From: Streptomyces sp. NBC_00341
GTDB taxonomy: Bacteria; Actinomycetota; Actinomycetes; Streptomycetales; Streptomycetaceae
DNA length: 64,000 bases
Assembly: GCF_041435055.1 (NCBI RefSeq)
Contig: NZ_CP108002.1
Span: 8,618,001 to 8,682,000 of the forward strand
Direction: 5' to 3'
Shown in pieces: positions 1 through 64,000 of the stretch. The first letter of the stretch is position 1, and each line of letters begins with the position of its first letter. A program made the translations under genes and the position numbers. A model generated the notes under the pieces. It made no database searches. It was not told the DNA's origin and saw only the letters and a list, made by a program, of their open reading frames with translations.

Positions 1-146
1 GCCCCGCGGGCGCACTCTCCCGCACGAAGACCGGTCGGCGCCCCACTCGCGCCCCCACCGGGCGCCCCCTGCTCCCGGCCGTGACGACGACGTGGATCAG
101 GCACCGCCCCCGGGACGTACACTCCACTCATGGGTCACATGGATGC

Positions 147-178
147 GGTGAGGGAGTGCCTGCGACAGGCACCTCACC
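147..178. other. Hairpin in the gene-free left edge
   Basis: The first 435 bases hold no gene I can support; the open frames there look like high-GC noise. Within them is a hairpin: outer arms GGTGAG (147-152) and CTCACC (173-178), then inner arms GTGCCTG (156-162) and CAGGCAC (166-172) around a CGA loop, with a 3-nt bulge. It could be a terminator of an upstream gene or part of the murE leader. There is no U-tract. Confidence 0.4.
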
Positions 179-435
179 TGCTGTGCCCCGCCGCCACCCA
201 GGCGCGCTGCCGCGCGCTGCACGGTCACGGCTGACCAGGACCCACCACCGGCGACCGCGCCGCGCCGTCATTCCGCTTCCGGCCGCGCTCGCCCACTCCG
301 CCCACGGAGTTCTTCCACCGCTTTCGCTGCGTACGCAGCAGCACCCCACACCATGCGCAGCTCCCGAGGAGCTCCGTCGGCAACCCCCCGGCGGCGCCCG
401 CCGGGGGCCCAGCCGCATCTTCGAGAGGACCCCGC

Positions 436-1929
436 ATGAATCTGAGGGAGTTGCTGGCCGGGCACGATCACGAGGTACTCCTCGGTGATCCGGAGACCCC
501 GATCACCGCCGGAGCCTGCTTCGACGCCCACCGCGTGACACCGGGTTCGCTGTACATCGCCGTTCCCGGGCACCGCGAGGGCGGCCCGGAGGCCGTCGGC
601 CCGGCGCTCGCGCGGGGTGCCGTGGCCGTGCTGGTGGGCAGCGAGGGGCCGGACATCCTGGCTGCGGTGCGAGCCTCGCCCGGCGGCGCGTGCGTGGTGC
701 GGGTGGCGGACACGCGCACGGCGGCCGCGGTGGTCACCTCCCGCTACCACGGAGAGCCCGGCCGGACCATGGACATGGTGGCCGTCACCGGTACCAACGG
801 AAAGACCTCGGTCTCGTACATGGTCGAGTCCGTGCTCAGGATCGCCGAGGGTGCGCGGGTCGGCGTGATCGGCACGGCGGGCAGCCGGATCGGTGACGAG
901 CTCATCCCGATGCCGCGCTCCGTCCTCACCACACCGGAGTCACCGGACTTCCAGTACCTCCTGGGGCACATGCGCGACCACGAGGTCGGCACGGTCGTGC
1001 TGGAGGCCACCTCGATGGGCCTCCTGCACCACCGGGTGGACCGCGCCTTCCTCGACGTGGGCATCTTCACCAACCTCACGCAGGACCACCTGGACGACCA
1101 CGGCACCATGGAGAACTACCGCGACGCGAAGCTCCGCCTCTTCCAAGGGCTGTGCAAGAGCGCCGTGGTCAACGCGGACGACCCGGTGGGCGCGGCCATC
1201 GCCCCCACGATGCCGGGCAGGGTCACCACGTACGGCATCGACGCCGAGGCCGACTACCGGGCCACGGACCTGAGCATGAACGCCTTCGGTACCCGCTTCA
1301 CCCTCCACCACGAGGGCAGCAAGTACCCCGCCGCCATTCCCGTCCCCGGACGGTTCTCCGTGTCCAACGCGCTGGCCTCCGTGGCCGCCTGCCACCTCCT
1401 GGGCCACGACCTCGCCGGGCTGGTTGCCGCACTCGACCGGATGCCTCCCGTCCCCGGCCGGCTGGAGCGCTTCGAGACGCCGCGCGGCACCGCGGTGATC
1501 GTGGACTACGCCCACTCGCCGGACTCCCTGGACAAGGTCCTCTGCGCGGTCCGGGACTTCTCCCGGGACGGCCGGGTCATCACGGTCTTCGGCTGCGGCG
1601 GAGACCGGGACGTCACCAAGCGGGCCCGGATGGGCGAGATCGCCGGCACCCGGTCCGACCTGTGCGTCCTGACCTCGGACAACCCCAGGAACGAGGACCC
1701 CGAAGCGATCATGGACCAGATCGTCCCGGGTCTGGAAGCCACCGGAACCAGGTTCGAACGCCGCTCGGACCGGCGCTCCGCCATCGCCTTCGCCCTGGAG
1801 AACGCCGGCCCGGACGACATCGTGCTGGTGGCGGGCAAGGGCAGCGAGCCGTACCAGATCGTCGGCGAACAGCTCATCCCGTTCAGCGACATGGCGACGG
1901 TGCGCGAACTCGCCGCCCTCCAGGGCTGA
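436..1929 (+). CDS. murE: MurE-type UDP-N-acetylmuramoyl-tripeptide synthetase (stand-alone)
   Basis: This is a cytoplasmic Mur ligase that adds the third amino acid (a diaminopimelate) to UDP-MurNAc-L-Ala-D-Glu using ATP. The 497-residue length is normal for MurE. Visible motifs are the ATP loop TGTNGKTS near residues 118-125, the lysine that is carbamylated in the family (YRDAKLRLF, about residue 232), and DNPRNEDP starting at residue 415, the signature used by diaminopimelate-adding enzymes rather than lysine-adding ones. The ATG start follows GAGAGGA at a good distance. It stands alone rather than in a division/cell-wall cluster, so it may be a second copy. A paralogue acting on a related muropeptide cannot be excluded. 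The family call is firm; the physiological role is inferred. Confidence 0.85.
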   Translation: MNLRELLAGHDHEVLLGDPETPITAGACFDAHRVTPGSLYIAVPGHREGGPEAVGPALARGAVAVLVGSEGPDILAAVRASPGGACVVRVADTRTAAAVVTSRYHGEPGRTMDMVAVTGTNGKTSVSYMVESVLRIAEGARVGVIGTAGSRIGDELIPMPRSVLTTPESPDFQYLLGHMRDHEVGTVVLEATSMGLLHHRVDRAFLDVGIFTNLTQDHLDDHGTMENYRDAKLRLFQGLCKSAVVNADDPVGAAIAPTMPGRVTTYGIDAEADYRATDLSMNAFGTRFTLHHEGSKYPAAIPVPGRFSVSNALASVAACHLLGHDLAGLVAALDRMPPVPGRLERFETPRGTAVIVDYAHSPDSLDKVLCAVRDFSRDGRVITVFGCGGDRDVTKRARMGEIAGTRSDLCVLTSDNPRNEDPEAIMDQIVPGLEATGTRFERRSDRRSAIAFALENAGPDDIVLVAGKGSEPYQIVGEQLIPFSDMATVRELAALQG

Positions 1930-1961
1930 CAGCGGGCGCGCCGAGGCAGCCCTGAGGGCCG

Positions 1962-2348
1962 TCAGGCCAGCCTGAGATCGATGAACGGGAGTACGTACCT
2001 CTCGGTCTCGACGAATCCGAGGCGCACGGCGAACCGCAGCCCCTCGGGGTTGGACTCCAGCACACAGGTCTCGATGACACGGGCGCCGAGCCTTCGGGCT
2101 TCGGCCGGCCCGTGCGCGTACAGCTGCCCGCCGCGCCCCTGGCCGCGGTGGGCGGGCAGCACCCGCGCGATCACGGTGGCGGTCGCGGAGTCCGTGGCGG
2201 GCGGCCGCACCGTGGAGCAGCCCACCACGACATCGCCCAGATTCGCGACGGCCAGCCGGTTGCGGCGGGACCGCTCCTCGACCTCCGCGAGCGACAGCGC
2301 GGCCGTGGGAATAATCGTGTTGTGTACGTGCGGCCACACCAGCAGCAC
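1962..2348 (-). CDS. GNAT family N-acetyltransferase
   Basis: This is a 128-residue GNAT-fold protein, expected to move an acetyl group from acetyl-CoA to an unidentified amine. The acetyl-CoA loop is visible as RVLPAHRGQGRGGQLY, followed by the usual C-terminal stretch ESNPEGLRFAVRLGFVETERY. It converges on murE, with 32 bases between the stop codons. The start is uncertain: GTG at 2348 is the first available start codon, but the frame stays open upstream for about 150 bases with no ATG, GTG or TTG and encodes plausible residues (RVEWVTGEA). The protein may therefore be an N-terminally eroded member of the family, or use a non-standard start. Confidence 0.6.
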   Translation of the reverse strand: MLLVWPHVHNTIIPTAALSLAEVEERSRRNRLAVANLGDVVVGCSTVRPPATDSATATVIARVLPAHRGQGRGGQLYAHGPAEARRLGARVIETCVLESNPEGLRFAVRLGFVETERYVLPFIDLRLA

Positions 2349-2608
2349 GGCCTCGCCCGTGACCCACTCGACACGGGAGTCGGGCGGGGCGTTCGTTCCG
2401 GTCGTCGCAGCAGGGAACCCCGCGTACGGCGACGCGTCAACCCGCGCCCGCCGAAGGCCCCCTGCGCACCGGGCACCTTCCGCAGACCCGTAGTACTTGG
2501 GAGCTACGCGGCAGGTGCGGTCCGGGGAGGGACGCCGACTACAGGGCCCGGTTCATAACTTCGTACCGGATGCAACTCACGCATCCGGTACGGAAGGACC
2601 CCAGCCTC

Positions 2609-3580
2609 ATGCCCGTCCACCTCCGCAGCAGCCGGCTGCGCCGCACCCTGCTGGCCGCGCTCATCGCAGCCTCGGTCGCAGCCCCCGTGTCCGGAGCCTC
2701 CAGCCCCGCAGCGGTCCCGGCACCCGTTCCGGCCCCGCTCGCCCCGCTGCGGGACGCCGATCGAGGCACCCTCGACGCACGGTACGCCGCCACGCGCGAC
2801 GGCATCCTGGCCGCCGGGCGCATGGCCGCACGGCACGGTGACCGGAAGCGGGCCGCGGCGCTGCGCGGGATGGCGGACCCCCGTCGCCACTTCCTCCTGT
2901 TCGACGGCCGCGACGGCGGCCGCACAGCCGAGGTCTTCGGAGATCTGACGCGGGCCGAGCGGATCGCCGTACTGGTGCCCGGCGCCGATACCAACCTCGA
3001 CCGGTACTGGCGCCTGAGGAACGACTCCGCCGCCCTGCGGAGGGAGTTGGGGCCCAAGGCCGCCGTCGTCGCGTGGCTCGGCTACGAAACGCCGGCCACG
3101 GTGAGCCCCGCGGCGCTCACCACCGGACGGGCCGACACGGCGGCACCCGGGCTGGCGAGGTTCACGGATCAGCTGCACACCGCCAGGCCGGCCGCCAGGA
3201 TCTCCCTGCTCTGCCACTCCTACGGCTCGGTCGTATGCGCCCGAGCCGCGCCCGGCCTGCGGGCAGTGGCCGCCCTCGTCCTCTACGCCAGCCCCGGCAC
3301 CGGCGCCCGCGACGTCAGCGCCCTGCACACCCGTGCCACCGTCTGGGCCGGCCGGGGAACGGCGGACTGGGTGGCGGATGTTCCGCACACCCGGCTCCGT
3401 CTCCCCTTCGTCTCGATCGGATTCGGACCGGACCCCGTGTCACCCGGGTTCGGCGCCCGCGCCTTCGACGCGGGGACCGGCGGGCACAGCGACTACCTCA
3501 AGCCCGGCTCCCGGTCCCTGAAGAACATCGCCCGCATCGTCTCGGGCACCGCACCCTCCGGGAGGGGCCGGCATGCGTGA
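2609..3580 (+). CDS. Secreted alpha/beta hydrolase, DUF1023-like
   Basis: A 323-residue protein with an N-terminal signal peptide (RRTLLAALIAASVAAP after a basic stretch) followed by a Pro/Ala-rich linker. The catalytic part resembles the DUF1023 branch of alpha/beta hydrolases: VLVPGADTNLDRYW, then the nucleophile elbow LLCHSYGSVV with the candidate catalytic serine, and GHSDYL near the C terminus supplying the candidate histidine. I chose ATG 2609, preceded by GGAAGGA, over the longer frame from 2570 because it places the signal peptide at the N terminus. The substrate is unknown. The last 8 bases overlap the next gene, so the two are probably co-translated. Confidence 0.65.
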   Translation: MPVHLRSSRLRRTLLAALIAASVAAPVSGASSPAAVPAPVPAPLAPLRDADRGTLDARYAATRDGILAAGRMAARHGDRKRAAALRGMADPRRHFLLFDGRDGGRTAEVFGDLTRAERIAVLVPGADTNLDRYWRLRNDSAALRRELGPKAAVVAWLGYETPATVSPAALTTGRADTAAPGLARFTDQLHTARPAARISLLCHSYGSVVCARAAPGLRAVAALVLYASPGTGARDVSALHTRATVWAGRGTADWVADVPHTRLRLPFVSIGFGPDPVSPGFGARAFDAGTGGHSDYLKPGSRSLKNIARIVSGTAPSGRGRHA

Positions 3581-4733
3581 GCTCATCGAGCGGATCGAGG
3601 CCGCGACCCCGCACCACCGTGACCGGGCTGTCGACGCGCTGCGTGCCCTCGCCATCCTCGGAGTCGTGCTCGGCCATTGGCTGGTGACCGCCATGGTCGT
3701 CGACAGCGGCAGCGTCCACGCCACGAGCCCGCTCCAGCGCACACCCGAACTCGCCCCGGTATCCTGGGTGTTCCAGACCCTCGCGGTGTTCTTCCTGGTG
3801 GGCGGGCAGGTGGCGGCCAAGAGCTATGAGTCGTCCCGCGCCCGGGGCGTCACCTACGGTCGCTGGCTCGGCGCCAGGATCGCCCGCCTGTTCCGGCCGG
3901 TCGCGGCGCTGCTGGTGGTCTGGACCGTGACGGCGGGCACGATGTTCGTCTCCGGAGTCGGCTACGACAATCTGCACGCCCTGCTCAAACTCGTACTCTC
4001 ACCCCTGTGGTTCCTGCTGGTCTTCGCCGGGCTCACCGCGCTGACCCCGCTCGTCGCCCGACTCCACCCGCTGTGGCCCGTCGTCGTGGTCATCCACGTC
4101 GACATCATCAGGCTCGGACTCGACGGCCCCGCCCGGCTCGGCTGGATCAACGTGGCCGCGGGCTGGCTGGTGCCGTACTGCCTCGGAGCCGCCTGGGCCC
4201 GCGGGGAGCTGCGGTCGCGGACGACCGGCTGGACCCTGCTCATCGGCGGCGCGACCGCCACGGCGCTGCTGGTCCTCCTCGCCGGATACCCCGCGTCCAT
4301 GGTCGGGGTCCCGGGCGCCGGCATCTCCAATCTCGACCCGCCCACCCTGGCCGCGGTCACCTTCGGACTCGCCCAGTGCGGGGCGGCACTGCTCCTGTCG
4401 GGGCCGCTGCGGCGGATCCTCGTGAAGCCTGCCGCCTGGGCGGCGGTGGCGCTGGTCAACCTCAGCGCCATGACCGTCTTCCTGTGGCACCAGACGGCGA
4501 TGCTCGCGGTCACCGCGACCGGGCTTCTCACCGGCCGCACCCTGCCAGGACTGCACACCCGCCCGGACGGGACGCAGTGGATCATCGCCCGGCTCCTCTG
4601 GCTGCCGGTCTTCGCCGTCGCCCTGACGGCGTGCTGGGCGGCGTTCAGAACGTACGAACAGCGCCGGCAAGGACGCACCACGGTGGTGCGGGAAGGACGA
4701 CCCAGTAGTGCTTGCGAGACACACCGTGCCTAG
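3573..4733 (+). CDS. Membrane acyltransferase (acyltransferase-3 family)
   Basis: This is a 386-residue polytopic membrane protein with about ten hydrophobic segments. The N-terminal pattern DRAVDALRALAILGVVLGHW, with its DxLRxxAxxxVxxxHW core, is the hallmark of the acyltransferase-3 family. Members acylate cell-surface glycans, lipids or secondary metabolites on the membrane. The histidine of GHW is the usual catalytic candidate, and a second conserved-type segment reads MTVFLWHQTAM. The ATG overlaps the end of the upstream hydrolase by 8 bases, suggesting a two-gene operon. The acceptor cannot be read from the sequence. Confidence 0.75.
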   Translation: MRELIERIEAATPHHRDRAVDALRALAILGVVLGHWLVTAMVVDSGSVHATSPLQRTPELAPVSWVFQTLAVFFLVGGQVAAKSYESSRARGVTYGRWLGARIARLFRPVAALLVVWTVTAGTMFVSGVGYDNLHALLKLVLSPLWFLLVFAGLTALTPLVARLHPLWPVVVVIHVDIIRLGLDGPARLGWINVAAGWLVPYCLGAAWARGELRSRTTGWTLLIGGATATALLVLLAGYPASMVGVPGAGISNLDPPTLAAVTFGLAQCGAALLLSGPLRRILVKPAAWAAVALVNLSAMTVFLWHQTAMLAVTATGLLTGRTLPGLHTRPDGTQWIIARLLWLPVFAVALTACWAAFRTYEQRRQGRTTVVREGRPSSACETHRA

Positions 4734-6033
4734 AGTGACAGCCATGCACAGGCTATGGACGGGAGCCGTGGCGCAGCTGACGGGCCGTCTGAGAGTTCTC
4801 CCGCGCAGCCTCGTCCACGACTTGTGGACCACTGCCGTCGATCCTCCGCCCCGCCCGGACCGGCCCTCACTGCACGACTGGCTCCCGGCCTTCCTACTGC
4901 CGCTCGTGGTGTGCACGGTGCCGCTCGCGGTCTACAGCATCAACACACTCGTGGCGCAGTACGGACTGGACAACCGAAGCGCCGTACTCCTCGGCGTGCT
5001 CCAGTCCGTGGCGTTCATCGCCGCCCTGTACCGACCGGTGCCCGCCTGGTGGGTGGTGACCACCGTCATGATCGTGGTCGCGCTGACCGCGCAGCCCGAG
5101 GCCGGCGACGCCTCGCTTCCCTGGACCGTGTCCGGAATCGTCGTACAGGCGGGGGTGCTGCTGATGATGGCGCTGCGACTGCGCCCCCGGGTCGGTGTCG
5201 AGGCGCTCGTCCTCTGCGTGCTGGCGGGACTGGTCTGCAACCCCGACGACTTCGTGCAGCCGACCGTCGATACCCGGGTCGCCGTGGCCGTCCTCGTCGC
5301 GGCCGTCGTGATCGGTGTGGCGCTGCGCGGCCGTCAGGTCGCCCGCACCGAACTCGTGGCGCAGGAAGAACGCACCGCGCAGGAGCGCGGCCGCCGCACC
5401 CTCCTGGAGGAGCGCAACCGCATCGCCCGCGAACTCCACGACGTGGTCGCCCACCACATGTCGGTGATCTCCATCCAGGCGCAGGTCGCCCCGCACCTCG
5501 TGGAGCACCCCTCCGACGAGCTCAAGGAGAACCTCGCGGGGATCCGCGCGAACGCCGTCGACGCACTCACCGAACTGCGACGGGTCCTCGGTGTACTCCG
5601 CTCGGAGGACGCGTTGTCCGCAGAGGCCCGGCACAGCCCCCAGCCCACCCTCGACCGACTGCCGGAGCTGCTCGACAACGTGCGAGGGGCAGGCCTCAGG
5701 GTCACCGACGAGCTCACAGGCACACCGCGGCCCATCCCGCCCGGCGTCGACCTCTCCGCGTTCCGCATCGTGCAGGAATCCCTCAGCAACGCCATGCGGC
5801 ACGCGCCCGGAACCGCGGTGCACGTCGGGATCGCGTACCGGCCCGGCTGCCTCGCCGTCCGGATCACCAACACGGCTCCTGACGACCCGGCCCCGCCACC
5901 GCGGGACATCGGCCACGGTCTGCTCGGCATGCGGGAACGCACCGCCATGCTGGGCGGTGACTTCACCAACGGGGCTACTCCCGAAGGCGGTTACGAGGTA
6001 GTGGCGATACTTCCCCTGGAGGAACCCGTATGA
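4708..6033 (+). CDS. NarL-type sensor histidine kinase
   Basis: A membrane sensor kinase of the HisKA_3/HATPase class that partners with the following response regulator. The N-terminal half has several hydrophobic segments (about residues 45-210) and no large extracellular domain. A short coiled region leads into the dimerisation/phosphoacceptor box ERNRIARELHDVVAHHMSV, where the histidine of ELHD is the likely phosphorylation site. The C-terminal ATPase shows SNAMRHAPG and GHGLLGMRERTAMLGG. GTG 4708 has GGAAGGA about 10 bases upstream and overlaps the previous gene; ATG 4744 is an alternative. The signal sensed is unknown. Confidence 0.85.
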   Translation: MLARHTVPRVTAMHRLWTGAVAQLTGRLRVLPRSLVHDLWTTAVDPPPRPDRPSLHDWLPAFLLPLVVCTVPLAVYSINTLVAQYGLDNRSAVLLGVLQSVAFIAALYRPVPAWWVVTTVMIVVALTAQPEAGDASLPWTVSGIVVQAGVLLMMALRLRPRVGVEALVLCVLAGLVCNPDDFVQPTVDTRVAVAVLVAAVVIGVALRGRQVARTELVAQEERTAQERGRRTLLEERNRIARELHDVVAHHMSVISIQAQVAPHLVEHPSDELKENLAGIRANAVDALTELRRVLGVLRSEDALSAEARHSPQPTLDRLPELLDNVRGAGLRVTDELTGTPRPIPPGVDLSAFRIVQESLSNAMRHAPGTAVHVGIAYRPGCLAVRITNTAPDDPAPPPRDIGHGLLGMRERTAMLGGDFTNGATPEGGYEVVAILPLEEPV

Positions 6034-6698
6034 GCATCCGTGTGGTCATCGCCGACGACCAGATGATGGTCCGCCAGGGTTTCACGGTCCTGCTCAACGC
6101 CGAGCCAGGCATTGAGGTCGTCGGCCAGGCGGTCGACGGCCTGGACGCGGTGGCCAAGGTCGCCGAACTCACCCCGGACGTCGTGCTGATGGACATCCGC
6201 ATGCCCGGGGTCGGCGGCATCGAGGCCACGCGCCGCATCACCGAGCCCGCCGGGTCCACCGTCAAGGTCCTCGTCCTGACCACATTCGACCTCGACGAGT
6301 ACGTGTACGAGGCCCTGCGCGCGGGTGCCTCCGGATTCCTGCTCAAGGACGCCTCCGCGGCCGAACTCGCCCAGGCCGTGCGGGTGGTGGCCGCCGGTGA
6401 CGCTCTCCTCGCCCCGAGCATCACCAAGCGCGTGATCGCCGAGTTCTCCCGCGTCACCCGGACACTCCGCATCCCGGAACGGGGCCGGGCGGGTGACCTG
6501 ACGGAACGCGAGACCGAGGTCCTGGCGCTCATCGCGCAGGGACTCTCCAACGCCGAGATAGCCGTGAATCTGGTGGTCGCGGAACAGACGGTCAAGACCC
6601 ACGTCGGCCGGATCCTGGTCAAGCTGGGACTCCGCGACAGGACCCAGGCCGCGGTGTTCGCCTACGAGACCGGCCTGATACGCCCGTCCGGCCGGTGA
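6030..6698 (+). CDS. NarL/LuxR-family response regulator
   Basis: This 222-residue response regulator has an N-terminal receiver domain, with the phospho-acceptor aspartate in VVLMDIRMPGVGG (about residue 54), and a C-terminal LuxR-type helix-turn-helix (LTERETEVLALIAQGLSNAEIA, VKTHVGRILVKL). Its ATG overlaps the kinase stop as ATGA, so the pair is translationally coupled and should form one phosphorelay. Target genes are not identifiable; no obvious autoregulatory palindrome was seen. Confidence 0.9.
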   Translation: MSIRVVIADDQMMVRQGFTVLLNAEPGIEVVGQAVDGLDAVAKVAELTPDVVLMDIRMPGVGGIEATRRITEPAGSTVKVLVLTTFDLDEYVYEALRAGASGFLLKDASAAELAQAVRVVAAGDALLAPSITKRVIAEFSRVTRTLRIPERGRAGDLTERETEVLALIAQGLSNAEIAVNLVVAEQTVKTHVGRILVKLGLRDRTQAAVFAYETGLIRPSGR

Positions 6699-6739
6699 AG
6701 CCCCGGATCGATTCCGCCGTCGTCGGCCTGACCTGGTAG

Positions 6740-7255
6740 TCAGACGCCGACACCCCGTGCGGTGAAGCCCGCGCCGGCCGCGAGCGCGGTCAGCTCCTCC
6801 ACCCGCGCCGCCCGCAGGCACACCACCGGATAGCAGTCGGACTCGATGTCGAGGACGGCGAGCGCCGCACCGACGTCGCGGAAGCACCGGCCGCATGCCT
6901 CCAGGAACTCATGGGTCGGCAGAAGCATGTCATCCGCCTCGACCAGTACCCAGGGATCCACGGACGGCCGGGACGCGAGCCCCCGCAGCCGGTCCCGGAC
7001 CTCGTCGGAGTCCTCCTTCCAGTCCAGCTCCGCCAGCAGCCGGTGCTCGGCCAGCGCGTCGACGAGCGCTATCCACGCGAGGTCGGGTACGGGCCCCTCG
7101 ATGCCCCGGTCCGCCAACGTGCCGGCGTGGTCGCGTACGTAGCCCGTGGGGTCGTCGTGGGCGTGCAGTACCCGCGCGGCCACAGCCTCATGGGCCGGAG
7201 CGAGCAAGGCCGCCACGGCGGCCAGGGAGGTACGGGCTACGTCGGCACCGGACAT
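6740..7255 (-). CDS. Small DUF6630-like protein of unknown function
   Basis: A 171-residue acidic cytoplasmic protein without a signal peptide or membrane segment. Recognisable stretches are LAELDWKEDSDEVRDRL, WVLVEADDMLLPTHEF and LDIESDCYPVVCL. They resemble the DUF6630 family as I remember it; this was not checked. No catalytic motif is evident. I chose ATG 7255 because the longer frame, to 7672, runs across the strong hairpin at 7300-7346 and into the LLM gene. It converges on the response regulator, with 41 bases between the stops. Confidence 0.6.
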   Translation of the reverse strand: MSGADVARTSLAAVAALLAPAHEAVAARVLHAHDDPTGYVRDHAGTLADRGIEGPVPDLAWIALVDALAEHRLLAELDWKEDSDEVRDRLRGLASRPSVDPWVLVEADDMLLPTHEFLEACGRCFRDVGAALAVLDIESDCYPVVCLRAARVEELTALAAGAGFTARGVGV

Positions 7256-7299
7256 GGTGTGCGCTCCTTCGGCGGCCGTCCGGCCGCGTCCGGCCGTGT

Positions 7300-7346
7300 G
7301 AATCCGGCTGCGTGATCCCGGCGGCGGGATTCGGGCAGCCGGATTC
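7300..7346. terminator. Nested hairpin, probable terminator of the LLM gene
   Basis: Outer arms GAATCCGGCTGC (7300-7311) and GCAGCCGGATTC (7335-7346) are perfectly complementary over 12 bp. Inside them ATCCCG (7315-7320) and CGGGAT (7325-7330) pair around GCGG. It lies about 85 bases past the LLM stop and 45 bases before the DUF6630-like start on the same strand. It could terminate the first gene or act in the leader of the second. There is no U-tract, which is usual in Streptomyces. Confidence 0.6.
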
Positions 7347-7430
7347 CGGCAGTGTGATGAGGACGCCTGGTCCGGCGCCCCGCAAAAACCCTGCCACAGG
7401 GGTACGACAACGAGCCCCGGACGGACCGGC

Positions 7431-8360
7431 TCAGACCCCCGCCGCCCGCGCGGCCTCGTACACCTCGGTCGCCACATCGATGAGCTCCGTGGCGTCACGC
7501 GTGGTGCCCTGGAGGTCCAGCATGATCTCCGTGACGCCGGTGGTGGCGTGTGCCACCAGGTCCTCGACGATCTGCGCCACACTTCCGTGGAACGGCTGAC
7601 GGGCGTCGCCCTCCACCGGCTTGACGCTGTACCGCGCGTTGGCACGGGCGCAGACAGCGAGCGGCCGCTCACGCCCTCGTTCGGTGGCGGCCTCCTGCAC
7701 CCGCTGCCACTGCTCGGCCAGGGCCGCCGCCCCCATGGCTACGGGCATCCAGCCGTCCGCCCGGTCCACCACCCGGCGAATGGCCCGGGGGCCGCTCGCC
7801 GCGAGGAGGACCGGGATGGGGCGAGCGGGCTTGGGCCCCACCACGGACGGGGCGATCGTGGTCAGGGTCCCCTCGTACGAGACGGGGTCGGGACCCCAGA
7901 CGGCCGCGCACACGTCGAGCAGTTCGTCCAGGACCGCGCCGCGCCGCTCGAAGGGGGCGACGGACGCGGCGGCGTACTCGTCCAGTGACCAGCCCGTCCC
8001 CAGCCCCGCGACCACCCGGCCACCGCTGGCGGCGTCCAGCGAGGCGAGCGAGCGGGCCAGCTGGAAGGGGATGTGGAGCGGCGCGACGAGAACGCTGCTG
8101 CCGAGCCGGGCGCGCTCGGTGGCCGCGGCGGCCAGCGTCAGGGTGATCAACGGGTCCGCGACCCCACGGTAGTGATCGGGCCAGGCCAGGCCCGGGATTC
8201 CGTACAGCCCCTGGGTGGCCGGTTCGGGAAACAGAACCCGCTCGAACACCCACAGACTCTCGTAGCCGACCGCTTCCGCGGCCCGTGCCACATCGGGCAC
8301 GTCGCGGCCGATGTCGTACTGCTTCATCTGCGGAAGGCCAAGTCCGAGCGGGATCGGCAT
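7431..8360 (-). CDS. LLM-class F420-dependent oxidoreductase
   Basis: This is a 309-residue luciferase-like monooxygenase-fold protein. In actinobacteria most such proteins use coenzyme F420, with FMN as the alternative. Family stretches are LGLGLPQMKQYDIG at the N terminus, TERARLGSSVLVAPLHIPFQLARSLASLDAASGGR, the cofactor-side VVAGLGTGW, and ADGWMPVAMG. Length matches the family. The substrate is unknown. It lies 50 bases downstream of the GH78 rhamnosidase on the same strand and could be read through from it. Confidence 0.8.
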   Translation of the reverse strand: MPIPLGLGLPQMKQYDIGRDVPDVARAAEAVGYESLWVFERVLFPEPATQGLYGIPGLAWPDHYRGVADPLITLTLAAAATERARLGSSVLVAPLHIPFQLARSLASLDAASGGRVVAGLGTGWSLDEYAAASVAPFERRGAVLDELLDVCAAVWGPDPVSYEGTLTTIAPSVVGPKPARPIPVLLAASGPRAIRRVVDRADGWMPVAMGAAALAEQWQRVQEAATERGRERPLAVCARANARYSVKPVEGDARQPFHGSVAQIVEDLVAHATTGVTEIMLDLQGTTRDATELIDVATEVYEAARAAGV

Positions 8361-8410
8361 AAGAGTGTCTCCCTCTATGAGATGTATGGGACAACTACCT
8401 TACGGCGGAG

Positions 8411-11400
8411 TCACGCTGACGGGGCGTCCCAGCTGGCAAAATGATGGCTCCCGGAGCCGACCCGGTATACCGCGCAGCCTTCCTCCTCGCGCAGGAACGT
8501 CGCGCGGGCGTGGGCGACGGAGTCCGGGGAGTCCGAGGGGACCCACACCTCGGCGGTCGTGTTGGGAGGTACGGTGCAGCGCAGATCGATGCCGCCCGAG
8601 CGCAGTTTCCACTGGGTGGAGACGGGGCCGTAGACCGAGGCGAACGTGGCGCGGGCCGAGGTGACGTCGCCGCCCGGCCGAGGACGGATGACGATCTCGC
8701 GGAAGCCGGGCCGGCCCGCCGCGATGCCTGCGATGTTCGTGTACATCCACTCACCGACCGAACCGTAGGCGTAGTGGTTGAAGGAGTTCATGTCCGGGGT
8801 CTGGAAGCCGCCGTCGGGCTGGATGGAGTCCCATCGCTCCCACATGGTGGTGGAGCCCTTGTCGATCTGGTAGCCCCAGCTGGGGAACGAGCGCTGCTGG
8901 AGCAGGCGGTAGGCGACATCGGTGTGCCCGGTGTCGGTGAGGACGGGCAGCAGCCTGGGCGTACCGAGGAAGCCCGTCGACAGGTGCCAGTCCTTGGCCT
9001 CGATCAGCGCGACGAGCCGGTCCGCCGCTGCCGTGCGCAGGGTGTCCGGCAGCAGGTCCATCGACAGGGACAGAACGTACGCCGTCTGGGTATCGCCCTT
9101 CACCCGGCCCTCTGCGGTGACGTACGCGGCCTGGAACGCCGTGCGTATCCGTGAGAAGAGGTCGTGGAACGGCGCCGGGTCCTCGCCCAGCTCCGTGGCC
9201 GTCCGGGCCGCGAGGTCGGCACTGTGCGCGAAGTACGCGGTGGCGATGACGTCCTTCGGCGTCTCGTCGGAAACGTTCAGCCAGTCGCCGTAGCCGTCGG
9301 CCGGCCGCAGCAGGCCGTCGCTGTTCTTCTCCAGGTACGTCAGCCAGGCCCGGATGGACGGCCAGGCGTCTTCAAGGACCTGCCGGTCCCCGTACGCCCG
9401 GTACAGCGACCAGGGGACGGTGACGCCCGCGTCGCCCCAGCCGGCCGCGCCGTTGCCGACGTTGCCGACGATGGGGGCCACGTCCGTGAAGGCGCCCTCG
9501 GCGGTCTGGGCGTCGCGCAGGTCCACGAGCCATTTCGTGAGGAAGCGGGCCGACTCCATCGTGTACGCGGCCGTCGGCGCGAAGACGTTGATGTCGCCCG
9601 TCCACCCCAGACGCTCGTCGCGTGCGGGCGTGTCCGTGGGGATGGAGAGGAAGTTGCCGCGCTGGCCCCAGGTGATGTTGCTGTGCAGTTTGTTGAGCAT
9701 GGGGACGTCGGTCTCGAACTCGAAGGTGAACGGGGCGGACGTGTGCATGACGCGACCGGTCAGCGCACCGGCCGGGGGAGTGCTCGGCAGACCGGTGACC
9801 TCGACATAGCGGAACCCGTGGAAGGTGAAGCGCGGTTCGTACGTCTCGGAGCCGCCGCCCTTGAGGACGTAGGTGTCGGTTGCCGCGGCGCTGCGGAGAT
9901 TCGCGGTGTAGACCGTGCCGTCGGGATTGAGGACCTCGGCATGCCGCAGACGCACCGTCGTGCCCGCGTCGCCCGACAGGCGCAGCCGCACCGAGCCGAC
10001 CATGTTCTGGCCCAGGTCGAAGACGAAGACACCCGGCGAGGGCTCGGTCACCTTCCTGGCGGGAAGCTCCTTCGCCACCCGTACCGGGCCGTCCACCTGC
10101 GCGACGATCAGGCGGGGCGCGTCCTCGTCCGCGCCGCTGACCTCGGACCAGGCGCGGTCGTCGAAACCGGGCGAGGTCCAGCCAGGGGTCTCCTCGCGCG
10201 CGTCGTAGGTCTCTCCGCCGAGGAGGTCGGCGGAGAGGATCGGCCCGGCGGCGGCCCGCCAGTCCGTACCGGACGTGATGCGCCTGCTTGTTCCGTCCGT
10301 GAAATCGATCTCCAACTGGGCCAGCAGAGACGGGTGTTCACCATACTGATGGGGCCCGAACATGCCGACACTGCCCGCGTACCACCCCGGCGCCACATAC
10401 GCGCCGATGGCGTTCGCACCGGGCCGCAGGAGCGCGGTGACGTCGTACGTCTGGTACTGGACGCGCTCGCGGTAGTCGGTCCAGCCGGGAGCGAGCTGAT
10501 CGCGCCCCACCCGGCGGCCGTTGAGATGGGCCTCGTACAGGCCGAGAGCCGTCGCGTACAGCCGGGCCCGTGCGACCTTCTTGCGCGGCAGCTCGAACTC
10601 GTGGCGCAGCTGGTTGGCCGCGAACAGGGCCGGAACGACCTTGCCCCACGGTCCGGCTCCCCACGCGGCGGCCTCCTTCGCCGCCGGCCAGCCGCTGTCG
10701 TCGAAGCCGGGCCCGCGCCAGCCGTCGGCGGGCTCCTCGTCCGTCGACTTCCAGGAGGCATCGGTGACGATGCTCTGTTCGCCGGAGGCCGTGCGCAGGG
10801 CGAGTACGGCGATCAGCCCTGCGGCCCCCTCGCTCGCGTTGGCCGCCGAGACCGCGAGGACGTTCGTTCCGGTACGCAGCTGCGCGAGGACGTCGATCAC
10901 CGCGGGTCGGCGCCAGCCGTCGTTGTCGGTCGCCAGGTCCGTATGCGCGACTTCGGTGCCGTTCACGGAGACCGCGTACACGTTGTCCGCGCTGATGGCG
11001 AGGGTCGCCGCGGTGATCCCGTCCGCGAGATCGACGGAGTGCCGGAACCAACGGGTGCCTTCCGGAACGCTGTTGGCCGGGTCCCCCTCGGGATACCAGA
11101 TCCAGGAGCTGTTCTCCAGCGAGGGGGCGTCGGTGAGGGCCGGGGGAGCGGACACCCAGGCGGCGGACCACTCGGCGGGGTCCATGAGGCCGGTCTCCCA
11201 CCATGAAGGCGCGCTCCAGCCGGACTCGCCACCGGCCGTGTCCCATACCCGCACGGACCAGAAGTAACGCGTGCGCGGCTTGAGTCCCGGCCCCGCGTAG
11301 GGGACGAGGACGGACTCGTCGGACATCACCTTTCCGCTGTCCCAGACGTCCGGGTGCGACAGGCCGGCCGCACTGGACGCGACCCGGACCTGATAGGCGC

Positions 11401-11638
11401 TCTGCCGGACGTCCGGTTCGTCCGAGGCGACCGGCCAGCTGAGCCGCGGGTGTTGCGCGTCCAGGCCCAGGGGGTGCGACACGTACTCGACGGTCGGCGC
11501 GGTGACGCGTGACGCACCGCGGCTCACGGGTGCCCGGGAAGGCGCCGGCGTCGGAGCCGCCGCGGCTGGTGCGACTCCGGCTGCTACGGCGCCCACCGTG
11601 GCAGCGGCGCTCGTCAGGATGTTCCGCCTGCTGATCAA
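8411..11638 (-). CDS. Tat-exported GH78 alpha-L-rhamnosidase
   Basis: A secreted enzyme of 1075 residues that should release terminal alpha-L-rhamnose from plant glycosides or rhamnose-containing polysaccharides. The N terminus MISRRNILTSAAATVGAVAAG has the twin arginine of a Tat signal. Order: N-terminal Ig-like and beta-sandwich accessory domains (about 45-450), the (alpha/alpha)6 catalytic barrel (about 620-960) and a C-terminal beta domain. GH78 acidic residues are visible in TDTPARDERLGWTGD and later in TTMWERWDSIQPDG. The promoter region carries a good -35/-10 pair and LacI-type palindromes, so sugar-responsive repression is likely. Confidence 0.9.
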   Translation of the reverse strand: MISRRNILTSAAATVGAVAAGVAPAAAAPTPAPSRAPVSRGASRVTAPTVEYVSHPLGLDAQHPRLSWPVASDEPDVRQSAYQVRVASSAAGLSHPDVWDSGKVMSDESVLVPYAGPGLKPRTRYFWSVRVWDTAGGESGWSAPSWWETGLMDPAEWSAAWVSAPPALTDAPSLENSSWIWYPEGDPANSVPEGTRWFRHSVDLADGITAATLAISADNVYAVSVNGTEVAHTDLATDNDGWRRPAVIDVLAQLRTGTNVLAVSAANASEGAAGLIAVLALRTASGEQSIVTDASWKSTDEEPADGWRGPGFDDSGWPAAKEAAAWGAGPWGKVVPALFAANQLRHEFELPRKKVARARLYATALGLYEAHLNGRRVGRDQLAPGWTDYRERVQYQTYDVTALLRPGANAIGAYVAPGWYAGSVGMFGPHQYGEHPSLLAQLEIDFTDGTSRRITSGTDWRAAAGPILSADLLGGETYDAREETPGWTSPGFDDRAWSEVSGADEDAPRLIVAQVDGPVRVAKELPARKVTEPSPGVFVFDLGQNMVGSVRLRLSGDAGTTVRLRHAEVLNPDGTVYTANLRSAAATDTYVLKGGGSETYEPRFTFHGFRYVEVTGLPSTPPAGALTGRVMHTSAPFTFEFETDVPMLNKLHSNITWGQRGNFLSIPTDTPARDERLGWTGDINVFAPTAAYTMESARFLTKWLVDLRDAQTAEGAFTDVAPIVGNVGNGAAGWGDAGVTVPWSLYRAYGDRQVLEDAWPSIRAWLTYLEKNSDGLLRPADGYGDWLNVSDETPKDVIATAYFAHSADLAARTATELGEDPAPFHDLFSRIRTAFQAAYVTAEGRVKGDTQTAYVLSLSMDLLPDTLRTAAADRLVALIEAKDWHLSTGFLGTPRLLPVLTDTGHTDVAYRLLQQRSFPSWGYQIDKGSTTMWERWDSIQPDGGFQTPDMNSFNHYAYGSVGEWMYTNIAGIAAGRPGFREIVIRPRPGGDVTSARATFASVYGPVSTQWKLRSGGIDLRCTVPPNTTAEVWVPSDSPDSVAHARATFLREEEGCAVYRVGSGSHHFASWDAPSA

Positions 11639-11661
11639 TGCGGCCCCTCACACAGAAGTGA

Positions 11662-11673
11662 TGAATCGATTCA
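11662..11673 (-). promoter_or_regulatory. LacI-type operator in the GH78 leader
   Basis: TGAATCGATTCA is a perfect 12-bp palindrome with the central CG typical of LacI-family operators. It sits 24-35 bases before the rhamnosidase start and just downstream of the predicted transcription start, where a bound repressor would block elongation. No lacI gene lies in the window. Confidence 0.6.
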
Positions 11674-11690
11674 CAGAGTGGACGTAGCTG

Positions 11691-11719
11691 AACGTAGGGG
11701 CGCGTAAGGTGTGGGTCAA
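11691..11719 (-). promoter_or_regulatory. Promoter of the GH78 rhamnosidase gene
   Basis: On the minus strand TTGACC (11719-11714) is followed after exactly 17 bases by TACGTT (11696-11691), a good housekeeping-sigma match. It implies a leader of about 45 bases that contains the 11662-11673 palindrome. Confidence 0.55.
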
Positions 11720-11800
11720 TGAGCGTGCAGGGAGTTTCTTGACGGAGCCTTGATTGGGCGCGCGTCGCTCATGTCCGCTGCTGTATACGTGAGTTCACCG

Positions 11801-11816
11801 ATTGAACGGTTTCAAT
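11801..11816. promoter_or_regulatory. Second LacI-like palindrome
   Basis: Arms ATTGAA and TTCAAT flank the centre CGGT. This resembles LacI-family sites but is about 85 bases upstream of the GH78 -35 box, so it would be an auxiliary site. It is also close to the DUF1707 stop codon. Nothing else was found in this 211-base gap. Confidence 0.4.
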
Positions 11817-11849
11817 CGATCAGAGGTCTGTAGCAGCCAAGGCTGCGGC

Positions 11850-12485
11850 TCAGCGGCCGGGCTGACCGGGTGTGCGACGCAACCGCTCCGAGAGCTTCCG
11901 TCGCGGGGGCCGGGCGGTGAAGTCGCCGCCGCGGGACTGTCCGGCCACGAGCACCCGCAGGGCGGTGGGAACGTCGGCCTCCGACGCCGGGCGGATCTTG
12001 ATATCGCCACTGCTGCGTTCGAGGCCGTCCGCGTCGACCACGATCCCGGGCCTGGTCACCAGGATCAGATTCCCCCCGATCCGCAGGTCGACATCGATAT
12101 GCAAGGTGCTGTGGGTGATCAGCGCCTCGGTGAAGTCGAGCTTCGCGTCGCAGAACATCAGGCGGATCTCCATACGGCGCGGAACCAGCCAGCGTCCGGT
12201 GCGTGAGACATCACCGAACCGCTGGTCGATCCGGACCAGATCCTTGGCCTGCGGAGGCATCCCTTCCGAGGGCAGGTCGGCGGTCAGCCGGGCCAGCTCG
12301 CCGGCGGTGCGGGCGGACAGTGCCGCGTCCAGGCGCTCGTCGAGCTCGGCGGCGGTGAGCCGGCCGTCGCCCGCGGCGACCTGGAGGATTTCCACGACCT
12401 GGTCCCGGTCCCGGTCCGATGCCCGCATGTCGGGCCTCGCGCTGGATCCGGAAGAGTCGCCCGTCGGCCTGAGTTCACCCGTCAT
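11850..12485 (-). CDS. DUF1707 (SHOCT-like) domain protein
   Basis: A 211-residue protein with the N-terminal DUF1707 domain: DMRASDRDRDQVVEILQVAAGDGRLTAAELDERLDAAL, seen here as RASDRDRDQVVEIL and GRLTAAELDERL. These small helical domains are common at the N terminus of actinobacterial envelope or stress proteins. The C-terminal half is beta-rich with repeating polar/hydrophobic alternation (MEIRLMFCDAKLDFTEALI, DVDLRIGGNLILVTRPGIVV), like the DUF2154/LiaF-type beta-helical domain. No transmembrane segment is present. ATG 12485 was preferred to a longer frame because DUF1707 starts soon after it. The function is unknown. Confidence 0.75.
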   Translation of the reverse strand: MTGELRPTGDSSGSSARPDMRASDRDRDQVVEILQVAAGDGRLTAAELDERLDAALSARTAGELARLTADLPSEGMPPQAKDLVRIDQRFGDVSRTGRWLVPRRMEIRLMFCDAKLDFTEALITHSTLHIDVDLRIGGNLILVTRPGIVVDADGLERSSGDIKIRPASEADVPTALRVLVAGQSRGGDFTARPPRRKLSERLRRTPGQPGR

Positions 12486-12647
12486 ACCGGCATTCTGGTG
12501 CACCGCCCGGAGCGCCGCAACGCCGACGATCACACTCCTGCCAAGTCACGTCGACGTCTCGAACGCAGAGCCGCGGCCCGTCGGATCCGGCGGCCGGGCG
12601 GTCGCGGCCGTCGGTCCGGGCGGGCACGTCTGGATCGGGACGCCTCG

Positions 12648-14399
12648 CTAACCGGGGAGGGCCCAGACCTGGTTCTGCTGGTTGGGGCGGGAGTTGGCGC
12701 AGGTGTTGACGATCAGGGGATCGCCGTCGGTGGTCCGTGAGGCGTAGGCGTCGAGGCAGCGTCCGGGCGCTCCGGCGTTCTCCAGGTAGCCGTTGCGCTT
12801 GTACGTCCACTTCTGGGTGGCGCTGCCGTCGCAGGGGCTGAGCACGGCCCAGTAGCCGGTGTACGCGCTGTCGCTCCGGTGTTTCGCGTCGAGGCAGTTG
12901 CCCAGGGTGCGGACGGTGCCGTCGCCCGGCAGGGTCCAGCGCTGGTTGGCGCCGGCGTTGCAGCTGTACAGGACGACCGGGTTGCCCGATGCCGTACCCG
13001 CGCCGCTGTCGTCGACGCACTTCCCGCCGATGCCGGTGATCTGGCCGGTGGGCTGCTGGCCGGTGCAGCCCGCGCCGGGAGTCACGCGGAAGACGGCCGT
13101 GCCGTGCGGGGGCACGGTGGCGCCGATGGCGGACGTGGTCGAAGTGGCCCCGGTCCAGAGGTCCTTGACCGAGACGGAACAGCCGTCGCCGCCCAGGAAG
13201 CCGATATCGGCCGGTGTCGTGCTCGCCCGTACGGCCGTGGAGCCGCGGTTCAGGAGGGACACGGCGCGGTCACCGTTGGCCAGCGGCCGGGCCAGCACGT
13301 CGACGGTGCCGTCGCGGGAGACGATTCCGGCCTGTCGCCCGAGGGGGTCCTGGTCGATGGCGATGATGTCCGCGTTGCCCACCGTGGCGAGGGATTCGGG
13401 GCTGAGGGAGGTGACGTCCGTGCTGAGGATCAGCGGCGAGGCCATCATCGACCAGAGAGCGAACTGGGACCTGGACTCCTCGTCGGTGAGGGCCTCGCCG
13501 GGGATGAGGAAGTCCGGGTCGTTCCAGCTGCCGGGCGCGGCATAGCGTGAGAGCGGTGAGTTGTAGGCGTACTGCGCCATGACTCCGGCACCGTTGGTGT
13601 CCTTGTCCCAGGCGGATCCGCCCATGTTGTGCATCTTGACGTCGTAGCCCCCGCGCCAGAGCTGCCCGCTCTTCGAGGCCCCGTCGATCACGTCGTACCA
13701 GTCGGACAGATCGGACGCGCCGATGTAGAAGTACGCGGGGGACGACTCGGAGAACACCATGTCGCGCCCCGAGGCGTTGGCCTTCATCGCGGCGGCGAAG
13801 TCGTCGTAGGCCGAGATGTATCCCGCAGCGCTGCTCGCGGAGGACGGCATGTTGCAGCCGTCGAGCTTGATGAAGTCCACGCCCCAGGAGGCGAAGAGGT
13901 CAGCGTCCTGCTGGAAGTGGCCCCAGCTGCCCGGGAAGCCGCCGCAGGTCGTCGTGCCGATGTCGCCGTAGATGCCGAACTTGAGCCCCATCGAGTGCAG
14001 TTGGGTCCCGAGGTCCGCCATGCCGCCCGGGAACTTGCTCGTGTCGGCGGTGAGACCGCCGTCGGCGTCACGCGCCATGGTGCTCCAGCAGTCGTCGACG
14101 GTGACGGTGTCGTAGCCCTTCGCGGCGAGGCCGGTATCCACGAGCGCCTGGGCCTGATCGAGGATCAGCCGGCGGCTCGGACCCTGGTCCCCGCTGTTCG
14201 GCACGTTGGTTCCGCAGCCGTAGCGCGCCCAGTTGTTGAACCCCATGGGGGGTGTGAGTGCGAGCGGGGTGCCGTTCGGGCTGGTCGCCGTGGGGGACGC
14301 CTCTGCCGTCGGTGCGGTCACGGTGCCTGCCAGCGCGACGGTGGCGGCTACGGCGGTCAGGATCGTCTTCCACGCATGGAGTCGTTGGGTTCTCTTCAT
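12648..14399 (-). CDS. Secreted GH27 alpha-galactosidase with ricin-type lectin domain
   Basis: A secreted glycosidase of 583 residues, expected to remove alpha-D-galactose (possibly beta-L-arabinopyranose) from plant polysaccharides. A signal peptide (KTILTAVAATVALAG) precedes the GH27 barrel: PPMGFNNWARYGC, TVTVDDCW, KFGIYGDIGTTTC, then FIKLDGCN with the nucleophile aspartate, and SWNDPDFL. A C-terminal beta-trefoil (CBM13, about residues 455-583) has three QxW-type repeats, NQRWT, TQKWT and NQVWA. The start at ATG 14399 places the basic signal peptide correctly; frames extending to 14510 have no such feature. It is divergent from the GH87 gene. Confidence 0.9.
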   Translation of the reverse strand: MKRTQRLHAWKTILTAVAATVALAGTVTAPTAEASPTATSPNGTPLALTPPMGFNNWARYGCGTNVPNSGDQGPSRRLILDQAQALVDTGLAAKGYDTVTVDDCWSTMARDADGGLTADTSKFPGGMADLGTQLHSMGLKFGIYGDIGTTTCGGFPGSWGHFQQDADLFASWGVDFIKLDGCNMPSSASSAAGYISAYDDFAAAMKANASGRDMVFSESSPAYFYIGASDLSDWYDVIDGASKSGQLWRGGYDVKMHNMGGSAWDKDTNGAGVMAQYAYNSPLSRYAAPGSWNDPDFLIPGEALTDEESRSQFALWSMMASPLILSTDVTSLSPESLATVGNADIIAIDQDPLGRQAGIVSRDGTVDVLARPLANGDRAVSLLNRGSTAVRASTTPADIGFLGGDGCSVSVKDLWTGATSTTSAIGATVPPHGTAVFRVTPGAGCTGQQPTGQITGIGGKCVDDSGAGTASGNPVVLYSCNAGANQRWTLPGDGTVRTLGNCLDAKHRSDSAYTGYWAVLSPCDGSATQKWTYKRNGYLENAGAPGRCLDAYASRTTDGDPLIVNTCANSRPNQQNQVWALPG

Positions 14400-14925
14400 G
14401 ACGGTGCCGGTACTCCTACCACTCGGCTTGAGCATGACAAAGATAGGAGCTGTTAGTGCAATGCATGAGCCGGTGCATGTCAAGAGATGCTCGAAATCAT
14501 GATGAGTCAATCAAATTCGATCACAAGTGACCTGACACCTCGTGATGTCGGGTGACCGTGCGCAGATTCATCGCACTGAGATCCGATGTATGGCCCACCG
14601 GTGGGTCGGTGGTAGGCGCAGCCGGGTGCCTGCGGCGGTGAGTGACGATGCGAGAACCGTTGACAAAAGCGTGACCTGCTAGAAACCTGTCACCTCAACG
14701 CCGCAAAAAGTTGACCAGATCACTCAAAATACTAGGCAATGAGCGTGAGTTTTCCGGCAGGTGGCTCGCTCTCCCTTCTGCCGGCGTACCTGATCGTCCC
14801 TCCATCGGTGCACCGGCAGCCCACACCCCGGCCCTGACCGACCGCATGACGCACCGCGCGTCGTGCGGTCGGTGACGCGTCGTCGTGCCCTCCCGGTCCC
14901 GCAGCCCCACGGAACAGAGGACAGC
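14400..14925. other. Divergent intergenic region between the GH27 and GH87 genes
   Basis: This 526-base gap has no credible gene. On the minus strand TTGACA (14483-14478) is followed after 17 bases by TGCACT, a candidate GH27 promoter with a perfect -35 and a weak -10. On the plus strand TTGACA occurs at 14660-14665 but without a well-spaced -10. The 14461-14478 stretch holds ATGCA and TGCAT arms that could be an operator over the GH27 promoter. Confidence 0.4.
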
Positions 14926-17900
14926 ATGAGATGGAAGCAATTCAGCTGGCGGCTCCTCATCGGCGCGGTGACAGCCGCACTGATGACGGTCGGAATCCTG
15001 CCGGTCACGGCCTCGGCGGCCGTATCGGGTCCCGACCTCGCCCTCGGTAAGCAGGCGACAGCCAGCGCATCGAGCGGTGCCTACTCGGCGTCGAACGTCA
15101 CCGACGGCAGCCAGCAGACGTACTGGGAGAGCCCGGGGACGTTCCCGCAGTGGGTGCGGATCGACCTCGGGGCCCGGTTCGACGTGGACCAGGTGGTGCT
15201 GAAGCTGCCGAACACCTGGGAGGCGCGGACCCAGACGCTCGCCGTCCAGGGCAGCGGCGACGGCAGCAGCTACAGCACGCTGTCCGCGTCGGCCGCGCGG
15301 GTGTTCACACCATCGGCGGGCAACACCGTCACCATCGGCCTCACCGCGAAGCAGACGCGCTACATCCGGGTGCAGGTGACGGCGAACACCGGCTGGAACG
15401 CCGCACAGCTCTCCCAGGTGGAGGTCTACGGGACGAGCGGGGGCGACGACCCCGGCCCGCCGGTGACCGTCGGTTCCAATCTGGCACTGAACAAGCCGAT
15501 CGCGGCCTCCTCGTCCACGCAGAACTTCGTGGCGGCCAACGCCAATGACGACAAGACCGGCACGTACTGGGAGTCGAACGGCTACCCCTCGACGCTCACG
15601 GTGAAGCTCGGCGCGGACGCCGACCTCGAAGCCGTCGTCGTCAAGCTCTCCCCGGACCAGGCCTGGGCGGCCCGCACCCAGGGTCTCCAGGTCCTCGGCC
15701 GCTCCCAGTCCGCCACCGGCTTCACCTCGCTGAAGGACCGGGCCGACTACGCGTTCAGTCCCACCGGCAACGAGAACACGGTGACGATCCCGGTGACCGG
15801 CCGGTACGCCGACGTCCAGCTCAAGTTCTTCTCCAACACCGGCGCTCCCGGTGCCCAGGTCGCCGAGATCCAGGTCGTCGGCACCGCCGCGCCCAACCCG
15901 GACCTGACCGTCTCCGAACTGAAGTGGTCGCCTGCCTCGCCCTCCGAGGGCGACGACGTCACCGTGACCGCCACCGTACGCAACACGGGTACGGCGCCGG
16001 CCGCAGCGACGACGGTCGATGTCAGCCTGGAAGGCGTGGTGGCCGGCAGCGCACCGGTGAGCGCCCTCGCAGCCGGTGCGTCGGACACCGTCTCCGTCGA
16101 TGTCGGCAAGCGGCCGATGGGCACGTACAGCGTCTCGGCCGCGGTCGACCCGACCGACACGGTCATCGAGCAGGACAACACCAACAACAGCCGTACCGCT
16201 GCTTCGAAGCTCGTGGTCTCGCAGAGCCCCGGCCCCGACCTGGAGGTCGTCGGCATCACCTCCAGCCCGACTAATCCCGCGGTGGGCTCCGCCGTCACGT
16301 TCACCGTGTCCGTACACAACCGCGGAACCACCGCTGTGAGCGCGCCGACGGTCACCCGTCTTCTCGTCGAGAGCACCACGCTGAACGGTACGACCGGCGC
16401 GGTCCCCGCCGGATCCACGGTCACCGTGCCGATCAGCGGGAGCTGGACCGCGAAGAGCGGTGGCGCGAACCTGACCGCGACCGCGGACGCGACCGGCACG
16501 GTCGCCGAGACGAACGAGAACAACAACGTCTACTCCCGCTCCATCGTCGTCGGTCGGGGCGCCGCGGTTCCGTACACCGAGTACGAGGCGGAGAAGGGCG
16601 ACTACCGGGGCACGTTGCTGACCTCTGACAAGAAGCGCACCTTCGGCCACACCAACTTCGCCACCGAGTCCTCCGGCCGCCAGTCCGTGCGGCTCAACAC
16701 CACCGGAGAGTACGTCGAGGTCACCTCGACCGTCCCGTCCAACTCCATCGTGGTCCGCAACTCCATCCCCGACGCCGCGGGCGGCGGCGGGTCGGAGGCC
16801 ACGCTCAGCCTGTACGTCAACGGCACCTTCGCCCGCAAGCTGACCCTCTCCTCCAAGCACAGCTGGCTCTACGGCGACACGGACAGCCCCGAGGGCCTGA
16901 CCAACCGGCCCGGCGGTGACGCCCGCCGGATGTTCGACGAGTCCAACGCACTGCTGGGCCAGACCTACCCCGCGGGGACGAAGTTCCGGCTCCAGCGTGA
17001 CGCGGGCGACTCGGCGTCCTTCTACATCGTTGACCTCGTCGACCTGGAGCAGGTGGCACCGGCGATCGCACAGCCGGCCGGATGCACCTCGATCACCACC
17101 TACGGAGCCGTCCCGAACGACGGGATCGATGACACGGACGCCATCCAGCGGGCCGTGACGGCGAACCAGAACGGTGACATCGGCTGCGTGTGGATTCCGC
17201 CGGGGCAGTGGCGGCAGGAGCAGAAGATCCTCACCGACGACCCGTTGAACCGGGGCCAGTACAACCAGGTGGGCATCAGTGACGTCACGATCCGCGGTGC
17301 CGGGATGTGGCACTCGCAGCTGTACACGCTGACCGCGCCGCAGGACGCGGGCGGCATCAACCACCCGCACGAGGGGAACTTCGGCTTCGACATCGACGAC
17401 AACACCAAGATCTCGGACATCGCGATCTTCGGTTCCGGCACCATCCGGGGCGGTGACGGCAACGCCGAGGGCGGCGTCGGTCTCAACGGCCGCTTCGGCA
17501 AGGACACCAAGATCACCAATGTGTGGCTGGAGCACGCGAACGTCGGCGTGTGGGTCGGCCGCGACTACGACAACATCCCGGACCTCTGGGGACCCGGTGA
17601 CGGTGTCGAGTTCACCGGGATGCGGATTCGCAACACCTACGCGGACGGCATCAACTTCGCCAACGGGACCCGCAACTCTACGGTGTTCAACTCCTCCTTC
17701 AGGAACACCGGGGACGACTCGCTCGCCGTGTGGTCGAGCAAGTACGTGAAGAACCCGTCGGTGGACGTCGGCCACGACAACCACTTCCGCAACAACACGA
17801 TCCAGCTGCCCTGGCGGGCCAACGGCATCGCGGTCTACGGCGGCTACGGCAACACGATCGAGAACAACATCGTCTCCGACACCATGAACTACCCCGGCAT

Positions 17901-18324
17901 CATGCTGGCGACGGACCACGATCCGCTGCCGTTCTCCGGGGAGACGCTGATCGCCAACAACGAGCTCTTCCGTACGGGCGGCGCGTTCTGGGGCGAGGCC
18001 CAGGAGTTCGGGGCCATCACACTGTTCGCGTCCGGTCAGGACATTCCGGGCGTCACGATCCGGGACACCGACATCCACGACTCGACCTACGACGGCATCC
18101 AGTTCAAGTCGGGCGGCGGGTCCGTGCCCGGCGCGAAGATCTCGAACGTCCACATCGACAATTCCGTCAACGGGTCGGGAATCCTGGCCATGGGAGGGGC
18201 CAGGGGAAGTGCGACTCTGACCGATGTGACCATCAGCGGCTCGGCCGACGGCGATGTCGTGGTCGAACCCGGTTCACAGTTCGTCATCAACGGCAGCGCC
18301 GGTGAGGCGTCCGCCAAGAAGTAG
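14926..18324 (+). CDS. Secreted multidomain GH87 alpha-1,3-glucanase / mycodextranase
   Basis: A 1132-residue secreted enzyme predicted to cut alpha-1,3-linked glucan (mutan, fungal wall glucan) or nigeran. Order: signal peptide (to about 33), two discoidin-like carbohydrate-binding domains (about 35-170 and 180-325), two CARDB-like Ig domains (about 327-425 and 440-545), a CBM35-like domain (about 550-705), then a parallel beta-helix (about 715-1120). GH87 uses three aspartates spaced D, D+23, D+24; here YADGIN gives D907 and NTGDDS gives D930 and D931, the same spacing. ATG 14926 is preceded by an AGAGGA-type site and the basic part of the signal peptide. The end faces a strong hairpin. Confidence 0.85.
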   Translation: MRWKQFSWRLLIGAVTAALMTVGILPVTASAAVSGPDLALGKQATASASSGAYSASNVTDGSQQTYWESPGTFPQWVRIDLGARFDVDQVVLKLPNTWEARTQTLAVQGSGDGSSYSTLSASAARVFTPSAGNTVTIGLTAKQTRYIRVQVTANTGWNAAQLSQVEVYGTSGGDDPGPPVTVGSNLALNKPIAASSSTQNFVAANANDDKTGTYWESNGYPSTLTVKLGADADLEAVVVKLSPDQAWAARTQGLQVLGRSQSATGFTSLKDRADYAFSPTGNENTVTIPVTGRYADVQLKFFSNTGAPGAQVAEIQVVGTAAPNPDLTVSELKWSPASPSEGDDVTVTATVRNTGTAPAAATTVDVSLEGVVAGSAPVSALAAGASDTVSVDVGKRPMGTYSVSAAVDPTDTVIEQDNTNNSRTAASKLVVSQSPGPDLEVVGITSSPTNPAVGSAVTFTVSVHNRGTTAVSAPTVTRLLVESTTLNGTTGAVPAGSTVTVPISGSWTAKSGGANLTATADATGTVAETNENNNVYSRSIVVGRGAAVPYTEYEAEKGDYRGTLLTSDKKRTFGHTNFATESSGRQSVRLNTTGEYVEVTSTVPSNSIVVRNSIPDAAGGGGSEATLSLYVNGTFARKLTLSSKHSWLYGDTDSPEGLTNRPGGDARRMFDESNALLGQTYPAGTKFRLQRDAGDSASFYIVDLVDLEQVAPAIAQPAGCTSITTYGAVPNDGIDDTDAIQRAVTANQNGDIGCVWIPPGQWRQEQKILTDDPLNRGQYNQVGISDVTIRGAGMWHSQLYTLTAPQDAGGINHPHEGNFGFDIDDNTKISDIAIFGSGTIRGGDGNAEGGVGLNGRFGKDTKITNVWLEHANVGVWVGRDYDNIPDLWGPGDGVEFTGMRIRNTYADGINFANGTRNSTVFNSSFRNTGDDSLAVWSSKYVKNPSVDVGHDNHFRNNTIQLPWRANGIAVYGGYGNTIENNIVSDTMNYPGIMLATDHDPLPFSGETLIANNELFRTGGAFWGEAQEFGAITLFASGQDIPGVTIRDTDIHDSTYDGIQFKSGGGSVPGAKISNVHIDNSVNGSGILAMGGARGSATLTDVTISGSADGDVVVEPGSQFVINGSAGEASAKK

Positions 18325-18356
18325 CTCCGGTCCCGTACCGGACACGACCCGGCCTC

Positions 18357-18387
18357 CGGCCGGCACGCCGTCGGCGCGTGCCGGCCG
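18357..18387. terminator. Hairpin terminator between convergent genes
   Basis: Perfect 12-bp arms CGGCCGGCACGC (18357-18368) and GCGTGCCGGCCG (18376-18387) enclose a 7-base loop, 33 bases past the GH87 stop and 42 before the end of the convergent hydrolase gene. A smaller hairpin, TCCGGT/ACCGGA, lies at 18326-18342. Together they probably stop transcription from both sides. Confidence 0.65.
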
Positions 18388-18428
18388 CAGGCGCGTGTGT
18401 CCGCAGCCATCACCCCCTGCCCCTGCCT

Positions 18429-19265
18429 TCAGGCGCGGAGGGCCTCGCGGAGGTGTTCGCCGAACTCGGCGGGATGCGTGCTGAGCCCGGTGTGCCCGCC
18501 CGGGAAGTGCCGGAGTTCCGTGCCGAGGCGCTCGGCCAGCAAGGCGGCCGGACGGTAGGGCAGCTCGCCGCGTGAGTCCCGGCCGCACGCCAGCACCAGC
18601 CGGTCCGACAGCGCTTCGAGCCGGTGGACGTCCGGTACGTAGGACATGAACGCGGGCACGATGCGTCCGACGAAGTACGGGAGGTCCGCCATCGTCCGCT
18701 CGGCCCGCGCCGCCGCTTGCGGTGGCAGCTCGACCGCGGCGACCGGCTCGTCGGTGGCACCGGCCTTCTTCAGCCCCGCAGAGAAGGCCGCCATCGCCGG
18801 ACCGATCCCGTCCACGCGGAACGTCTCGGTGACGCGCGCGACGAGTGCGCGATGCGCGGGAGCGTCGGGGAGGACCTCCACCATCGGCGGCTCGTGCGCC
18901 ACGACCCGCTCGACGGCCGCGGGACGGGCGGTGAGCAGATGCACGGCGGCGATCGCGCCGGAACTGCAGCCGAAGACACGGGCGGGCCCACCGGGGGAGA
19001 GCAGCCGCAGCAGGCGGAAGGCGTCGTCGGCGTGCTCGGCCACGCACTGCCCGGCCCCGGGGTCGTCCAGGGTGCTGCGCGACATGCCGCGGGGGTCGTA
19101 GGTCGCGACGGTGTATTCGGCGGCCAGCTCGCCGGCGATCGGGTCGAAGGACGCCGCGCCGCCCGTCCCGCCGGGGATCAGCAGCAGGAGCGGCCCGTGC
19201 CCGCGCACCTCGTAGTGCAGGGTCGCGCCGTCCACGCGAAGGCTGCCCACGGTCGGTTCGGTCAT
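18429..19265 (-). CDS. Alpha/beta hydrolase
   Basis: A 278-residue cytoplasmic alpha/beta hydrolase. The oxyanion region LLLIPGGTGGAASFDPIAGEL, the strand VATYDPRGMSRST and the nucleophile elbow VFGCSSGAIAAVHLL (serine in CSSG) are clear; a late GGHTGLSTHPAEFGEHL supplies the catalytic histidine. It could be an esterase, epoxide hydrolase or a detoxifying enzyme; the substrate is not readable. Its ATG overlaps the stop of the upstream TetR gene by 4 bases (ATGA), so it is translationally coupled to that regulator and is probably its main target. Confidence 0.8.
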   Translation of the reverse strand: MTEPTVGSLRVDGATLHYEVRGHGPLLLLIPGGTGGAASFDPIAGELAAEYTVATYDPRGMSRSTLDDPGAGQCVAEHADDAFRLLRLLSPGGPARVFGCSSGAIAAVHLLTARPAAVERVVAHEPPMVEVLPDAPAHRALVARVTETFRVDGIGPAMAAFSAGLKKAGATDEPVAAVELPPQAAARAERTMADLPYFVGRIVPAFMSYVPDVHRLEALSDRLVLACGRDSRGELPYRPAALLAERLGTELRHFPGGHTGLSTHPAEFGEHLREALRA

Positions 19266-19855
19266 GCGGCGTCCCCTTCCCGGGACGGGGGCCAGTGCTC
19301 CAGCAGGGTGTCCAGGGCGTCGAGTGCCCGCACCCAGGACTGCTGAGGTGAACGCGCGTGCCCGAAGCCGCCCGCCGCCTCAAGGGCGACGAAGCCGTGG
19401 AACGTGCTGCGCAGCAACCGGACCGCGTCGGTCAGGTCGGGCTCCGCGAGTCCGTAGCCGCGCAGCATGCCGTAGGTCAGCTCGACCGCGCGCCGCGGTC
19501 CGGGTGCCTTCGCGGCCAGTTCGGGATCGATCTCGATGGGGGTCTGCGTCGCCATGTAGCGGCCCGGATGCTCGTGGGCGTACTCCCGCCAGGCGTCCGC
19601 GAACGCGACCAGCGCGTCCCGGCCCGCCCGCCCGGCCGTCGCCTCCGCGATCCGCATGGTCTTCTCGTCCGCCGCGAGCAGGGCGATCCGCCCGCGCAGA
19701 TCCTCGAGACCGCGGACATGCGTGTAGAGGCTCGCGTCCTTCACCCCGAGCCGCCGCGCCACCTGAGACATGGTCACCCGGTCGAGACCGACCTCGTCGG
19801 CCAGTTCCGCGCCCGCGATCGTCACCCGTTCGACTGTCAGCCCGGCCCGCACCAT
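19262..19855 (-). CDS. TetR-family repressor
   Basis: A 197-residue TetR-type regulator with an N-terminal helix-turn-helix (AGAELADEVGLDRVTMSQVARRLGVKDASLYTHVRG) and a C-terminal ligand domain of the WHG (TetR_C_33-like) kind. The key DNA-reading part is MSQVARRLGVKDASLYTHV. ATG 19855 follows GGGGAGG. It is co-transcribed with the overlapping hydrolase gene. A perfect palindrome at 19892-19906 in its promoter indicates self-repression, relieved by a small ligand that the hydrolase may act on. It lies next to the PTM cluster on the opposite strand; a role in PTM regulation is possible but not shown. Confidence 0.85.
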   Translation of the reverse strand: MVRAGLTVERVTIAGAELADEVGLDRVTMSQVARRLGVKDASLYTHVRGLEDLRGRIALLAADEKTMRIAEATAGRAGRDALVAFADAWREYAHEHPGRYMATQTPIEIDPELAAKAPGPRRAVELTYGMLRGYGLAEPDLTDAVRLLRSTFHGFVALEAAGGFGHARSPQQSWVRALDALDTLLEHWPPSREGDAA

Positions 19856-19891
19856 GTGTCCTCCCCAAGGTCCTAATGGGTCTAGATATAG

Positions 19892-19906
19892 CCTAGGGCC
19901 CCTAGG
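19892..19906. promoter_or_regulatory. Palindromic operator of the TetR-family gene
   Basis: CCTAGGG (19892-19898) and CCCTAGG (19900-19906) form a perfect 7-bp inverted repeat around one base, 37 bases before the tetR start. An AT-rich TATATC, a possible -10, follows on the minus strand. Position and symmetry fit TetR autoregulation. Confidence 0.6.
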
Positions 19907-20355
19907 TTCGGCAACCCGGGTTCCGTGTCGCCGGGGTCGGTCGCCGTGAGTCCGCCGGTGAGTCTGAAAGAAACGAAAAGAATACTAAGTAACCCACATT
20001 GGCGACAGCGGGGCCTCTCCCTATTTCTTCCGGACCGAACGTCCGGTTCAATGAGTTGAAGATCAGTCGAGGCGCTCGGGGGGAATCTCATCAAGTCACC
20101 GGTCGAGGATTGAAGCCGCTGCAGGCGGACAAGGATGTATCGGGTTCGTGCGGGACGCCTCATAAGAGGTCACCTCATCGAACCAGTTGAAATTCTCGGC
20201 TACCCACTTTCGCCCTCAAGGGTGCGTGGGTGCTTGCCATTCATTTTCCGTACGCCCCTGGGGATTTCGGCTTCCGCGCGAAGTCGAAAGCCCTGGTTCC
20301 CCTTGCGGCGGCGCAGGTGGCGCGGTCGGTCAGCATTTCCACGGAGGTGTTTCGG
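19907..20355. other. Upstream region of the PTM cluster
   Basis: About 450 bases without a supported gene separate tetR from ftdA and should hold the PTM promoter. GC content drops around 19965-20000 (AAGAAACGAAAAGAATAC). An inverted repeat CCGGAC/GTCCGG (20030-20035, 20041-20046) is visible. I could not find a convincing -35/-10 pair, so the promoter position is open. Frames reaching back to 20135-20230 lack a ribosome-binding site. Confidence 0.45.
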
Positions 20356-21267
20356 GTGTACGAATACGAACGGCGCGCCGACGGCTGCATCCGGCCCGCG
20401 CGACGATTATCGACGAGGGTCCATCCCCAGGAGATTCTCCGTTCCCTCGCTTATCCGCTGCTCCTTGCGGCCACCCTCTGCGTGGCCGCGAGTTCGCTGA
20501 TCCTGGACTGGGATCCCGGCCGGGTCAGCCCGCTCTTCCTGGTGGGCACCCTCATCTACCTGGCCGCCCTGGAAAGGCTCATCCCGCACCGGCGCGACTG
20601 GCATCCAAGCCGGGCGGAATGGCGCTGGTACGGCGTCTACTTCCTCCTCACCATGGCCGCGAGCGCGCTGGCACAGCTCGGCGTGACGACCGCGGTCGGG
20701 AGGATCTCACCCGCCGATCCGGCGCTCCCGCTGTGGGCCGAGATCCCGGCCGCCCTGCTGAGCGGTTCGCTGGCCAGCTACCTGGTACACCGACTGGGGC
20801 ACGCCAACCCGCTGCTGTGGCGGCTCCACGGGGTGCACCACGTACCGCAGAAGGTCAACGTCGCGAACAACGGCGTCAATCACGTACTGGACATCGTCCT
20901 CGCCCAGGGCGCCGTCCAGCTCACCCTGGCACTGGCCGGATTCTCCAGTCGCTCCGTGCTCGCCACCGGTCTGTTCGTGGCCGCACAGGGCTACTTCGTC
21001 CACGCCAACATCGACGTGCGCATCGGCAGGCTCAACCACATTCTGGCCAGCCCCGAACAGCACCGTCTGCACCACAGCACGGAGTTGTCCGAGGCAGGCC
21101 ACTACGGCTCCGACCTGTCGTGCTGGGACCACCTCTTCGGGAGCTTCACCTGGCGGCCGGGGCGCGAGCCGGCCGCGGTCGGTCTCTGCGATCCCGCCTC
21201 CTTCCCCGGAACCGGCGAGATCCTCGGAAGCCTTCTCCATCCGTGGCGCCGTGCGAAGGGGGCCTGA
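20356..21267 (+). CDS. ftdA: Sterol desaturase/fatty-acid hydroxylase-family enzyme of a PTM cluster
   Basis: A di-iron membrane hydroxylase of 303 residues. In PTM clusters the homologue hydroxylates the beta carbon of the ornithine-derived part of the macrolactam. Hydrophobic segments occur around residues 30-75, 100-125 and 210-230. The histidine clusters that bind iron are visible: HRLGH, HGVHHV, NHV, HAN and QHRLHHS. I chose GTG 20356 because GGAGG lies 8 bases upstream; the frame is open further up but has no good site. Codon 18 (20407-20409) is TTA, the rare leucine codon that makes translation depend on the bldA tRNA. It is the first gene of the cluster, 93 bases before the PKS-NRPS. 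Confidence 0.85.
   Translation: MYEYERRADGCIRPARRLSTRVHPQEILRSLAYPLLLAATLCVAASSLILDWDPGRVSPLFLVGTLIYLAALERLIPHRRDWHPSRAEWRWYGVYFLLTMAASALAQLGVTTAVGRISPADPALPLWAEIPAALLSGSLASYLVHRLGHANPLLWRLHGVHHVPQKVNVANNGVNHVLDIVLAQGAVQLTLALAGFSSRSVLATGLFVAAQGYFVHANIDVRIGRLNHILASPEQHRLHHSTELSEAGHYGSDLSCWDHLFGSFTWRPGREPAAVGLCDPASFPGTGEILGSLLHPWRRAKGA
20407..20409 (+). promoter_or_regulatory. In-frame TTA leucine codon in ftdA (bldA target)
   Basis: Codon 18 of ftdA, reading A-R-R-L-S-T-R, is TTA. TTA is very rare in Streptomyces and is read only by the developmentally regulated bldA tRNA. Confidence 0.7.
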
Positions 21268-21360
21268 GACGAGACCGTCCGACCCCGGGGCCCGGCCCCG
21301 CACCACAGACTTCGGCGCTGCCTCCCGGCAGCGTGACCACCTGATGAGGAGTGTGCGAAC

Positions 21361-24300
21361 TTGGCTGACGCGATCAATGACGCTTCTACGGGCAAAGTAG
21401 CGATCATCGGTATCGGCTGCCGCTTTCCCGGCGAGGCATCGGACCACCGCGCCTTCTGGCAGAACCTGCTGGACGGCAAGGACTGCGTCATCCCGACACC
21501 CGCGGACCGCTACGACGTCACCACCCTCAGGAGCGGCCACCGGGACAAGCCCGGCCGCCTCGTGGGCGGCAGGGGCGGATACATCGAGGGCTTCGACGAG
21601 TTCGAACCGGCCTTCTTCGGCATCAGCCCGCGCGAGGCCGACCACATGGACCCCCAGCAGCGCAAGCTCCTGGAGGTGGCCTGGGAGGCCCTGGAGGACG
21701 GCGGCCAACGGCCCGCCGAACTGGCAGGCAGTGACACGGCCGTATACGTGGGTGCGTTCACGCTGGACTACAAGATCCTGCAGTTCGCCGACCTGAGCTT
21801 CCAGACACTCGCCGCTCACACCGCGACCGGCACCATGATGACGATGGTGTCGAACCGCATCTCGCACTCCTTCGACTTCCGCGGCCCCAGCCTCTCGGTC
21901 GACACCGCGTGCAGCTCGTCCCTGGTTGCCGTCCACCTGGCGTGCCAGAGCCTGAACAGAAGAGAGAGCGGTCTCGCGCTCGCGGGCGGAGTGCTCCTGC
22001 ACATGGCACCGCAGTACACCATCGCCGAGACGAAGGGCGGATTCCTGTCGCCCGAAGGGCGTTCACGTACCTTCGACGCCTCGGCCGACGGCTACGTACG
22101 TGCCGAGGGCGTCGGCCTCGTCGCGCTCAAGCGGCTGGAGGACGCGCTGCGGGACGGGGACCCGATCCACGCGGTGATCGCCGGCACCGGAGTCAACCAG
22201 GACGGCCGGACCAACGGCATAACCGTTCCCAACGGGGAGGCCCAGGTCTCCCTCGTGCGCCGGGTCTGCGCCGAGGCGGGCATCACCCCCGGCGACCTGC
22301 AGTACATGGAGGCGCACGGCACCTCCACGCCGGTGGGCGACCCGATCGAGGCCAACGCCCTGTCCCGGGCACTCGCCATCGGGCGCGCCCCGGGCGCCGC
22401 CTGCTACGTCGGCTCGGTGAAGGCGAACATCGGGCACACGGAATCAGCCGCCGGCATCGCCGGGCTGATCAAGACCGCCCTCGCTCTCAAGCACCGCCGG
22501 ATCCCGCCCCACATCAACCTCGAAAGGATCAACCCGGCCATCGACCGCGGCTCCTCGCCGTACGACATCCCCACCACGGTGACGGACTGGCCCGAACACG
22601 AGGGCCCCGCGCGGGCGGGAGTGAACGCCTTCGGCTTCGGCGGGACCAACGCCCACGCCGTCCTGGAGGAGGCACCCGCGCACACGGCGCGCGCAGAGAC
22701 CGCCCGGCCCTCGCCGGCTGCCCGGCCCGTCCTGCCGCCGCAGGAGCGCGGCTGGAGCATCCTGCCCCTGACCACACGTCACCCGGACGCCCTCCCGCAG
22801 CTGGCGCGGGGCATCAGCCGCGAGCTTGCCGGAGAGCACGGCCCCGCCGTCGCACTCGACGACCTCGGCCACACACTCGCCCACCGGCGCCAGCACCTGG
22901 AATCACGTCTCTCCGTCGTCTACTCCTCCAGGGAATCCCTGGAGGAGGCGCTGGACACCTGTCTGCGGGGCGAACCGCATCCCCGGGTGGTGCAGGGGCG
23001 ACAGCTGGATACCCCGGACCGCCGCCTGGTCTGGGTGTTCACCGGTATGGGCCCGCAGTGGTGGGCCATGGGACGCGGCCTGCTGGCCAGTGAGCCGGTC
23101 TTCCGGGACGCGGTCACCGCGTGCGACCGGGAGATCCGGAAGATCGCCGGATGGTCCCTGATGGACGAGATGGCGGCCGACGAGAGCCGGTCGCGGATGG
23201 CGGAGACCTGGCTCGCGCAGCCCGCCAACTTCGCCGTGCAGATCGGACTGGCGGCCCTGTGGCGTTCGTACGGCATCCACCCGGACGCCGTGGTCGGGCA
23301 CAGCACCGGCGAGATCGCCGCCTTCTACGAGGCGGGCGTCTACTCGCTGGAGGACGCGGTCAGGATCGCCGTCCACCGCAGCCGGCTCCAGCACACCCTG
23401 TCCGGAACAGGCACCATGCTGGCCGTCGGGCTGCCGGAGGCCGAGGCCGATCGCCGGGTGCGCCCCTACGGAGACCTGATCTCCGTGGCCGCCGTCAACA
23501 GCCCCGCCTCGGTCACCCTGGCAGGGGACGGGACGGCACTGGCCGCGCTGGCCGACGAGCTGCGCACCGAACTGGTCTTCACCAAGTTCCTTGCGGTGGA
23601 GGTCCCTTACCACAGTGCCGCCATGGACCGGATCAAGGACGAACTCCTCACCGCGCTCGCCGGAATCGAGCCCCGCCCGGCGACGGTTCCGGTTCACCTG
23701 ACGGGTCAGGAGGGCGTCGCGGAAGGCGTCGAGCTGGACGCCGGGTACTGGTGGAAGAACGTCCGCGACCGGGTGCGCTTCCACGCGGCCGTGGACCGGC
23801 TGGCCGACGACGGCCACCGGCTGTTCCTCGAAATCGGCCCCCATCCGGTCCTCGGACACGCCATCCGCGAATGCCTGGAGGCGAAGGGCCGCACGGGCGT
23901 CTCGGTACCGTCGGTGCGCCGCGCGGAGGACGAACCCGAGCGCTTCGCCGTGTCCCTGGCGACCCTGCACAACAACGGGTTCGACATCGCGTGGGACGTA
24001 CTCCAGCCCGTGGGGCGCACAGTCCCGCTGCCCCGCTACCCCTGGCGTCGTGACCGGCACTGGACAGAGCCGGGAGCCGTCGCGCAGATCCGCCTCGGCC
24101 GGCTCGATCACCCTCTGCTGGGCCGCCGCACGGACCACACAGAACCGACCTGGCAGGCCCGGCTCGACACCGAGAGGCTGCCGTACCTGGCCGACCACCG
24201 CATCCAGGACTCCGTGGTCTTCCCCGCGGCCGGATACCTGGAGATGGCCGCACAGGCCGTGCGGGAGCTGACCGGGGGCACGGACGTCGTGCTGGCCGAC

Positions 24301-27300
24301 ATCGATCTGCGCAAGGCGCTCTTCCTGGCAGAGGACGACGCCCGCACGGTCCACCTCTCCGTGTCGCTGGAGGACGGCGGCTTCGTCGTCGCGTCCGCGG
24401 CGGCCGGACCGGAGACGGAGCGGGTGGTGCACGCCAGTGGGGTGGTCCGTACCGCGCAGCGCCGCTCGGCCGGAGCACCGCTGCACGCGGACCCGATCAG
24501 GGAACGGTGCCCGCGCCGGCTGGACAACCAGGAGTGCTACACCGCGCTGGCCGCGCTGGGCTACCAGTACGGTCCCGCCTTCCAGGCCATCGAGGAGGTC
24601 TGGATCGGCGCCGACGAGGTGCTGGCCCGGATCACTCCGCCCGCGGCGATCGGGGGCGGGGCCGCGGATCACCACATCCACCCGGTGCTGCTGGACGCCT
24701 GTTTCCAGGCTCTGCTGACGCCGCAGCTCCTGACCGGGGAGACACCGGCGCCGGGCACCGGCATCCGGTTACCTCTGTCGCTCGACGAGATGAGCGTTTC
24801 CCCCGTGGGCGACCGCACCTTGTGGGTGCACGGCACGGTGCGCCGCCACGACGGGGACGCGCTGGTGGGTGATCTCGCGCTGTACGCCGAGGACGGGACG
24901 GCGCTGGGCCGCATGCGGGGATTCCGCGCGGCCGACGTGGAGAAGGCCTCGGGGGCCGTCTCCCGCAGCACCATCGACTCCTGGCTCGCGGAGCCCGTCT
25001 GGACCGACCGCCCCTGGGCGGCGGCCTCCGGGGTGGCGGCCGAGGGATCCGGCACGGGCGAGCCGCAGGACTGGCTGGTCCTGGCGGACAACGGGGGAGT
25101 GGGGGACGCCTTCGCGGAGCTGGTGACCGCGCGCGGCGACCGCTGCCGCACCGTATGGCTGGACGACGCCGGCGACGGGCCGGAGCGGGGCGGAGAACTG
25201 CCCGCCGCACCGGACTGCGCCGCCCGGCTGGAACAGCTCTTCACCGAACTGGACCGCGAAGGTGAGGCCTTCCGCGGCACGGTCGTGCATCTGTGGAACC
25301 TGGATCAGCCCGGCATCGACGCCGCCGGGCGCCAGGATGTGGTGCGGGCCGCGGACACCGGGGCCTACTCCCTGGTCGCGCTCGCCAGGATCCTGCTGGC
25401 CCGGCAGACCGGCGGACGGCTGCACGTGGTCACCCGAGGAGCCCAGCCCGTCTCACCGGGCGAGCCGACCGAACCGCTCGGTACGCCCGCCTGGGGCGTC
25501 ACGCGCGTACTCAGGCACCAGGAGCTGGCAGGCCATCGGGGCAAACTGGTCGACCTCGACCCCGCACGGGAGCCCGGCGCACCCGGCGTCCGGGCGGACG
25601 CCGAGGCACTCCTGCGCGAGTTCCTCGTTGACGACGAGGAAGAGATCGGGCTGCGCGGCGACCGCCGGGCGACCAGCCGCATCCGGCCCGCCGAAGGACT
25701 GACCAGGCCACTGCCGCTGCGCCTGCGGGCGGACGGAAGCTATCTCGTCACCGGGGCGTTCGGCGCCCTGGGCCGACTGTTGTGCCGGACGCTGGTGAAG
25801 CGCGGCGCCCGACGGCTCATCCTGATGAGCCGGACCCCCGTACCGGACCGCCACACCTGGCAGGAGACCGACCCGGCAACGGCGCAGGGCAGGGCCGTGG
25901 CCCTCCTCAAGGAGCTGGAGGCCGCCGGCGCGCAGACGGTCCTCGCGCCGGTCGACGTGACCGACGAACACGCGCTGACCGGCTGGCTCGACGCGCACCG
26001 GCGGGACGGGGCACCGCCCGTACGCGGCGTGTTCCACCTCGCGGGCCAGGTGCGGGACAGGCTGGTCCCCGACATGGACCGCACCACGTTCGACGCGGTG
26101 CTCGACCCGAAGGCCGTGGGGGCGTACCTGCTGGACAAGCACCTGCGCGACGAACCGCTCGAACACTTCGTCCTCTTCGCCTCGATCGCCTCACTGCTGA
26201 CGACCGCGGGCCAGACCAACTACGCCGCGGGCAACGCCTTTCTGGACGCGCTGGCCCATCGGCGGCGCGCGCAGGGCCTGCCGGCGCTGAGCCTCGACTG
26301 GGGCCCCTGGGCCACCGGAATGATCGAGGAACTGGGCCTGGTCGACCACTACCTCCACAGCCGGGGCATGAGCTCGCTGTCCCCGGAAGCCGGGATGAGC
26401 GTCCTGGAACGCGTCATCGGACAGGACCGGGCGCAACTGCTCGTCGCCACCGTCGTCGACTGGCAGACCTTCCTGGCCTGGTACGACTCCCCGCCGCCGC
26501 TGGTCACCGAACTGGCCGCGGCCGCTCAGGAACACACCGCGGAGGAGGGAGGCGGAATCCTCGACGCCTTCCGCGACGCGGGAGAGGCGGACCGCCGCCG
26601 ACTGGTCATCGACCGGTTCACGGCGATCACCGCCACGGTCCTTCGCTCCGCGGCGCACGAGATCGACCCCGCGGCCGGGCTCACCGGACTGGGGCTCGAC
26701 TCGCTGCTCGCGATGGAGCTGCGCGCCAGGACACAGGCCGATCTCGGAATCGCCCTGCCGGTGGTCGCCCTGCTGAGCGGCACCTCCGTGGAGGAACTGG
26801 CCGGCCGGCTGTACGACGGCCTGACCGAACGGGTCGCGGCCGGTGGCGCGGGGGAGAGCGACGCGACGGCCGTCGAGGTGTTCACCGACGAGCTGAACCA
26901 CCCCCTGACCCAGAACCAGAAGGCGCTCTGGTTCCTCAAGCAGCTCAACCCCGACGGCTACGCCTACAACATCGGCGGCGCGGTGGAGGTGCGCGCCGAG
27001 ATCGAACCCGAGCTGATGTTCGAGGCGGTGCGCAGGCTCGTCGCGCGCCATCCGGCGCTGCGCGCCAACTTCCACCTGGAGGAAGGCCTGCCGGTGCAGC
27101 GCACGACCTCGGGCACGGAGCCCGACCTCGGCCTGTTCGACGTCCAGGGCCAGGGCTGGGAGGACATCCGGCGCACGATCATCCGCGAGTACCGCAAGCC
27201 GTACGACCTCGAACGCGACCCGCTCGTGCGGTTCAGGCTGTTCAAGCGCGGGCCGAGCCGCTGGGTCATCATGAAGGCCGTCCACCACATCGTCTCGGAC

Positions 27301-30300
27301 GCGATCTCGACGTTCACCTTCATCGAGGAACTGCTCGCCGTGTACGAGGCGCTGAAGCAGGGCCGGGAACCCGCCCTGCCGCCCGTCGGCGCCCGGTACC
27401 TGGACTTCCTCAACCAGCAGAACCGGTTCCTGGCAGGACCCGAGGCCGGCGGAATGCTCGAGTACTGGCGCTCCCACCTGCCCGCGGAGGTCCCGCTCCT
27501 GGACCTGCCGGTGGACCGCCCCCGGCCCGCCGTGCAGACGCACAACGGCGCCTCGGAGTTCTTCGTGCTCGATACGGAGCTCAGCGCCCGGGTCCACGCG
27601 CTGGCACAGGAGCACGGCGTGACGCCGTTCATGGTGCTGCTCAGCACCTACTACATCCTGCTGCACCGCTACTCCGGCCAGGACCATGTCATCGTCGGCA
27701 GTCCGGTGACCGGCCGTACCCACCAGGAGTTCTCCTCGGTCTACGGCTACTTCGTCAACCCGTTGCCGCTGCACGCGGACCTGTCCGCGGGCCCCACCGT
27801 CGCGGAGCTGCTGGAGCAGGTCCGCAGGACGGTCCTCAACGGCCTGGACAACCAGGAGTACCCGTTCGTCCTGCTGGTCGAGGAGCTGGGCCTCCAGCAC
27901 GACCCCAGCCGTTCGGCCGTGTTCCAGGCGATGTTCATCCTGCTCACCCACAAGGTGGCCACCGAGCAGTACGGCTACCGCCTGGAGTACATCGAACTCC
28001 CCGAAGAGGAAGGACAGTTCGACATCACCCTGTCGGTCTACGAGGACGAGGCGGAGGGGTGCTTCCACTGCGTCCTCAAGTACAACACCGACCTCTTCCT
28101 GCCCCGGACCGTCCGCCGCATGGCCGAGCACTACGTCCAGCTGCTGGACAGCATGACGCGGGCGCCCGCCGGACTGCCCACTCCGAGGCTGGAGATGCTC
28201 GGCGCCCAGGAGCGCGAGCAACTGGTCACCGAGTGGAGCGGATCCTCCCGGCTGCCGGCCGTCGCGGGACGGGAACCCGGCCGTGACCGGACCGTCCACC
28301 AGCTGATCGGGGACATCGCCCGCGCCCACCCCGAGGCCGTCGCCGTCTCCGTGCCCGACCTTCGGGGCCCCACGGAACACCTCACATACGGAGAGCTCGA
28401 CCGCAGGGCCGATACCAGGGCCCGGCGGCTGCGCGAGCTGGGCGTGACCCAGGGTTCCGTCGTGGGGCTCTGCCTCGACAAGTCACCGGAACTGGTCGTC
28501 ACCCTCCTCGCGGTGCTCAGGGCGGGCGGCGCCTACCTGCCGGTCCACCCCGACCAGCCCGCGGAGCGCGTCGCCCACGTACTGGGCATCGCGCAGGCCG
28601 CCCTCATCGTCGTCGACGACACGCGCGCCGCGTGGGCCGAGGGCCTGCCCGCCACCGTGCTGACCCCGGCGAGGCTGGGCGCCACGGAGACCGAGGGGCC
28701 CGCGCCGCAGGGGAGCACCGACCTCGACGCGCCCGCCTACGTCATCAACACCTCGGGGTCCACCGGCCGTCCCAAGGCCGTGCGGGTCAGCCATCGCAGC
28801 CTCGTCTCGGCGTACGCGGCATGGTCCGGGGAGTACCGGCTGGCGGACGCGGCACGCGTCCACCTCCAGATGGCCGAGCCCTCGTTCGACGTGTTCACCG
28901 GCGACCTGGTCCGCGCACTCTGCTCCGGCGGCCGGCTGGTCCTGGCCGACCGGGACCTGATCTTCGACACGAGCCGCCTGTACCGCACCATGCGGACGGA
29001 ACGGGTCGACAGCGCGGAGTTCGTCCCCGCCGTCGTACGGGGCCTGATGGACCACTGCGAGCGCGCTGGCGAACGGCTCGACTTCATGAGCCTGCTGGTG
29101 GTCGGTTCCGATGCGTGGAAGGTGGCGGAGTACGAGCGGCTGCGCGGTCTGTGCGGTCCCGGTACCAGGGTGATCAACTCCTACGGCGTCACCGAGGCCA
29201 CCATCGACAGCGCCTTCTTCGAAGGGCCCGCGGACGGTCTTGAGCCAGGTCTCATGGTGCCGATCGGCCGCCCGCTGGCCAACAGCACACTCCATGTCCT
29301 GGACGAACACGGCGAACCCGTCCCGCCAGGCGTGCCGGGCGAGCTGTGGATCGGCGGCGAGGGCGTCGCGATCGGCTACGCCGGTGACCCGGAACAGACG
29401 GCGCAACGCTTCGTGACGCGGCAACTGAGCCGCGAGCCGGGCGCCGCACCGGTACGGCTGTACCGGACGGGCGACGTGGCGCGCTGGGACACGCACGGCC
29501 GGATGCACCTGCTCGGACGCAGCGACCACCAGGTCAAGCTGCGCGGCCACCGGATCGAGGTCGCCGAGATCGAATCGCACCTGGCGGGCTGGCCGGGCCT
29601 CGCCCGCGCCGTGGTGGCCGTCCGCCCCGACGCGGCCGGAGAACCGATCCTCTGCGCGTACTGCGTGGCGGAGCCGGGACGGACACTGGACCGGCGGGCC
29701 GTGCGCCGCCATCTCGCGGGAGCGGTACCGGCCTTCATGGTGCCGTCCCATGTCGTCGAGCTGCCGGAGCTGCCGCTCACCGCGCACGGAAAGGTGGATG
29801 TCGCCGCGCTCCCGGTACCGGCCGGCACGGACCGGCAGCAGTCGTACGAAGCACCGGTGACCCTCTACGAACTCAGCATGGCCCGGCACTGGGAGGCGCT
29901 GCTCGGGATGGACCGGGCGGGGCTCGGGGACGACTTCTTCGAATCCGGCGGCAGCTCGATCAAGCTGATCGAGCTGATCCACCACCTGCGGACGGAGTTC
30001 GGCATCGGCGTCCCGGTCAGCCGCCTGTACCAGGCCACGACCCTGCACGGCATGGCCGCGGCCGTGGCGGACCTCGTCAACAACACGACCTCGGAGGAGC
30101 TGCCGTACCTCACCTTCAACCCCGGGCCGGGACAGCCCGTCTTCTGCTTCCCCCCGGCCGGCGGCCACGCGCTCGTCTACCGCGGTTTCGCGGCGCAGCT
30201 CCTGACGTACCCGATCGTCGCGTTCAACTATGTGCCCGGTGACGACAAGGTCGCCCGGTACGCGGATCTGGTGGAGTCCGTCGGGCCGGAGGGCCCCTGC

Positions 30301-30786
30301 CGGCTGCTCGGGTACTCGCTGGGCGGCAACCTCGCGTTCGAGGTGGCCAAGGAGCTCGAATCACGCGGGCGCGAGGTCTCCCACGTCGTGGTGCTGGACT
30401 CCCGCCGCATCCTGGAGACGTACGAGCCGGGCGAGGAGGGCGTAAGGATCTTCGAGGAGGAGCTGGGCCGGCATCTGTACCAGCACACCGGCTCGGAGAT
30501 CGTCGCCAAGACCGTCCTCGAACACGCGGCCGAGTATGTGGGTTTCTGCGGCAGAACCCCCAACACCGGGACGGTGGCGGCCTCGGTCGGCGTCGTCACC
30601 GACGAGGAGAAGGCGGGCCTCTACGCCCCCGGCGCCCCCGGAACCTGGCACGGCAGCTCAACCGGCGGGACCCACGTCCTGCGGGGCTCCGGGACCCACG
30701 CCGACATGCTCGACCCCAAACACCTCCCGCGCAACGCCGCCCTGGTACGCGCCCTTCTCACGGGGGACGCCGACCATGCCGGATGA
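21361..30786 (+). CDS. ftdB: Iterative hybrid PKS-NRPS of polycyclic tetramate macrolactam synthesis
   Basis: A 3141-residue megasynthase in the order KS-AT-DH-KR-ACP-C-A-PCP-TE, the signature architecture of PTM synthases. One PKS module works iteratively to build two polyene chains, the NRPS part joins them to the two amines of ornithine, and the TE forms the tetramate. Active sites: KS C184 (DTACSSS), H319, H359; AT S648 (GHSTGE); DH H946 and D1112; KR TGAFGALG near 1464 and Y1621; ACP S1781; C HHIVSD at 1975-1976; PCP S2866; TE S2986 (GYSLGG). The A-domain pocket reads D-V-G-E-V-G-S-I-D, close to known ornithine codes. The TTG start follows GAGGAG. Codon 1137 is TTA. The first DH motif is HxxxDxxxxP rather than HxxxGxxxxP. 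Confidence 0.95.
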   Translation: MADAINDASTGKVAIIGIGCRFPGEASDHRAFWQNLLDGKDCVIPTPADRYDVTTLRSGHRDKPGRLVGGRGGYIEGFDEFEPAFFGISPREADHMDPQQRKLLEVAWEALEDGGQRPAELAGSDTAVYVGAFTLDYKILQFADLSFQTLAAHTATGTMMTMVSNRISHSFDFRGPSLSVDTACSSSLVAVHLACQSLNRRESGLALAGGVLLHMAPQYTIAETKGGFLSPEGRSRTFDASADGYVRAEGVGLVALKRLEDALRDGDPIHAVIAGTGVNQDGRTNGITVPNGEAQVSLVRRVCAEAGITPGDLQYMEAHGTSTPVGDPIEANALSRALAIGRAPGAACYVGSVKANIGHTESAAGIAGLIKTALALKHRRIPPHINLERINPAIDRGSSPYDIPTTVTDWPEHEGPARAGVNAFGFGGTNAHAVLEEAPAHTARAETARPSPAARPVLPPQERGWSILPLTTRHPDALPQLARGISRELAGEHGPAVALDDLGHTLAHRRQHLESRLSVVYSSRESLEEALDTCLRGEPHPRVVQGRQLDTPDRRLVWVFTGMGPQWWAMGRGLLASEPVFRDAVTACDREIRKIAGWSLMDEMAADESRSRMAETWLAQPANFAVQIGLAALWRSYGIHPDAVVGHSTGEIAAFYEAGVYSLEDAVRIAVHRSRLQHTLSGTGTMLAVGLPEAEADRRVRPYGDLISVAAVNSPASVTLAGDGTALAALADELRTELVFTKFLAVEVPYHSAAMDRIKDELLTALAGIEPRPATVPVHLTGQEGVAEGVELDAGYWWKNVRDRVRFHAAVDRLADDGHRLFLEIGPHPVLGHAIRECLEAKGRTGVSVPSVRRAEDEPERFAVSLATLHNNGFDIAWDVLQPVGRTVPLPRYPWRRDRHWTEPGAVAQIRLGRLDHPLLGRRTDHTEPTWQARLDTERLPYLADHRIQDSVVFPAAGYLEMAAQAVRELTGGTDVVLADIDLRKALFLAEDDARTVHLSVSLEDGGFVVASAAAGPETERVVHASGVVRTAQRRSAGAPLHADPIRERCPRRLDNQECYTALAALGYQYGPAFQAIEEVWIGADEVLARITPPAAIGGGAADHHIHPVLLDACFQALLTPQLLTGETPAPGTGIRLPLSLDEMSVSPVGDRTLWVHGTVRRHDGDALVGDLALYAEDGTALGRMRGFRAADVEKASGAVSRSTIDSWLAEPVWTDRPWAAASGVAAEGSGTGEPQDWLVLADNGGVGDAFAELVTARGDRCRTVWLDDAGDGPERGGELPAAPDCAARLEQLFTELDREGEAFRGTVVHLWNLDQPGIDAAGRQDVVRAADTGAYSLVALARILLARQTGGRLHVVTRGAQPVSPGEPTEPLGTPAWGVTRVLRHQELAGHRGKLVDLDPAREPGAPGVRADAEALLREFLVDDEEEIGLRGDRRATSRIRPAEGLTRPLPLRLRADGSYLVTGAFGALGRLLCRTLVKRGARRLILMSRTPVPDRHTWQETDPATAQGRAVALLKELEAAGAQTVLAPVDVTDEHALTGWLDAHRRDGAPPVRGVFHLAGQVRDRLVPDMDRTTFDAVLDPKAVGAYLLDKHLRDEPLEHFVLFASIASLLTTAGQTNYAAGNAFLDALAHRRRAQGLPALSLDWGPWATGMIEELGLVDHYLHSRGMSSLSPEAGMSVLERVIGQDRAQLLVATVVDWQTFLAWYDSPPPLVTELAAAAQEHTAEEGGGILDAFRDAGEADRRRLVIDRFTAITATVLRSAAHEIDPAAGLTGLGLDSLLAMELRARTQADLGIALPVVALLSGTSVEELAGRLYDGLTERVAAGGAGESDATAVEVFTDELNHPLTQNQKALWFLKQLNPDGYAYNIGGAVEVRAEIEPELMFEAVRRLVARHPALRANFHLEEGLPVQRTTSGTEPDLGLFDVQGQGWEDIRRTIIREYRKPYDLERDPLVRFRLFKRGPSRWVIMKAVHHIVSDAISTFTFIEELLAVYEALKQGREPALPPVGARYLDFLNQQNRFLAGPEAGGMLEYWRSHLPAEVPLLDLPVDRPRPAVQTHNGASEFFVLDTELSARVHALAQEHGVTPFMVLLSTYYILLHRYSGQDHVIVGSPVTGRTHQEFSSVYGYFVNPLPLHADLSAGPTVAELLEQVRRTVLNGLDNQEYPFVLLVEELGLQHDPSRSAVFQAMFILLTHKVATEQYGYRLEYIELPEEEGQFDITLSVYEDEAEGCFHCVLKYNTDLFLPRTVRRMAEHYVQLLDSMTRAPAGLPTPRLEMLGAQEREQLVTEWSGSSRLPAVAGREPGRDRTVHQLIGDIARAHPEAVAVSVPDLRGPTEHLTYGELDRRADTRARRLRELGVTQGSVVGLCLDKSPELVVTLLAVLRAGGAYLPVHPDQPAERVAHVLGIAQAALIVVDDTRAAWAEGLPATVLTPARLGATETEGPAPQGSTDLDAPAYVINTSGSTGRPKAVRVSHRSLVSAYAAWSGEYRLADAARVHLQMAEPSFDVFTGDLVRALCSGGRLVLADRDLIFDTSRLYRTMRTERVDSAEFVPAVVRGLMDHCERAGERLDFMSLLVVGSDAWKVAEYERLRGLCGPGTRVINSYGVTEATIDSAFFEGPADGLEPGLMVPIGRPLANSTLHVLDEHGEPVPPGVPGELWIGGEGVAIGYAGDPEQTAQRFVTRQLSREPGAAPVRLYRTGDVARWDTHGRMHLLGRSDHQVKLRGHRIEVAEIESHLAGWPGLARAVVAVRPDAAGEPILCAYCVAEPGRTLDRRAVRRHLAGAVPAFMVPSHVVELPELPLTAHGKVDVAALPVPAGTDRQQSYEAPVTLYELSMARHWEALLGMDRAGLGDDFFESGGSSIKLIELIHHLRTEFGIGVPVSRLYQATTLHGMAAAVADLVNNTTSEELPYLTFNPGPGQPVFCFPPAGGHALVYRGFAAQLLTYPIVAFNYVPGDDKVARYADLVESVGPEGPCRLLGYSLGGNLAFEVAKELESRGREVSHVVVLDSRRILETYEPGEEGVRIFEEELGRHLYQHTGSEIVAKTVLEHAAEYVGFCGRTPNTGTVAASVGVVTDEEKAGLYAPGAPGTWHGSSTGGTHVLRGSGTHADMLDPKHLPRNAALVRALLTGDADHAG
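24769..24771 (+). promoter_or_regulatory. In-frame TTA leucine codon in ftdB (bldA target)
   Basis: Codon 1137 of the PKS-NRPS gene, in the DH domain (I-R-L-P-L-S), is TTA. It makes full-length synthase depend on bldA independently of ftdA. Confidence 0.7.
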
Positions 30787-32452
30787 GGACGACTGGGACA
30801 GCCCGCACCGGACACCCGGCAGCGCGCCCCGCGTCATCGTCATCGGCGCGGGAGTGGCAGGCCTGTCCACCGGCTGCTACGCGCAGATGAGCGGGATGCG
30901 GACCCGCATCTTCGAGAAACACGTGCTGCCCGGTGGATGCTGCACGGCCTGGTCCCGCGACGGCTACCTCTTCGACTACTGCATCGAGTGGCTGATCGGC
31001 ACCGCCGCGGGCAACGACGCCAACCAGGTCTGGCGCGAGCTGGGCGCGCTCGACGGCAAGACCGTCAGGAACTTCGACCTGTTCAACAAGGTCGTCGACG
31101 AGGACGGCAGGTCGGTGACCTTCTGGAACGACCCGGCCCGGCTGGAGGAACACCTGCTGCGCGTATCGCCCGCCGACGCGCGCCTGATCCGTTCCTTCTG
31201 CCGTGACCTGAGGAGGTTCACGGAGATCGAGCTGTACCCGTTCCTGACCGCGCCGGCCCTGCGGACCGTACGGGAACGGGCGGCGACACTGCGCACCGTA
31301 CTGCCGGCGTTCCGCCTCTTCTGGCGCACCGCCGCCACCCCGATGCACCGGTTCGCGGACCGGTTCGAGGACCCGCTGCTGCGCAGAGCCTTCCGGAACA
31401 TCTTCTTCCAGGACCCGGAGGGCTTCCCCCTGCTCCCGTACCTCTTCAACATGGCCAGCGCCTACCACGGCAACGCGGGCTTCCCGCAGGGCGGTTCGCT
31501 CGGCCTCGCCCGCTCCGTCGAGGAGCGGTACACCGGGCTCGGCGGGACGGTCACCTACCGCGCCCGTACCGAGAGGGTGCTGGTGGACAGCGGGCGGGCC
31601 GTCGGAATCGAGCTGCGCAACGGCAGGAGGTACTACGCGGATCACATCGTCTCCGCCGCCGACGGGCACACCACCGTCTACGAGCTGCTGGGAGGCAGAT
31701 ACACCGGCCCGAGGATCGACAAGCTCTACACCGAACTTCTGGAGCGCCCCGGAACGCTGTTCCCCGCCGTCGTCTCCGCGTTCGTCGGCGTCCATGGCGA
31801 TCTCCCCGCCGGGGACGCTCACAGCACCACCTACCTGCTGGCGCCGGAGGAGGCCGCCGAACTGCCCGGCGCACTCCAGAACAGCCTGGTGGTCCAGCTG
31901 CGCTCGCGCTACTCGGACGGCTTCGCACCGCCGGGCAAGTCCGTGGTCCACTGCACCTACTTCAGCGACTACACCTACTGGAAGGCGCTGCGCCAGAGCG
32001 ACCGCAAGGCCTACTGGGCGCAGAAACGCAAGGTGGCCGACTTCGTACGGCGGTTCCTGGGGCGGCTCTGGCCGGGCACGGCCGAGCGGATCGACCTGGT
32101 GGACGTGGCCTCACCGGCGACGACCCGGCGCTACACCGGAAACCACAACGGCTCGATCCTCGCCTGGAAGGCGTTCTCCGAAGCCGACGACGTGTCCGCC
32201 GGCCTGGTCGGCAAGGACCGGATGCGGCTGCCCGGACTCAGCGGCTTCTCCATGGCCGGCCAGTGGGTCGGCATGGGCGGACTGATCCGTGCCGCCTCCA
32301 CCGGCCGCTTCGCCACCCAGTACCTGTGCGAGGAACTGGGTCTCCCGTTCAAGGCGTGGGAGAGCGGCGGCACCACCCCCTGGCACCCGGACAGACTGGG
32401 CAAGCTGCCCCAGCTCGACCGGTGGTCCTCCAAGGAGGGAACCGGCTCGTGA
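30776..32452 (+). CDS. ftdC: Phytoene-desaturase-like FAD oxidoreductase, PTM ring formation
   Basis: A 558-residue FAD enzyme of the phytoene-desaturase (CrtI) type. In PTM pathways such enzymes trigger the reductive or oxidative closure of the carbocycles on the polyene. The dinucleotide fold is VIVIGAGVAGLSTGCYAQMSG at residue 15 onward, then LPGGCCTAWSRDGYLFDYC; the C-terminal FAD site includes MGGLIRAASTGRFATQ. Its ATG lies 11 bases inside the end of ftdB, so translation is coupled. It is clearly paralogous to the next gene, sharing the GGCCTAW block and overall layout. Which ring each enzyme makes is inferred from other PTM systems. Confidence 0.9.
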   Translation: MPDEDDWDSPHRTPGSAPRVIVIGAGVAGLSTGCYAQMSGMRTRIFEKHVLPGGCCTAWSRDGYLFDYCIEWLIGTAAGNDANQVWRELGALDGKTVRNFDLFNKVVDEDGRSVTFWNDPARLEEHLLRVSPADARLIRSFCRDLRRFTEIELYPFLTAPALRTVRERAATLRTVLPAFRLFWRTAATPMHRFADRFEDPLLRRAFRNIFFQDPEGFPLLPYLFNMASAYHGNAGFPQGGSLGLARSVEERYTGLGGTVTYRARTERVLVDSGRAVGIELRNGRRYYADHIVSAADGHTTVYELLGGRYTGPRIDKLYTELLERPGTLFPAVVSAFVGVHGDLPAGDAHSTTYLLAPEEAAELPGALQNSLVVQLRSRYSDGFAPPGKSVVHCTYFSDYTYWKALRQSDRKAYWAQKRKVADFVRRFLGRLWPGTAERIDLVDVASPATTRRYTGNHNGSILAWKAFSEADDVSAGLVGKDRMRLPGLSGFSMAGQWVGMGGLIRAASTGRFATQYLCEELGLPFKAWESGGTTPWHPDRLGKLPQLDRWSSKEGTGS

Positions 32453-34203
32453 GGACAGACAGGAGTGAGACGAAGACGTCTGCGGCGGAGGCACCGCGCG
32501 ACAGACAGACCATGATCATCATCGGCGCCGGGCTCGGCGGCCTCTCCACCGGCTGCTACGCGCAGATGAACGGCTACCGCTCCCAGGTGCTGGAGATGCA
32601 CGAGATCCCGGGAGGGTGCTGCACCGCCTGGGAACGCGGCGACTTCACCCTGGACGCCTGTGTCAGCTGGATGCTCGGCAGCGGCCCCGGCAACGAGATG
32701 CACCAGATCTGGCTGGAGCTCGGCGCGCTCCAGGGCAAGGAGGTGCGCCACTTCGACGTCTTCAACATCGTGCGGGGGCAGGACGGCAGAGCGGTCTACT
32801 TCTACTCCGACCCGGACCGGCTGCAGGACCACCTCACCGAACTCTCGCCCGCCGACGCGAAGCAGATCCGGGAGTTCTGCCGCCAGCTGCGCTCCTTCCG
32901 CAAGGCGCTGGCCGTCTACCCGTTCCTCAAACCCGTGGGACTGATGGGGCGGGTGGAGCGATGGCGCATGCTGGCGTCGTTCGTCCCCTACTTCAACGCC
33001 GTACGCAAGTCGATCTCGGTGCTGATGTCGGAGTACTCGGCCCGGTTCAAGGACCCGCTGCTGCGGGAGGCGTTCAACTTCGTCCTGTACGAGAAGCACC
33101 CGGCGTTCCCCGTACTGCCGACCCACTTCCAGCTCGCCTCGCACGCCAACCTCTCGGCGGGCGTTCCCGAAGGCGGCTCGCTCGGCCTGGCCGAGTCGAT
33201 CGAGCAGCGCTACCGCAGGCTCGGCGGCCGGGTCACGTACAACACCAAGGTCGAGGAGGTACTCATCGAGGACGACCGGGCGGTCGGTGTCCGGCTCAGC
33301 GACGGCCGGGAACTGCGCGCGGACATCATTGTGTCCGCCTGCGACGGACCCACCACGATGATGAAGCTCCTGGGAGGCCGCTACCTGAACGACGCCTACC
33401 GACGGCTCTACACCGAGACCCTCAACGAACCGGGCATGGTGTTCCCCGGCTACTTCACTCTCTTCCTGGGCCTGAAACGGCCCTTCCCCGAGGGCGAACC
33501 GTGCACGACCTATCTGCTGGACGAGGCGCAGGCGGCAGAACTGACCGGCATCCGCCACCGCAGCATCAACGTCCAGTTCCGCAGCCGCCACTACCCCGAG
33601 CTCTCGCCGGACGGGACGACCATCGTCTACGCCACCTACTTCTGCGACATCGCCCCCTGGCGAGCCCTGGACGAAGGCCCGGAACAGATCACCCGGAGCC
33701 GCGGCGGCCAGGAGCTCCACACCCTCCCCGTTCGGCACGGCCGCGGCTACTACGCGGCCAAACGGCGAGCACGCACGGCGCTCGTGAAGTTCCTGGAGGA
33801 GCGGTACCCGGGCCTGGAGGACGCCATCGCGGTACGTGACGTGTCCAGCCCCCTCACCCAGGTCAGATACACCGGCAACCACGACGGGACGGTCCTGGGA
33901 TGGCAGCCGTTCGTGGAGAGCGGCGAAACCCTGGAGGAGCTCGTCAAGAAGCACGGCCCCGGGCTCCCGGGCCTGGAGAACTTCTACCTGTCCGGCGTCT
34001 GGGCGACCACGGGCGGGCTGATCCGCGCGGCCGCGGCGGGCCGGCACGTCATGCAGTTCGTCTGCCGCGACGACGGCAGGGCGTTCACCGCCTCCCTCGA
34101 CGAGACCCGGCCGCCGCCGACCCATCTCGTCATTCCGGTCGGGGGGCTCCCCGCCGCCCGATCCGGATCCACCGGTGTGGAACAGGAACAGGAGCAGAAG
34201 TGA
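32449..34203 (+). CDS. ftdD: Second phytoene-desaturase-like FAD oxidoreductase of the PTM pathway
   Basis: A 584-residue paralogue of FtdC with the same CrtI-like fold: MIIIGAGLGGLSTGCYAQMNG, IPGGCCTAWERGDFTLD, and C-terminal TTGGLIRAAAAGRHVM. I chose GTG 32449, overlapping the ftdC stop as GTGA and preceded by AAGGAGGG; the frame extends upstream to 32263 but inside ftdC. Having two such enzymes plus one MDR reductase is the pattern reported for PTMs with a 5-5-6 carbocycle, whereas 5-6-5 types such as ikarugamycin carry a single one. The product class is therefore inferred to be 5-5-6. Confidence 0.9.
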   Translation: MRTDRSETKTSAAEAPRDRQTMIIIGAGLGGLSTGCYAQMNGYRSQVLEMHEIPGGCCTAWERGDFTLDACVSWMLGSGPGNEMHQIWLELGALQGKEVRHFDVFNIVRGQDGRAVYFYSDPDRLQDHLTELSPADAKQIREFCRQLRSFRKALAVYPFLKPVGLMGRVERWRMLASFVPYFNAVRKSISVLMSEYSARFKDPLLREAFNFVLYEKHPAFPVLPTHFQLASHANLSAGVPEGGSLGLAESIEQRYRRLGGRVTYNTKVEEVLIEDDRAVGVRLSDGRELRADIIVSACDGPTTMMKLLGGRYLNDAYRRLYTETLNEPGMVFPGYFTLFLGLKRPFPEGEPCTTYLLDEAQAAELTGIRHRSINVQFRSRHYPELSPDGTTIVYATYFCDIAPWRALDEGPEQITRSRGGQELHTLPVRHGRGYYAAKRRARTALVKFLEERYPGLEDAIAVRDVSSPLTQVRYTGNHDGTVLGWQPFVESGETLEELVKKHGPGLPGLENFYLSGVWATTGGLIRAAAAGRHVMQFVCRDDGRAFTASLDETRPPPTHLVIPVGGLPAARSGSTGVEQEQEQK

Positions 34204-35255
34204 AGATCAAGGAATGGGTCGTCCGCGAACACGTCGAGGGCACTCCCGACGTCGACCGGATCTACGAGAAGGTCGTCCGCGACATCGACGTGGACCTCGC
34301 ACCCGACGAGATGCTGCTCAAGACGCTCTACGTCTCGGTCGACCCCTACCTCCAGGGCATCGCCCTGGACACCCCACTGGGCCGGCACATGGGCGCCGAC
34401 TCGATCATGGAAGTGCTGGATGCGGGTCCGCGGGCCGCACACCGGCCGGGTGACCTGGTGCAGGGGTTCGGCGGCTGGCGGTCCCACCTGGTCAGCTCCG
34501 GCGAGGAATCCCTGTGGCAGACGGGGACCTTCCCGATGGTGTTCCCCGCCTTCCGCCGGCTCGACCCGGGCTGGTACGACGACACGCTGCCCCTGGCGAC
34601 GGCACTGAGCGCGATGGGCGGTCCGGGCATGACCGCCTGGGGCACGCTCGCGACGTTCCTCGACGCCGGACCGGGGGACACCCTGGTGATCAGCGGCGCG
34701 TCCGGCGCGGTGGGGACGCTGATCGGCCAGCTGGCCCGGCTCGCGGGCGCCCGAGTGATCGGCACCACGTCCAGCCCGCAGAAGGCGGAGTACCTCTCCC
34801 GGCTGGGGTTCGACGAGGTCGTCCTCTACCGGCAGGGCGACAGCGCCGACAGCGTGCGCGACGCGCTCGTCCGTGCCGCTCCGGACGGCGTGGACCGCTA
34901 CTTCGACAACCTCGGCGGTGCCGTGACCGACGCGGTCTTCTCCATGCTCAACATCGACAGCCGGGTGGCCGTGTGCTGGCAGTGGGCGACCCAGGTCGGC
35001 CAGGACGCCGTGGGACCCCGGCTCCTGCCGTACATCATGTTCCCGCGGACCACCGTGCGCGGGATCTTCTCCCTGGAGTGGTTCACCGACGAGAACTGGC
35101 AGGCGCTCCGCACCGAGCTGGGCGACCGCGTCCGGCGGGGCGAGGTGGTCTGTGACCACACCCTCCACCACGGCTTCGACCGCATCCCCGCGGCCTACGG
35201 GAGCCTCTACCACGACCGCGGGGCCAACCTGGGGAAGGTGCTGGTCGAGTTGTGA
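34200..35255 (+). CDS. ftdE: MDR-family NADPH-dependent reductase, PTM six-membered ring closure
   Basis: A 351-residue medium-chain dehydrogenase/reductase of the zinc-independent quinone/alkenal-reductase type. The NADPH site is LVISGASGAVGTLIGQLARLAG followed by GTTSSPQKAEYL; the cysteines and histidines that bind zinc in classic alcohol dehydrogenases are absent. The N-terminal block LYVSVDPYLQGIA is typical of the 2-alkenal-reductase branch. In related PTM pathways this enzyme closes the last, six-membered ring by hydride addition. The GTG start overlaps the ftdD stop (GTGA) with AGGAGC upstream, so ftdB-C-D-E are one coupled series. Confidence 0.88.
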   Translation: MKIKEWVVREHVEGTPDVDRIYEKVVRDIDVDLAPDEMLLKTLYVSVDPYLQGIALDTPLGRHMGADSIMEVLDAGPRAAHRPGDLVQGFGGWRSHLVSSGEESLWQTGTFPMVFPAFRRLDPGWYDDTLPLATALSAMGGPGMTAWGTLATFLDAGPGDTLVISGASGAVGTLIGQLARLAGARVIGTTSSPQKAEYLSRLGFDEVVLYRQGDSADSVRDALVRAAPDGVDRYFDNLGGAVTDAVFSMLNIDSRVAVCWQWATQVGQDAVGPRLLPYIMFPRTTVRGIFSLEWFTDENWQALRTELGDRVRRGEVVCDHTLHHGFDRIPAAYGSLYHDRGANLGKVLVEL

Positions 35256-35283
35256 CGGGTCGAGTCGTGACCGTCCGGCCCAG

Positions 35284-35324
35284 CCCCTCCACGCCATTTC
35301 GGCCGCCCCTCCGCGCCATCTCGG
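35284..35324 (+). repeat. Imperfect direct repeat in the ftdE-ftdF gap
   Basis: CCCCTCCACGCCATTTCGG (35284-35302) is repeated at 35306-35324 with two differences, a period of 22 bases. The 123-base gap is the only sizeable one inside the ftdB-F series and could hold a separate ftdF promoter. No -35/-10 pair stands out. Confidence 0.45.
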
Positions 35325-35378
35325 TCCGGCCGTCCGCCGGTCCGCTTTCCTGTCGAACCAGCACAGCCAGGAGGTACT

Positions 35379-36584
35379 TTGTCCACCGCAGTCAGTGCCG
35401 GTCCCGAACCGCTGTCGGCGCCGCTCCACCGCATGGAGTTCGGCGTCCCGGGCCCGCCCCGGCTCACCGAGCTCACGGACGGGTCGCCGGCCTGGCTGGT
35501 CAGCCGGTATCCCGATGTCAAACAGGTGCTCAGCGACAGCCGGTTCGGCCGCGCCGAGCTGTACGCGCCGGACGGTCCGTCCGTCACCCAGGCACCGGGG
35601 CTGGTCAACGACCCGGACCTGATGTTCAACCAGGACGGCCCCGACCACCTGCGGCTGCGCCGCACCCTGCGCCGCGCGTTCACTCCGCGCGCGGTCGCCA
35701 GGTGGCAGCCCTGGATCGCGGCGATCGTGGAGCAGCTGCTCGACGGACTCGCGCAGGGGGAAGGGCAGGCGGACATCGTCGCGGAGTTCACCCTGCCGTT
35801 GCCGGTGGCCGTGATCAGCCGGCTGATGGGGCTGGACGAGTCCGCGCGTGAGCGGATGCGCCACTGGAGCGATCACGCCTTCACGGACGGCTCCCGCAGC
35901 GGTGACGAGGTGGGCCCCGCCATGGCCGAGTTCTCCGAGTTCGGCGCACAGCTCCTGGCGGCACGGCGGCGCGATCCCGGGGCCGATCTGGTGAGCGGAC
36001 TGGTACGGGCCGCCGACGAGGAGGGAGACATTCCCGAGGCGCAACTGGTCAGCCTGGTCTGCGGGCTGGTGGTCGGCGGACACGACAGCACGATGACCAT
36101 GCTCGGCAACTCGCTCCTCTACCTGCTCACCGAGAGGCTGGAGGCCTGGCCGCTCCTCGCGGCCTCCGAGGAGGAGGCCGGCACGGTGGCCGACCGCCTG
36201 CTCCACCTGATCCCCCTGGGCGACGACCGGGGAAGCACCCGCCGCGCCACCGAGGGCGTCGAGGTCGGGGGCGTGCTGATCCCGGCCGGGGCGGTGGTCC
36301 TGGCGGACTGCGGAATGGCCAACCGCGACCCCGCCGTCTTCCCGCCCAGCACCGCGGACGACCTGTTCGCACCCATGGAGGCACCCACCCTGTCGTTCGG
36401 CGCCGGACCGCACTACTGCCTGGGTGCCTGGCTGGCCAGGACGGAACTCCAGCTGGCCCTGCACCGTCTGGCGGCAAGGTTCCCGGGGCTCAGGCTGTCC
36501 CAACCGCCGGAATCCGTCCGCTGGCGGATGGGGACCACCTCGCGCAGCCCGGAACGCCTTGAGGTGAGCTGGCCACGGAAGTAG
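35379..36584 (+). CDS. ftdF: Cytochrome P450 tailoring the PTM
   Basis: A 401-residue soluble bacterial P450, expected to hydroxylate or otherwise oxidise the finished macrolactam. The heme loop FGAGPHYCLGAWLAR contains the ligand cysteine, and the I-helix oxygen site reads GGHDSTMT. The K-helix motif ExxR, nearly universal in P450s, is not recognisable: the aligned segment is ADRLLHLIPLG, giving R-L-L-H at residues 273-276. The TTG start follows CAGGAGGT. It is the last gene of the cluster and converges with the methyltransferase-like gene 39 bases away. If the ExxR loss is real the fold may still be active, as other ExxR-less Streptomyces P450s exist. Confidence 0.9.
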   Translation: MSTAVSAGPEPLSAPLHRMEFGVPGPPRLTELTDGSPAWLVSRYPDVKQVLSDSRFGRAELYAPDGPSVTQAPGLVNDPDLMFNQDGPDHLRLRRTLRRAFTPRAVARWQPWIAAIVEQLLDGLAQGEGQADIVAEFTLPLPVAVISRLMGLDESARERMRHWSDHAFTDGSRSGDEVGPAMAEFSEFGAQLLAARRRDPGADLVSGLVRAADEEGDIPEAQLVSLVCGLVVGGHDSTMTMLGNSLLYLLTERLEAWPLLAASEEEAGTVADRLLHLIPLGDDRGSTRRATEGVEVGGVLIPAGAVVLADCGMANRDPAVFPPSTADDLFAPMEAPTLSFGAGPHYCLGAWLARTELQLALHRLAARFPGLRLSQPPESVRWRMGTTSRSPERLEVSWPRK

Positions 36585-36623
36585 CCGGCCGGCTTCCATC
36601 ACACCCTCATGTAAGTGAGTTGC

Positions 36624-37553
36624 TCAGGAGGGGCGCACGAGGTCCGTGACCGGGAACGAAACGGTGTCCCGGGCGGGACGGGAGAGATGGGCAGCGGTGT
36701 GGAAATGGCCGTCCGTCTCCTTCCCCCGAGGGTCCTCGCCGGCCGAGGTCACCGACTCGACGGCGAACTGCCGCTCCTGCGGACTGGTGAAGCGGCGCTG
36801 CACGAAGGTGTGGGGGGTGGCCTTCTCCGTGACCAGTCCGAAGGACTCCAGACACTCCGCGATGGGCCGATAGGAGCCGGTACGCAGCACCAGCGACGCC
36901 ACCCAGACCGGAGCTTCGGCCGATTCCAGAAGTGGCCGGAAGGTGCGCGAGGACAGGAAGCTGGCGCCGCCGGTGACCGTGATCAGACGGATGCGCCGTG
37001 CCGCGCGCAGCAAGGCGGCCGACGGCGGCGCGACCTCCAGATTCTCCCCGAAGGCCTCGTCCAGCAGGCCCACCTCGCGTGCGTAGGCGACGGCGTTGGA
37101 CGCCGCGTCGATGCCGAACACCGGGACCGCGTCCGGACGCCGCCTGGCTCGGTAGAACTCGCGGTCCCAGGAGGTCAGTTCGCCGGTGGTCATCGCGCAT
37201 GCCCGGGGCGAGGTGTAGTGGTCGTAGAGGTCGTCCAGCGTCAGATCGTGGTTCAGCAGGGCCGCGTTGATGCCGTAGGAACAGCAGATGTCCAGCACCG
37301 CCCCGGCCCCCGTCGCGCACACACCGGTCGCGACCAGCCGGCGGTGGATCTGCTGGGCATGGTGCGGCGTCCGGTAGCCCAGCGGCCGGAAGGCGCCGAA
37401 AAAGGCCCGTGGATCTGGCCGGTCGTAGATCTCGTCGAAGGGCGTCATCGACTCCTGAGCCGCGCCCGGGGCGGCGGTACCGGCCGCCCCGCCTCCCGGC
37501 TCGGCGCCCTGCCCCTGGTCGTTGCCCGCTCCGTCCGATGCCCTGACCGTCAC
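36624..37553 (-). CDS. SAM-dependent methyltransferase-like protein
   Basis: A 309-residue protein with a class I methyltransferase-like core: GAVLDICCSYGINAALL resembles the SAM-binding glycine loop, followed by LTLDDLYDHYTS. Further stretches are FDEIYDRPDPRAFFGAFRPLGYRTPHHAQ near the N terminus and VFGIDAASNAVAYAREVGLLD, where the acidic IDAASN could hold the ribose. It has no obvious membrane segment. GTG 37553 is preceded by AGAGGAG; ATG 37448 is an alternative. It is divergent from the second PKS gene and shares a 232-base promoter region with it, so a role in that pathway is likely. The acceptor is unknown, and catalytic methyl transfer is not proven. Confidence 0.6.
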   Translation of the reverse strand: MTVRASDGAGNDQGQGAEPGGGAAGTAAPGAAQESMTPFDEIYDRPDPRAFFGAFRPLGYRTPHHAQQIHRRLVATGVCATGAGAVLDICCSYGINAALLNHDLTLDDLYDHYTSPRACAMTTGELTSWDREFYRARRRPDAVPVFGIDAASNAVAYAREVGLLDEAFGENLEVAPPSAALLRAARRIRLITVTGGASFLSSRTFRPLLESAEAPVWVASLVLRTGSYRPIAECLESFGLVTEKATPHTFVQRRFTSPQERQFAVESVTSAGEDPRGKETDGHFHTAAHLSRPARDTVSFPVTDLVRPS

Positions 37554-37707
37554 ACGCGCTCCTCTGTCGGCCCGCCCCGCCCGCACCCGTCCCGGCCAGC
37601 ATCGGTCCGAACCGCGGTAAACGGAACAGGCACCGGGCAGGCACGGACGGGAACGAGCCATCCGCCGGCCGACCGCCCCCGCGACCCGCCAACACGCCTG
37701 TTTCGAA

Positions 37708-37726
37708 CGGGTGATGGGTTCACCCG
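37708..37726. promoter_or_regulatory. Palindrome in the divergent promoter of the second PKS
   Basis: CGGGTGA (37708-37714) and TCACCCG (37720-37726) form a 7-bp inverted repeat with a 5-base spacer, between the methyltransferase-like gene and the PKS. CATACT (37737-37742) may be a -10 for the PKS. It looks like a repressor or activator site, but no cognate regulator is next to it. Confidence 0.45.
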
Positions 37727-37785
37727 GCTGCCGATCCATACTGGACCAACATCAACTACCGTCCGAAGAGGATGTGTTCGTCCCG

Positions 37786-40700
37786 GTGACTCCACGCGTA
37801 GCCCAGATCCGGCCACTGCCCGAGCTGCTCAGGGAGCATGCGCGCAACATCGGCTCCAAGGTCGCCTTCCAGGACTCCGTGTCCCGGGTGACCTACGAGG
37901 AGCTGGAGCTGCGGACCGGCCGACTGGCCGGCCGGCTGACCGGACTGGGACTGCTGCACGGCGAGCGGGCGGCGGTCCTCCTCGGCAACCGTGTCGAAGC
38001 CGTGGAGAGCGTTCTCGCTGTCACCAGAGCGGGCGCGGTCGGCGTGCCGATGGACTCGCGGAGCACCCGGGCCGAGCTCGCCCACATGCTGGACGACAGC
38101 GGATCCAGGGTCGTCTTCACCGACCGGCCCCATCTGGGCACGCTGCGGCCGCTCCTGCCGGAGCGCCCTCATCTGACCGTGGTACTCGTCGACGCGGGCG
38201 TTGACGACGCGGCGGCCGATACCGCGGGCACGCTCTCCTACGAGGACATGGCCGGCACCGGACCATCCGTCCCCGCTCCGGACGACCTCGGGCTCGACGA
38301 GTCGGCATGGCTGCTCTACACCTCCGGCTCGACCGGCAGCCCCAAGGGCGTGCTGTCCACACAGCGCAACCGCCTGTCCACCGTGGCCTCCGGTCTCGTC
38401 GGCGTCCTCGGGATGTCGAGCGAAGACCGGCTGCTCTGGCCGTTACCCCTCCACCACGCCATGGGCCAGATCCTCTGTGTCATCGGGGTGGCCACGACCG
38501 GTGCCTCCGCCGTGCTACTGCCGAGGTTCTCCGTGCCGGACGTGCTGGGTGAACTGCGCCGGACGGACGACCCGTTCACGCTGCTCGCCGGCGTGCCGAC
38601 GACGTACGGCAAGCTCCTCGACGCCGTACGCGACGAGGGGCTGAGGGCCCCCGCGCTGCGTGGCTGTGTCAGCGGAGGCATGGCGGCCGCGCCCGCCTTC
38701 CGGCGCGACTTCGAGGAGACCTGCGGAGTCCCGTTCCTCGAGCACTACGGGAGCACGGAGGCGGGGCCCGTCACCATGCCGGTGCCGGGCGCCGCCCGGC
38801 CGGAAGGCTCGTGCGGCCGGGTGCTCCCGGGCACCCGGGCACGTATCGGCGACGGCGGCGCGAGCAGCGGCGAAGCCTTGGGGGAGGGCGAGCTGTGGGT
38901 TTCCGGGCCCGGGGTCATGACCGGGTACCACGGCCGGCCCGACGACACCGCGGAGGTCCTGCGCGACGGGTGGTACCGCACCGGTGACCTCGTCCGGATC
39001 GACGCCGACGGCGAAGTCACCGTCACGGGCCGGGTCAGCGAGCTGATCATCCGCGCCGCCGAGAACATCCACCCCTCCGAGGTGGAGGCGGTTTTGCTGG
39101 CCCTGCCGGGGATCAAGGACGCCGCCGTGGCCGGCCGGCCCGACGACGTACTCGGTGAGGTGCCGGTCGGCTACCTCGTGCCGCAGACGCCCGGCGCGCT
39201 CGACAGACGAGCGGTCCTGGCCGCCTGCCGCGAGCACCTGTCACCGTTCAAGGTCCCCGCCGCCCTCTACGAGGTGGCCGGGATCCCGCGGACCGCGTCC
39301 GGGAAGACCAAGCGGTACGCGCTCACCGACCTGCCGGCCAGGCCCCTGGAGGCGGCGGCCGGCGCCACCTCGCCCGCGGGGACGGGAGCGGTGGATCTGC
39401 CGGCCCTGGTGCGGGCCGAGGTCGCCGCCGTACTGGGCTGCGCCGTCGAGGAGGTGGAGCCGGGGACCGCCTTCCGCGACCTCGGCCTCGACTCGTTGAC
39501 GTCCACCGTGCTGGCCGGTCGTCTCTCCGCGGCGACCGGCCTCTCCCTCTCGGAGGCCGTCGCCTTCGAGTTCCCCACCGCGCGGGACATGGCCGCCCAC
39601 CTCGGGGCGCGGCTCACCGGCGAACCGGCCGGCGGACCGGCCACCCGCACCCACGGGGCCGGTACGGACGACGACCCCGTGGTCATCGTCGGGATGGCCT
39701 GCCGTTTCCCGGGCGGAGTGGAGTCCCCGCAGGACCTGTGGCGGCTCGTCGACGACGGAGTCGACGCCATCACCCCGTTCCCCACCGACCGGGGATGGGA
39801 CATCGAGGGGCTGTTCGACCCGGACCCCGGGCAGGCCGGCCGGACGTACGTGCGCGAGGGCGGCTTCCTGTCCGGAGTGCACCGTTTCGACCCGGCTTTC
39901 TTCGGCATCTCGCCCCGCGAGGCACTGGCGATGGACCCGCAGCACCGGCTGCTCCTCGAAGTCGCCTGGGAAGCCTTCGAACACGCCGGAATCGACCCCG
40001 GCTCGGTGCGCGGGACGCCCACGGGCGTGTACGCCGGGCTGATGTACAGCGACTACGCCAGCCGGTTCGCCCGCACACCGGAGCAGGTGGAGGGCCACCT
40101 GGGCATCGGGAACGCGGGCAGCGTCGCCTCCGGTCGCATCGCCTACACCCTGGGCCTGGAAGGGCCGGCGATCACCGTGGACACGGCGTGCTCGTCGTCG
40201 TTGGTGGCCCTGCACCTGGCGGCCCAGGCGCTGCGCAGGGGCGAGTGTTCGCTCGCACTGGCCGGTGGCGTCACGGTCATGTCCGGTCCCAACTCCTTCG
40301 TGGAGTTCAGCAGACAGCGCGCGCTGGCCGCCGACGGCCGCTGCAAGGCGTTCGCCGCGTCCGCGGACGGCACCGGGTGGGCCGAGGGCGCCGGAATGCT
40401 GCTGGTGACCCGGCTGTCCGAGGCGCGGCGGTCCGGGTACCGGGTACTGGCCGTGGTACGCGGCTCCGCGGTGAACCAGGACGGCGCGAGCAACGGCCTG
40501 ACCGCACCGCACGGACCGGCCCAGCAACGGGTGATCCGCCAGGCCCTGGCCGACGCGCGGCTGAAGCCCGCCGAGATCGACGCCGTCGAGGCGCACGGCA
40601 CCGGCACCCGGCTCGGCGACGTCATCGAGGCCGAGGCCTTCCTGGCGGCCTACGGGCAGTCGGGAGCGAGGGAGAACCCGCTGTGGCTGGGCTCGGTCAA

Positions 40701-43700
40701 GTCGAACATCGGGCACACCCAGGCCGCGGCGGGCATGGCCGCTGTGATGAAGATGGTCCAGGCGATGGAGCACGGGGTGCTGCCCCGCACGCTGCACGCC
40801 GAAGAGCCGACACCGAGGGTGGACTGGTCCTCGGGCGCGGTCTCACTGCTCACCCGTCCGGTGCCGTGGCCGCAGACGGGCCGGCCCCGGCGTGCGGGCG
40901 TGTCGTCCTTCGGGATCAGTGGCACCAACGCCCACGTGGTACTTGAACAGGCGCCGGAGGCCGACCGGCCCGCCCCGGACAGCGGCCTCCCGGCCGAACG
41001 GGAGAGCTCGGAGCGGGCCGTGCCGTTCCCGCTGTCGTCGAGGAGCGCCGACGGGCTCCGGGCACAGGCCCGACGGCTGCACGCCGAAGTGGCCGCGCGC
41101 CCCGGCACGAGCCTGCTGGACTTCGGATTCTCCCTGGCCACCACCCGCGCCGCCTTCGAGCACCGCGCGGTGGCGGTCGCCGCAGACCGGGACGGCCTGC
41201 TCGCCGCCCTCGACGCGGTCGCCGAAGGGCGGCAGCGCCCCGGGGTGAGCACCGGCGGCCCCCGACCGGCGGGCCCCGTCGCCTTCCTGTTCACCGGTCA
41301 GGGCAGCCAGCGCGCCGGAATGGGCCGGGAACTGTACGAGACCCAACCCGCCTACGCCCGCTCCTTCGACGAGACCTGCGCCCTGCTGGATCCGCTGCTT
41401 CCCAAGCCGCTGCGGGAGGTGGTGTTCGCTGACGCGGGTGCGGAAGGACCGGAAGGAGACGGCCTCCTGCACACCACGCGGTACGCGCAGCCCGCGCTCT
41501 TCGCCCTGGAAGTGGCGCTGTTCCGGCTGCTGGAGTCCTGGGGCGTACGCCCGGACCTCGTGGCGGGACACTCCGTCGGAGAGCTGGCGGCCGCACACGC
41601 CGCCGGGGTCCTCTCCCTCTCCGACGCCTGCACACTGGTGGCGGCACGCGGCCGTCTGATGGACGAACTGCCCGCGGGCGGGGCGATGGCCGCGGTGCGG
41701 GCCGAGGAGAAGGAGATCGCCGAGTTCCTCGCCGGCCGGCGGCGGAACGTGGACATCGCGGCGCTGAACGGCCGCTCGGTGGTCCTCTCCGGCGACGAAC
41801 CCGCGGTGCTCGAAGCCATGGCGCACTGGCGCGAACAGGGCCGCGAGACCACGCGGCTGCGAGTGAGCCACGCGTTCCACTCCGCGCGCATGGAACCCAT
41901 GCTGGACGCGTTCGCCGAGGTGGCGCGGGGGATCACCTACTCGCCGCCGCTGCTTCCCCTGGTGACGGCATTGGTGGACCGGACCGCCACGGACGCGGAA
42001 ATGTGCTCACCGGGATACTGGGTGGACCAGGTACGCCGCCCGGTCCGCTTCGCCGACGCGGTGCGGATTCTGCGGGAGCGCGGCGCGACCCATTTTGTGG
42101 AACTCGGCCCGGACGGTGTGCTCTCGGGCCTCGCACGGGACTGCCTGTCCGACATGCCCACGTCTGAGCCGACAGCCGGCGGAACCGAGCACGCACCCCA
42201 GGTCGTCCCGACGCTGCGCGGACGCCGGCCGGAAGCCGAGGCGCTGCTCAACTCGGCCGCCGCGCTGCACGCCCACGGTGTGCCCATCGACTGGCACGCC
42301 GTCTTCGCCGGACGCGGTGCACGCCGTACGGAACTGCCCAGGTACGCCTTCCAGCGCGGGCGGTACTGGCTGGAGGCCGACCGGCCGGAAACCACGGCCG
42401 AGCCGGACACCGCGCCTCATCCGTTCCTGCGCTCCGCCACATCGACAGCCGACGACGACGGCCTGCTGCTGAGCGGTCTGCTGTCACTCGGCGGCCACCC
42501 CTGGCTGGCCGGCCACGTAGTGCTGGACACCGTGCTGCTGCCCGCGACGGCGTTCGTCGACATGGCGGTCCACGCCGGAGACCGGGTGGGTGCCCCCGTA
42601 CTGGAGGAACTCACCCTGACGGCGGCCCTGTCGCTGCCCCGCGACGGAACGGTCGAGCTGCAGGTGAAGGTGGCACGACCGGACGCGCGCGGCAGGCGGA
42701 ACGTGGTCTTCCACGCACGGCCGCACACCCCCGGGTACGACGGACCCTGGACCCGCCACGCCTCCGGAACCCTCGCGCCCCAGGAGCTGCCGGAGCCCGC
42801 CGCCGCACCCGGCCCGTGGCCGCCGGAGGGCGCCGTTCCGCTGCCGCTCGACGCGGGGGCCGGCGAGGACTTCTACGACCGGCTCGCCCACAGCGGGCTC
42901 CGCTACGGCCCGGCCTTCCAGGGACTGCGGGCCGCCTGGCGGCTGGGCGACGACATCCTGGCCGAGGTCTCGCTCCCGCCCGGGGAACACGGCGACGCAG
43001 GCCGGTTCACACTGTATCCTGCCCTGCTGGACTCCGCGCTGCACACCCTGATGCTCGCAGGAGCCGCGCCGGACGACAGCGGGGTGTCCCTGCCGTTCGC
43101 CTGGAGCGGTGTGCGCCTTCACGCGTCCGGTGCCCGCCGGCTGCGGGTGCGGGTCTCCCCGACGGCTGAGAACGGGGCACGGCTGGAGCTGGCCGACGAC
43201 TCCGGAACCCCGGTGGCGACGGTGGCGTCGCTGGTCCTGCGACCGCTGCCCCGCGAGCAGCTGAACGCGGTCCGGGCGCACGACGACTGCCTGTTCCGCC
43301 TGGACTGGACGCCCCTGCCCGCCTCCGCCACCGCATCGACTTCGCCGCCCACCTGGGGTCTCCTGGGCGAGCCCGGCCCGCGACTGCGCGAGACACTCCT
43401 GCGCTCGGACGTCCGGCCGACGCCGTACGAGGATGTCGCCTCCGCGGGCGCCGACGCACCGGCCGTCGTCATCGCCTGCCCGCCGCTCACCGGGAAGGAC
43501 GGGGCGGACCGCGCGGCGGCCGCGCACCGCACCGCCGGATGGGCACTGCGGCTCGTGCAGGACTGGCTTGCCGAGGAACGCCTGGCCGACTCCCGCCTGG
43601 TCATCGTCACTTCGGGTGCCGTCATCACCGGTGCGGAGGCGGACGACCGCGCCGCGACGGGCGACGACGCTCTCGTCTGCGCGCCGGTATGGGGCCTGTT

Positions 43701-45912
43701 CCGCTCGGCGCAGACGGAGAACCCCGGCCGTTTCGCACTGGTCGACACCGACGACAGCCCCGCATCCGCGGGAGCCCTGGCGCAGGCCCTGACGAGCCCG
43801 GAACCGCAGACGGCCGTACGGGACGGAGCCGCGTACGTACCGAAGCTCGTTCCGGCCTCCCGGACGGCGACCGACGAAGGTCCGCCGTGCCGGCTGGATC
43901 CCGAGGGGACCGTCCTGATCACCGGAGGAGCCGGCTCCCTCGGCGTCTCCTTCGCCCGCCACCTCGTGGCCGAGCACGGCATACGCCATCTGCTGCTCGT
44001 CGGCAGGCGCGGAGCCGACGCGCCCGGCGCCGCCGAACTCAGCGCGGAACTGGCCGAGCTGGGTGCCGAGGTGACGGTGGCCGCGTGTGACGTCGCCGAC
44101 CGCACCGCGCTCGCCGCGCTCCTCGCGGACGTCCCGGACAAGCACCCGCTGACCGGTGTGGTGCACACCGCGGGCGTGCTGGACGACGGCGTGATCCCGG
44201 CGCTCACACCGGAGCGCCTGGACCGCGTGCTGAGGCCGAAGGTGGACGCGGCGCTCGCGCTGCACGAGTTGACCCGGGGCAGCGACCTGGCGGTCTTCGC
44301 CCTGTTCTCCTCGGTGGCGGGGGTGTTCGGATCGGGCGGCCAGGGCAACTACGCGGCGGCGAACTCGTTCCTGGACGCGCTGGCACAGCACCGCAGGAGC
44401 ACCGGCCTGCCCGGCACCTCCCTCGTCTGGGGACCCTGGCGGCAGAGCGGCGGAATGACCGCCGAACTGCGCGGCGCGGACCTGCGCCGGATGGCCCGTT
44501 CCGGTCTCGTCCCACTGCGGACGGAGGAAGGCCTCGCGCTCTTCGACACCGCCGTCGCCAGCCGGGACGCGGTCCTGGTCGCGGCCCGGCTGGACCCGGA
44601 GACCGGCGCGGCCCCCGGGGCGCCGCTCTCCCGCATGCCCGGCCACGGGCCCGTCCGCCGGGCTCTCGCGGAGCCGGAGGGCGGCGATTCCCTGCCGCGA
44701 CGGCTGGCGGGCACACCGGCGGGCGAACACGGCGCTCTGCTCCTGTCGGAAGTACGCAAGGAGGCGGCGGCCGCGCTCGGCTACACCGAGGGGGAGTCCG
44801 CGGTCGAGGCGGACCGGCCACTGGCAGAACTGGGCCTCGACTCACTGGCCGCGGTCGAACTGCGCAACCGGCTCGCGAAGATGACGGAGCTCGCCCTGCC
44901 CGTCACGCTCCTGTTCGACCACCCCACCCCGCGTGCGGTCGCCGCCCACCTGGCGGAGCAGTTCTCCAGGAACGCCCCGCAGCCACCCGCCACCTCGACC
45001 GTGACGCAGAGCGGAGCGACGGACGGGGCTCCGGCGGGGAGCCCGGCACCGGGTGGCGCCGCTGCCGACTCCCTGTCCGCCCTCTTCCGCACGGCCTGCG
45101 CCCGGGGCAGGGCCTGGGACGGCATGGCACTCCTGACGATCGCCTCGCGCTTCCGCGAGGTCTTCGACAGCGCGGAAGCCCTCGGCACCCCGCCCGCGCC
45201 CGTCGCCGTCGCCACCGGATCCGCCCTTCCCCGGCTGATCTGCTTCCCGGCTCTCAGCGCGCTGTCGGGCCCCCACGAGTACGCCCGCTTCGGGCTGACC
45301 CTCCAGGGCCTGCGGCACGCCTCCGTGCTGCCGAACCCGGGATTCCTGCCGCACGAGGCGATGCCCGCCACACTGGACGCCTTCGTCTCCGCGCAGGCCG
45401 CCGCCGTCCTCGCGTGTGCGGACGGCGAGCCGTTCGTGCTGCTGGGGCGTTCGGCCGGGGGATGGGTGGCACACGCCGTCGCCGAGCACCTGGAACGCAC
45501 GGGGGCGGGCCCGTCCGGCGTGGTCCTGATCGACACCTTCCCCGGCGACAGCGGGAGCAGAGCCGAGGACGGGCCCGCGCTCTCCGCGATGACCGTCGGC
45601 ATGCTCGACAAGGCCGTCCAGTTCGCCCCGGCCGAGTGCGACCGGCTCACGGCGATGGCCGGCTATCTGGACCGGTTCTCCGGCTGGGAACCGGCGGAGC
45701 TGTCGGCACCCACGCTCTTCGTCCGGGCCGGGGACCCGCTGCCGGGCATCGAGGCAGCGGCCACCTGGACCCTGCCGCACACGGAAGTCACCGTGCCCGG
45801 GGACCACTTCACCGTACTGGAGGAACACGCCCGCACAACCGCTCTCGCTGTCCACGACTGGCTCAGCGAGCCCGCGACACTCCCACTCAGCGCCCCTCGC
45901 CGTACGCCTTGA
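37786..45912 (+). CDS. Single-protein type I PKS: acyl ligase-ACP-KS-AT-DH-KR-ACP-TE
   Basis: A megasynthase of about 2708 residues. An N-terminal acyl-AMP/CoA ligase ([30 protein letters not shown]) activates a free carboxylic acid and loads the first ACP (Ser codon 39493). One extension module follows: KS cysteine at 40189-40191, AT GHSVGE (41572) with HAFH typical of malonyl-CoA, DH histidine at 42514, [10 protein letters not shown] (43921) with the LDD motif of B-type reductases, second ACP Ser (44842), then a TE with GRSAGG (45451) and GDHF. One pass would give a two-carbon-longer 2-enoyl acid; iteration is possible. The start is ambiguous (37774 or 37786). TTA codon at 38443. It is not a usual PTM gene; the product is unknown. 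Confidence 0.9.
38443..38445 (+). promoter_or_regulatory. In-frame TTA codon in the second PKS (bldA target)
   Basis: In the ligase domain (L-L-W-P-L-P-L-H) the second proline is preceded by a TTA-encoded leucine. It links this PKS to the same developmental control as ftdA and ftdB. Confidence 0.7.
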
Positions 45913-48181
45913 GCGCGCTGACATGCGCGCGCGGAGCGCCGTGTGTCGCGTCGGCCACCAGGCGCAGCGCGCGGGTGGCGACCGGGGCGGCGAGCCGGTG
46001 CACGCGGTGGCGGCGCCGGTTCGCCGCCTCCGAGACCAGCGTGCGCCAGGTTCCGTCCGGTGACAGAGCCTGTAGGCGATAGGCGCGTACGAGTTCTGGC
46101 ATCACCTCGAACGGGGTGCGGTGCCGGTGCAGGTTGTTGAGGTACTCGTCGACGTCGTCGTCGAAGACCACGCGTACTTCGGTGAGCGTCTGCTCCAGGT
46201 CCCAGTCCAGCCGCAGCCAGGTGCCGTCCGTGCCCGCCCCGATCAGCGCGTCCGAGGACCACATGTTCGGTCCGCCGTAAGGGCGTTGGAAGCCGCCGAC
46301 CGCGTGGGAAGGGTGGAAGGCACGGGTGTCGGGGGAGAGCCGGAAGCAGAACGTGTGGCGGCGCAGGCCCCGTGCCTGCCACTCCAGCACCGCCTGCCCC
46401 TCCTCCTCCGGGATGTCGTGGTCGACCGCCGCGTCCCCCTCGGCCCTGCGGCGCAGCGCGAGCACCCCGTCGGTGCGGTGCGGGACGAGGACAAGAGCGG
46501 CCCCGGGGTGGGCGCGCACGATGACGACGACGTTGTGCGCGGCCGGAGGGCGGTGGCCGAAGTGGGCGGTGACCCAGTGCGGCCCCCCGGACGGCACCGC
46601 CACCGTGGTCGTCGTGAGGTGCCCCAGGGGCACGGCGTTCTCGGGGCGTCCGGTGTCCCACAGCTCGACGGTGAGCTCCGCCGGAGCGGTGTCGGTGTCC
46701 CCGTGGACGAGCAGGTCGACCGCCTCGACCGCGGGATCCGCGGGCAGGAGCAGCGCGAGGTCCCGGTCGAGCGGGTACCGCTCACCGGGCTCCGCGGCGG
46801 TCGGCCCGGCCGCCAGCCTGGACAGGTGGGAGGAGGCCGTGGCCACCGCGCCGAGCGCCAGGTTGCCGGGGTCGTCGTCGGCGACCCCGATGACGGAGGC
46901 GTCCTGCCGAAGCAGCGTACGCCGCACGGACTCCGGTTCCTTCAGGGCCAGTTCGCGTGGGGTAAGCCCCGTGCCGACACACAGCGCCGCGGCCGTTCCC
47001 GCGGCCTCGCCGAGCGTGGCGCAGGTCGCCATCACCCGGGTCGCGCCGAACGCGATGTGGGTCGCGGAGATGTTCCGCCCGGCGAACAGCAGGTTCGACA
47101 CGTTCACCGAGTACAGGCAGCGCAGCGGGATGTGGAAGACGCCGTCCGCGTACCGCTGGCGGGCACCCGGCTCGTCCGCGTACATGCCCTGCACCGGATG
47201 CAGGTCGACCGACCAGCCGCCGAACGCGACCCGGTCCTCGAAAGGGCGCTGCTCCAGGATGTCCTGCTGGGTCAGGACGTGGTCGCCGACGAAGCGCCGG
47301 TACTCGCGCTTGCCGGGGAGGCTGCCGACCCACTCCAGGGTCAGGTTTCCGGCGTCGGGGAACTCGCCGGAGTTCTTGATGTGGTCCCAGATCCCGAGCA
47401 CGACCCCCTGGAGTTCGTCGCGGATGCGCTCGTTGTCGTGGACCGTGTCCAGCTCCCCGCCCCACTCGATCCACCAGTAGTCGCAGCCGTTGTCGCCGGT
47501 GCGCAGCACCCGGTTGCGCAGGATCGGAGTGGAGGCGAGGTCGCGGGCGTAGAAAGGTGCCACGAACTTGACCGGGCGGCCCGTGTCCTTGGTGTGGAAC
47601 AGGATCGTGGAGCCGAGCAGCGCGTCGTCGGCCTCCTCCGGCGCCCACGGCTCCCCGTGCTCGGCGCGCGCCTCGCGGCCGATGCGGTAGCGGGCTCCGG
47701 CCAGGTGACCCAGCAGTCCGTCGCCCGTGCAGTCGAGGAACTGCTCCGCGCGGAAGGTGATGCGGCGTTCGGAGCCCATCATCCAGCCCGTGCAGCCGCG
47801 CACGCTGCGCGCGTCGGCCGGGCCTTCCGCCTCGACCTCGCGGACGTCGGTGTTCAGGTACAGGTCGAGCAGGGGCTCGGCGAGGACCGCGTCCAGGACG
47901 ACCTGGTCCCAGTAGTACGGGTTGCCCTCGGGGTTGCGGTACTGGTTCTCGGTGTACAGCTCGCCCATGATGCCGCTCTCGCGCGCCCACCGGTGCACCC
48001 CGTGGGCGGTCGCCCCGCACACCCAGACCCGCACCTCGCTGCTGGAGTTTCCGCCCAGGACCGGACGGTTGTGAATCAGGGCGACGCGGCGCCCGAGCCG
48101 GGCCGCGGCGACGGCCGCGCAGACGCCCGCCAGCCCGCCACCGACGACGACGATGTCGTGCCGGGTCTCTTCTTCGCGCAC
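45887..48181 (-). CDS. FAD-dependent oxidoreductase with C-terminal discoidin-like domain
   Basis: A 764-residue FAD enzyme of the FAD_oxidored (PF12831-like) group often found beside polysaccharide-degrading genes. The N terminus has [22 protein letters not shown] and [35 protein letters not shown] and [20 protein letters not shown] complete the FAD fold (to about 460). The remaining 300 residues are beta-rich; the last part ([20 protein letters not shown]) resembles a discoidin fold. There is no signal peptide. GTG start after AGAGGAG. It is the last gene of an operon that starts at 51118, and its 3' end overlaps the PKS gene by 26 bases tail to tail. The substrate is unknown; an oxidised sugar or uronate is likely from context. 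Confidence 0.75.
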
Positions 48182-48248
48182 GGTAGGGGACTCCTCTGTG
48201 GAACGCGACGGGATACGAGGGGGTGTGCGGCGTTCCGCCGCCGGCCGG

Positions 48249-49208
48249 CTACGGGACGAGCTCCCGCGGTACGAAACCCTCGTCGGCCAGGCACTGCCAC
48301 AGCTCAGCGGGTACGGGGAAGCGCGCGGCGGCCACGTTCGCGGTGACCTCTTCGGCGGACCGGCAGCCGAGGACGACGGAGGTGACGGCCGGGTGGAGGG
48401 CGGGGAACTGCACGGCGGCCGCCGTCAGCGGCACGTCGTGGGCGGCGCACAGTTCGTGGCAGCGCCGGGCTCTGGCGAGGGTCTCCGCCGGAACCGGACG
48501 GTAGTTGAACATGGCGCCGGGGGAGGGGTCTGCGAGCAGCCCCGTGTTGAACACGCCCCCCACGACCACCGCGGTGCCGGTCTTGGCGCACAGCGGCAGC
48601 AGGGTACCCAGCGCCTCGTGGTCCAGGAGGGTGAACCGGCCCGCGATCAGCACGACGTCGACGTCGAACTCCGCGACGTGGGCGGCCATCGGTGCGCTGT
48701 GGTTCATGCCGAAGCCGATGGCCCGCACCAGTCCCTCCTCGCGCAGCCGCCGTACGGCGGGATACGCGGTGCGGCGCACCTCGTCGGGGAAGTCGTCCGG
48801 GTCGTGCAGATAGAGGATGTCGATGTGGGAGCGGCCGAGGCGGGTCAGGCTCGACTCCAGGGAGGCGCGGATGCCGCGCTCCGACCAGTCGGGGACGACC
48901 TCGCCCGGGGAGCCGTCGGGCCGGGGCCGCAGCAGCCATCCGGTCTTCGTCGAGATCACCGGCTCGCCCACCCCGGCGGGCCCCAGGAGCCGGCCGAGCC
49001 GTGCCTCCGCGAGGCCGTGGCCGTAGCGGGGCGCGGTATCGAAGTAGGTGATCCCGGCGTCGCCCGCCGCACGCAGCGTCCCCGCGGCCTCTTCCTCGGT
49101 CACCTCCGTGAACAGGCCGCCGAGCGGTGCGGTGCCGATGCCGAGGCGGGGCAGGTCGAAGGGCAGCCGGGTCGCGGCCCGGTCTCCGGTGAAGAACGCG
49201 TCGCTCAC
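48249..49208 (-). CDS. Aldo/keto reductase, L-fucose (D-threo-aldose) 1-dehydrogenase type
   Basis: A 319-residue NAD(P)-dependent aldo/keto reductase. The N-terminal block GIGTAPLGGLFTEVTEEEA and GITYFDTAPRYGHGLAEARLG is characteristic of the L-fucose dehydrogenase/D-threo-aldose 1-dehydrogenase branch, which oxidises L-fucose to L-fucono-lactone. The catalytic tyrosine is in PRYG and the lysine in STKTGW. The GTG start overlaps the upstream stop (GTGA at 49205-49208). The lactonase (51255) and alpha-L-fucosidase (61456) in the same locus support this assignment. Other 6-deoxy or D-arabino-type aldoses remain possible. Confidence 0.8.
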   Translation of the reverse strand: MSDAFFTGDRAATRLPFDLPRLGIGTAPLGGLFTEVTEEEAAGTLRAAGDAGITYFDTAPRYGHGLAEARLGRLLGPAGVGEPVISTKTGWLLRPRPDGSPGEVVPDWSERGIRASLESSLTRLGRSHIDILYLHDPDDFPDEVRRTAYPAVRRLREEGLVRAIGFGMNHSAPMAAHVAEFDVDVVLIAGRFTLLDHEALGTLLPLCAKTGTAVVVGGVFNTGLLADPSPGAMFNYRPVPAETLARARRCHELCAAHDVPLTAAAVQFPALHPAVTSVVLGCRSAEEVTANVAAARFPVPAELWQCLADEGFVPRELVP

Positions 49209-51118
49209 GCTGTCTCCCAAGGTGACGCGCAGGCCGCACGGGCGCCGCGCACGGACATCGTCAGGGTCAGCCGCACGCGGGTCGCGGCCGGCAGTTCGAC
49301 GCGGCAGTACGGTCCGTCGACCGGCACCGGGGGCCCCTCGTCCACGCGCGCCGTTCGGATCAGGTGCTCGGCGAAGGCGCCCGCCTGTACGAGCACCGAC
49401 CGCGCCGACGGTCCCGTGTTCACCAGCTCCACCACGGTGTTGCCGGGCCGGATGTCCGTCACCAGCGCCGCCGTGTCGGACGGCAGCCCGGGGCGGCGCT
49501 CGGTGGCGTCGTGGTAGCGCAGGTGCAGATGGGTGAGGCCGCCGTTGTAGAGGATCTGCGGCGAACCGGTCGTCAGCTGGAGCAGCGCCTCCGTGACCAC
49601 CGGGTTGAGATGCTGCCAGTGGTGGATGCCCAGCGCGTCCGGGCCGGTCGCCGGGTCCAGCGGATCGCTCTCGATCGCCGCCACCCGCTCCGCGCTGGAG
49701 TCCAGGGCGGAGCTCAGCATCCGCTCGGGGAAGTCCGGATTGCGCCCGTGCAGGAACTCGTACCAGGGCTCCTCGTGTCCCGCCTCGTCCTTGATGCGCT
49801 GCGTGTGCACGGCCGACCAGTCCCAGCCGGAACCGGCCCGGAGCAGTTCCAGACGTTCCCGGTCGGACTCCTCGCGGCTGAAGTGCCACAGGGCCATGGG
49901 GAGCTGGGTGGGCATCACGGTGTGGTCGAACCAGCCGGAGTCGTTGTGCCGCTGCGGCACCATCAGGGTCCGCTCCGCGGTCATGGACCGCAGGTGCGGG
50001 TCCCAGCGCTCGCCCAGCGTTCCCCGTTCGTCAGGGCGGCGCTGCTCGGACTGGCGCAGCACCGCGTCCAGCGGGTTGCGGGCCAGGTCCAGATAGCCGG
50101 GCTCGCCGGTCAGGAACGCCGCGTTGGTGGCGCCCACGAGAGCGCCGGAGGCCACCGAGGACAGGCCGTGCGGCCAGGACCAGCCGTAGTGGCCGCCGTA
50201 CCAGCGGCCGTCCAGGTGCCCGCCGACGGTTCCGTCGAGCCCCACGTTGTCGGGCAGCACGTCACGCCCGGCGAGCCGCTCCTGCCAGGCGCCGGTGTAC
50301 GCGGCGACCCAGTCGGCGTACCGGTCCTCCCCGGTCAGCAGGCAGGCGTTGGCCGCCAGCCCGGTGGCCGCCAGGTTCACCAGGGTGTCGCCGCGCCCCA
50401 TCCGGTCCCACATCGCCCGGCCGTAGGCACGCGCCCGCTCCGGGTCGGCGGCCAGCTCGTCGAAGTGCGTGACGCCGTCGATGCCGTCCAGCGGCAGACC
50501 GTACGGGCGCAGCGCCAGGCTCCACGGGAAGAAGGCGTCCTCGTCCGCGAACCCCCAGCGCGGCCCCTCGGCACCGTTGTGCGGGGCGCGCACGATGCGG
50601 TGGACGGGGTCGTAGTTCGGGCCGTCCGGCAGGTAGAGGTCCGCGAACCGCGCGGCCAGCCGGCGCAGCTCGGGGTCGGCCGGGTCGGCCAGGCACAGGC
50701 CGTAGAAGAGCAGCAGGCCCTCGCCCTGGTGGAACCAGTCGTAGCCGCGCTCGTACCCGTCGGCCAGCATGTTCATCTCGGTGAGCTGCGCGGTCACCCC
50801 GCGCCAGTGCCGGCGTGCCGCGGGCAGCAGGTCTGCGCTGCCGCCGAGGAGGTACAGCGTCGGCCAGTTGAAGAACGGCTCGTAGAAGTCGTCCACACCG
50901 TCCCGGCCGTCCAGCCCGACCCCGAGCCGGTCACGGAAGATCAGCCGCCCGTCGCCCTCGGTGTAGCGGTCGGAGAACAGCCGCCACGCCTTGTCCAGCG
51001 CGGCGAACAACTCCCTTTCGAGCAGCGCCCACCGAGGCATCTCGGTCACCGGCCGGACCGCGTACAGCACCGGCCCGTGCGCCGGCGGCGCCCCGTTCGA
51101 CCTGTCGACCCCGCGCAT
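49205..51118 (-). CDS. Uncharacterised 637-residue protein, possible (alpha/alpha)-barrel carbohydrate enzyme
   Basis: I do not recognise this family. The protein is cytoplasmic by appearance, with no signal peptide. It is rich in tryptophan/aromatic and Gly-rich turns spaced at intervals like helical toroids: FYEPFFNWPTLYLLGG, GYDWFHQGEGLLLFYGL, DEDAFFPWSLALRPYG, GGHYGWSWPHGLSS. Two acidic clusters (VDDFYEP, DEDAFF) and HNDSGWFDH could be catalytic. The C terminus is beta-rich. ATG 51118 was chosen because GGGAG lies 6 bases upstream and because a longer start would run through the operator at 51172-51188. It is first in the operon with the fucose-dehydrogenase-type AKR and the FAD oxidoreductase, so it probably acts on the same sugar substrate. 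Confidence 0.6.
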   Translation of the reverse strand: MRGVDRSNGAPPAHGPVLYAVRPVTEMPRWALLERELFAALDKAWRLFSDRYTEGDGRLIFRDRLGVGLDGRDGVDDFYEPFFNWPTLYLLGGSADLLPAARRHWRGVTAQLTEMNMLADGYERGYDWFHQGEGLLLFYGLCLADPADPELRRLAARFADLYLPDGPNYDPVHRIVRAPHNGAEGPRWGFADEDAFFPWSLALRPYGLPLDGIDGVTHFDELAADPERARAYGRAMWDRMGRGDTLVNLAATGLAANACLLTGEDRYADWVAAYTGAWQERLAGRDVLPDNVGLDGTVGGHLDGRWYGGHYGWSWPHGLSSVASGALVGATNAAFLTGEPGYLDLARNPLDAVLRQSEQRRPDERGTLGERWDPHLRSMTAERTLMVPQRHNDSGWFDHTVMPTQLPMALWHFSREESDRERLELLRAGSGWDWSAVHTQRIKDEAGHEEPWYEFLHGRNPDFPERMLSSALDSSAERVAAIESDPLDPATGPDALGIHHWQHLNPVVTEALLQLTTGSPQILYNGGLTHLHLRYHDATERRPGLPSDTAALVTDIRPGNTVVELVNTGPSARSVLVQAGAFAEHLIRTARVDEGPPVPVDGPYCRVELPAATRVRLTLTMSVRGARAACASPWETA

Positions 51119-51171
51119 CCACGACTCCCGCCCTCGAACCGACATCAGGACCATCGGGCTCAGATAATCGC

Positions 51172-51188
51172 CCATCGATAGCCGATGG
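51172..51188. promoter_or_regulatory. GntR-type operator, divergent promoter of the 51118 operon and lactonase
   Basis: CCATCGATAGCCGATGG has perfect 6-bp arms (CCATCG/CGATGG) around a 5-base centre. On the plus strand TAGACT (51190-51195), a good -10, follows by one base. On the minus strand GATTAT lies close by. One site can control both directions. Confidence 0.7.
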
Positions 51189-51254
51189 CTAGACTCACCG
51201 GCATACGGCCGAGGTGTCAATACACCGGACCCGGCCGATGTGAGGAGGACGACC

Positions 51255-52079
51255 GTGATCGACTGCCATGTCCATGTGTGGGACCCGGCCGACGGGTTCC
51301 CGTGGATCCGCCCCGGAACACCACTGCACCGGCCCTACGCGGAAGCCGAGTTGGACGCGTCAGGGGCGGAGCTCGATCTGACCGGCGCGATCCTCGTGGA
51401 GGCCTCCCGCGGTGACGCCGGAGAGACGTACGCACTGCGGGAACTGCGCCGGAGGCGACCGGACCTGATCGCCGGCTACGTGGGCAACCTCCACGTCCAC
51501 GGCGACGCCGGACCCGGCGCGTTCCGTGCGCTCCTGGACGAGTCCGGCGACACCCGCCCCAATGGAATGCGCCTCGGCGGACCGGACTGGGCGAGCACCC
51601 CCGAGCCGGCCCGCGCCCTGGTCCCGGTGCTGGCCGAGACCGGCCTTGCCCTCGAACTCAACCTGTACCGCGGTGCGTTGAGAACCGCCGCTGAGGTGGG
51701 CGAACGACACCCCGAACTCGCGCTGGTCGTGGACCACTTGGGCAACCCGCCGCACCTGGCCACCGGTGATCCGGGGGAGTGGTACGCGGACCTCGAACGC
51801 GCCGCCCGGGTGCGTAACGTCCACGTGAAGATCTCCGGCCTGCTCACCCAGCAGCACGGCGTGCCCGACATTCAACTCGCGGACCTGGTAAGGCATGTGG
51901 TGGATGCGCTCGGTCCGGAACGCTGCCTGCTGGGTTCGGACTGGCCCATCTGCCTGACGCGCGGCACCCGCGCCGACTCGCTCGCCGCCTCGCGCACCGG
52001 ACTCGCACACCTCACCCCCGCGCAGAACCGGCACCTCTCGCGGACCACCGCGGAGCGGGTGTACCGGCTGCGCGGTTGA
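51255..52079 (+). CDS. Amidohydrolase-family sugar lactonase (L-fuconolactonase type)
   Basis: A 274-residue TIM-barrel metal hydrolase of the amidohydrolase-2 group (COG3618 type), which includes L-fuconolactone and L-rhamnonolactone hydrolases. Metal ligands are seen in VIDCHVHVWDP (HxH), LVVDHLGNPP (HLG) and LLGSDWPICL (the D of GSDWP). It would open the lactone made by the AKR at 48249. GTG 51255 follows GAGGAGGA at 6 bases. It is transcribed away from the operon that encodes its presumed partner, from the shared promoter at 51172-51195. Specificity for fucono- versus rhamnono-lactone is not decided by sequence alone. Confidence 0.8.
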   Translation: MIDCHVHVWDPADGFPWIRPGTPLHRPYAEAELDASGAELDLTGAILVEASRGDAGETYALRELRRRRPDLIAGYVGNLHVHGDAGPGAFRALLDESGDTRPNGMRLGGPDWASTPEPARALVPVLAETGLALELNLYRGALRTAAEVGERHPELALVVDHLGNPPHLATGDPGEWYADLERAARVRNVHVKISGLLTQQHGVPDIQLADLVRHVVDALGPERCLLGSDWPICLTRGTRADSLAASRTGLAHLTPAQNRHLSRTTAERVYRLRG

Positions 52080-52113
52080 CAGCCTTCGCGGCACCCTGAT
52101 TCGATTCTCTCGA

Positions 52114-52130
52114 TGATCGATAGGCGATGA
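52114..52130. promoter_or_regulatory. GntR-type operator before the CE7 esterase gene
   Basis: TGATCGATAGGCGATGA matches the locus consensus at 15 of 17 positions. It lies 50-66 bases before the esterase start and 35 bases past the lactonase stop. Confidence 0.65.
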
Positions 52131-52179
52131 CAGTGGCCCGCAGCCGGCCCCGCCGGCCCGACCGACGCGGAGATTCGAC

Positions 52180-53178
52180 ATGGCTCTCTTCGACCTGCCC
52201 CTCGACGAGCTGGAGAAATACCGTCCCGAGCTGCCCGAACCCGCGGACTTCGACGCGTTCTGGCAGGAGACACTCGCCCAGCAGGACCCGAACGGCCCGG
52301 CCGTCACCTGGACCCCCGCGCACAACGGCCTGGCCACCATCGACACGTTCGACGCGACCTTCGCCGGATACGGCGGCAGTCCCGTACGCGGCTGGCTGCA
52401 CCTGCCGGTGACCCGTACCGGACCGCTGCCCGCCGTCGTCGAGTACCTCGGCTACAACAGCGGTCGCGGGGCCCCGCACGAGAAGCGGCTGTGGGCGGAC
52501 GCCGGATACGCGCACTTCGTCATGGACACCCGGGGCCAGGGCGCCGAGACCCCCGACGCGGACCCCGCGTCCGGCGACATCGCCGCACCCGGCTTCCTCA
52601 CCCGCGGCGTGCTCGACCCGCGCCGCTACTTCTACCGGCGCCTGTACACCGACGCCGTACGCGCGGTGGCGGCCGTCCGCAGTCACCCGGAGGTCGACCC
52701 CGCCCGCGTCGTGGTCACCGGCACCAGCCAGGGCGGCGGCATCGCGCTTGCCGCCGGGGGACTCGTCCCCGACCTGGTCGCCGTCATGCCCGACGTGCCG
52801 TTCCTGTGTCACTTCCCGCGCGCCACGACGCTCACCGACAAGCCGCCGTACGCGGAGGTCGCCCAGTTCGTGAAGTCGCACCGGGAGCACGCGGCGACCG
52901 TCAGCCGCACCCTGGCCTATTTCGATGCGGTGAGTCTCGCGCGCCGGGCGAACGCCCCTACGCTGTTCTCGGTGGGGCTCATGGACCACATCTGTCCCCC
53001 CTCCACCGTGTACGCCGCGTTCAACCATTACGGCGCGCTGCGGAATGTGGATCAGGCCGACAAGGAGATACGGGCGTACCCGTTCAATGATCATGAGGGC
53101 GGCGGCCCCGCCCACGAAGTCGTCAAACTGGAATGGCTGGGGAAGCAGTGGGGAAAAGCACGCGCATTCCATCGATAG
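52180..53178 (+). CDS. CE7 acetyl esterase (acetylxylan esterase / cephalosporin-C deacetylase family)
   Basis: A 332-residue cytoplasmic alpha/beta hydrolase of carbohydrate esterase family 7, which removes O-acetyl groups from imported oligosaccharides. Family marks: FDAFWQETL, VEYLGYNSGRG for the oxyanion region, RGQGAETPD, the nucleophile elbow VTGTSQGGGIALAA, the aspartate in MDHICPPSTVYAAFNHY, and the histidine in NDHEGGG. All three catalytic residues are present and the length is normal. It suggests that the substrate glycan is acetylated. Its stop codon lies inside the operator of gntR. Confidence 0.88.
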   Translation: MALFDLPLDELEKYRPELPEPADFDAFWQETLAQQDPNGPAVTWTPAHNGLATIDTFDATFAGYGGSPVRGWLHLPVTRTGPLPAVVEYLGYNSGRGAPHEKRLWADAGYAHFVMDTRGQGAETPDADPASGDIAAPGFLTRGVLDPRRYFYRRLYTDAVRAVAAVRSHPEVDPARVVVTGTSQGGGIALAAGGLVPDLVAVMPDVPFLCHFPRATTLTDKPPYAEVAQFVKSHREHAATVSRTLAYFDAVSLARRANAPTLFSVGLMDHICPPSTVYAAFNHYGALRNVDQADKEIRAYPFNDHEGGGPAHEVVKLEWLGKQWGKARAFHR

Positions 53179-53185
53179 GCGATGA
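53169..53185. promoter_or_regulatory. GntR-type operator over the gntR promoter
   Basis: CCATCGATAGGCGATGA, the consensus form, spans the esterase stop codon. TATAGT (53191-53196), a strong -10, begins 5 bases later. The site therefore fills the -35 to -10 interval of gntR, a clear layout for autorepression. Confidence 0.75.
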
Positions 53186-53234
53186 GCGCGTATAGTGTCC
53201 CAACTGGCCTCCCCCAACGCAGGAATGGGAATTC

Positions 53235-53969
53235 ATGGCATCGAACGCGTCGGCGGGATTCGACTCCACACTGGCCACCAACAAGGACCGGTTCCGAAAG
53301 GCCCTGATCTCCGACCAGGTGTACGAGCTGCTGCGGCAGGCCGTCGTCGACGGTGACCTCGCCCCGGGCGACCGCGTGGTCGAGTCCGAGATCGCGCGAC
53401 GGCTCGGGGTCAGTCAGGCGCCCGTCCGGGAGGCGGTGAAACAGCTGGCCCGGGAGGGCCTGCTGATGCATGTGCCGCGTCGCGGGCATTTCGTCGTCGA
53501 GATCTCGGAACAGGACGCGGAATACGCGCGCCAGGTGCGCGAGCCGCTCGAACGGCTCGCGGCTCAGCTCGCCGCGCAGCACATCACGAAGGATCAGCTG
53601 TCCGAACTCGACGCGCTCGTCGAGCGGATGCGCAAAGCCGTGACGGTCAAAGACGTGGGTGTCTTCAGGGACGCCGACATCGAGTTCCACACACTGGTCA
53701 GCCAGGCCGCCGGAAATCCGTTCCTGGAGCGGATGTGGGAGGTCATCGAGCCCAGCTTGCGCACCCTGCGGGCCATTTCCGATCCGCTGTTCGCCGGCGA
53801 CTGGTCCGCGATGGCCGACGAGCACGGCCGCCTGGTCAGACTGCTGCGCGACGGGGACGGCGAGGGGGCGGCCGTCGCGTTCGCCGACCACGCGGCGGGC
53901 CGGGGTCCTGTTCCGGACGCCCGCGCCGCGAAGAAGACGCGCGCGAAGGCCGCCGCAGCCCGCGACTGA
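53235..53969 (+). CDS. GntR-family (FadR/FCD) transcriptional regulator of the sugar locus
   Basis: A 244-residue regulator. The N-terminal winged helix (LAPGDRVVESEIARRLGVSQAPVREAVKQLAREGLL) contains SEIARRLGVSQAPVREA, the GntR recognition helix. The C-terminal all-helical FCD ligand domain has the metal-binding set seen in the family: DADIEFH, DEHGRL, FADHAAG. FCD regulators usually bind an organic acid or sugar-acid intermediate and leave DNA when it is present. The 17-bp operator lies over its own promoter and before the other transcription units of the locus, so this gene is the best candidate for the regulon repressor. A perfect hairpin follows its stop. Confidence 0.88.
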   Translation: MASNASAGFDSTLATNKDRFRKALISDQVYELLRQAVVDGDLAPGDRVVESEIARRLGVSQAPVREAVKQLAREGLLMHVPRRGHFVVEISEQDAEYARQVREPLERLAAQLAAQHITKDQLSELDALVERMRKAVTVKDVGVFRDADIEFHTLVSQAAGNPFLERMWEVIEPSLRTLRAISDPLFAGDWSAMADEHGRLVRLLRDGDGEGAAVAFADHAAGRGPVPDARAAKKTRAKAAAARD

Positions 53970-53977
53970 TGTACCCG

Positions 53978-54021
53978 GCATGGGGAAGGCCCGGACCGAA
54001 AGGTCCGGGCCTTCCCCATGC
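53978..54021. terminator. Perfect bidirectional terminator hairpin
   Basis: A 20-bp uninterrupted stem (for example CATGGGGAAGGCCCGGACC at 53979-53997 against its complement at 54002-54020) closes with a GAAA tetraloop. It lies 9 bases past the gntR stop and 10 bases past the end of the convergent beta-helix gene, so it ends both operons. Confidence 0.85.
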
Positions 54022-54030
54022 GCGGGAACG

Positions 54031-56052
54031 TCAGCGCCGCGCGCCCGCCGTCCACTTCGGGGCGCCGTACTGGTAGGCCCCCAGGCTGGGCGCCGGGTCC
54101 GTGGAGCCGTCATTGACGCCCGGCAGCGCGATCGCCGCGTTCCTGGCCGGAGAGCCCGCAGCCGGCCGGTAGTCGTGGGCGGTCGCGTCGACGAAGAGCG
54201 GGTCGGTCTCCGCGGGGAGGTTGTTCGACATGACGAGACCGCCGTCGGTGGCGCCGTCCATACCGGCGATCTTCCCGATGTTGTTGTAGATCTTCGTGCC
54301 CGTCGACTGGTCGGGTCCCTTCACGTAGAACAGCGTCATGCCGCCCGTATTGTTGTAGACGCCGTTGTCGTGCGAGCCCGTCCCCAGACCGTTGAGCATC
54401 ACCGTGCCCTCGCGGTTGCCCCAGCCCACGTTGTTCGCGATCACCAGGTCGCTCTGGCCGTTGTCCGCGTAGACACCGGAGATGCCGAACGTGGAGGAGG
54501 TCGTCTTCGGCGCCGGGTCGTGCAGCACGTTGTGGTCGATGGAGGTGCCCATCATGTCCGCGCTGCAACAGGTGTAGACCGCGGCGACGTCCAGGCTCAG
54601 CCGGGCGTAGGCCGAGATGTCGTTGTACGCGATGACGTCCTTGCCCGGGTCGAGACCCGCCACGCTGTTCCACTGGAGGTTGATCCCGCTGCGTCCGACC
54701 CGGGAGATGGTGTTGTGGGTCACCGTCTGGCTGTTGCCCTGCACGGCGATACCGGCCGCGTAGGTGCCCATGTAGTCGACGTCGTGGATGACGTTGTCGC
54801 TCGCCGTGTTGTTCTGTCCGCGCAGCGCGATGCCGTTGCCCGCGCTCAGCGACAGATCACTGTTCACGACCTTGTTGCCGGTGCCGTCCACGATGATGCC
54901 GCTGTCACCGACGCCGCGCGTGACCGTACTGCCGCAGTCCGTCGCGCCCTTGGTGATGTCCGTGTAGTGCGACAGGTACGTGCCCTTGATGCCGTCGAGC
55001 GTGACGCCGGTGGTGGTGGCGCCCGTCTTGACCGTCGAGGCGAACAGGCCGACGCCGGCGACCGTGGTGTGGCTGGTGTTCGTCAGATCGAAGCCCAGGG
55101 TGCGGCGCTTGGCCTCGACGGTGTGGGTGGCGGGGTCGTCGGTGCTGTACACGTACAGGCGATGGGCGGCGGGGTCGTAGAACCAGGTGCCGGGGTGGGC
55201 CAGTTCGCCGATCTTCCCGGCGAGCGCGTACCGGGTCTCCTGCGGGACCACCTTGTGCACGCACGGCGGCGCCGCGTCGAGGGTCACCGAGCCGGCCGTC
55301 GAGCCGGTCACCTTGGCGGTGGCGGAGACGTACCAGTAGCCGGTGAGGGCCCGCGCACCGTCCCAGTAGCCCGCCGGGCGGGTCTGGGCCGGGTCCGCGA
55401 TCGTGGCGTCGGCGCTTCCGGCACCCGCGTACTGGAGTACGGGGTCCAGCGGGTCGAGGCCCGGGTACGGCCACTGGGCCTCGACGTCCATCGCCCTGTC
55501 GGTGAACACCTGCACGGTGCTGACGTCGCTGCCCAGGTCCACATCCGTGGAGTAGACGTGTCCGGCCGCGACGGCGTCGGCGAAGTCCGAGCCCGGCGCG
55601 TACGGATCGCTCTGGCCGATCGCGGTCACGTCCGCGGCGGTGACGGGCTGCCAGCCGGTCACCCGAGAGGCGCCGCTCACCGTCACCTGCGCGCCGGGTG
55701 CGGCCCGGTAGGTGATCGGCGCCTGCGCCGTGCCGGAGCGGGCGGGCACGACCGTCTCCTCGTACGTCCCCGAGTTGATCAGGCACGTGTCGCCCGGCTG
55801 CATGAGATCGGCGCAGCGCTGGATGTGGCGGAACGGTGCGGCCGAGGTGCCGGCCGCCGTGTCCTGGCCGTTCGTCGCCACGTAGTACGTCTGCCCGTCC
55901 TGGGCCGCGGCCGGGTGGGCGCCGGCCATGACCATGCACAGGGCCGCGAACATGGTGGCGGCCTGCCACGGCCGGGTACGCGGATGCGGGGCGCGTGCCC
56001 TCCACGGCGTCGGTGGGAGCGGTGGTACCGGAGTTGTTGGGGGGATCGGCAT
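54031..56052 (-). CDS. Secreted parallel beta-helix protein, probable polysaccharide-active enzyme
   Basis: A 673-residue exported protein. After a Pro-rich N terminus and a hydrophobic signal (MFAALCMVMAGAHPAAA), it opens with YYVATNGQDTAAGTSAAPF and LMQPGDTCLINSGTYEE, the start of many right-handed beta-helix lyases and glycosidases. A central module (about 150-330) is followed by a long series of helix coils with Asn ladders (NSDLSLSAGNGIALRGQNN, ASDNVIHDV, NNVGWGNREG). I cannot assign a CAZy family; a pectate/chondroitinase-B-like lyase or galactosidase are both possible. It is last in the importer operon (59254 to 54031). Extracellular cleavage feeding the importer is the natural inference. 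Confidence 0.7.
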   Translation of the reverse strand: MPIPPTTPVPPLPPTPWRARAPHPRTRPWQAATMFAALCMVMAGAHPAAAQDGQTYYVATNGQDTAAGTSAAPFRHIQRCADLMQPGDTCLINSGTYEETVVPARSGTAQAPITYRAAPGAQVTVSGASRVTGWQPVTAADVTAIGQSDPYAPGSDFADAVAAGHVYSTDVDLGSDVSTVQVFTDRAMDVEAQWPYPGLDPLDPVLQYAGAGSADATIADPAQTRPAGYWDGARALTGYWYVSATAKVTGSTAGSVTLDAAPPCVHKVVPQETRYALAGKIGELAHPGTWFYDPAAHRLYVYSTDDPATHTVEAKRRTLGFDLTNTSHTTVAGVGLFASTVKTGATTTGVTLDGIKGTYLSHYTDITKGATDCGSTVTRGVGDSGIIVDGTGNKVVNSDLSLSAGNGIALRGQNNTASDNVIHDVDYMGTYAAGIAVQGNSQTVTHNTISRVGRSGINLQWNSVAGLDPGKDVIAYNDISAYARLSLDVAAVYTCCSADMMGTSIDHNVLHDPAPKTTSSTFGISGVYADNGQSDLVIANNVGWGNREGTVMLNGLGTGSHDNGVYNNTGGMTLFYVKGPDQSTGTKIYNNIGKIAGMDGATDGGLVMSNNLPAETDPLFVDATAHDYRPAAGSPARNAAIALPGVNDGSTDPAPSLGAYQYGAPKWTAGARR

Positions 56053-56120
56053 TCCAGGGTCCTCTTCTCGGTCCTTCTGGGGTCCTTCAGCTGTCCTTCG
56101 GGGGGATGCGCCGGGCCGGG

Positions 56121-57050
56121 TCAGCCCTTCACGGCGCCCACGGTGAGGCCGCTGATGATGTGGCGCTGCATGTAGATGAAGAAGATGACCACCGGGGCGA
56201 TGGCGAGCAGCAGGTTCGGGAAGACCTTCGTGAGGTCCGTCGAGTACTGGCTGATGCCCGCGTAGATCGCCGTGGTCACCGTGTAGTGCCCGGACGACGG
56301 GCTCAGCAGGATCTGCGGGCTCACGAAGTCGTTCCAGATCCCGATGGAGTTCAGGATCAGTACGGTGACGACCGCCGGCCGCATGAGCGGGAAGATGATG
56401 GTCCAGAACGTCCGGTACCGGCCCGCTCCGTCGATCGTCGCCGCGTGGTCGATGTCCACCGGGATGGTGCGGATGAATCCGACGAACAGGAAGATGCTCA
56501 CGGGCAGCGTCGAGGCGACGTCGTGTGCCACCAGACCGGTCACCGAGTTCGCCAGGCCGATCTCCCGGAGCACGTAGATCACGGGAATGATCACGGCGGC
56601 GCCCGGGATGAACGTCCCTGCCAGGAAGTACAGCATCACCAGCTGTGTGCGCTTCTTCAGACTGCGGGCGATGGCGTACGCCGCCGGGCCCGCCAGCAGG
56701 ATGCACAGCACGTCCACCATCACGACGAGGAAGAGCGTGAAGCCGTAGCCCCCAATGACGTTGAACTGCGGACTGGTCACCGCGGCCGACAGGTGCTTGA
56801 GCGTCAGCCCGCTCAGCGGGATGCCGAACGGGTTGTCCAGGATGTCCTGCTGCGACTTGAACGCGTTCACGAGGAGCAGGTACACCGGCACCATCATGAC
56901 GACGAGCAGCCCGCCGAGCATGATCCAGCGCAGCGGTGAGCGGCTTTCACCCTGATCGGTGCGGCCCGGCAGCCCGTCGGGAGCCGACGGCGGCCTCGCC
57001 TTGGCCTTGTGGGCTTTCGCCTCTCGGGCCTTTGCCTCCATTACGACCAC
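56121..57050 (-). CDS. ABC sugar transporter permease, MalG type
   Basis: A 309-residue inner-membrane permease with six predicted spans and the conserved cytoplasmic loop near the C terminus (EAATIDGAGRYRTFWTIIFPLMRP, here seen as HAATIDGAGRYRTFW) that docks the ATPase. FIPGAAVIIPVIYV and LFVGFIRTIPVDI are typical of the MalG/CUT1 branch. The N-terminal 25 residues are unusually rich in Ala/Lys. GTG 57050 is favoured because GGAG lies 6 bases upstream; 57053 and 57041 are alternatives. It pairs with the permease immediately upstream. Confidence 0.88.
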   Translation of the reverse strand: MVVMEAKAREAKAHKAKARPPSAPDGLPGRTDQGESRSPLRWIMLGGLLVVMMVPVYLLLVNAFKSQQDILDNPFGIPLSGLTLKHLSAAVTSPQFNVIGGYGFTLFLVVMVDVLCILLAGPAAYAIARSLKKRTQLVMLYFLAGTFIPGAAVIIPVIYVLREIGLANSVTGLVAHDVASTLPVSIFLFVGFIRTIPVDIDHAATIDGAGRYRTFWTIIFPLMRPAVVTVLILNSIGIWNDFVSPQILLSPSSGHYTVTTAIYAGISQYSTDLTKVFPNLLLAIAPVVIFFIYMQRHIISGLTVGAVKG

Positions 57051-57059
57051 CACTGGCTC

Positions 57060-58025
57060 CTAACCTGTCGCAGCTTGATCTTGGCGGTTGCGCAGCGCCG
57101 TCACGACGAGGGCGAGCACGGCGGACACGATCATGAGGAAGACCGCCTGGGACGTCGCGTAACCGACCTTCGTGCCCTCGAAGGAGCGGGCCAGAATGAG
57201 GTAGGTGAACGTCTGCGTGGATCCGGCCGGGCCGCCGCCGGTGAGGCTGACGATGATGTCGTAGGCGCGGATGAGGCCCACCAGGTTGAGGATCGTCGCC
57301 ACGGTCACCACCGGAGCGATCATCGGGACGACGATCCGCAGGTTCGTCTGCCGCTTCGTCGCCCCGTCGATCGCCGCGGCCTCGAGGAGCTCGGCGGGCA
57401 CCGTCTGCAACGCCGCGACGAACAGCACCACGTTGAACCCGAACCCGGCCCACACGATGACGGCGATCAGGGAGATCAGCGCCATCTTCTCGTCGAACAG
57501 GAAGCCGATCGGCTCGATGTCGAACTTGGCGAGCGTGTTGTTGATGGCCCCGTTGGTGCCGAGGATGGCCGCCCACAGATAGCCGAGGACCAGGGCGCTG
57601 ATCACATGCGGGAAGTAACCCACGGCCCGGAAGAAGGAGTTGGCACGCGAACGGCCCTTGAGGATCAGGGCGTAGATGAGACCGAGACCGACCATGAACA
57701 CGGTGCCGGACACGGCGATGACCGCGGTCACGTACCAGGCCTGCGAGGAGCTGGGGTCGTCGAACAGGTGCCGGTAGTTGTCCAGCCCGATGAACGAGAC
57801 CGAAGAGAAGCCGTCCCAGTCGGTGAGGCTGAGATAGATCGCCACACCGACCGGGACAACCGTCAGCACGGTGTACAGCAGGACGGCCGGCCCCATCAGG
57901 CCGAGGGAGACCGCCGCGGCGCGCACCTGGGCGCTGCGCCGGCCGGCCTGCGAGGGGGGAGCGGGGGTCACCGGGGCGGTGTCGTTGAGCGGCCCCGGCC
58001 GCTTCAGCGCTGCGAGTTCCACCAC
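57060..58025 (-). CDS. ABC sugar transporter permease, MalF type
   Basis: A 321-residue permease of the CUT1 (MalF/UgpA) type. The N terminus is cytoplasmic and Pro/Ala-rich; six spans follow, starting at LMGPAVLLYTVLTVVPVGVAIYL. The ATPase-docking loop is EAAAIDGATKRQTNLRIVVPMI. The start overlaps the end of the binding-protein gene by about 22 bases. The ATPase is missing from the locus; in Streptomyces one shared ATPase (MsiK) serves many CUT1 importers, which explains the absence. Confidence 0.88.
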   Translation of the reverse strand: MVELAALKRPGPLNDTAPVTPAPPSQAGRRSAQVRAAAVSLGLMGPAVLLYTVLTVVPVGVAIYLSLTDWDGFSSVSFIGLDNYRHLFDDPSSSQAWYVTAVIAVSGTVFMVGLGLIYALILKGRSRANSFFRAVGYFPHVISALVLGYLWAAILGTNGAINNTLAKFDIEPIGFLFDEKMALISLIAVIVWAGFGFNVVLFVAALQTVPAELLEAAAIDGATKRQTNLRIVVPMIAPVVTVATILNLVGLIRAYDIIVSLTGGGPAGSTQTFTYLILARSFEGTKVGYATSQAVFLMIVSAVLALVVTALRNRQDQAATG

Positions 58026-59254
58026 TTGTCCAATCCGCCGGCGGCGTCCTCGGGAGAGGTGCCCGTGTACAGGGACTGGACCTGCTTGTTCAGTTCGTCA
58101 CTGAACCCGGCGATGGGCTGGTTCGCACCGGACTTCACGATCACCGAGGGGGTCTTGTCCAGGACCTTCTGCACGGAGGTGCCGAGGCTCGACATCTTGT
58201 AGCTGAACCCGGCACGCAGGTTGCCGTCGGCGGCGAGCTGGCTCTTGATCGCTGCCGGGTCGGTGACGGCCCACTTGACCAGGTCCGTCGCCTCGGCCTT
58301 GTGCCGGGACTTGTCGATCACGACGTACGGGTTGGAGATGTTGCCGAATTGGCCTGACGGGTAGGCGCCGTCGGTCGGCATGCTGAAGACGCCGATCTCG
58401 TCGCTCTTCTTGGCTTCGTCCGCGGCGGGTACGAAGTACGACCCCATGATGTACATGGCGGACTTCCCCTTGAGGAAGGCCGTCTGCCCGTCGGCGTACG
58501 TGAGACCGAGCGCGCTCTTCTTCAGGTAACCGGCGTCGATCCACTTCTTGTACTGCCCGAAGTAGTCGACGTAGCCGCTGTCCGCGAAGGAGGCCTTGCC
58601 GGCGATGCGCTGGGCCGTCCACTTCGGCTCTGCCGTGAGCACGCCCGCGTCGGCCATCATGGAGAACTGGCTGCCGGTCACCCACTGCCCGGCCGTCTGC
58701 AGCGGTTCGTATCCGGCCTTCTTCAACTTCCCCATCGCGGCGGTGAACTGGTCCAGGGTGCGGATCGAGCCCGCGTCGACCCCGGCCTTGGTGAAGGCCT
58801 GCTTGTTGTAGAAGACCAGCGACTGGATCTGCTCACCGACACCCACCACATACCGCTTGCCACCAAGGGCGTACTCGTCGGCCAGCGGCGTCTTGGCCGT
58901 CCACGGCTGGTCCGAGAGGTCGGCGAAGAGGGACTCGGTCTCGGTGGTGGGGGTGATCTGCTGGGCGACGTCCGGCGGGTCGCCGGCCGCCAGGTCCTGG
59001 GTCAGCTTCGCGTTCGCCGAGATCGTGCCGGTCAGTTCCAGATCGACCTTCACCTTGGGATGGGTGCGCTCGTACCGGGCGAAGAGGTCGTTCCAGTACT
59101 TCTCCGTCAGGTTCGGCGTGATGTTCACGATGACGCGGAGGGTGGTGGTGCCCCCCGCGCCCTCGTCGGACGTACCGCCGCCGCAGGCGACGGCCGAGGC
59201 CATCACCAGAGGAGCGGCGGCGAAGGCGCAAACACGGCGCCAGACTGCTTTCAT
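58004..59254 (-). CDS. ABC sugar-binding lipoprotein
   Basis: A 416-residue extracellular solute-binding protein of family 1 (CUT1). The N terminus ends in a lipobox, AAPLVMASAVAC, with the cysteine to be lipidated, so it is tethered outside the membrane. The mature part has the usual bilobal features (VFYNKQAFTKAGVD, MYIMGSYFVP, and WAVTDPAAIKSQ). It should capture the oligosaccharide or 6-deoxy sugar released outside. It is the first gene of the importer operon and is preceded by two copies of the locus operator, at 59283-59299 and 59442-59458. Confidence 0.88.
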   Translation of the reverse strand: MKAVWRRVCAFAAAPLVMASAVACGGGTSDEGAGGTTTLRVIVNITPNLTEKYWNDLFARYERTHPKVKVDLELTGTISANAKLTQDLAAGDPPDVAQQITPTTETESLFADLSDQPWTAKTPLADEYALGGKRYVVGVGEQIQSLVFYNKQAFTKAGVDAGSIRTLDQFTAAMGKLKKAGYEPLQTAGQWVTGSQFSMMADAGVLTAEPKWTAQRIAGKASFADSGYVDYFGQYKKWIDAGYLKKSALGLTYADGQTAFLKGKSAMYIMGSYFVPAADEAKKSDEIGVFSMPTDGAYPSGQFGNISNPYVVIDKSRHKAEATDLVKWAVTDPAAIKSQLAADGNLRAGFSYKMSSLGTSVQKVLDKTPSVIVKSGANQPIAGFSDELNKQVQSLYTGTSPEDAAGGLDKWWNSQR

Positions 59255-59282
59255 CGGACACGCTCCGTTGCGTAGTCGTGAA

Positions 59283-59299
59283 TAATCGATAGCTACTGT
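59283..59299. promoter_or_regulatory. Degenerate GntR-type operator close to the importer operon
   Basis: TAATCGATAGCTACTGT keeps the left half and centre of the consensus (ATCGATAGC) but has lost most of the right arm. It is 29-45 bases before the binding-protein start. It may be a weak site or an overlap with the promoter. Confidence 0.4.
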
Positions 59300-59441
59300 C
59301 GGTCGGGAAGTGCGGTTCGGAAATGCTGCGTGGTGGAGTGGGGTGCCGCGTCGCGCCGGGCGGGGAGGCCGGCGGGCGTCGGCGGGCGGTCGGCGGCCAC
59401 GGACCCTGGAGATACGGGGTCCGGACGCCTTCGCTCTTCGC

Positions 59442-59458
59442 TAATCGTCTATCGATTG
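59442..59458. promoter_or_regulatory. GntR-type operator upstream of the importer operon
   Basis: Read on the minus strand, CAATCGATAGACGATTA follows the locus pattern, with 5-bp perfect arms (AATCG/CGATT). It lies about 190 bases before the binding-protein gene and 55 bases past the end of the upstream lyase gene. The intergenic 259 bases contain nothing else recognisable. Confidence 0.6.
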
Positions 59459-59513
59459 CTGATGCTATGGCGGGCATCCCACAATGTTCAAGAGTGCTGC
59501 CGTAACCTGTTGT

Positions 59514-61451
59514 TCAACCGGCCGGCTCCCACCGCACCACGGCCCTCCCGGCGTTGCCCGGAGCCCGCACGGTCAGCGTGAGACGCGTCAGGAACGCACC
59601 CCAACTCGCCCTGAGCAGGGGATCGTCGAGTTCCACATGCTCGGTCGAGGCGGCGGCGAAGGCCGCGTCCCAGTGCATGACGACTCCAGAACCCTCCGCT
59701 GTCACCCGCGCCCAGCCGTCCCCCAGCTCGACGTGACCGGACAGCAGGTGCCGGAGCCGTACATACGGGAGCCGCCCCCGCCAGGTGTCCTCGACGGCCA
59801 CGTACGCGGCGGCCGCCCCGGTCGAACGCTCCAACCGCACCGTCCTGTTCCAGCTGGTCAGCGGACCGGCCGGATAGGCGCCGCTCAATTCCGCGCTCAG
59901 GATGCTCCGCTCGCCCTCGCGGCGCACGGCCACCTCGCGGGCGGTGAACTCCCGCCCGGGGGACTGCGGGTGTCCCGGCTCGGGAACGTTGTGCCACGCG
60001 CTCCGGAAGGGCCACGCCGTATACCGGTCGGGCCCGAACGTCTGCGTGGTGTACCGAGGCCGGCCCGCGTCGACGACCAGCGGCCGGCCGTCCACCGCCA
60101 CCCAGTACGAACCGACGTCGAGGTGGTTGTGGTGCTCGCCGTTGTGGCCCGCCTTCACCGCGACCGTCAGCCCCCGGGTGGACGCCGCCTCCTGACGCGC
60201 CACCAGGACCTCAAGACGAGGCAGCCACACCTCGGCGGCCAGCCACGGGGAGCCCTCGTCCGGAGCGGACTGCGCGGCGACCGCCCCGCACCACCGCGGA
60301 TCGGCGAGCGCCGCCAGCGCCCGGCCGAGGCCCGCCCGGGGCGGCGCGGGGTCGCCCTCCTGCCGGGCGCCCGCCACCGCGTGCGCCGACGTCTCGGGCC
60401 GGCCCAGGCGCACACCCCACCGGTACGGCACGTGCCAGGGCCGGTCACCGGACAGCCGCGGCGGGGCATCGCCCACGTTCACGTACCAGCTCCCGCCCAG
60501 ATGCATCCGCTGCGGGTACCGCAACAACTCCGCCAGCAGGGGGAGTTCCCGTGCGTCGAGTGCGGGGCCGCCCACTCCGGCGAGCAGATCGAGTACCTCC
60601 AGGACCCGGCACGCCCCCGCCCACCAGTACGCGATCCCCTCGTCCACGCCCCCGTCGTCCGGGAGGACCGCGACGTAATGGTCGAGCCCCTCCACCACGA
60701 GCCGCACCAGGCCGGCCCGCCGCGCCTCGTCCTCGCACAGCAGCAGCGCGCACGCCAGTACCGCACTGTGGATCCACGGATTCCAGTTGTTGGCGTTGCC
60801 GTCGGCGCCGATCCACCGCCAGTCCCGCACCCGCTCGAACGGGTCCAGGACCCGCAGATCCACCTCCCGCCGCAGCCGCCGACGGAGCCCGGGGGCCCGC
60901 CGCTCCAGATGAGGCCCCAGCACGTGGTCCGCCCACGCGAACAGCGCCGCCACCTCGGCCGCCCCCAGATCCAGATACGGCTCGTCCGCATCGGGCAGCA
61001 CCTCGCCGCGCGCCGCCGTGAACCGGTCGTGCGAGGCCCAGCACCAGGTACTCGCCTCCGCGAACCGCACGAGACCGTCCACCGCGGCGTCCAGATACGG
61101 GCACACCTCGCCGGCGTCGGTCGCATCGGCCACCTCGCCGGTCAGCACCGCCGCGAGGACCAGCCGGGAGACCCGCTCCTGCAACTCCCAGGCCCGGTCC
61201 TCATACGCCCCCCGGTCCCCGTCGCGCGCCGCGCGGGCCCAGGCCCCCGCGGTCAGCCGCGGCTCGGGGCGCTCCAGTTCGGCCCGCGCACCGGCGATCA
61301 CCCGCTCGCGCACGGGGTGCGGCACCCTGTCCCAGACCTCCCGGCACGTCACGTCCGGTACTCCGACCCGGCCCGCCGGATCGCCCAGCAGTCCTGCCAG
61401 CTCAGGGCCGAGCGCCGACCGGAACGACGCCCCCAGAATCCCCGTCGTCAT
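59514..61451 (-). CDS. Heparinase II/III-like polysaccharide lyase
   Basis: A 645-residue protein with the two-part layout of the heparinase II/III superfamily: an N-terminal (alpha/alpha) toroid (WRWIGADGNANNWNPWIHS, GIAYWWAGACR) and a C-terminal anti-parallel beta domain beginning with HHNHLDVGSYWVAVDGRP and VVDAG, the family hallmark. Catalysis would be beta-elimination next to a uronic acid in an imported oligosaccharide. No signal peptide is present, so it works inside the cell. ATG 61451 follows GGGGAGG that lies in the end of the GH29 gene 4 bases away, so the two are co-translated. Substrate not assignable; some relatives act as hydrolases. Confidence 0.75.
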   Translation of the reverse strand: MTTGILGASFRSALGPELAGLLGDPAGRVGVPDVTCREVWDRVPHPVRERVIAGARAELERPEPRLTAGAWARAARDGDRGAYEDRAWELQERVSRLVLAAVLTGEVADATDAGEVCPYLDAAVDGLVRFAEASTWCWASHDRFTAARGEVLPDADEPYLDLGAAEVAALFAWADHVLGPHLERRAPGLRRRLRREVDLRVLDPFERVRDWRWIGADGNANNWNPWIHSAVLACALLLCEDEARRAGLVRLVVEGLDHYVAVLPDDGGVDEGIAYWWAGACRVLEVLDLLAGVGGPALDARELPLLAELLRYPQRMHLGGSWYVNVGDAPPRLSGDRPWHVPYRWGVRLGRPETSAHAVAGARQEGDPAPPRAGLGRALAALADPRWCGAVAAQSAPDEGSPWLAAEVWLPRLEVLVARQEAASTRGLTVAVKAGHNGEHHNHLDVGSYWVAVDGRPLVVDAGRPRYTTQTFGPDRYTAWPFRSAWHNVPEPGHPQSPGREFTAREVAVRREGERSILSAELSGAYPAGPLTSWNRTVRLERSTGAAAAYVAVEDTWRGRLPYVRLRHLLSGHVELGDGWARVTAEGSGVVMHWDAAFAAASTEHVELDDPLLRASWGAFLTRLTLTVRAPGNAGRAVVRWEPAG

Positions 61452-61455
61452 CCGC

Positions 61456-62730
61456 CTAGACCTCCCCGTTCTCAGCGGCGCCGGGGTCCTCGTCCAGTTC
61501 CAGTTCGATCACCGGCAGCAGGACATCGGGCCGGGCCGTCGGCAGGGTCAGGGTCAGCGTCCCCGCCGGTTCGCCCGGGGGCGTCATGTTGGTGTGCTCG
61601 TGTCCGGCGCCGTCCACTTCGTGGAAGCCGATCTCCGAGCCGTCGTGCAGGAACTGCGCGTACCTGACCCGCCCCGCCAGTCCCGGAAGGTGTACGTGCT
61701 TGAGCGGCCAGGCGAGCAGATGAAGGTACAGATGACGGCCGCGCCGCGTGTACAGGGCGTTCGCCGGCGGGGTCAGTCCGCTCGGCCCCGCCCCGTGCAC
61801 GGAGCGCGAGTGCGGCACCGTCCAGGAACCGATCGCCGCCAGGGTCTCCCGCGCCCGCGGGTCAAGGGCGCCCCGCCCGGTCGGCCCGACGTTCAGCAGG
61901 AGGTTCCCGCCGCAGGCCACCGACTGCACCAGCATCCGCACCAGCAGCGCGGGATCCTTGTAGTCGTGGTTGTCGCGGTCGTACCCCCACGAACCGTTGA
62001 GCGTGTGGCAGGCCTCCCACCGCACCGGCACACCGTTGCGCTCCAGCGGCCGCTCGGGCTGGTACTGCTCCGGGGTCACGTAGTCGCCGGGTATCCCGAG
62101 CCGGTCGTTGACCAGAATGCCCGGCTGCAGGGCGCGGACCGTGGACATCAGCTCCTGCGCACCCCAGTCCGCGGAGGTTTTCGACGGATAGGTGAAGTCG
62201 AAGAAGAGGAGGTCGATCTGCCCGTACCCGGTCAGCAACTCCCGCACCTGCCCATGGAGGTAGTCGCGGTAGGCGTTCATGTCACGCGGCTCGTCCGCGG
62301 CCTCGGTGGAGCGCAGCGGATGGTGCTCGTCGACCGTGAAGCCGGGGTGATGCCAGTCGAGCAGTGAGTAGTACAGGCCCACCCGGAGCCCCTCCTCCCG
62401 CATCGCCGTCACGAACTCCCCGACCAGGTCACGCCCGTTCACCCGGACCGAGCTGTAGTCGGTCAGCTCCGACTCGAACAGGCAGAATCCGTCATGGTGC
62501 TTGGCGGTGAGCACCGCGTACCGCATGCCCGCCTCCTTCGCGGCCCGTGCCAGCGCCCGCGCGTCGAAGAGGTCCGGGTCGAAACGGCTCAGATAGCGGT
62601 CGTAACTCTCCTGGTCCATCAACTCCCGGCTGCGCACCCACTCATGACGTGCCGCCAGACTGTAGAGGCCGAAGTGGACAAAGAGCCCGAAGCGTTCGGC
62701 TTCGAACCAGCCAGGTGACGTGGTGGTCAC
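61456..62730 (-). CDS. GH29 alpha-L-fucosidase
   Basis: A 424-residue retaining alpha-L-fucosidase. The N terminus WFEAERFGLFVHFGLYSLAARHEW, seen here as RFGLFVHFGLYS, with AKHHDGFCLFES and GLYYSLLDWHHP are family hallmarks. The nucleophile aspartate is expected in IDLLFFDFTYPS, and ILVNDRLG and GGNLLLNVGPTGRG complete the site. There is no signal peptide, so it should cut fucose from imported oligosaccharides. It starts the operon with the lyase, divergent from the RraA-like gene; operator copies lie between them. Confidence 0.92.
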   Translation of the reverse strand: MTTTSPGWFEAERFGLFVHFGLYSLAARHEWVRSRELMDQESYDRYLSRFDPDLFDARALARAAKEAGMRYAVLTAKHHDGFCLFESELTDYSSVRVNGRDLVGEFVTAMREEGLRVGLYYSLLDWHHPGFTVDEHHPLRSTEAADEPRDMNAYRDYLHGQVRELLTGYGQIDLLFFDFTYPSKTSADWGAQELMSTVRALQPGILVNDRLGIPGDYVTPEQYQPERPLERNGVPVRWEACHTLNGSWGYDRDNHDYKDPALLVRMLVQSVACGGNLLLNVGPTGRGALDPRARETLAAIGSWTVPHSRSVHGAGPSGLTPPANALYTRRGRHLYLHLLAWPLKHVHLPGLAGRVRYAQFLHDGSEIGFHEVDGAGHEHTNMTPPGEPAGTLTLTLPTARPDVLLPVIELELDEDPGAAENGEV

Positions 62731-62758
62731 GAAAAAACTCCTGACACATTGACAGTAC

Positions 62759-62768
62759 TAATCGATTA
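62759..62768. promoter_or_regulatory. Possible second GntR half-site near GH29
   Basis: TAATCGATTA is a perfect 10-bp palindrome sharing ATCGAT with the locus operator, 29 bases before the GH29 start. It may be an auxiliary site for the minus-strand promoter. Confidence 0.4.
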
Positions 62769-62779
62769 ACTGTTATCTA

Positions 62780-62796
62780 CCATCGATAGGCGATGA
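62780..62796. promoter_or_regulatory. GntR-type operator of the GH29/RraA divergent promoter
   Basis: CCATCGATAGGCGATGA is identical over all 17 bases to the site in front of gntR, more than 9.5 kb away. It is 32-48 bases before the RraA-like start. Confidence 0.75.
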
Positions 62797-62827
62797 TGTC
62801 ACTGGCGCTGTGTACGGAGGCAAAAGC

Positions 62828-63637
62828 ATGAACCCGACCCGGGATCACGGAGCACCGTCGACAGAGGAGATCCGGACGTACGCGTCGATGCGGGCACCGA
62901 TCCACACCTCGGAGTACGTGCGGCCCACCGCACGCATGGTGGAGGCCCTCGGCGAGGTCAGCGCGGCCACGGCCTGCGCGAAGCTCCACCAGATGGGAAT
63001 CACAAGGACGTTCATCGACGGCCCGGTGCCGCTGCACCGGGAGCCCGACGTGCAGATCACCGGAGGTGCCGTCACCCTCCAGTTCCTGCCGAGGCGCGAG
63101 GACGTCTTCAACGGTGCCGAGCAGGAGGACGCCGAACGGGAGACGGCGCTGTGGAAGGTGCTCGAATCCATCCGCCCCGGCGACGTGCTCGTGGTGTCGG
63201 CCCAGGGCAGCCACTACACCGGCTGCCTGGGCGACATGCTGGTGCGCTACTTCAAGTTGAAGGGCGGTGCGGGGATTGTCGTTGACGGGCGGATCCGGGA
63301 CGCGGCCCGGGTGCGCGCGCTCGGCGTCCCCATCTGGTGCACGGGCGTCACCCCGCACTACGCCTCGCAGACCGAACTCTTCCCGTCCGCGTTCAACGTC
63401 CCGGTGGGGGTCGGCGGCGTCCTGGTGGCCCCCGGCGACCTTATCGTGGCCGACGAGGACGGGGCCGTCGTGGTCCCGCAGCACAGCGCGGTGCCGCTGG
63501 CCGAGGACTCGATCCGTCATCAGGACCGGGAGGAGTTCGCGCGCCGCCGCCTCGACGAGGGCGCCCGGCTGTCCGACTACTACCCGCTCACGGCTGAGAC
63601 GTTGCCCGAGTTCCTGGCCGCCCACCCCGCCACCTGA
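62828..63637 (+). CDS. RraA-like protein, possible 4-hydroxy-2-oxo acid aldolase
   Basis: A 269-residue RraA-fold protein. The family includes class II 4-hydroxy-4-methyl-2-oxoglutarate aldolases as well as RNase E inhibitors; in a sugar locus an aldolase or decarboxylase acting on a 2-keto-3-deoxy acid is more likely. The active-site block is LGDMLVRYFKLKGGAGIVVDGRIRD, where GDML, the arginine of DGRIRD and its final aspartate match the aldolase motif. ATG 62828 follows GGAGG at 7 bases. It could finish the fucose route by cleaving 2-keto-3-deoxy-fuconate. This is inference; the usual dehydratase step is not encoded nearby. Confidence 0.75.
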   Translation: MNPTRDHGAPSTEEIRTYASMRAPIHTSEYVRPTARMVEALGEVSAATACAKLHQMGITRTFIDGPVPLHREPDVQITGGAVTLQFLPRREDVFNGAEQEDAERETALWKVLESIRPGDVLVVSAQGSHYTGCLGDMLVRYFKLKGGAGIVVDGRIRDAARVRALGVPIWCTGVTPHYASQTELFPSAFNVPVGVGGVLVAPGDLIVADEDGAVVVPQHSAVPLAEDSIRHQDREEFARRRLDEGARLSDYYPLTAETLPEFLAAHPAT

Positions 63638-63682
63638 GCCACCCCGCCACCTGAGCCGGTCCGCCACCTGAGCCGGTCCGCC
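63624..63682 (+). repeat. 17-bp tandem repeat over the RraA-like stop codon
   Basis: GCCACCTGAGCC recurs at 63629, 63646 and 63663 with a 17-base period, preceded by ACCCC twice and then GGTCC. The first copy contains the stop codon, and later copies carry the same in-phase TGA. It looks like a recent slippage duplication of the gene end. Confidence 0.65.
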
Positions 63683-63731
63683 GCCGACCGCGGGTCCGGC
63701 CAGGCTCCGGCCCCTGGCCCGCGGTCGGCGG
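63681..63731. terminator. Large hairpin terminator after the RraA-like gene
   Basis: Arms of 14 bp (63681-63694 and 63718-63731, core GCCGACCGCGGG) with an inner CCAGG/CCTGG pairing close to the loop. It follows the tandem repeat and probably ends the locus. Confidence 0.65.
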
Positions 63732-63819
63732 TGGACCGGAAATGCGACAAGCATCCACGTCCTCGACCGAGCTGGTGAATCCAGGACGCGGGCGCTCCCT
63801 TGCCGTCAGGATGAGGGGC

Positions 63820-64000
63820 ATGAACGAAATGGGTGCGGGGCCGGCCGACTGGCCAGTGGTGGTGAGGGTTCCGGTGGAGCCGGTGGAAGCCGCGATGGAG
63901 GCCGACGCTCTTGACGCGGCGCTGCACAGCACCTTGGCCGTCAGAGGGCCGCTGTTCGGGGTGGCCACGCAGAGAACGGGCGACGGGCGGCGGTGGCGGG
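63820..64000 (+). CDS. Start of an open frame cut by the window edge
   Basis: From ATG 63820, with GAGGGG just upstream, 60 codons run to the window end without a stop: M-N-E-M-G-A-G-P-A-D-W-P-V-V-V-R-V-P and on. The alternating VVVRVPVEPVEAAMEADALD could be the start of a small domain. There is no family call. It is partial at the 3' end. Confidence 0.4.
   Translation, partial: MNEMGAGPADWPVVVRVPVEPVEAAMEADALDAALHSTLAVRGPLFGVATQRTGDGRRWR

Follow-up and report, generated by a model that had tools for sequence, protein, structure and literature searches.

Regulators of the FadR (GntR/FCD) subfamily commonly, but not universally, recognise palindromes of the consensus TKGT-N2/3-ACMA, and the members named in PMC4494728 include LldR, DgoR, ExuR and GlcC. 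The same source gives NanR, with direct repeats, and BioR, with TTATMKATAA, as members with non-canonical operators, and for the GntR family it describes an additional, weaker half-site that lies 7-12 nt away from the centre of the site (PMC4494728). Repeated half-sites are also described for NanR in PMC8012715.

The locus studied here lies in Streptomyces sp. NBC_00341 (GCF_041435055.1, genome size 9.06 Mb). The window, meaning the whole 64,000-nt stretch analysed, covers positions 8,618,001-8,682,000 of NZ_CP108002.1, forward strand. Like the local regulons of LldR, DgoR, ExuR and GlcC, the locus combines a GntR winged helix plus FCD regulator with palindromic sites at its own and neighbouring promoters and a sugar-acid-type pathway, and the outer T/A and G/C pair of the operator lies in the same register. 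Unlike those systems, the operator lacks the inner GT/AC bases, and the regulator carries Gln61 and Ser51 where FadR has Arg-45 and Arg-35. None of the seven sites, each taken with 15 bp either side, contains TKGT-N2/3-ACMA. The system resembles NanR and BioR in having an operator off the consensus, with repeated half-sites as in NanR, but differs in its half-site (ATCG/CGAT) and in the arrangement, an inverted ATCG-N5-CGAT with an extra half-site.

The oxidative catabolism of L-fucose and L-galactose is a known pathway. The locus shares with it an aldo/keto reductase (AKR) near L-galactose dehydrogenases, a lactonase-like amidohydrolase, a candidate RraA-like aldolase and an alpha-L-fucosidase (Table 1). 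In contrast to that pathway, no sugar-acid dehydratase was recognised among the locus genes scanned, and the amidohydrolase matches the L-fucono-1,5-lactonase model NF052480 at 74.9 bits, far below the cut-off of 400. The heparinase-like protein aligns with 8r75 over residues 29-631 (E 3.4e-64), and the matched entries are PL33; it is related in sequence to characterised PL33 enzymes and is a candidate lyase, encoded in 6 of the 19 related loci. No Pfam or NCBIfam match was found for the 671-aa protein. Its predicted model combines an alpha/alpha barrel with a beta-sandwich, and fold searches return a common fold class without a clear single glycoside hydrolase family. We infer that the locus most likely serves the use of a fucose-/L-galactose- and uronate-bearing acetylated polymer through secreted enzymes, ABC import and oxidation.

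Table 1. Genes and predicted operators of the locus (window coordinates).
Feature	Position	Strand	Remark
FAD-dependent oxidoreductase	45887..48181	-	PF12831; last gene of leftward unit, own site absent
Aldo/keto reductase (AKR)	48249..49226	-	Closest solved structures are L-galactose dehydrogenases
Conserved protein	49205..51118	-	Start 51118 by homologues; longest ORF 671 aa, to 51220
O1 double operator	51165..51188		Two overlapping ATCG-N5-CGAT cores, three half-sites
Amidohydro_2 protein, lactonase-like	51240..52079	+	Gene divergent from that of the conserved protein
O2 core	52116..52128	+	Upstream of AXE1 esterase gene; third half-site TCG at left
AXE1-type acetyl esterase	52180..53178	+	Domain match
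O3 core	53171..53183	+	Over regulator's own promoter; overlaps AXE1 ORF end
GntR/FCD regulator, 244 aa	53235..53969	+	Predicted to bind O1-O7; Pfam and co-occurrence
Beta-helix protein (DUF1565 / Pel9A-like)	54031..56100	-	Domain match; start approximate
Two ABC permeases	56121..58025	-	BPD_transp_1 in both
ABC solute-binding protein (SBP)	58004..59254	-	SBP_bac_1
O5 weak operator	59285..59297	+	30 bp upstream of SBP gene
O4 distal core	59444..59456	-	Upstream of ABC-transport operon; ATC third half-site
Heparinase II/III-like enzyme	59514..61451	-	Closest to PL33 structures; locus-optional
GH29-like alpha-L-fucosidase	61456..62730	-	Present in 14/19 related loci
O6 weak operator	62754..62766	-	Upstream of fucosidase/heparinase-like operon
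O7 core	62782..62794	+	Upstream of RraA-like gene; ATC third half-site
RraA-like protein, candidate 2-oxo-acid aldolase	62810..63637	+	Present in 19/19 related loci

The repeated operator

The first-pass annotation proposed a 17-bp operator linking five promoters, with identical copies at 53169 and 62780. Both copies of CCATCGATAGGCGATGA are exact (53169-53185 and 62780-62796), the close variants announced at 51172, 52114 and 59442 differ from it by 2, 2 and 3 mismatches, and the 6-5-6 palindrome at 51172 is present as the inverted repeat CCATCG-ATAGC-CGATGG (51172-51188). The weaker copies placed at 59283 and 62759 are more than three mismatches away from the 17-mer, although better matches stand at the orthologous positions. 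The repeat is therefore genuine, but its conserved unit is a 13-bp core plus an extra half-site and not 17 bp. The core is ATCG-N5-CGAT, mostly ATCGATAGNCGAT, and a third half-site, ATC, often lies seven bases upstream of it. At core positions -7 to -5, where this half-site matches the extra half-site of the GntR family, A, T and C occur in 46, 55 and 53 of 69 distinct exact sites, all drawn from related loci.

Seven sites, serving about seven transcription starts, replace the five promoters first counted. Several sites had also been placed beside -10 boxes; -10-like sequences do adjoin O1 (TAGACT, 51190-51195) and O3 (TATAGT, 53191-53196). O1 is located between the divergent genes of the 671-aa protein and the amidohydrolase, with its cores at 51167-51179 on the minus and 51174-51186 on the plus strand. 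The proposal that the regulon joins every unit from 45.9 to 63.6 kb meets a limit at the FAD oxidoreductase, which would belong only as a siteless downstream gene. A relative of this enzyme is present in 2 of the 19 related loci, several stretches of which end before its place.

Chance frequency in the genome, named at the outset as one of two refuting findings, does not account for ATCGATAGNCGAT. Five exact copies of ATCGATAGNCGAT were found, all five within the locus, against 0.14 expected for the whole genome under a third-order Markov model. With up to 3 mismatches allowed, the 17-mer has 6 matches, where shuffled sequence predicts 0.11 and none of 100 shuffles reached six; the sixth match, at 51165, is a copy on the reverse strand that overlaps another. 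The looser pattern ATCGATNNNCGAT occurs at 14 genome positions (15 strand hits). Six of these are inside the locus, and the eight outside are close to chance level (12 predicted in all).

Conservation beside the regulator

The 53235 gene product has the N-terminal winged helix and C-terminal FCD domain of the FadR subfamily, with Pfam scores of 63.3 bits for GntR (cut-off 27) and 100 bits for FCD (cut-off 24.3). Its Asp148, His152, His197 and His219 align with the Asp/His/His/His of 3sxy and 3fms, which we take to be the metal site of the FCD domain.

An orthologue of the regulator is found in 9 of 295 genomes of the genus, and the same nine are those with two or more clustered sites. In 18 further orthologous loci from five genera, sites are kept at the matching promoters, and the core persists beside regulators of 49-79% identity, although related genomes are not independent of each other in such counts. 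These observations support the GntR/FCD regulon first proposed. In two loci (L053 and L054) the fucosidase/RraA block has moved to the opposite side of the locus and carries its site along. A phylum-wide scan at E<=1e-50 located the regulator in 2 of 396 genomes (G000, G543).

Individual sites differ in their conservation. The core is exact in all 17 loci examined for O1, in 17 of 18 rows for O2, in 17 of 19 rows for O4 and in 19 of 19 loci for O7; for O2, the L050 and L056 rows caught the regulator's site instead, and the O2 of L050 itself is exact. O3 is exact in 11 of the 19 loci, the window among them, and degraded in the other eight. O5 matches 7 of 10 core bases in the window and 9 of 10 in L050, L052 and L056, and is exact in none of 19 rows, while O6 matches 7 of 10 in the window, all ten in L083 and 9 of 10 in L045, L046, L049 and L081. 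The rows behind these counts were chosen by core match and so are biased towards the core. The right flanks of O2 and O4 average a conservation of 0.58 and 0.55 beside fixed cores; at O5 and O6 the left flank is at least as well conserved as the core, and at O7 conservation extends over core and flanks alike.

In 24 genomes a homologue of the 671-aa protein occurs without this regulator, and the four of them that were read lack the exact site. Around thirteen distant GntR relatives, too, the exact site is absent. In L135, whose regulator is 41% identical, one-mismatch sites show no excess (5 against 4.5 in surrogates). Unclustered sites, one or two per genome, occur in 22 genomes that lack the regulator. 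Elsewhere, six single sites of other genomes (L015, L017, L019, L022, L025, L033) represent one homologous element outside the locus.

Since the repeated site is kept where the cluster's regulator is found, it is very probably the binding site of the cluster's own switch protein. We assign a probability of about 0.88 to the reading, predicted from sequence, that the GntR/FCD protein encoded at 53235 uses O1-O7 as its operators.

Proposed control and alternative explanations

We propose, as the most likely mode of control, a local repressor that also acts on its own gene and that a sugar acid releases from the DNA. A dimer would sit on each core, within the -35/-10 region or covering the start site, and block transcription, including that of the regulator's own gene. 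The third half-site may be occupied by a further subunit or a second dimer, adding cooperativity. Oxidation by the AKR, followed by lactone opening, would generate an acidic sugar; its binding to the FCD metal site could cause the regulator to leave the DNA, turning on the depolymerising enzymes, the ABC importer and the catabolic enzymes together. An operator at the regulator's own promoter is what a local autoregulated regulon should have; however, autoregulation is not universal, since O3 is degraded in 8 of the 19 loci.

The preference for repression over activation is drawn solely from site position. Some FCD proteins activate, so the regulator might bind these sites as an activator with the ligand as co-activator. 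However, O1 and O3 lie directly upstream of -10-like boxes, in the -35/-10 region, where a bound protein is expected to hinder polymerase, and we consider activation unlikely. That a different transcription factor binds the sites, with the GntR protein working elsewhere or merely modulating, is less plausible again. A single operator at promoters of several kinds would suit such a factor, but the locus genes scanned include no other recognised transcription factor, and the GntR/FCD protein carries a site over its own promoter in 11 of 19 loci and accompanies the site clusters in 9 of 9 genomes. It is hardly credible that the repeats are functionless and persist through shared ancestry or because the locus was recently transferred. 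The patchy distribution (9 of 295 genomes) and the conserved flanks at O7 and to the left of O5 and O6 would be compatible with this, but the cores are fixed beside variable right flanks at O2 and O4, one core is common to non-orthologous promoters, and it is retained with regulators at 49-79% identity.

A regulon extending to distant targets with weaker sites also appears improbable, on a par with activation. Off-locus ATCGATNNNCGAT positions and one-mismatch sites exist, among them one near an ABC/LacI locus (L093:7841), and an exact off-locus site is common to G070 and G179; against this, the looser pattern occurs at its predicted frequency. No conserved off-locus target was found among the candidates followed up, which comprised some of the off-locus sites. 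The most promising candidate, L095:8740, stands in front of an SBP gene with one mismatch, and none of 12 orthologous loci retains it; the exact site common to G070 and G179 lies ahead of a subtilase gene and was dropped. The eight ATCGATNNNCGAT positions outside the locus were all read for their surroundings: L003, L005 and L007 lie inside high-GC3 ORFs, L006 (L095:8045) is within a GH92 ORF, L002 is the aceE-linked site of a different FCD regulator, and the other three are L001, L004 and L008. Beyond these places there are four further one-mismatch sites, L088, L089 (the L093:7841 site), L090 and L091, of which L091 lies in an ORF.

A second FCD regulator and implications

The same genome encodes a second FCD regulator beside aceE, 29% identical to the locus regulator, with a downstream palindrome ATCGATCATCGAT that has the same half-sites. 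Of 29 Streptomyces loci read, 28 retain the aceE-linked palindrome GATCGATCATCGATC. A tentative idea, which we hold to be rather doubtful, is that FCD regulators with a VSQxPVR helix, having Gln for the G-reading Arg-45 of FadR, recognise a different half-site, ATCG/CGAT, with the spacing left as usual and in some cases with three copies, and that the two regulators share this code. The genome has 36 FCD genes, 30 of which gave loci; adding the aceE locus brings those read to 31, and a helix could be assigned in 27 of them (doubtfully for L170; three pairs are mirror-image duplicates). ATCG-N5-CGAT lies near 2 of 3 Gln helices and 0 of 24 others, but it was the motif that first drew attention to both positives. 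When eight non-Streptomyces genomes are included and the aceE locus is left out, giving 86 loci with the helix found in 74, the figures are 1 of 4 Gln helices and 1 of 70 others. Both comparisons are small and partly circular. If the code were true, the helix would allow operators to be predicted for many FCD proteins that are still unassigned.

In titles and abstract starts, with RegPrecise and most subscription papers outside the scope, no description of this operator or regulon was found, and matches to five motif strings appeared unrelated. The control is of an ordinary type with a slightly unusual binding site, and is of use for annotation. For a conserved actinobacterial polysaccharide-use locus it predicts the operator as well as the content and boundary of the regulon, and it ties a protein of up to 671 aa without family match to a defined pathway. 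Within the family, it is a clear example of an FCD protein in which altered DNA-reading residues accompany a predicted operator off the subfamily consensus.

Clustering and co-occurrence of the operator motif

The polysaccharide-use locus of the 9.06 Mb genome starts on the left with genes for an FAD oxidoreductase, an aldo/keto reductase (AKR) and a protein of at most 671 aa that matches no Pfam or NCBIfam family. These are followed by an amidohydrolase, an AXE1 esterase, the GntR/FCD regulator and a beta-helix protein, and then by two permeases with a solute-binding protein (SBP), a heparinase II/III-like enzyme, an alpha-L-fucosidase and an RraA-like protein. The right-hand neighbour, a DUF5954 protein gene, looks unrelated. 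A 2733-aa ORF ends immediately left of the locus; its translation, judged by eye, resembles an adenylation/ketosynthase polyketide synthase, and the motif search of the window gave no match in its region.

The first-pass annotation had placed two identical copies and three close variants of CCATCGATAGGCGATGA in this locus, and all five were recovered (see table). Searching the window with CCATCGATAGGCGATGA gave six matches against 0.11 expected. In the genome-wide scan that the annotation proposed, ATCGATAGNCGAT occurred five times, always within the locus. The number expected in the whole genome from Markov models fitted to the window is between 0.14 (third order) and 0.94 (fifth order). The looser pattern ATCGATNNNCGAT has 14 positions in the genome against about 12 predicted (third order), and is therefore at chance level outside the locus. 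The remarkable feature of the motif is its clustering.

Coordinates of the features discussed (window positions unless a genome or locus is named), distance from core end to facing start codon, and rows with an exact core
Feature	Coordinates	Distance (bp)	Exact core rows
Window	G000:C1:8618001-8682000		
Locus	45.9-63.6 kb		
2733-aa ORF	37711-45912		
671-aa protein	49205-51220		
O1, between the divergent 671-aa-protein and amidohydrolase genes	variant at 51172; ends 51186; TAGACT from 51190	53	17/17
O2, AXE1 esterase	variant at 52114	51	17/18
O3, regulator promoter	exact CCATCGATAGGCGATGA at 53169; ends 53183; TATAGT from 53191	51	11/19
Regulator, 244 aa	53235-53969 (+)		
O4, ABC-transport operon (distal)	variant at 59442		17/19
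O5, ABC-transport operon (weak)			none; 9/10 core bases in three loci
O6, fucosidase/heparinase-like operon (weak)			L083; 9/10 core bases in L045, L046, L049, L081
O7, RraA-like gene	exact CCATCGATAGGCGATGA at 62780	15	19/19
aceE-linked GntR/FCD region	L094:6664-7501 = G000:C1:2247663-2248500		
ATCGATAGCTGAT near ABC permease gene	L093:7841-7853		
Mirror-image FCD gene pairs	G000:C1 42935-51109 and 186423-194597		

Across the genus, 31 of 295 genomes carry at least one exact ATCGATAGNCGAT, and nine have two or more inside 20 kb of one contig: eight with four to five each (G000, G059, G070, G075, G103, G116, G149, G179) and G246 with only two. G070 and G179 each hold one additional copy away from the cluster. 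The regulator, at E<=1e-60, is found in exactly these nine genomes; the chance of this overlap is 2e-17 if genomes are taken as independent, a figure that overstates the case because of kinship. The remaining 22 genomes have a single site (20) or two unclustered ones (G091, G187), and a reversed control pattern matched four genomes, once each. Separately from the locus, one ATCGATAGACGAT lies in a homologous element of six Streptomyces genomes (L015, L017, L019, L022, L025, L033).

Conservation across orthologous and distant loci

At least 13 regulator orthologues with 71-94% identity were found in the search of genome contigs; those among the matches listed belong to eight Streptomyces, Amycolatopsis dendrobii, two Nonomuraea, a Catenulispora MAG and a Hamadaea MAG. 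These 13 loci, together with L081 and L083-L086 from the genus scan and the window, make up the 19-locus footprint set of the table. O7 read in reverse accounted for four other 9/10 rows of O6 and, in L056, for the O4 row; these were left out. The O2 rows of L050 and L056 are the regulator's own site; L050 has an exact O2 as well. In the 14 Streptomyces loci, core conservation is 0.99 for O2 and 1.00 for O4, against averages of 0.58 and 0.55 in the next 20 right-hand bases, a comparison biased to the core by the selection of rows on core match. O7 is conserved throughout, and the left flanks of O5 and O6 are more conserved than their cores, so these three sites are little informative within Streptomyces. 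L053 and L054 carry the fucosidase/RraA block, together with its site, on the opposite side of the locus. In L084, no esterase gene was detected, yet two sites upstream of the regulator are still there.

Gene content was counted in 19 related loci (L087 included, the window excluded; some stretches end early). RraA, SBP and regulator occur in all 19, and AKR, amidohydrolase, 671-aa protein and permeases in 18. The beta-helix protein follows with 17, fucosidase with 14, esterase with 11, the heparinase-like enzyme with 6 and the FAD enzyme with 2.

In L087 (G246), whose regulator is 49-52% identical, there are two exact sites, one upstream of the beta-helix gene and the other between the regulator and SBP genes. 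L135 (G543), from another family, has a 41% identical regulator and a similar gene set. Its one-mismatch sites upstream of the gntR, SBP and beta-helix genes are only suggestive as operators, because they are no more frequent than in surrogates (5 against 4.5). The stretches of 13 distant GntR relatives (27-39%) contain no exact site and two one-mismatch matches.

The 671-aa protein provides a natural control. Homologues occur in 33 of 295 genomes. The eight with at least 76% identity, window included, and a ninth in G246 (51%) all accompany the regulator and operators; the other 24 genomes (one match partial) lack the regulator at E<=1e-60. Four of these 24 loci were read (L131-L134): none has an exact site, three have a single one-mismatch site, and they encode other GntR proteins, 29-33% identical. 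Homologues of about 52% identity adjoin other GntR genes in Streptomyces.

From these sequence comparisons, the sites are a real, conserved, local set of predicted operators for the GntR/FCD regulator, a set that the first-pass annotation had recognised correctly. The placement of O1, O2, O3 and O7 suits a repressor. This kind of system is already known; our literature search found no description of the operator variant, the third half-site or the regulon content.

Operator shape and putative recognition residues

Positions -7 to -5, on the left of the core, mostly read ATC in the 69 distinct exact sites (A in 46, T in 55, C in 53). The extended site, ATC(G)-N3-ATCGAT-N3-CGAT, thus comprises three half-sites at 7-base spacing, and can also be read as two overlapping ATCG-N5-CGAT palindromes; O1 has the complete form. 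For many GntR groups, PMC4494728 describes additional, weaker half-sites located 7-12 nt away from the centre. Compared with the FadR-subfamily consensus given there, TKGT-N3-ACMA (PMC4494728), the register is the same and the outer T/A and G/C pair match, whereas the second base and inner T/A differ. That consensus matches none of the seven sites of the locus.

In an ungapped placement against the FadR sequence, Ser-51 and Gln-61 of the locus regulator presumably occupy the positions of FadR Arg-35 and Arg-45. Both arginines are listed as making specific contacts with G (PMC4494728 Table 1). Gln-61 is retained in the orthologues compared, to as low as 41% identity, and Ser-51 is Ala in L087. 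We propose that these residue changes may cause the change of motif.

One of the matches off the locus, ATCGATCATCGAT, lies between another GntR/FCD gene and the aceE-like gene downstream of it, an interval that holds the perfect palindrome GATCGATCATCGATC. This aceE-linked regulator (helix VSQTPVR) is 29% identical to the locus regulator and resembles it in the FCD domain, the Gln in the helix and the adjoining ATCG-N5-CGAT. It is present in 39 of 41 genomes, and TTTGATCGATCATCGATC follows it in 28 of the 29 Streptomyces loci with the helix located (30 fetched; the aceE neighbour was checked in G000 alone). It is possible that Gln in an FCD helix goes with ATCG-N5-CGAT, a rule kept hypothetical because the wider checks are small and partly circular. 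Elsewhere, ATCGATAGCTGAT lies about 110 bp upstream of an ABC permease gene preceded by a LacI-type regulator gene. Near one chromosome end, three FCD regulator genes form mirror-image pairs, apparently an inverted duplication.

Predicted substrate and inducer

The modelled 671-aa protein has an alpha/alpha barrel and a C-terminal beta-sandwich (pLDDT 76.8). Its sequence matched nothing in Pfam, NCBIfam or PDB. Several hydrolase and epimerase folds tied in the fold search, so no family is claimed. The fucosidase is GH29-like, and the nearest structures to the heparinase-like enzyme are PL33, a family reported to act on glycosaminoglycans and gellan, among other substrates (PMC11848413). The AKR is nearest to L-galactose dehydrogenases, the amidohydrolase shows similarity to the L-fucono-1,5-lactonase model but scores far under its cut-off, and the RraA-like protein is a candidate 2-oxo-acid aldolase. 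The simplest substrate would be an acetylated, uronate-containing polymer bearing fucose or L-galactose. Since FadR-subfamily proteins are described as binding carboxylic acids (PMC4494728) and the regulator has Asp/His/His/His in the same columns as 3sxy and 3fms, the simplest inducer would be an aldonate or keto-acid.
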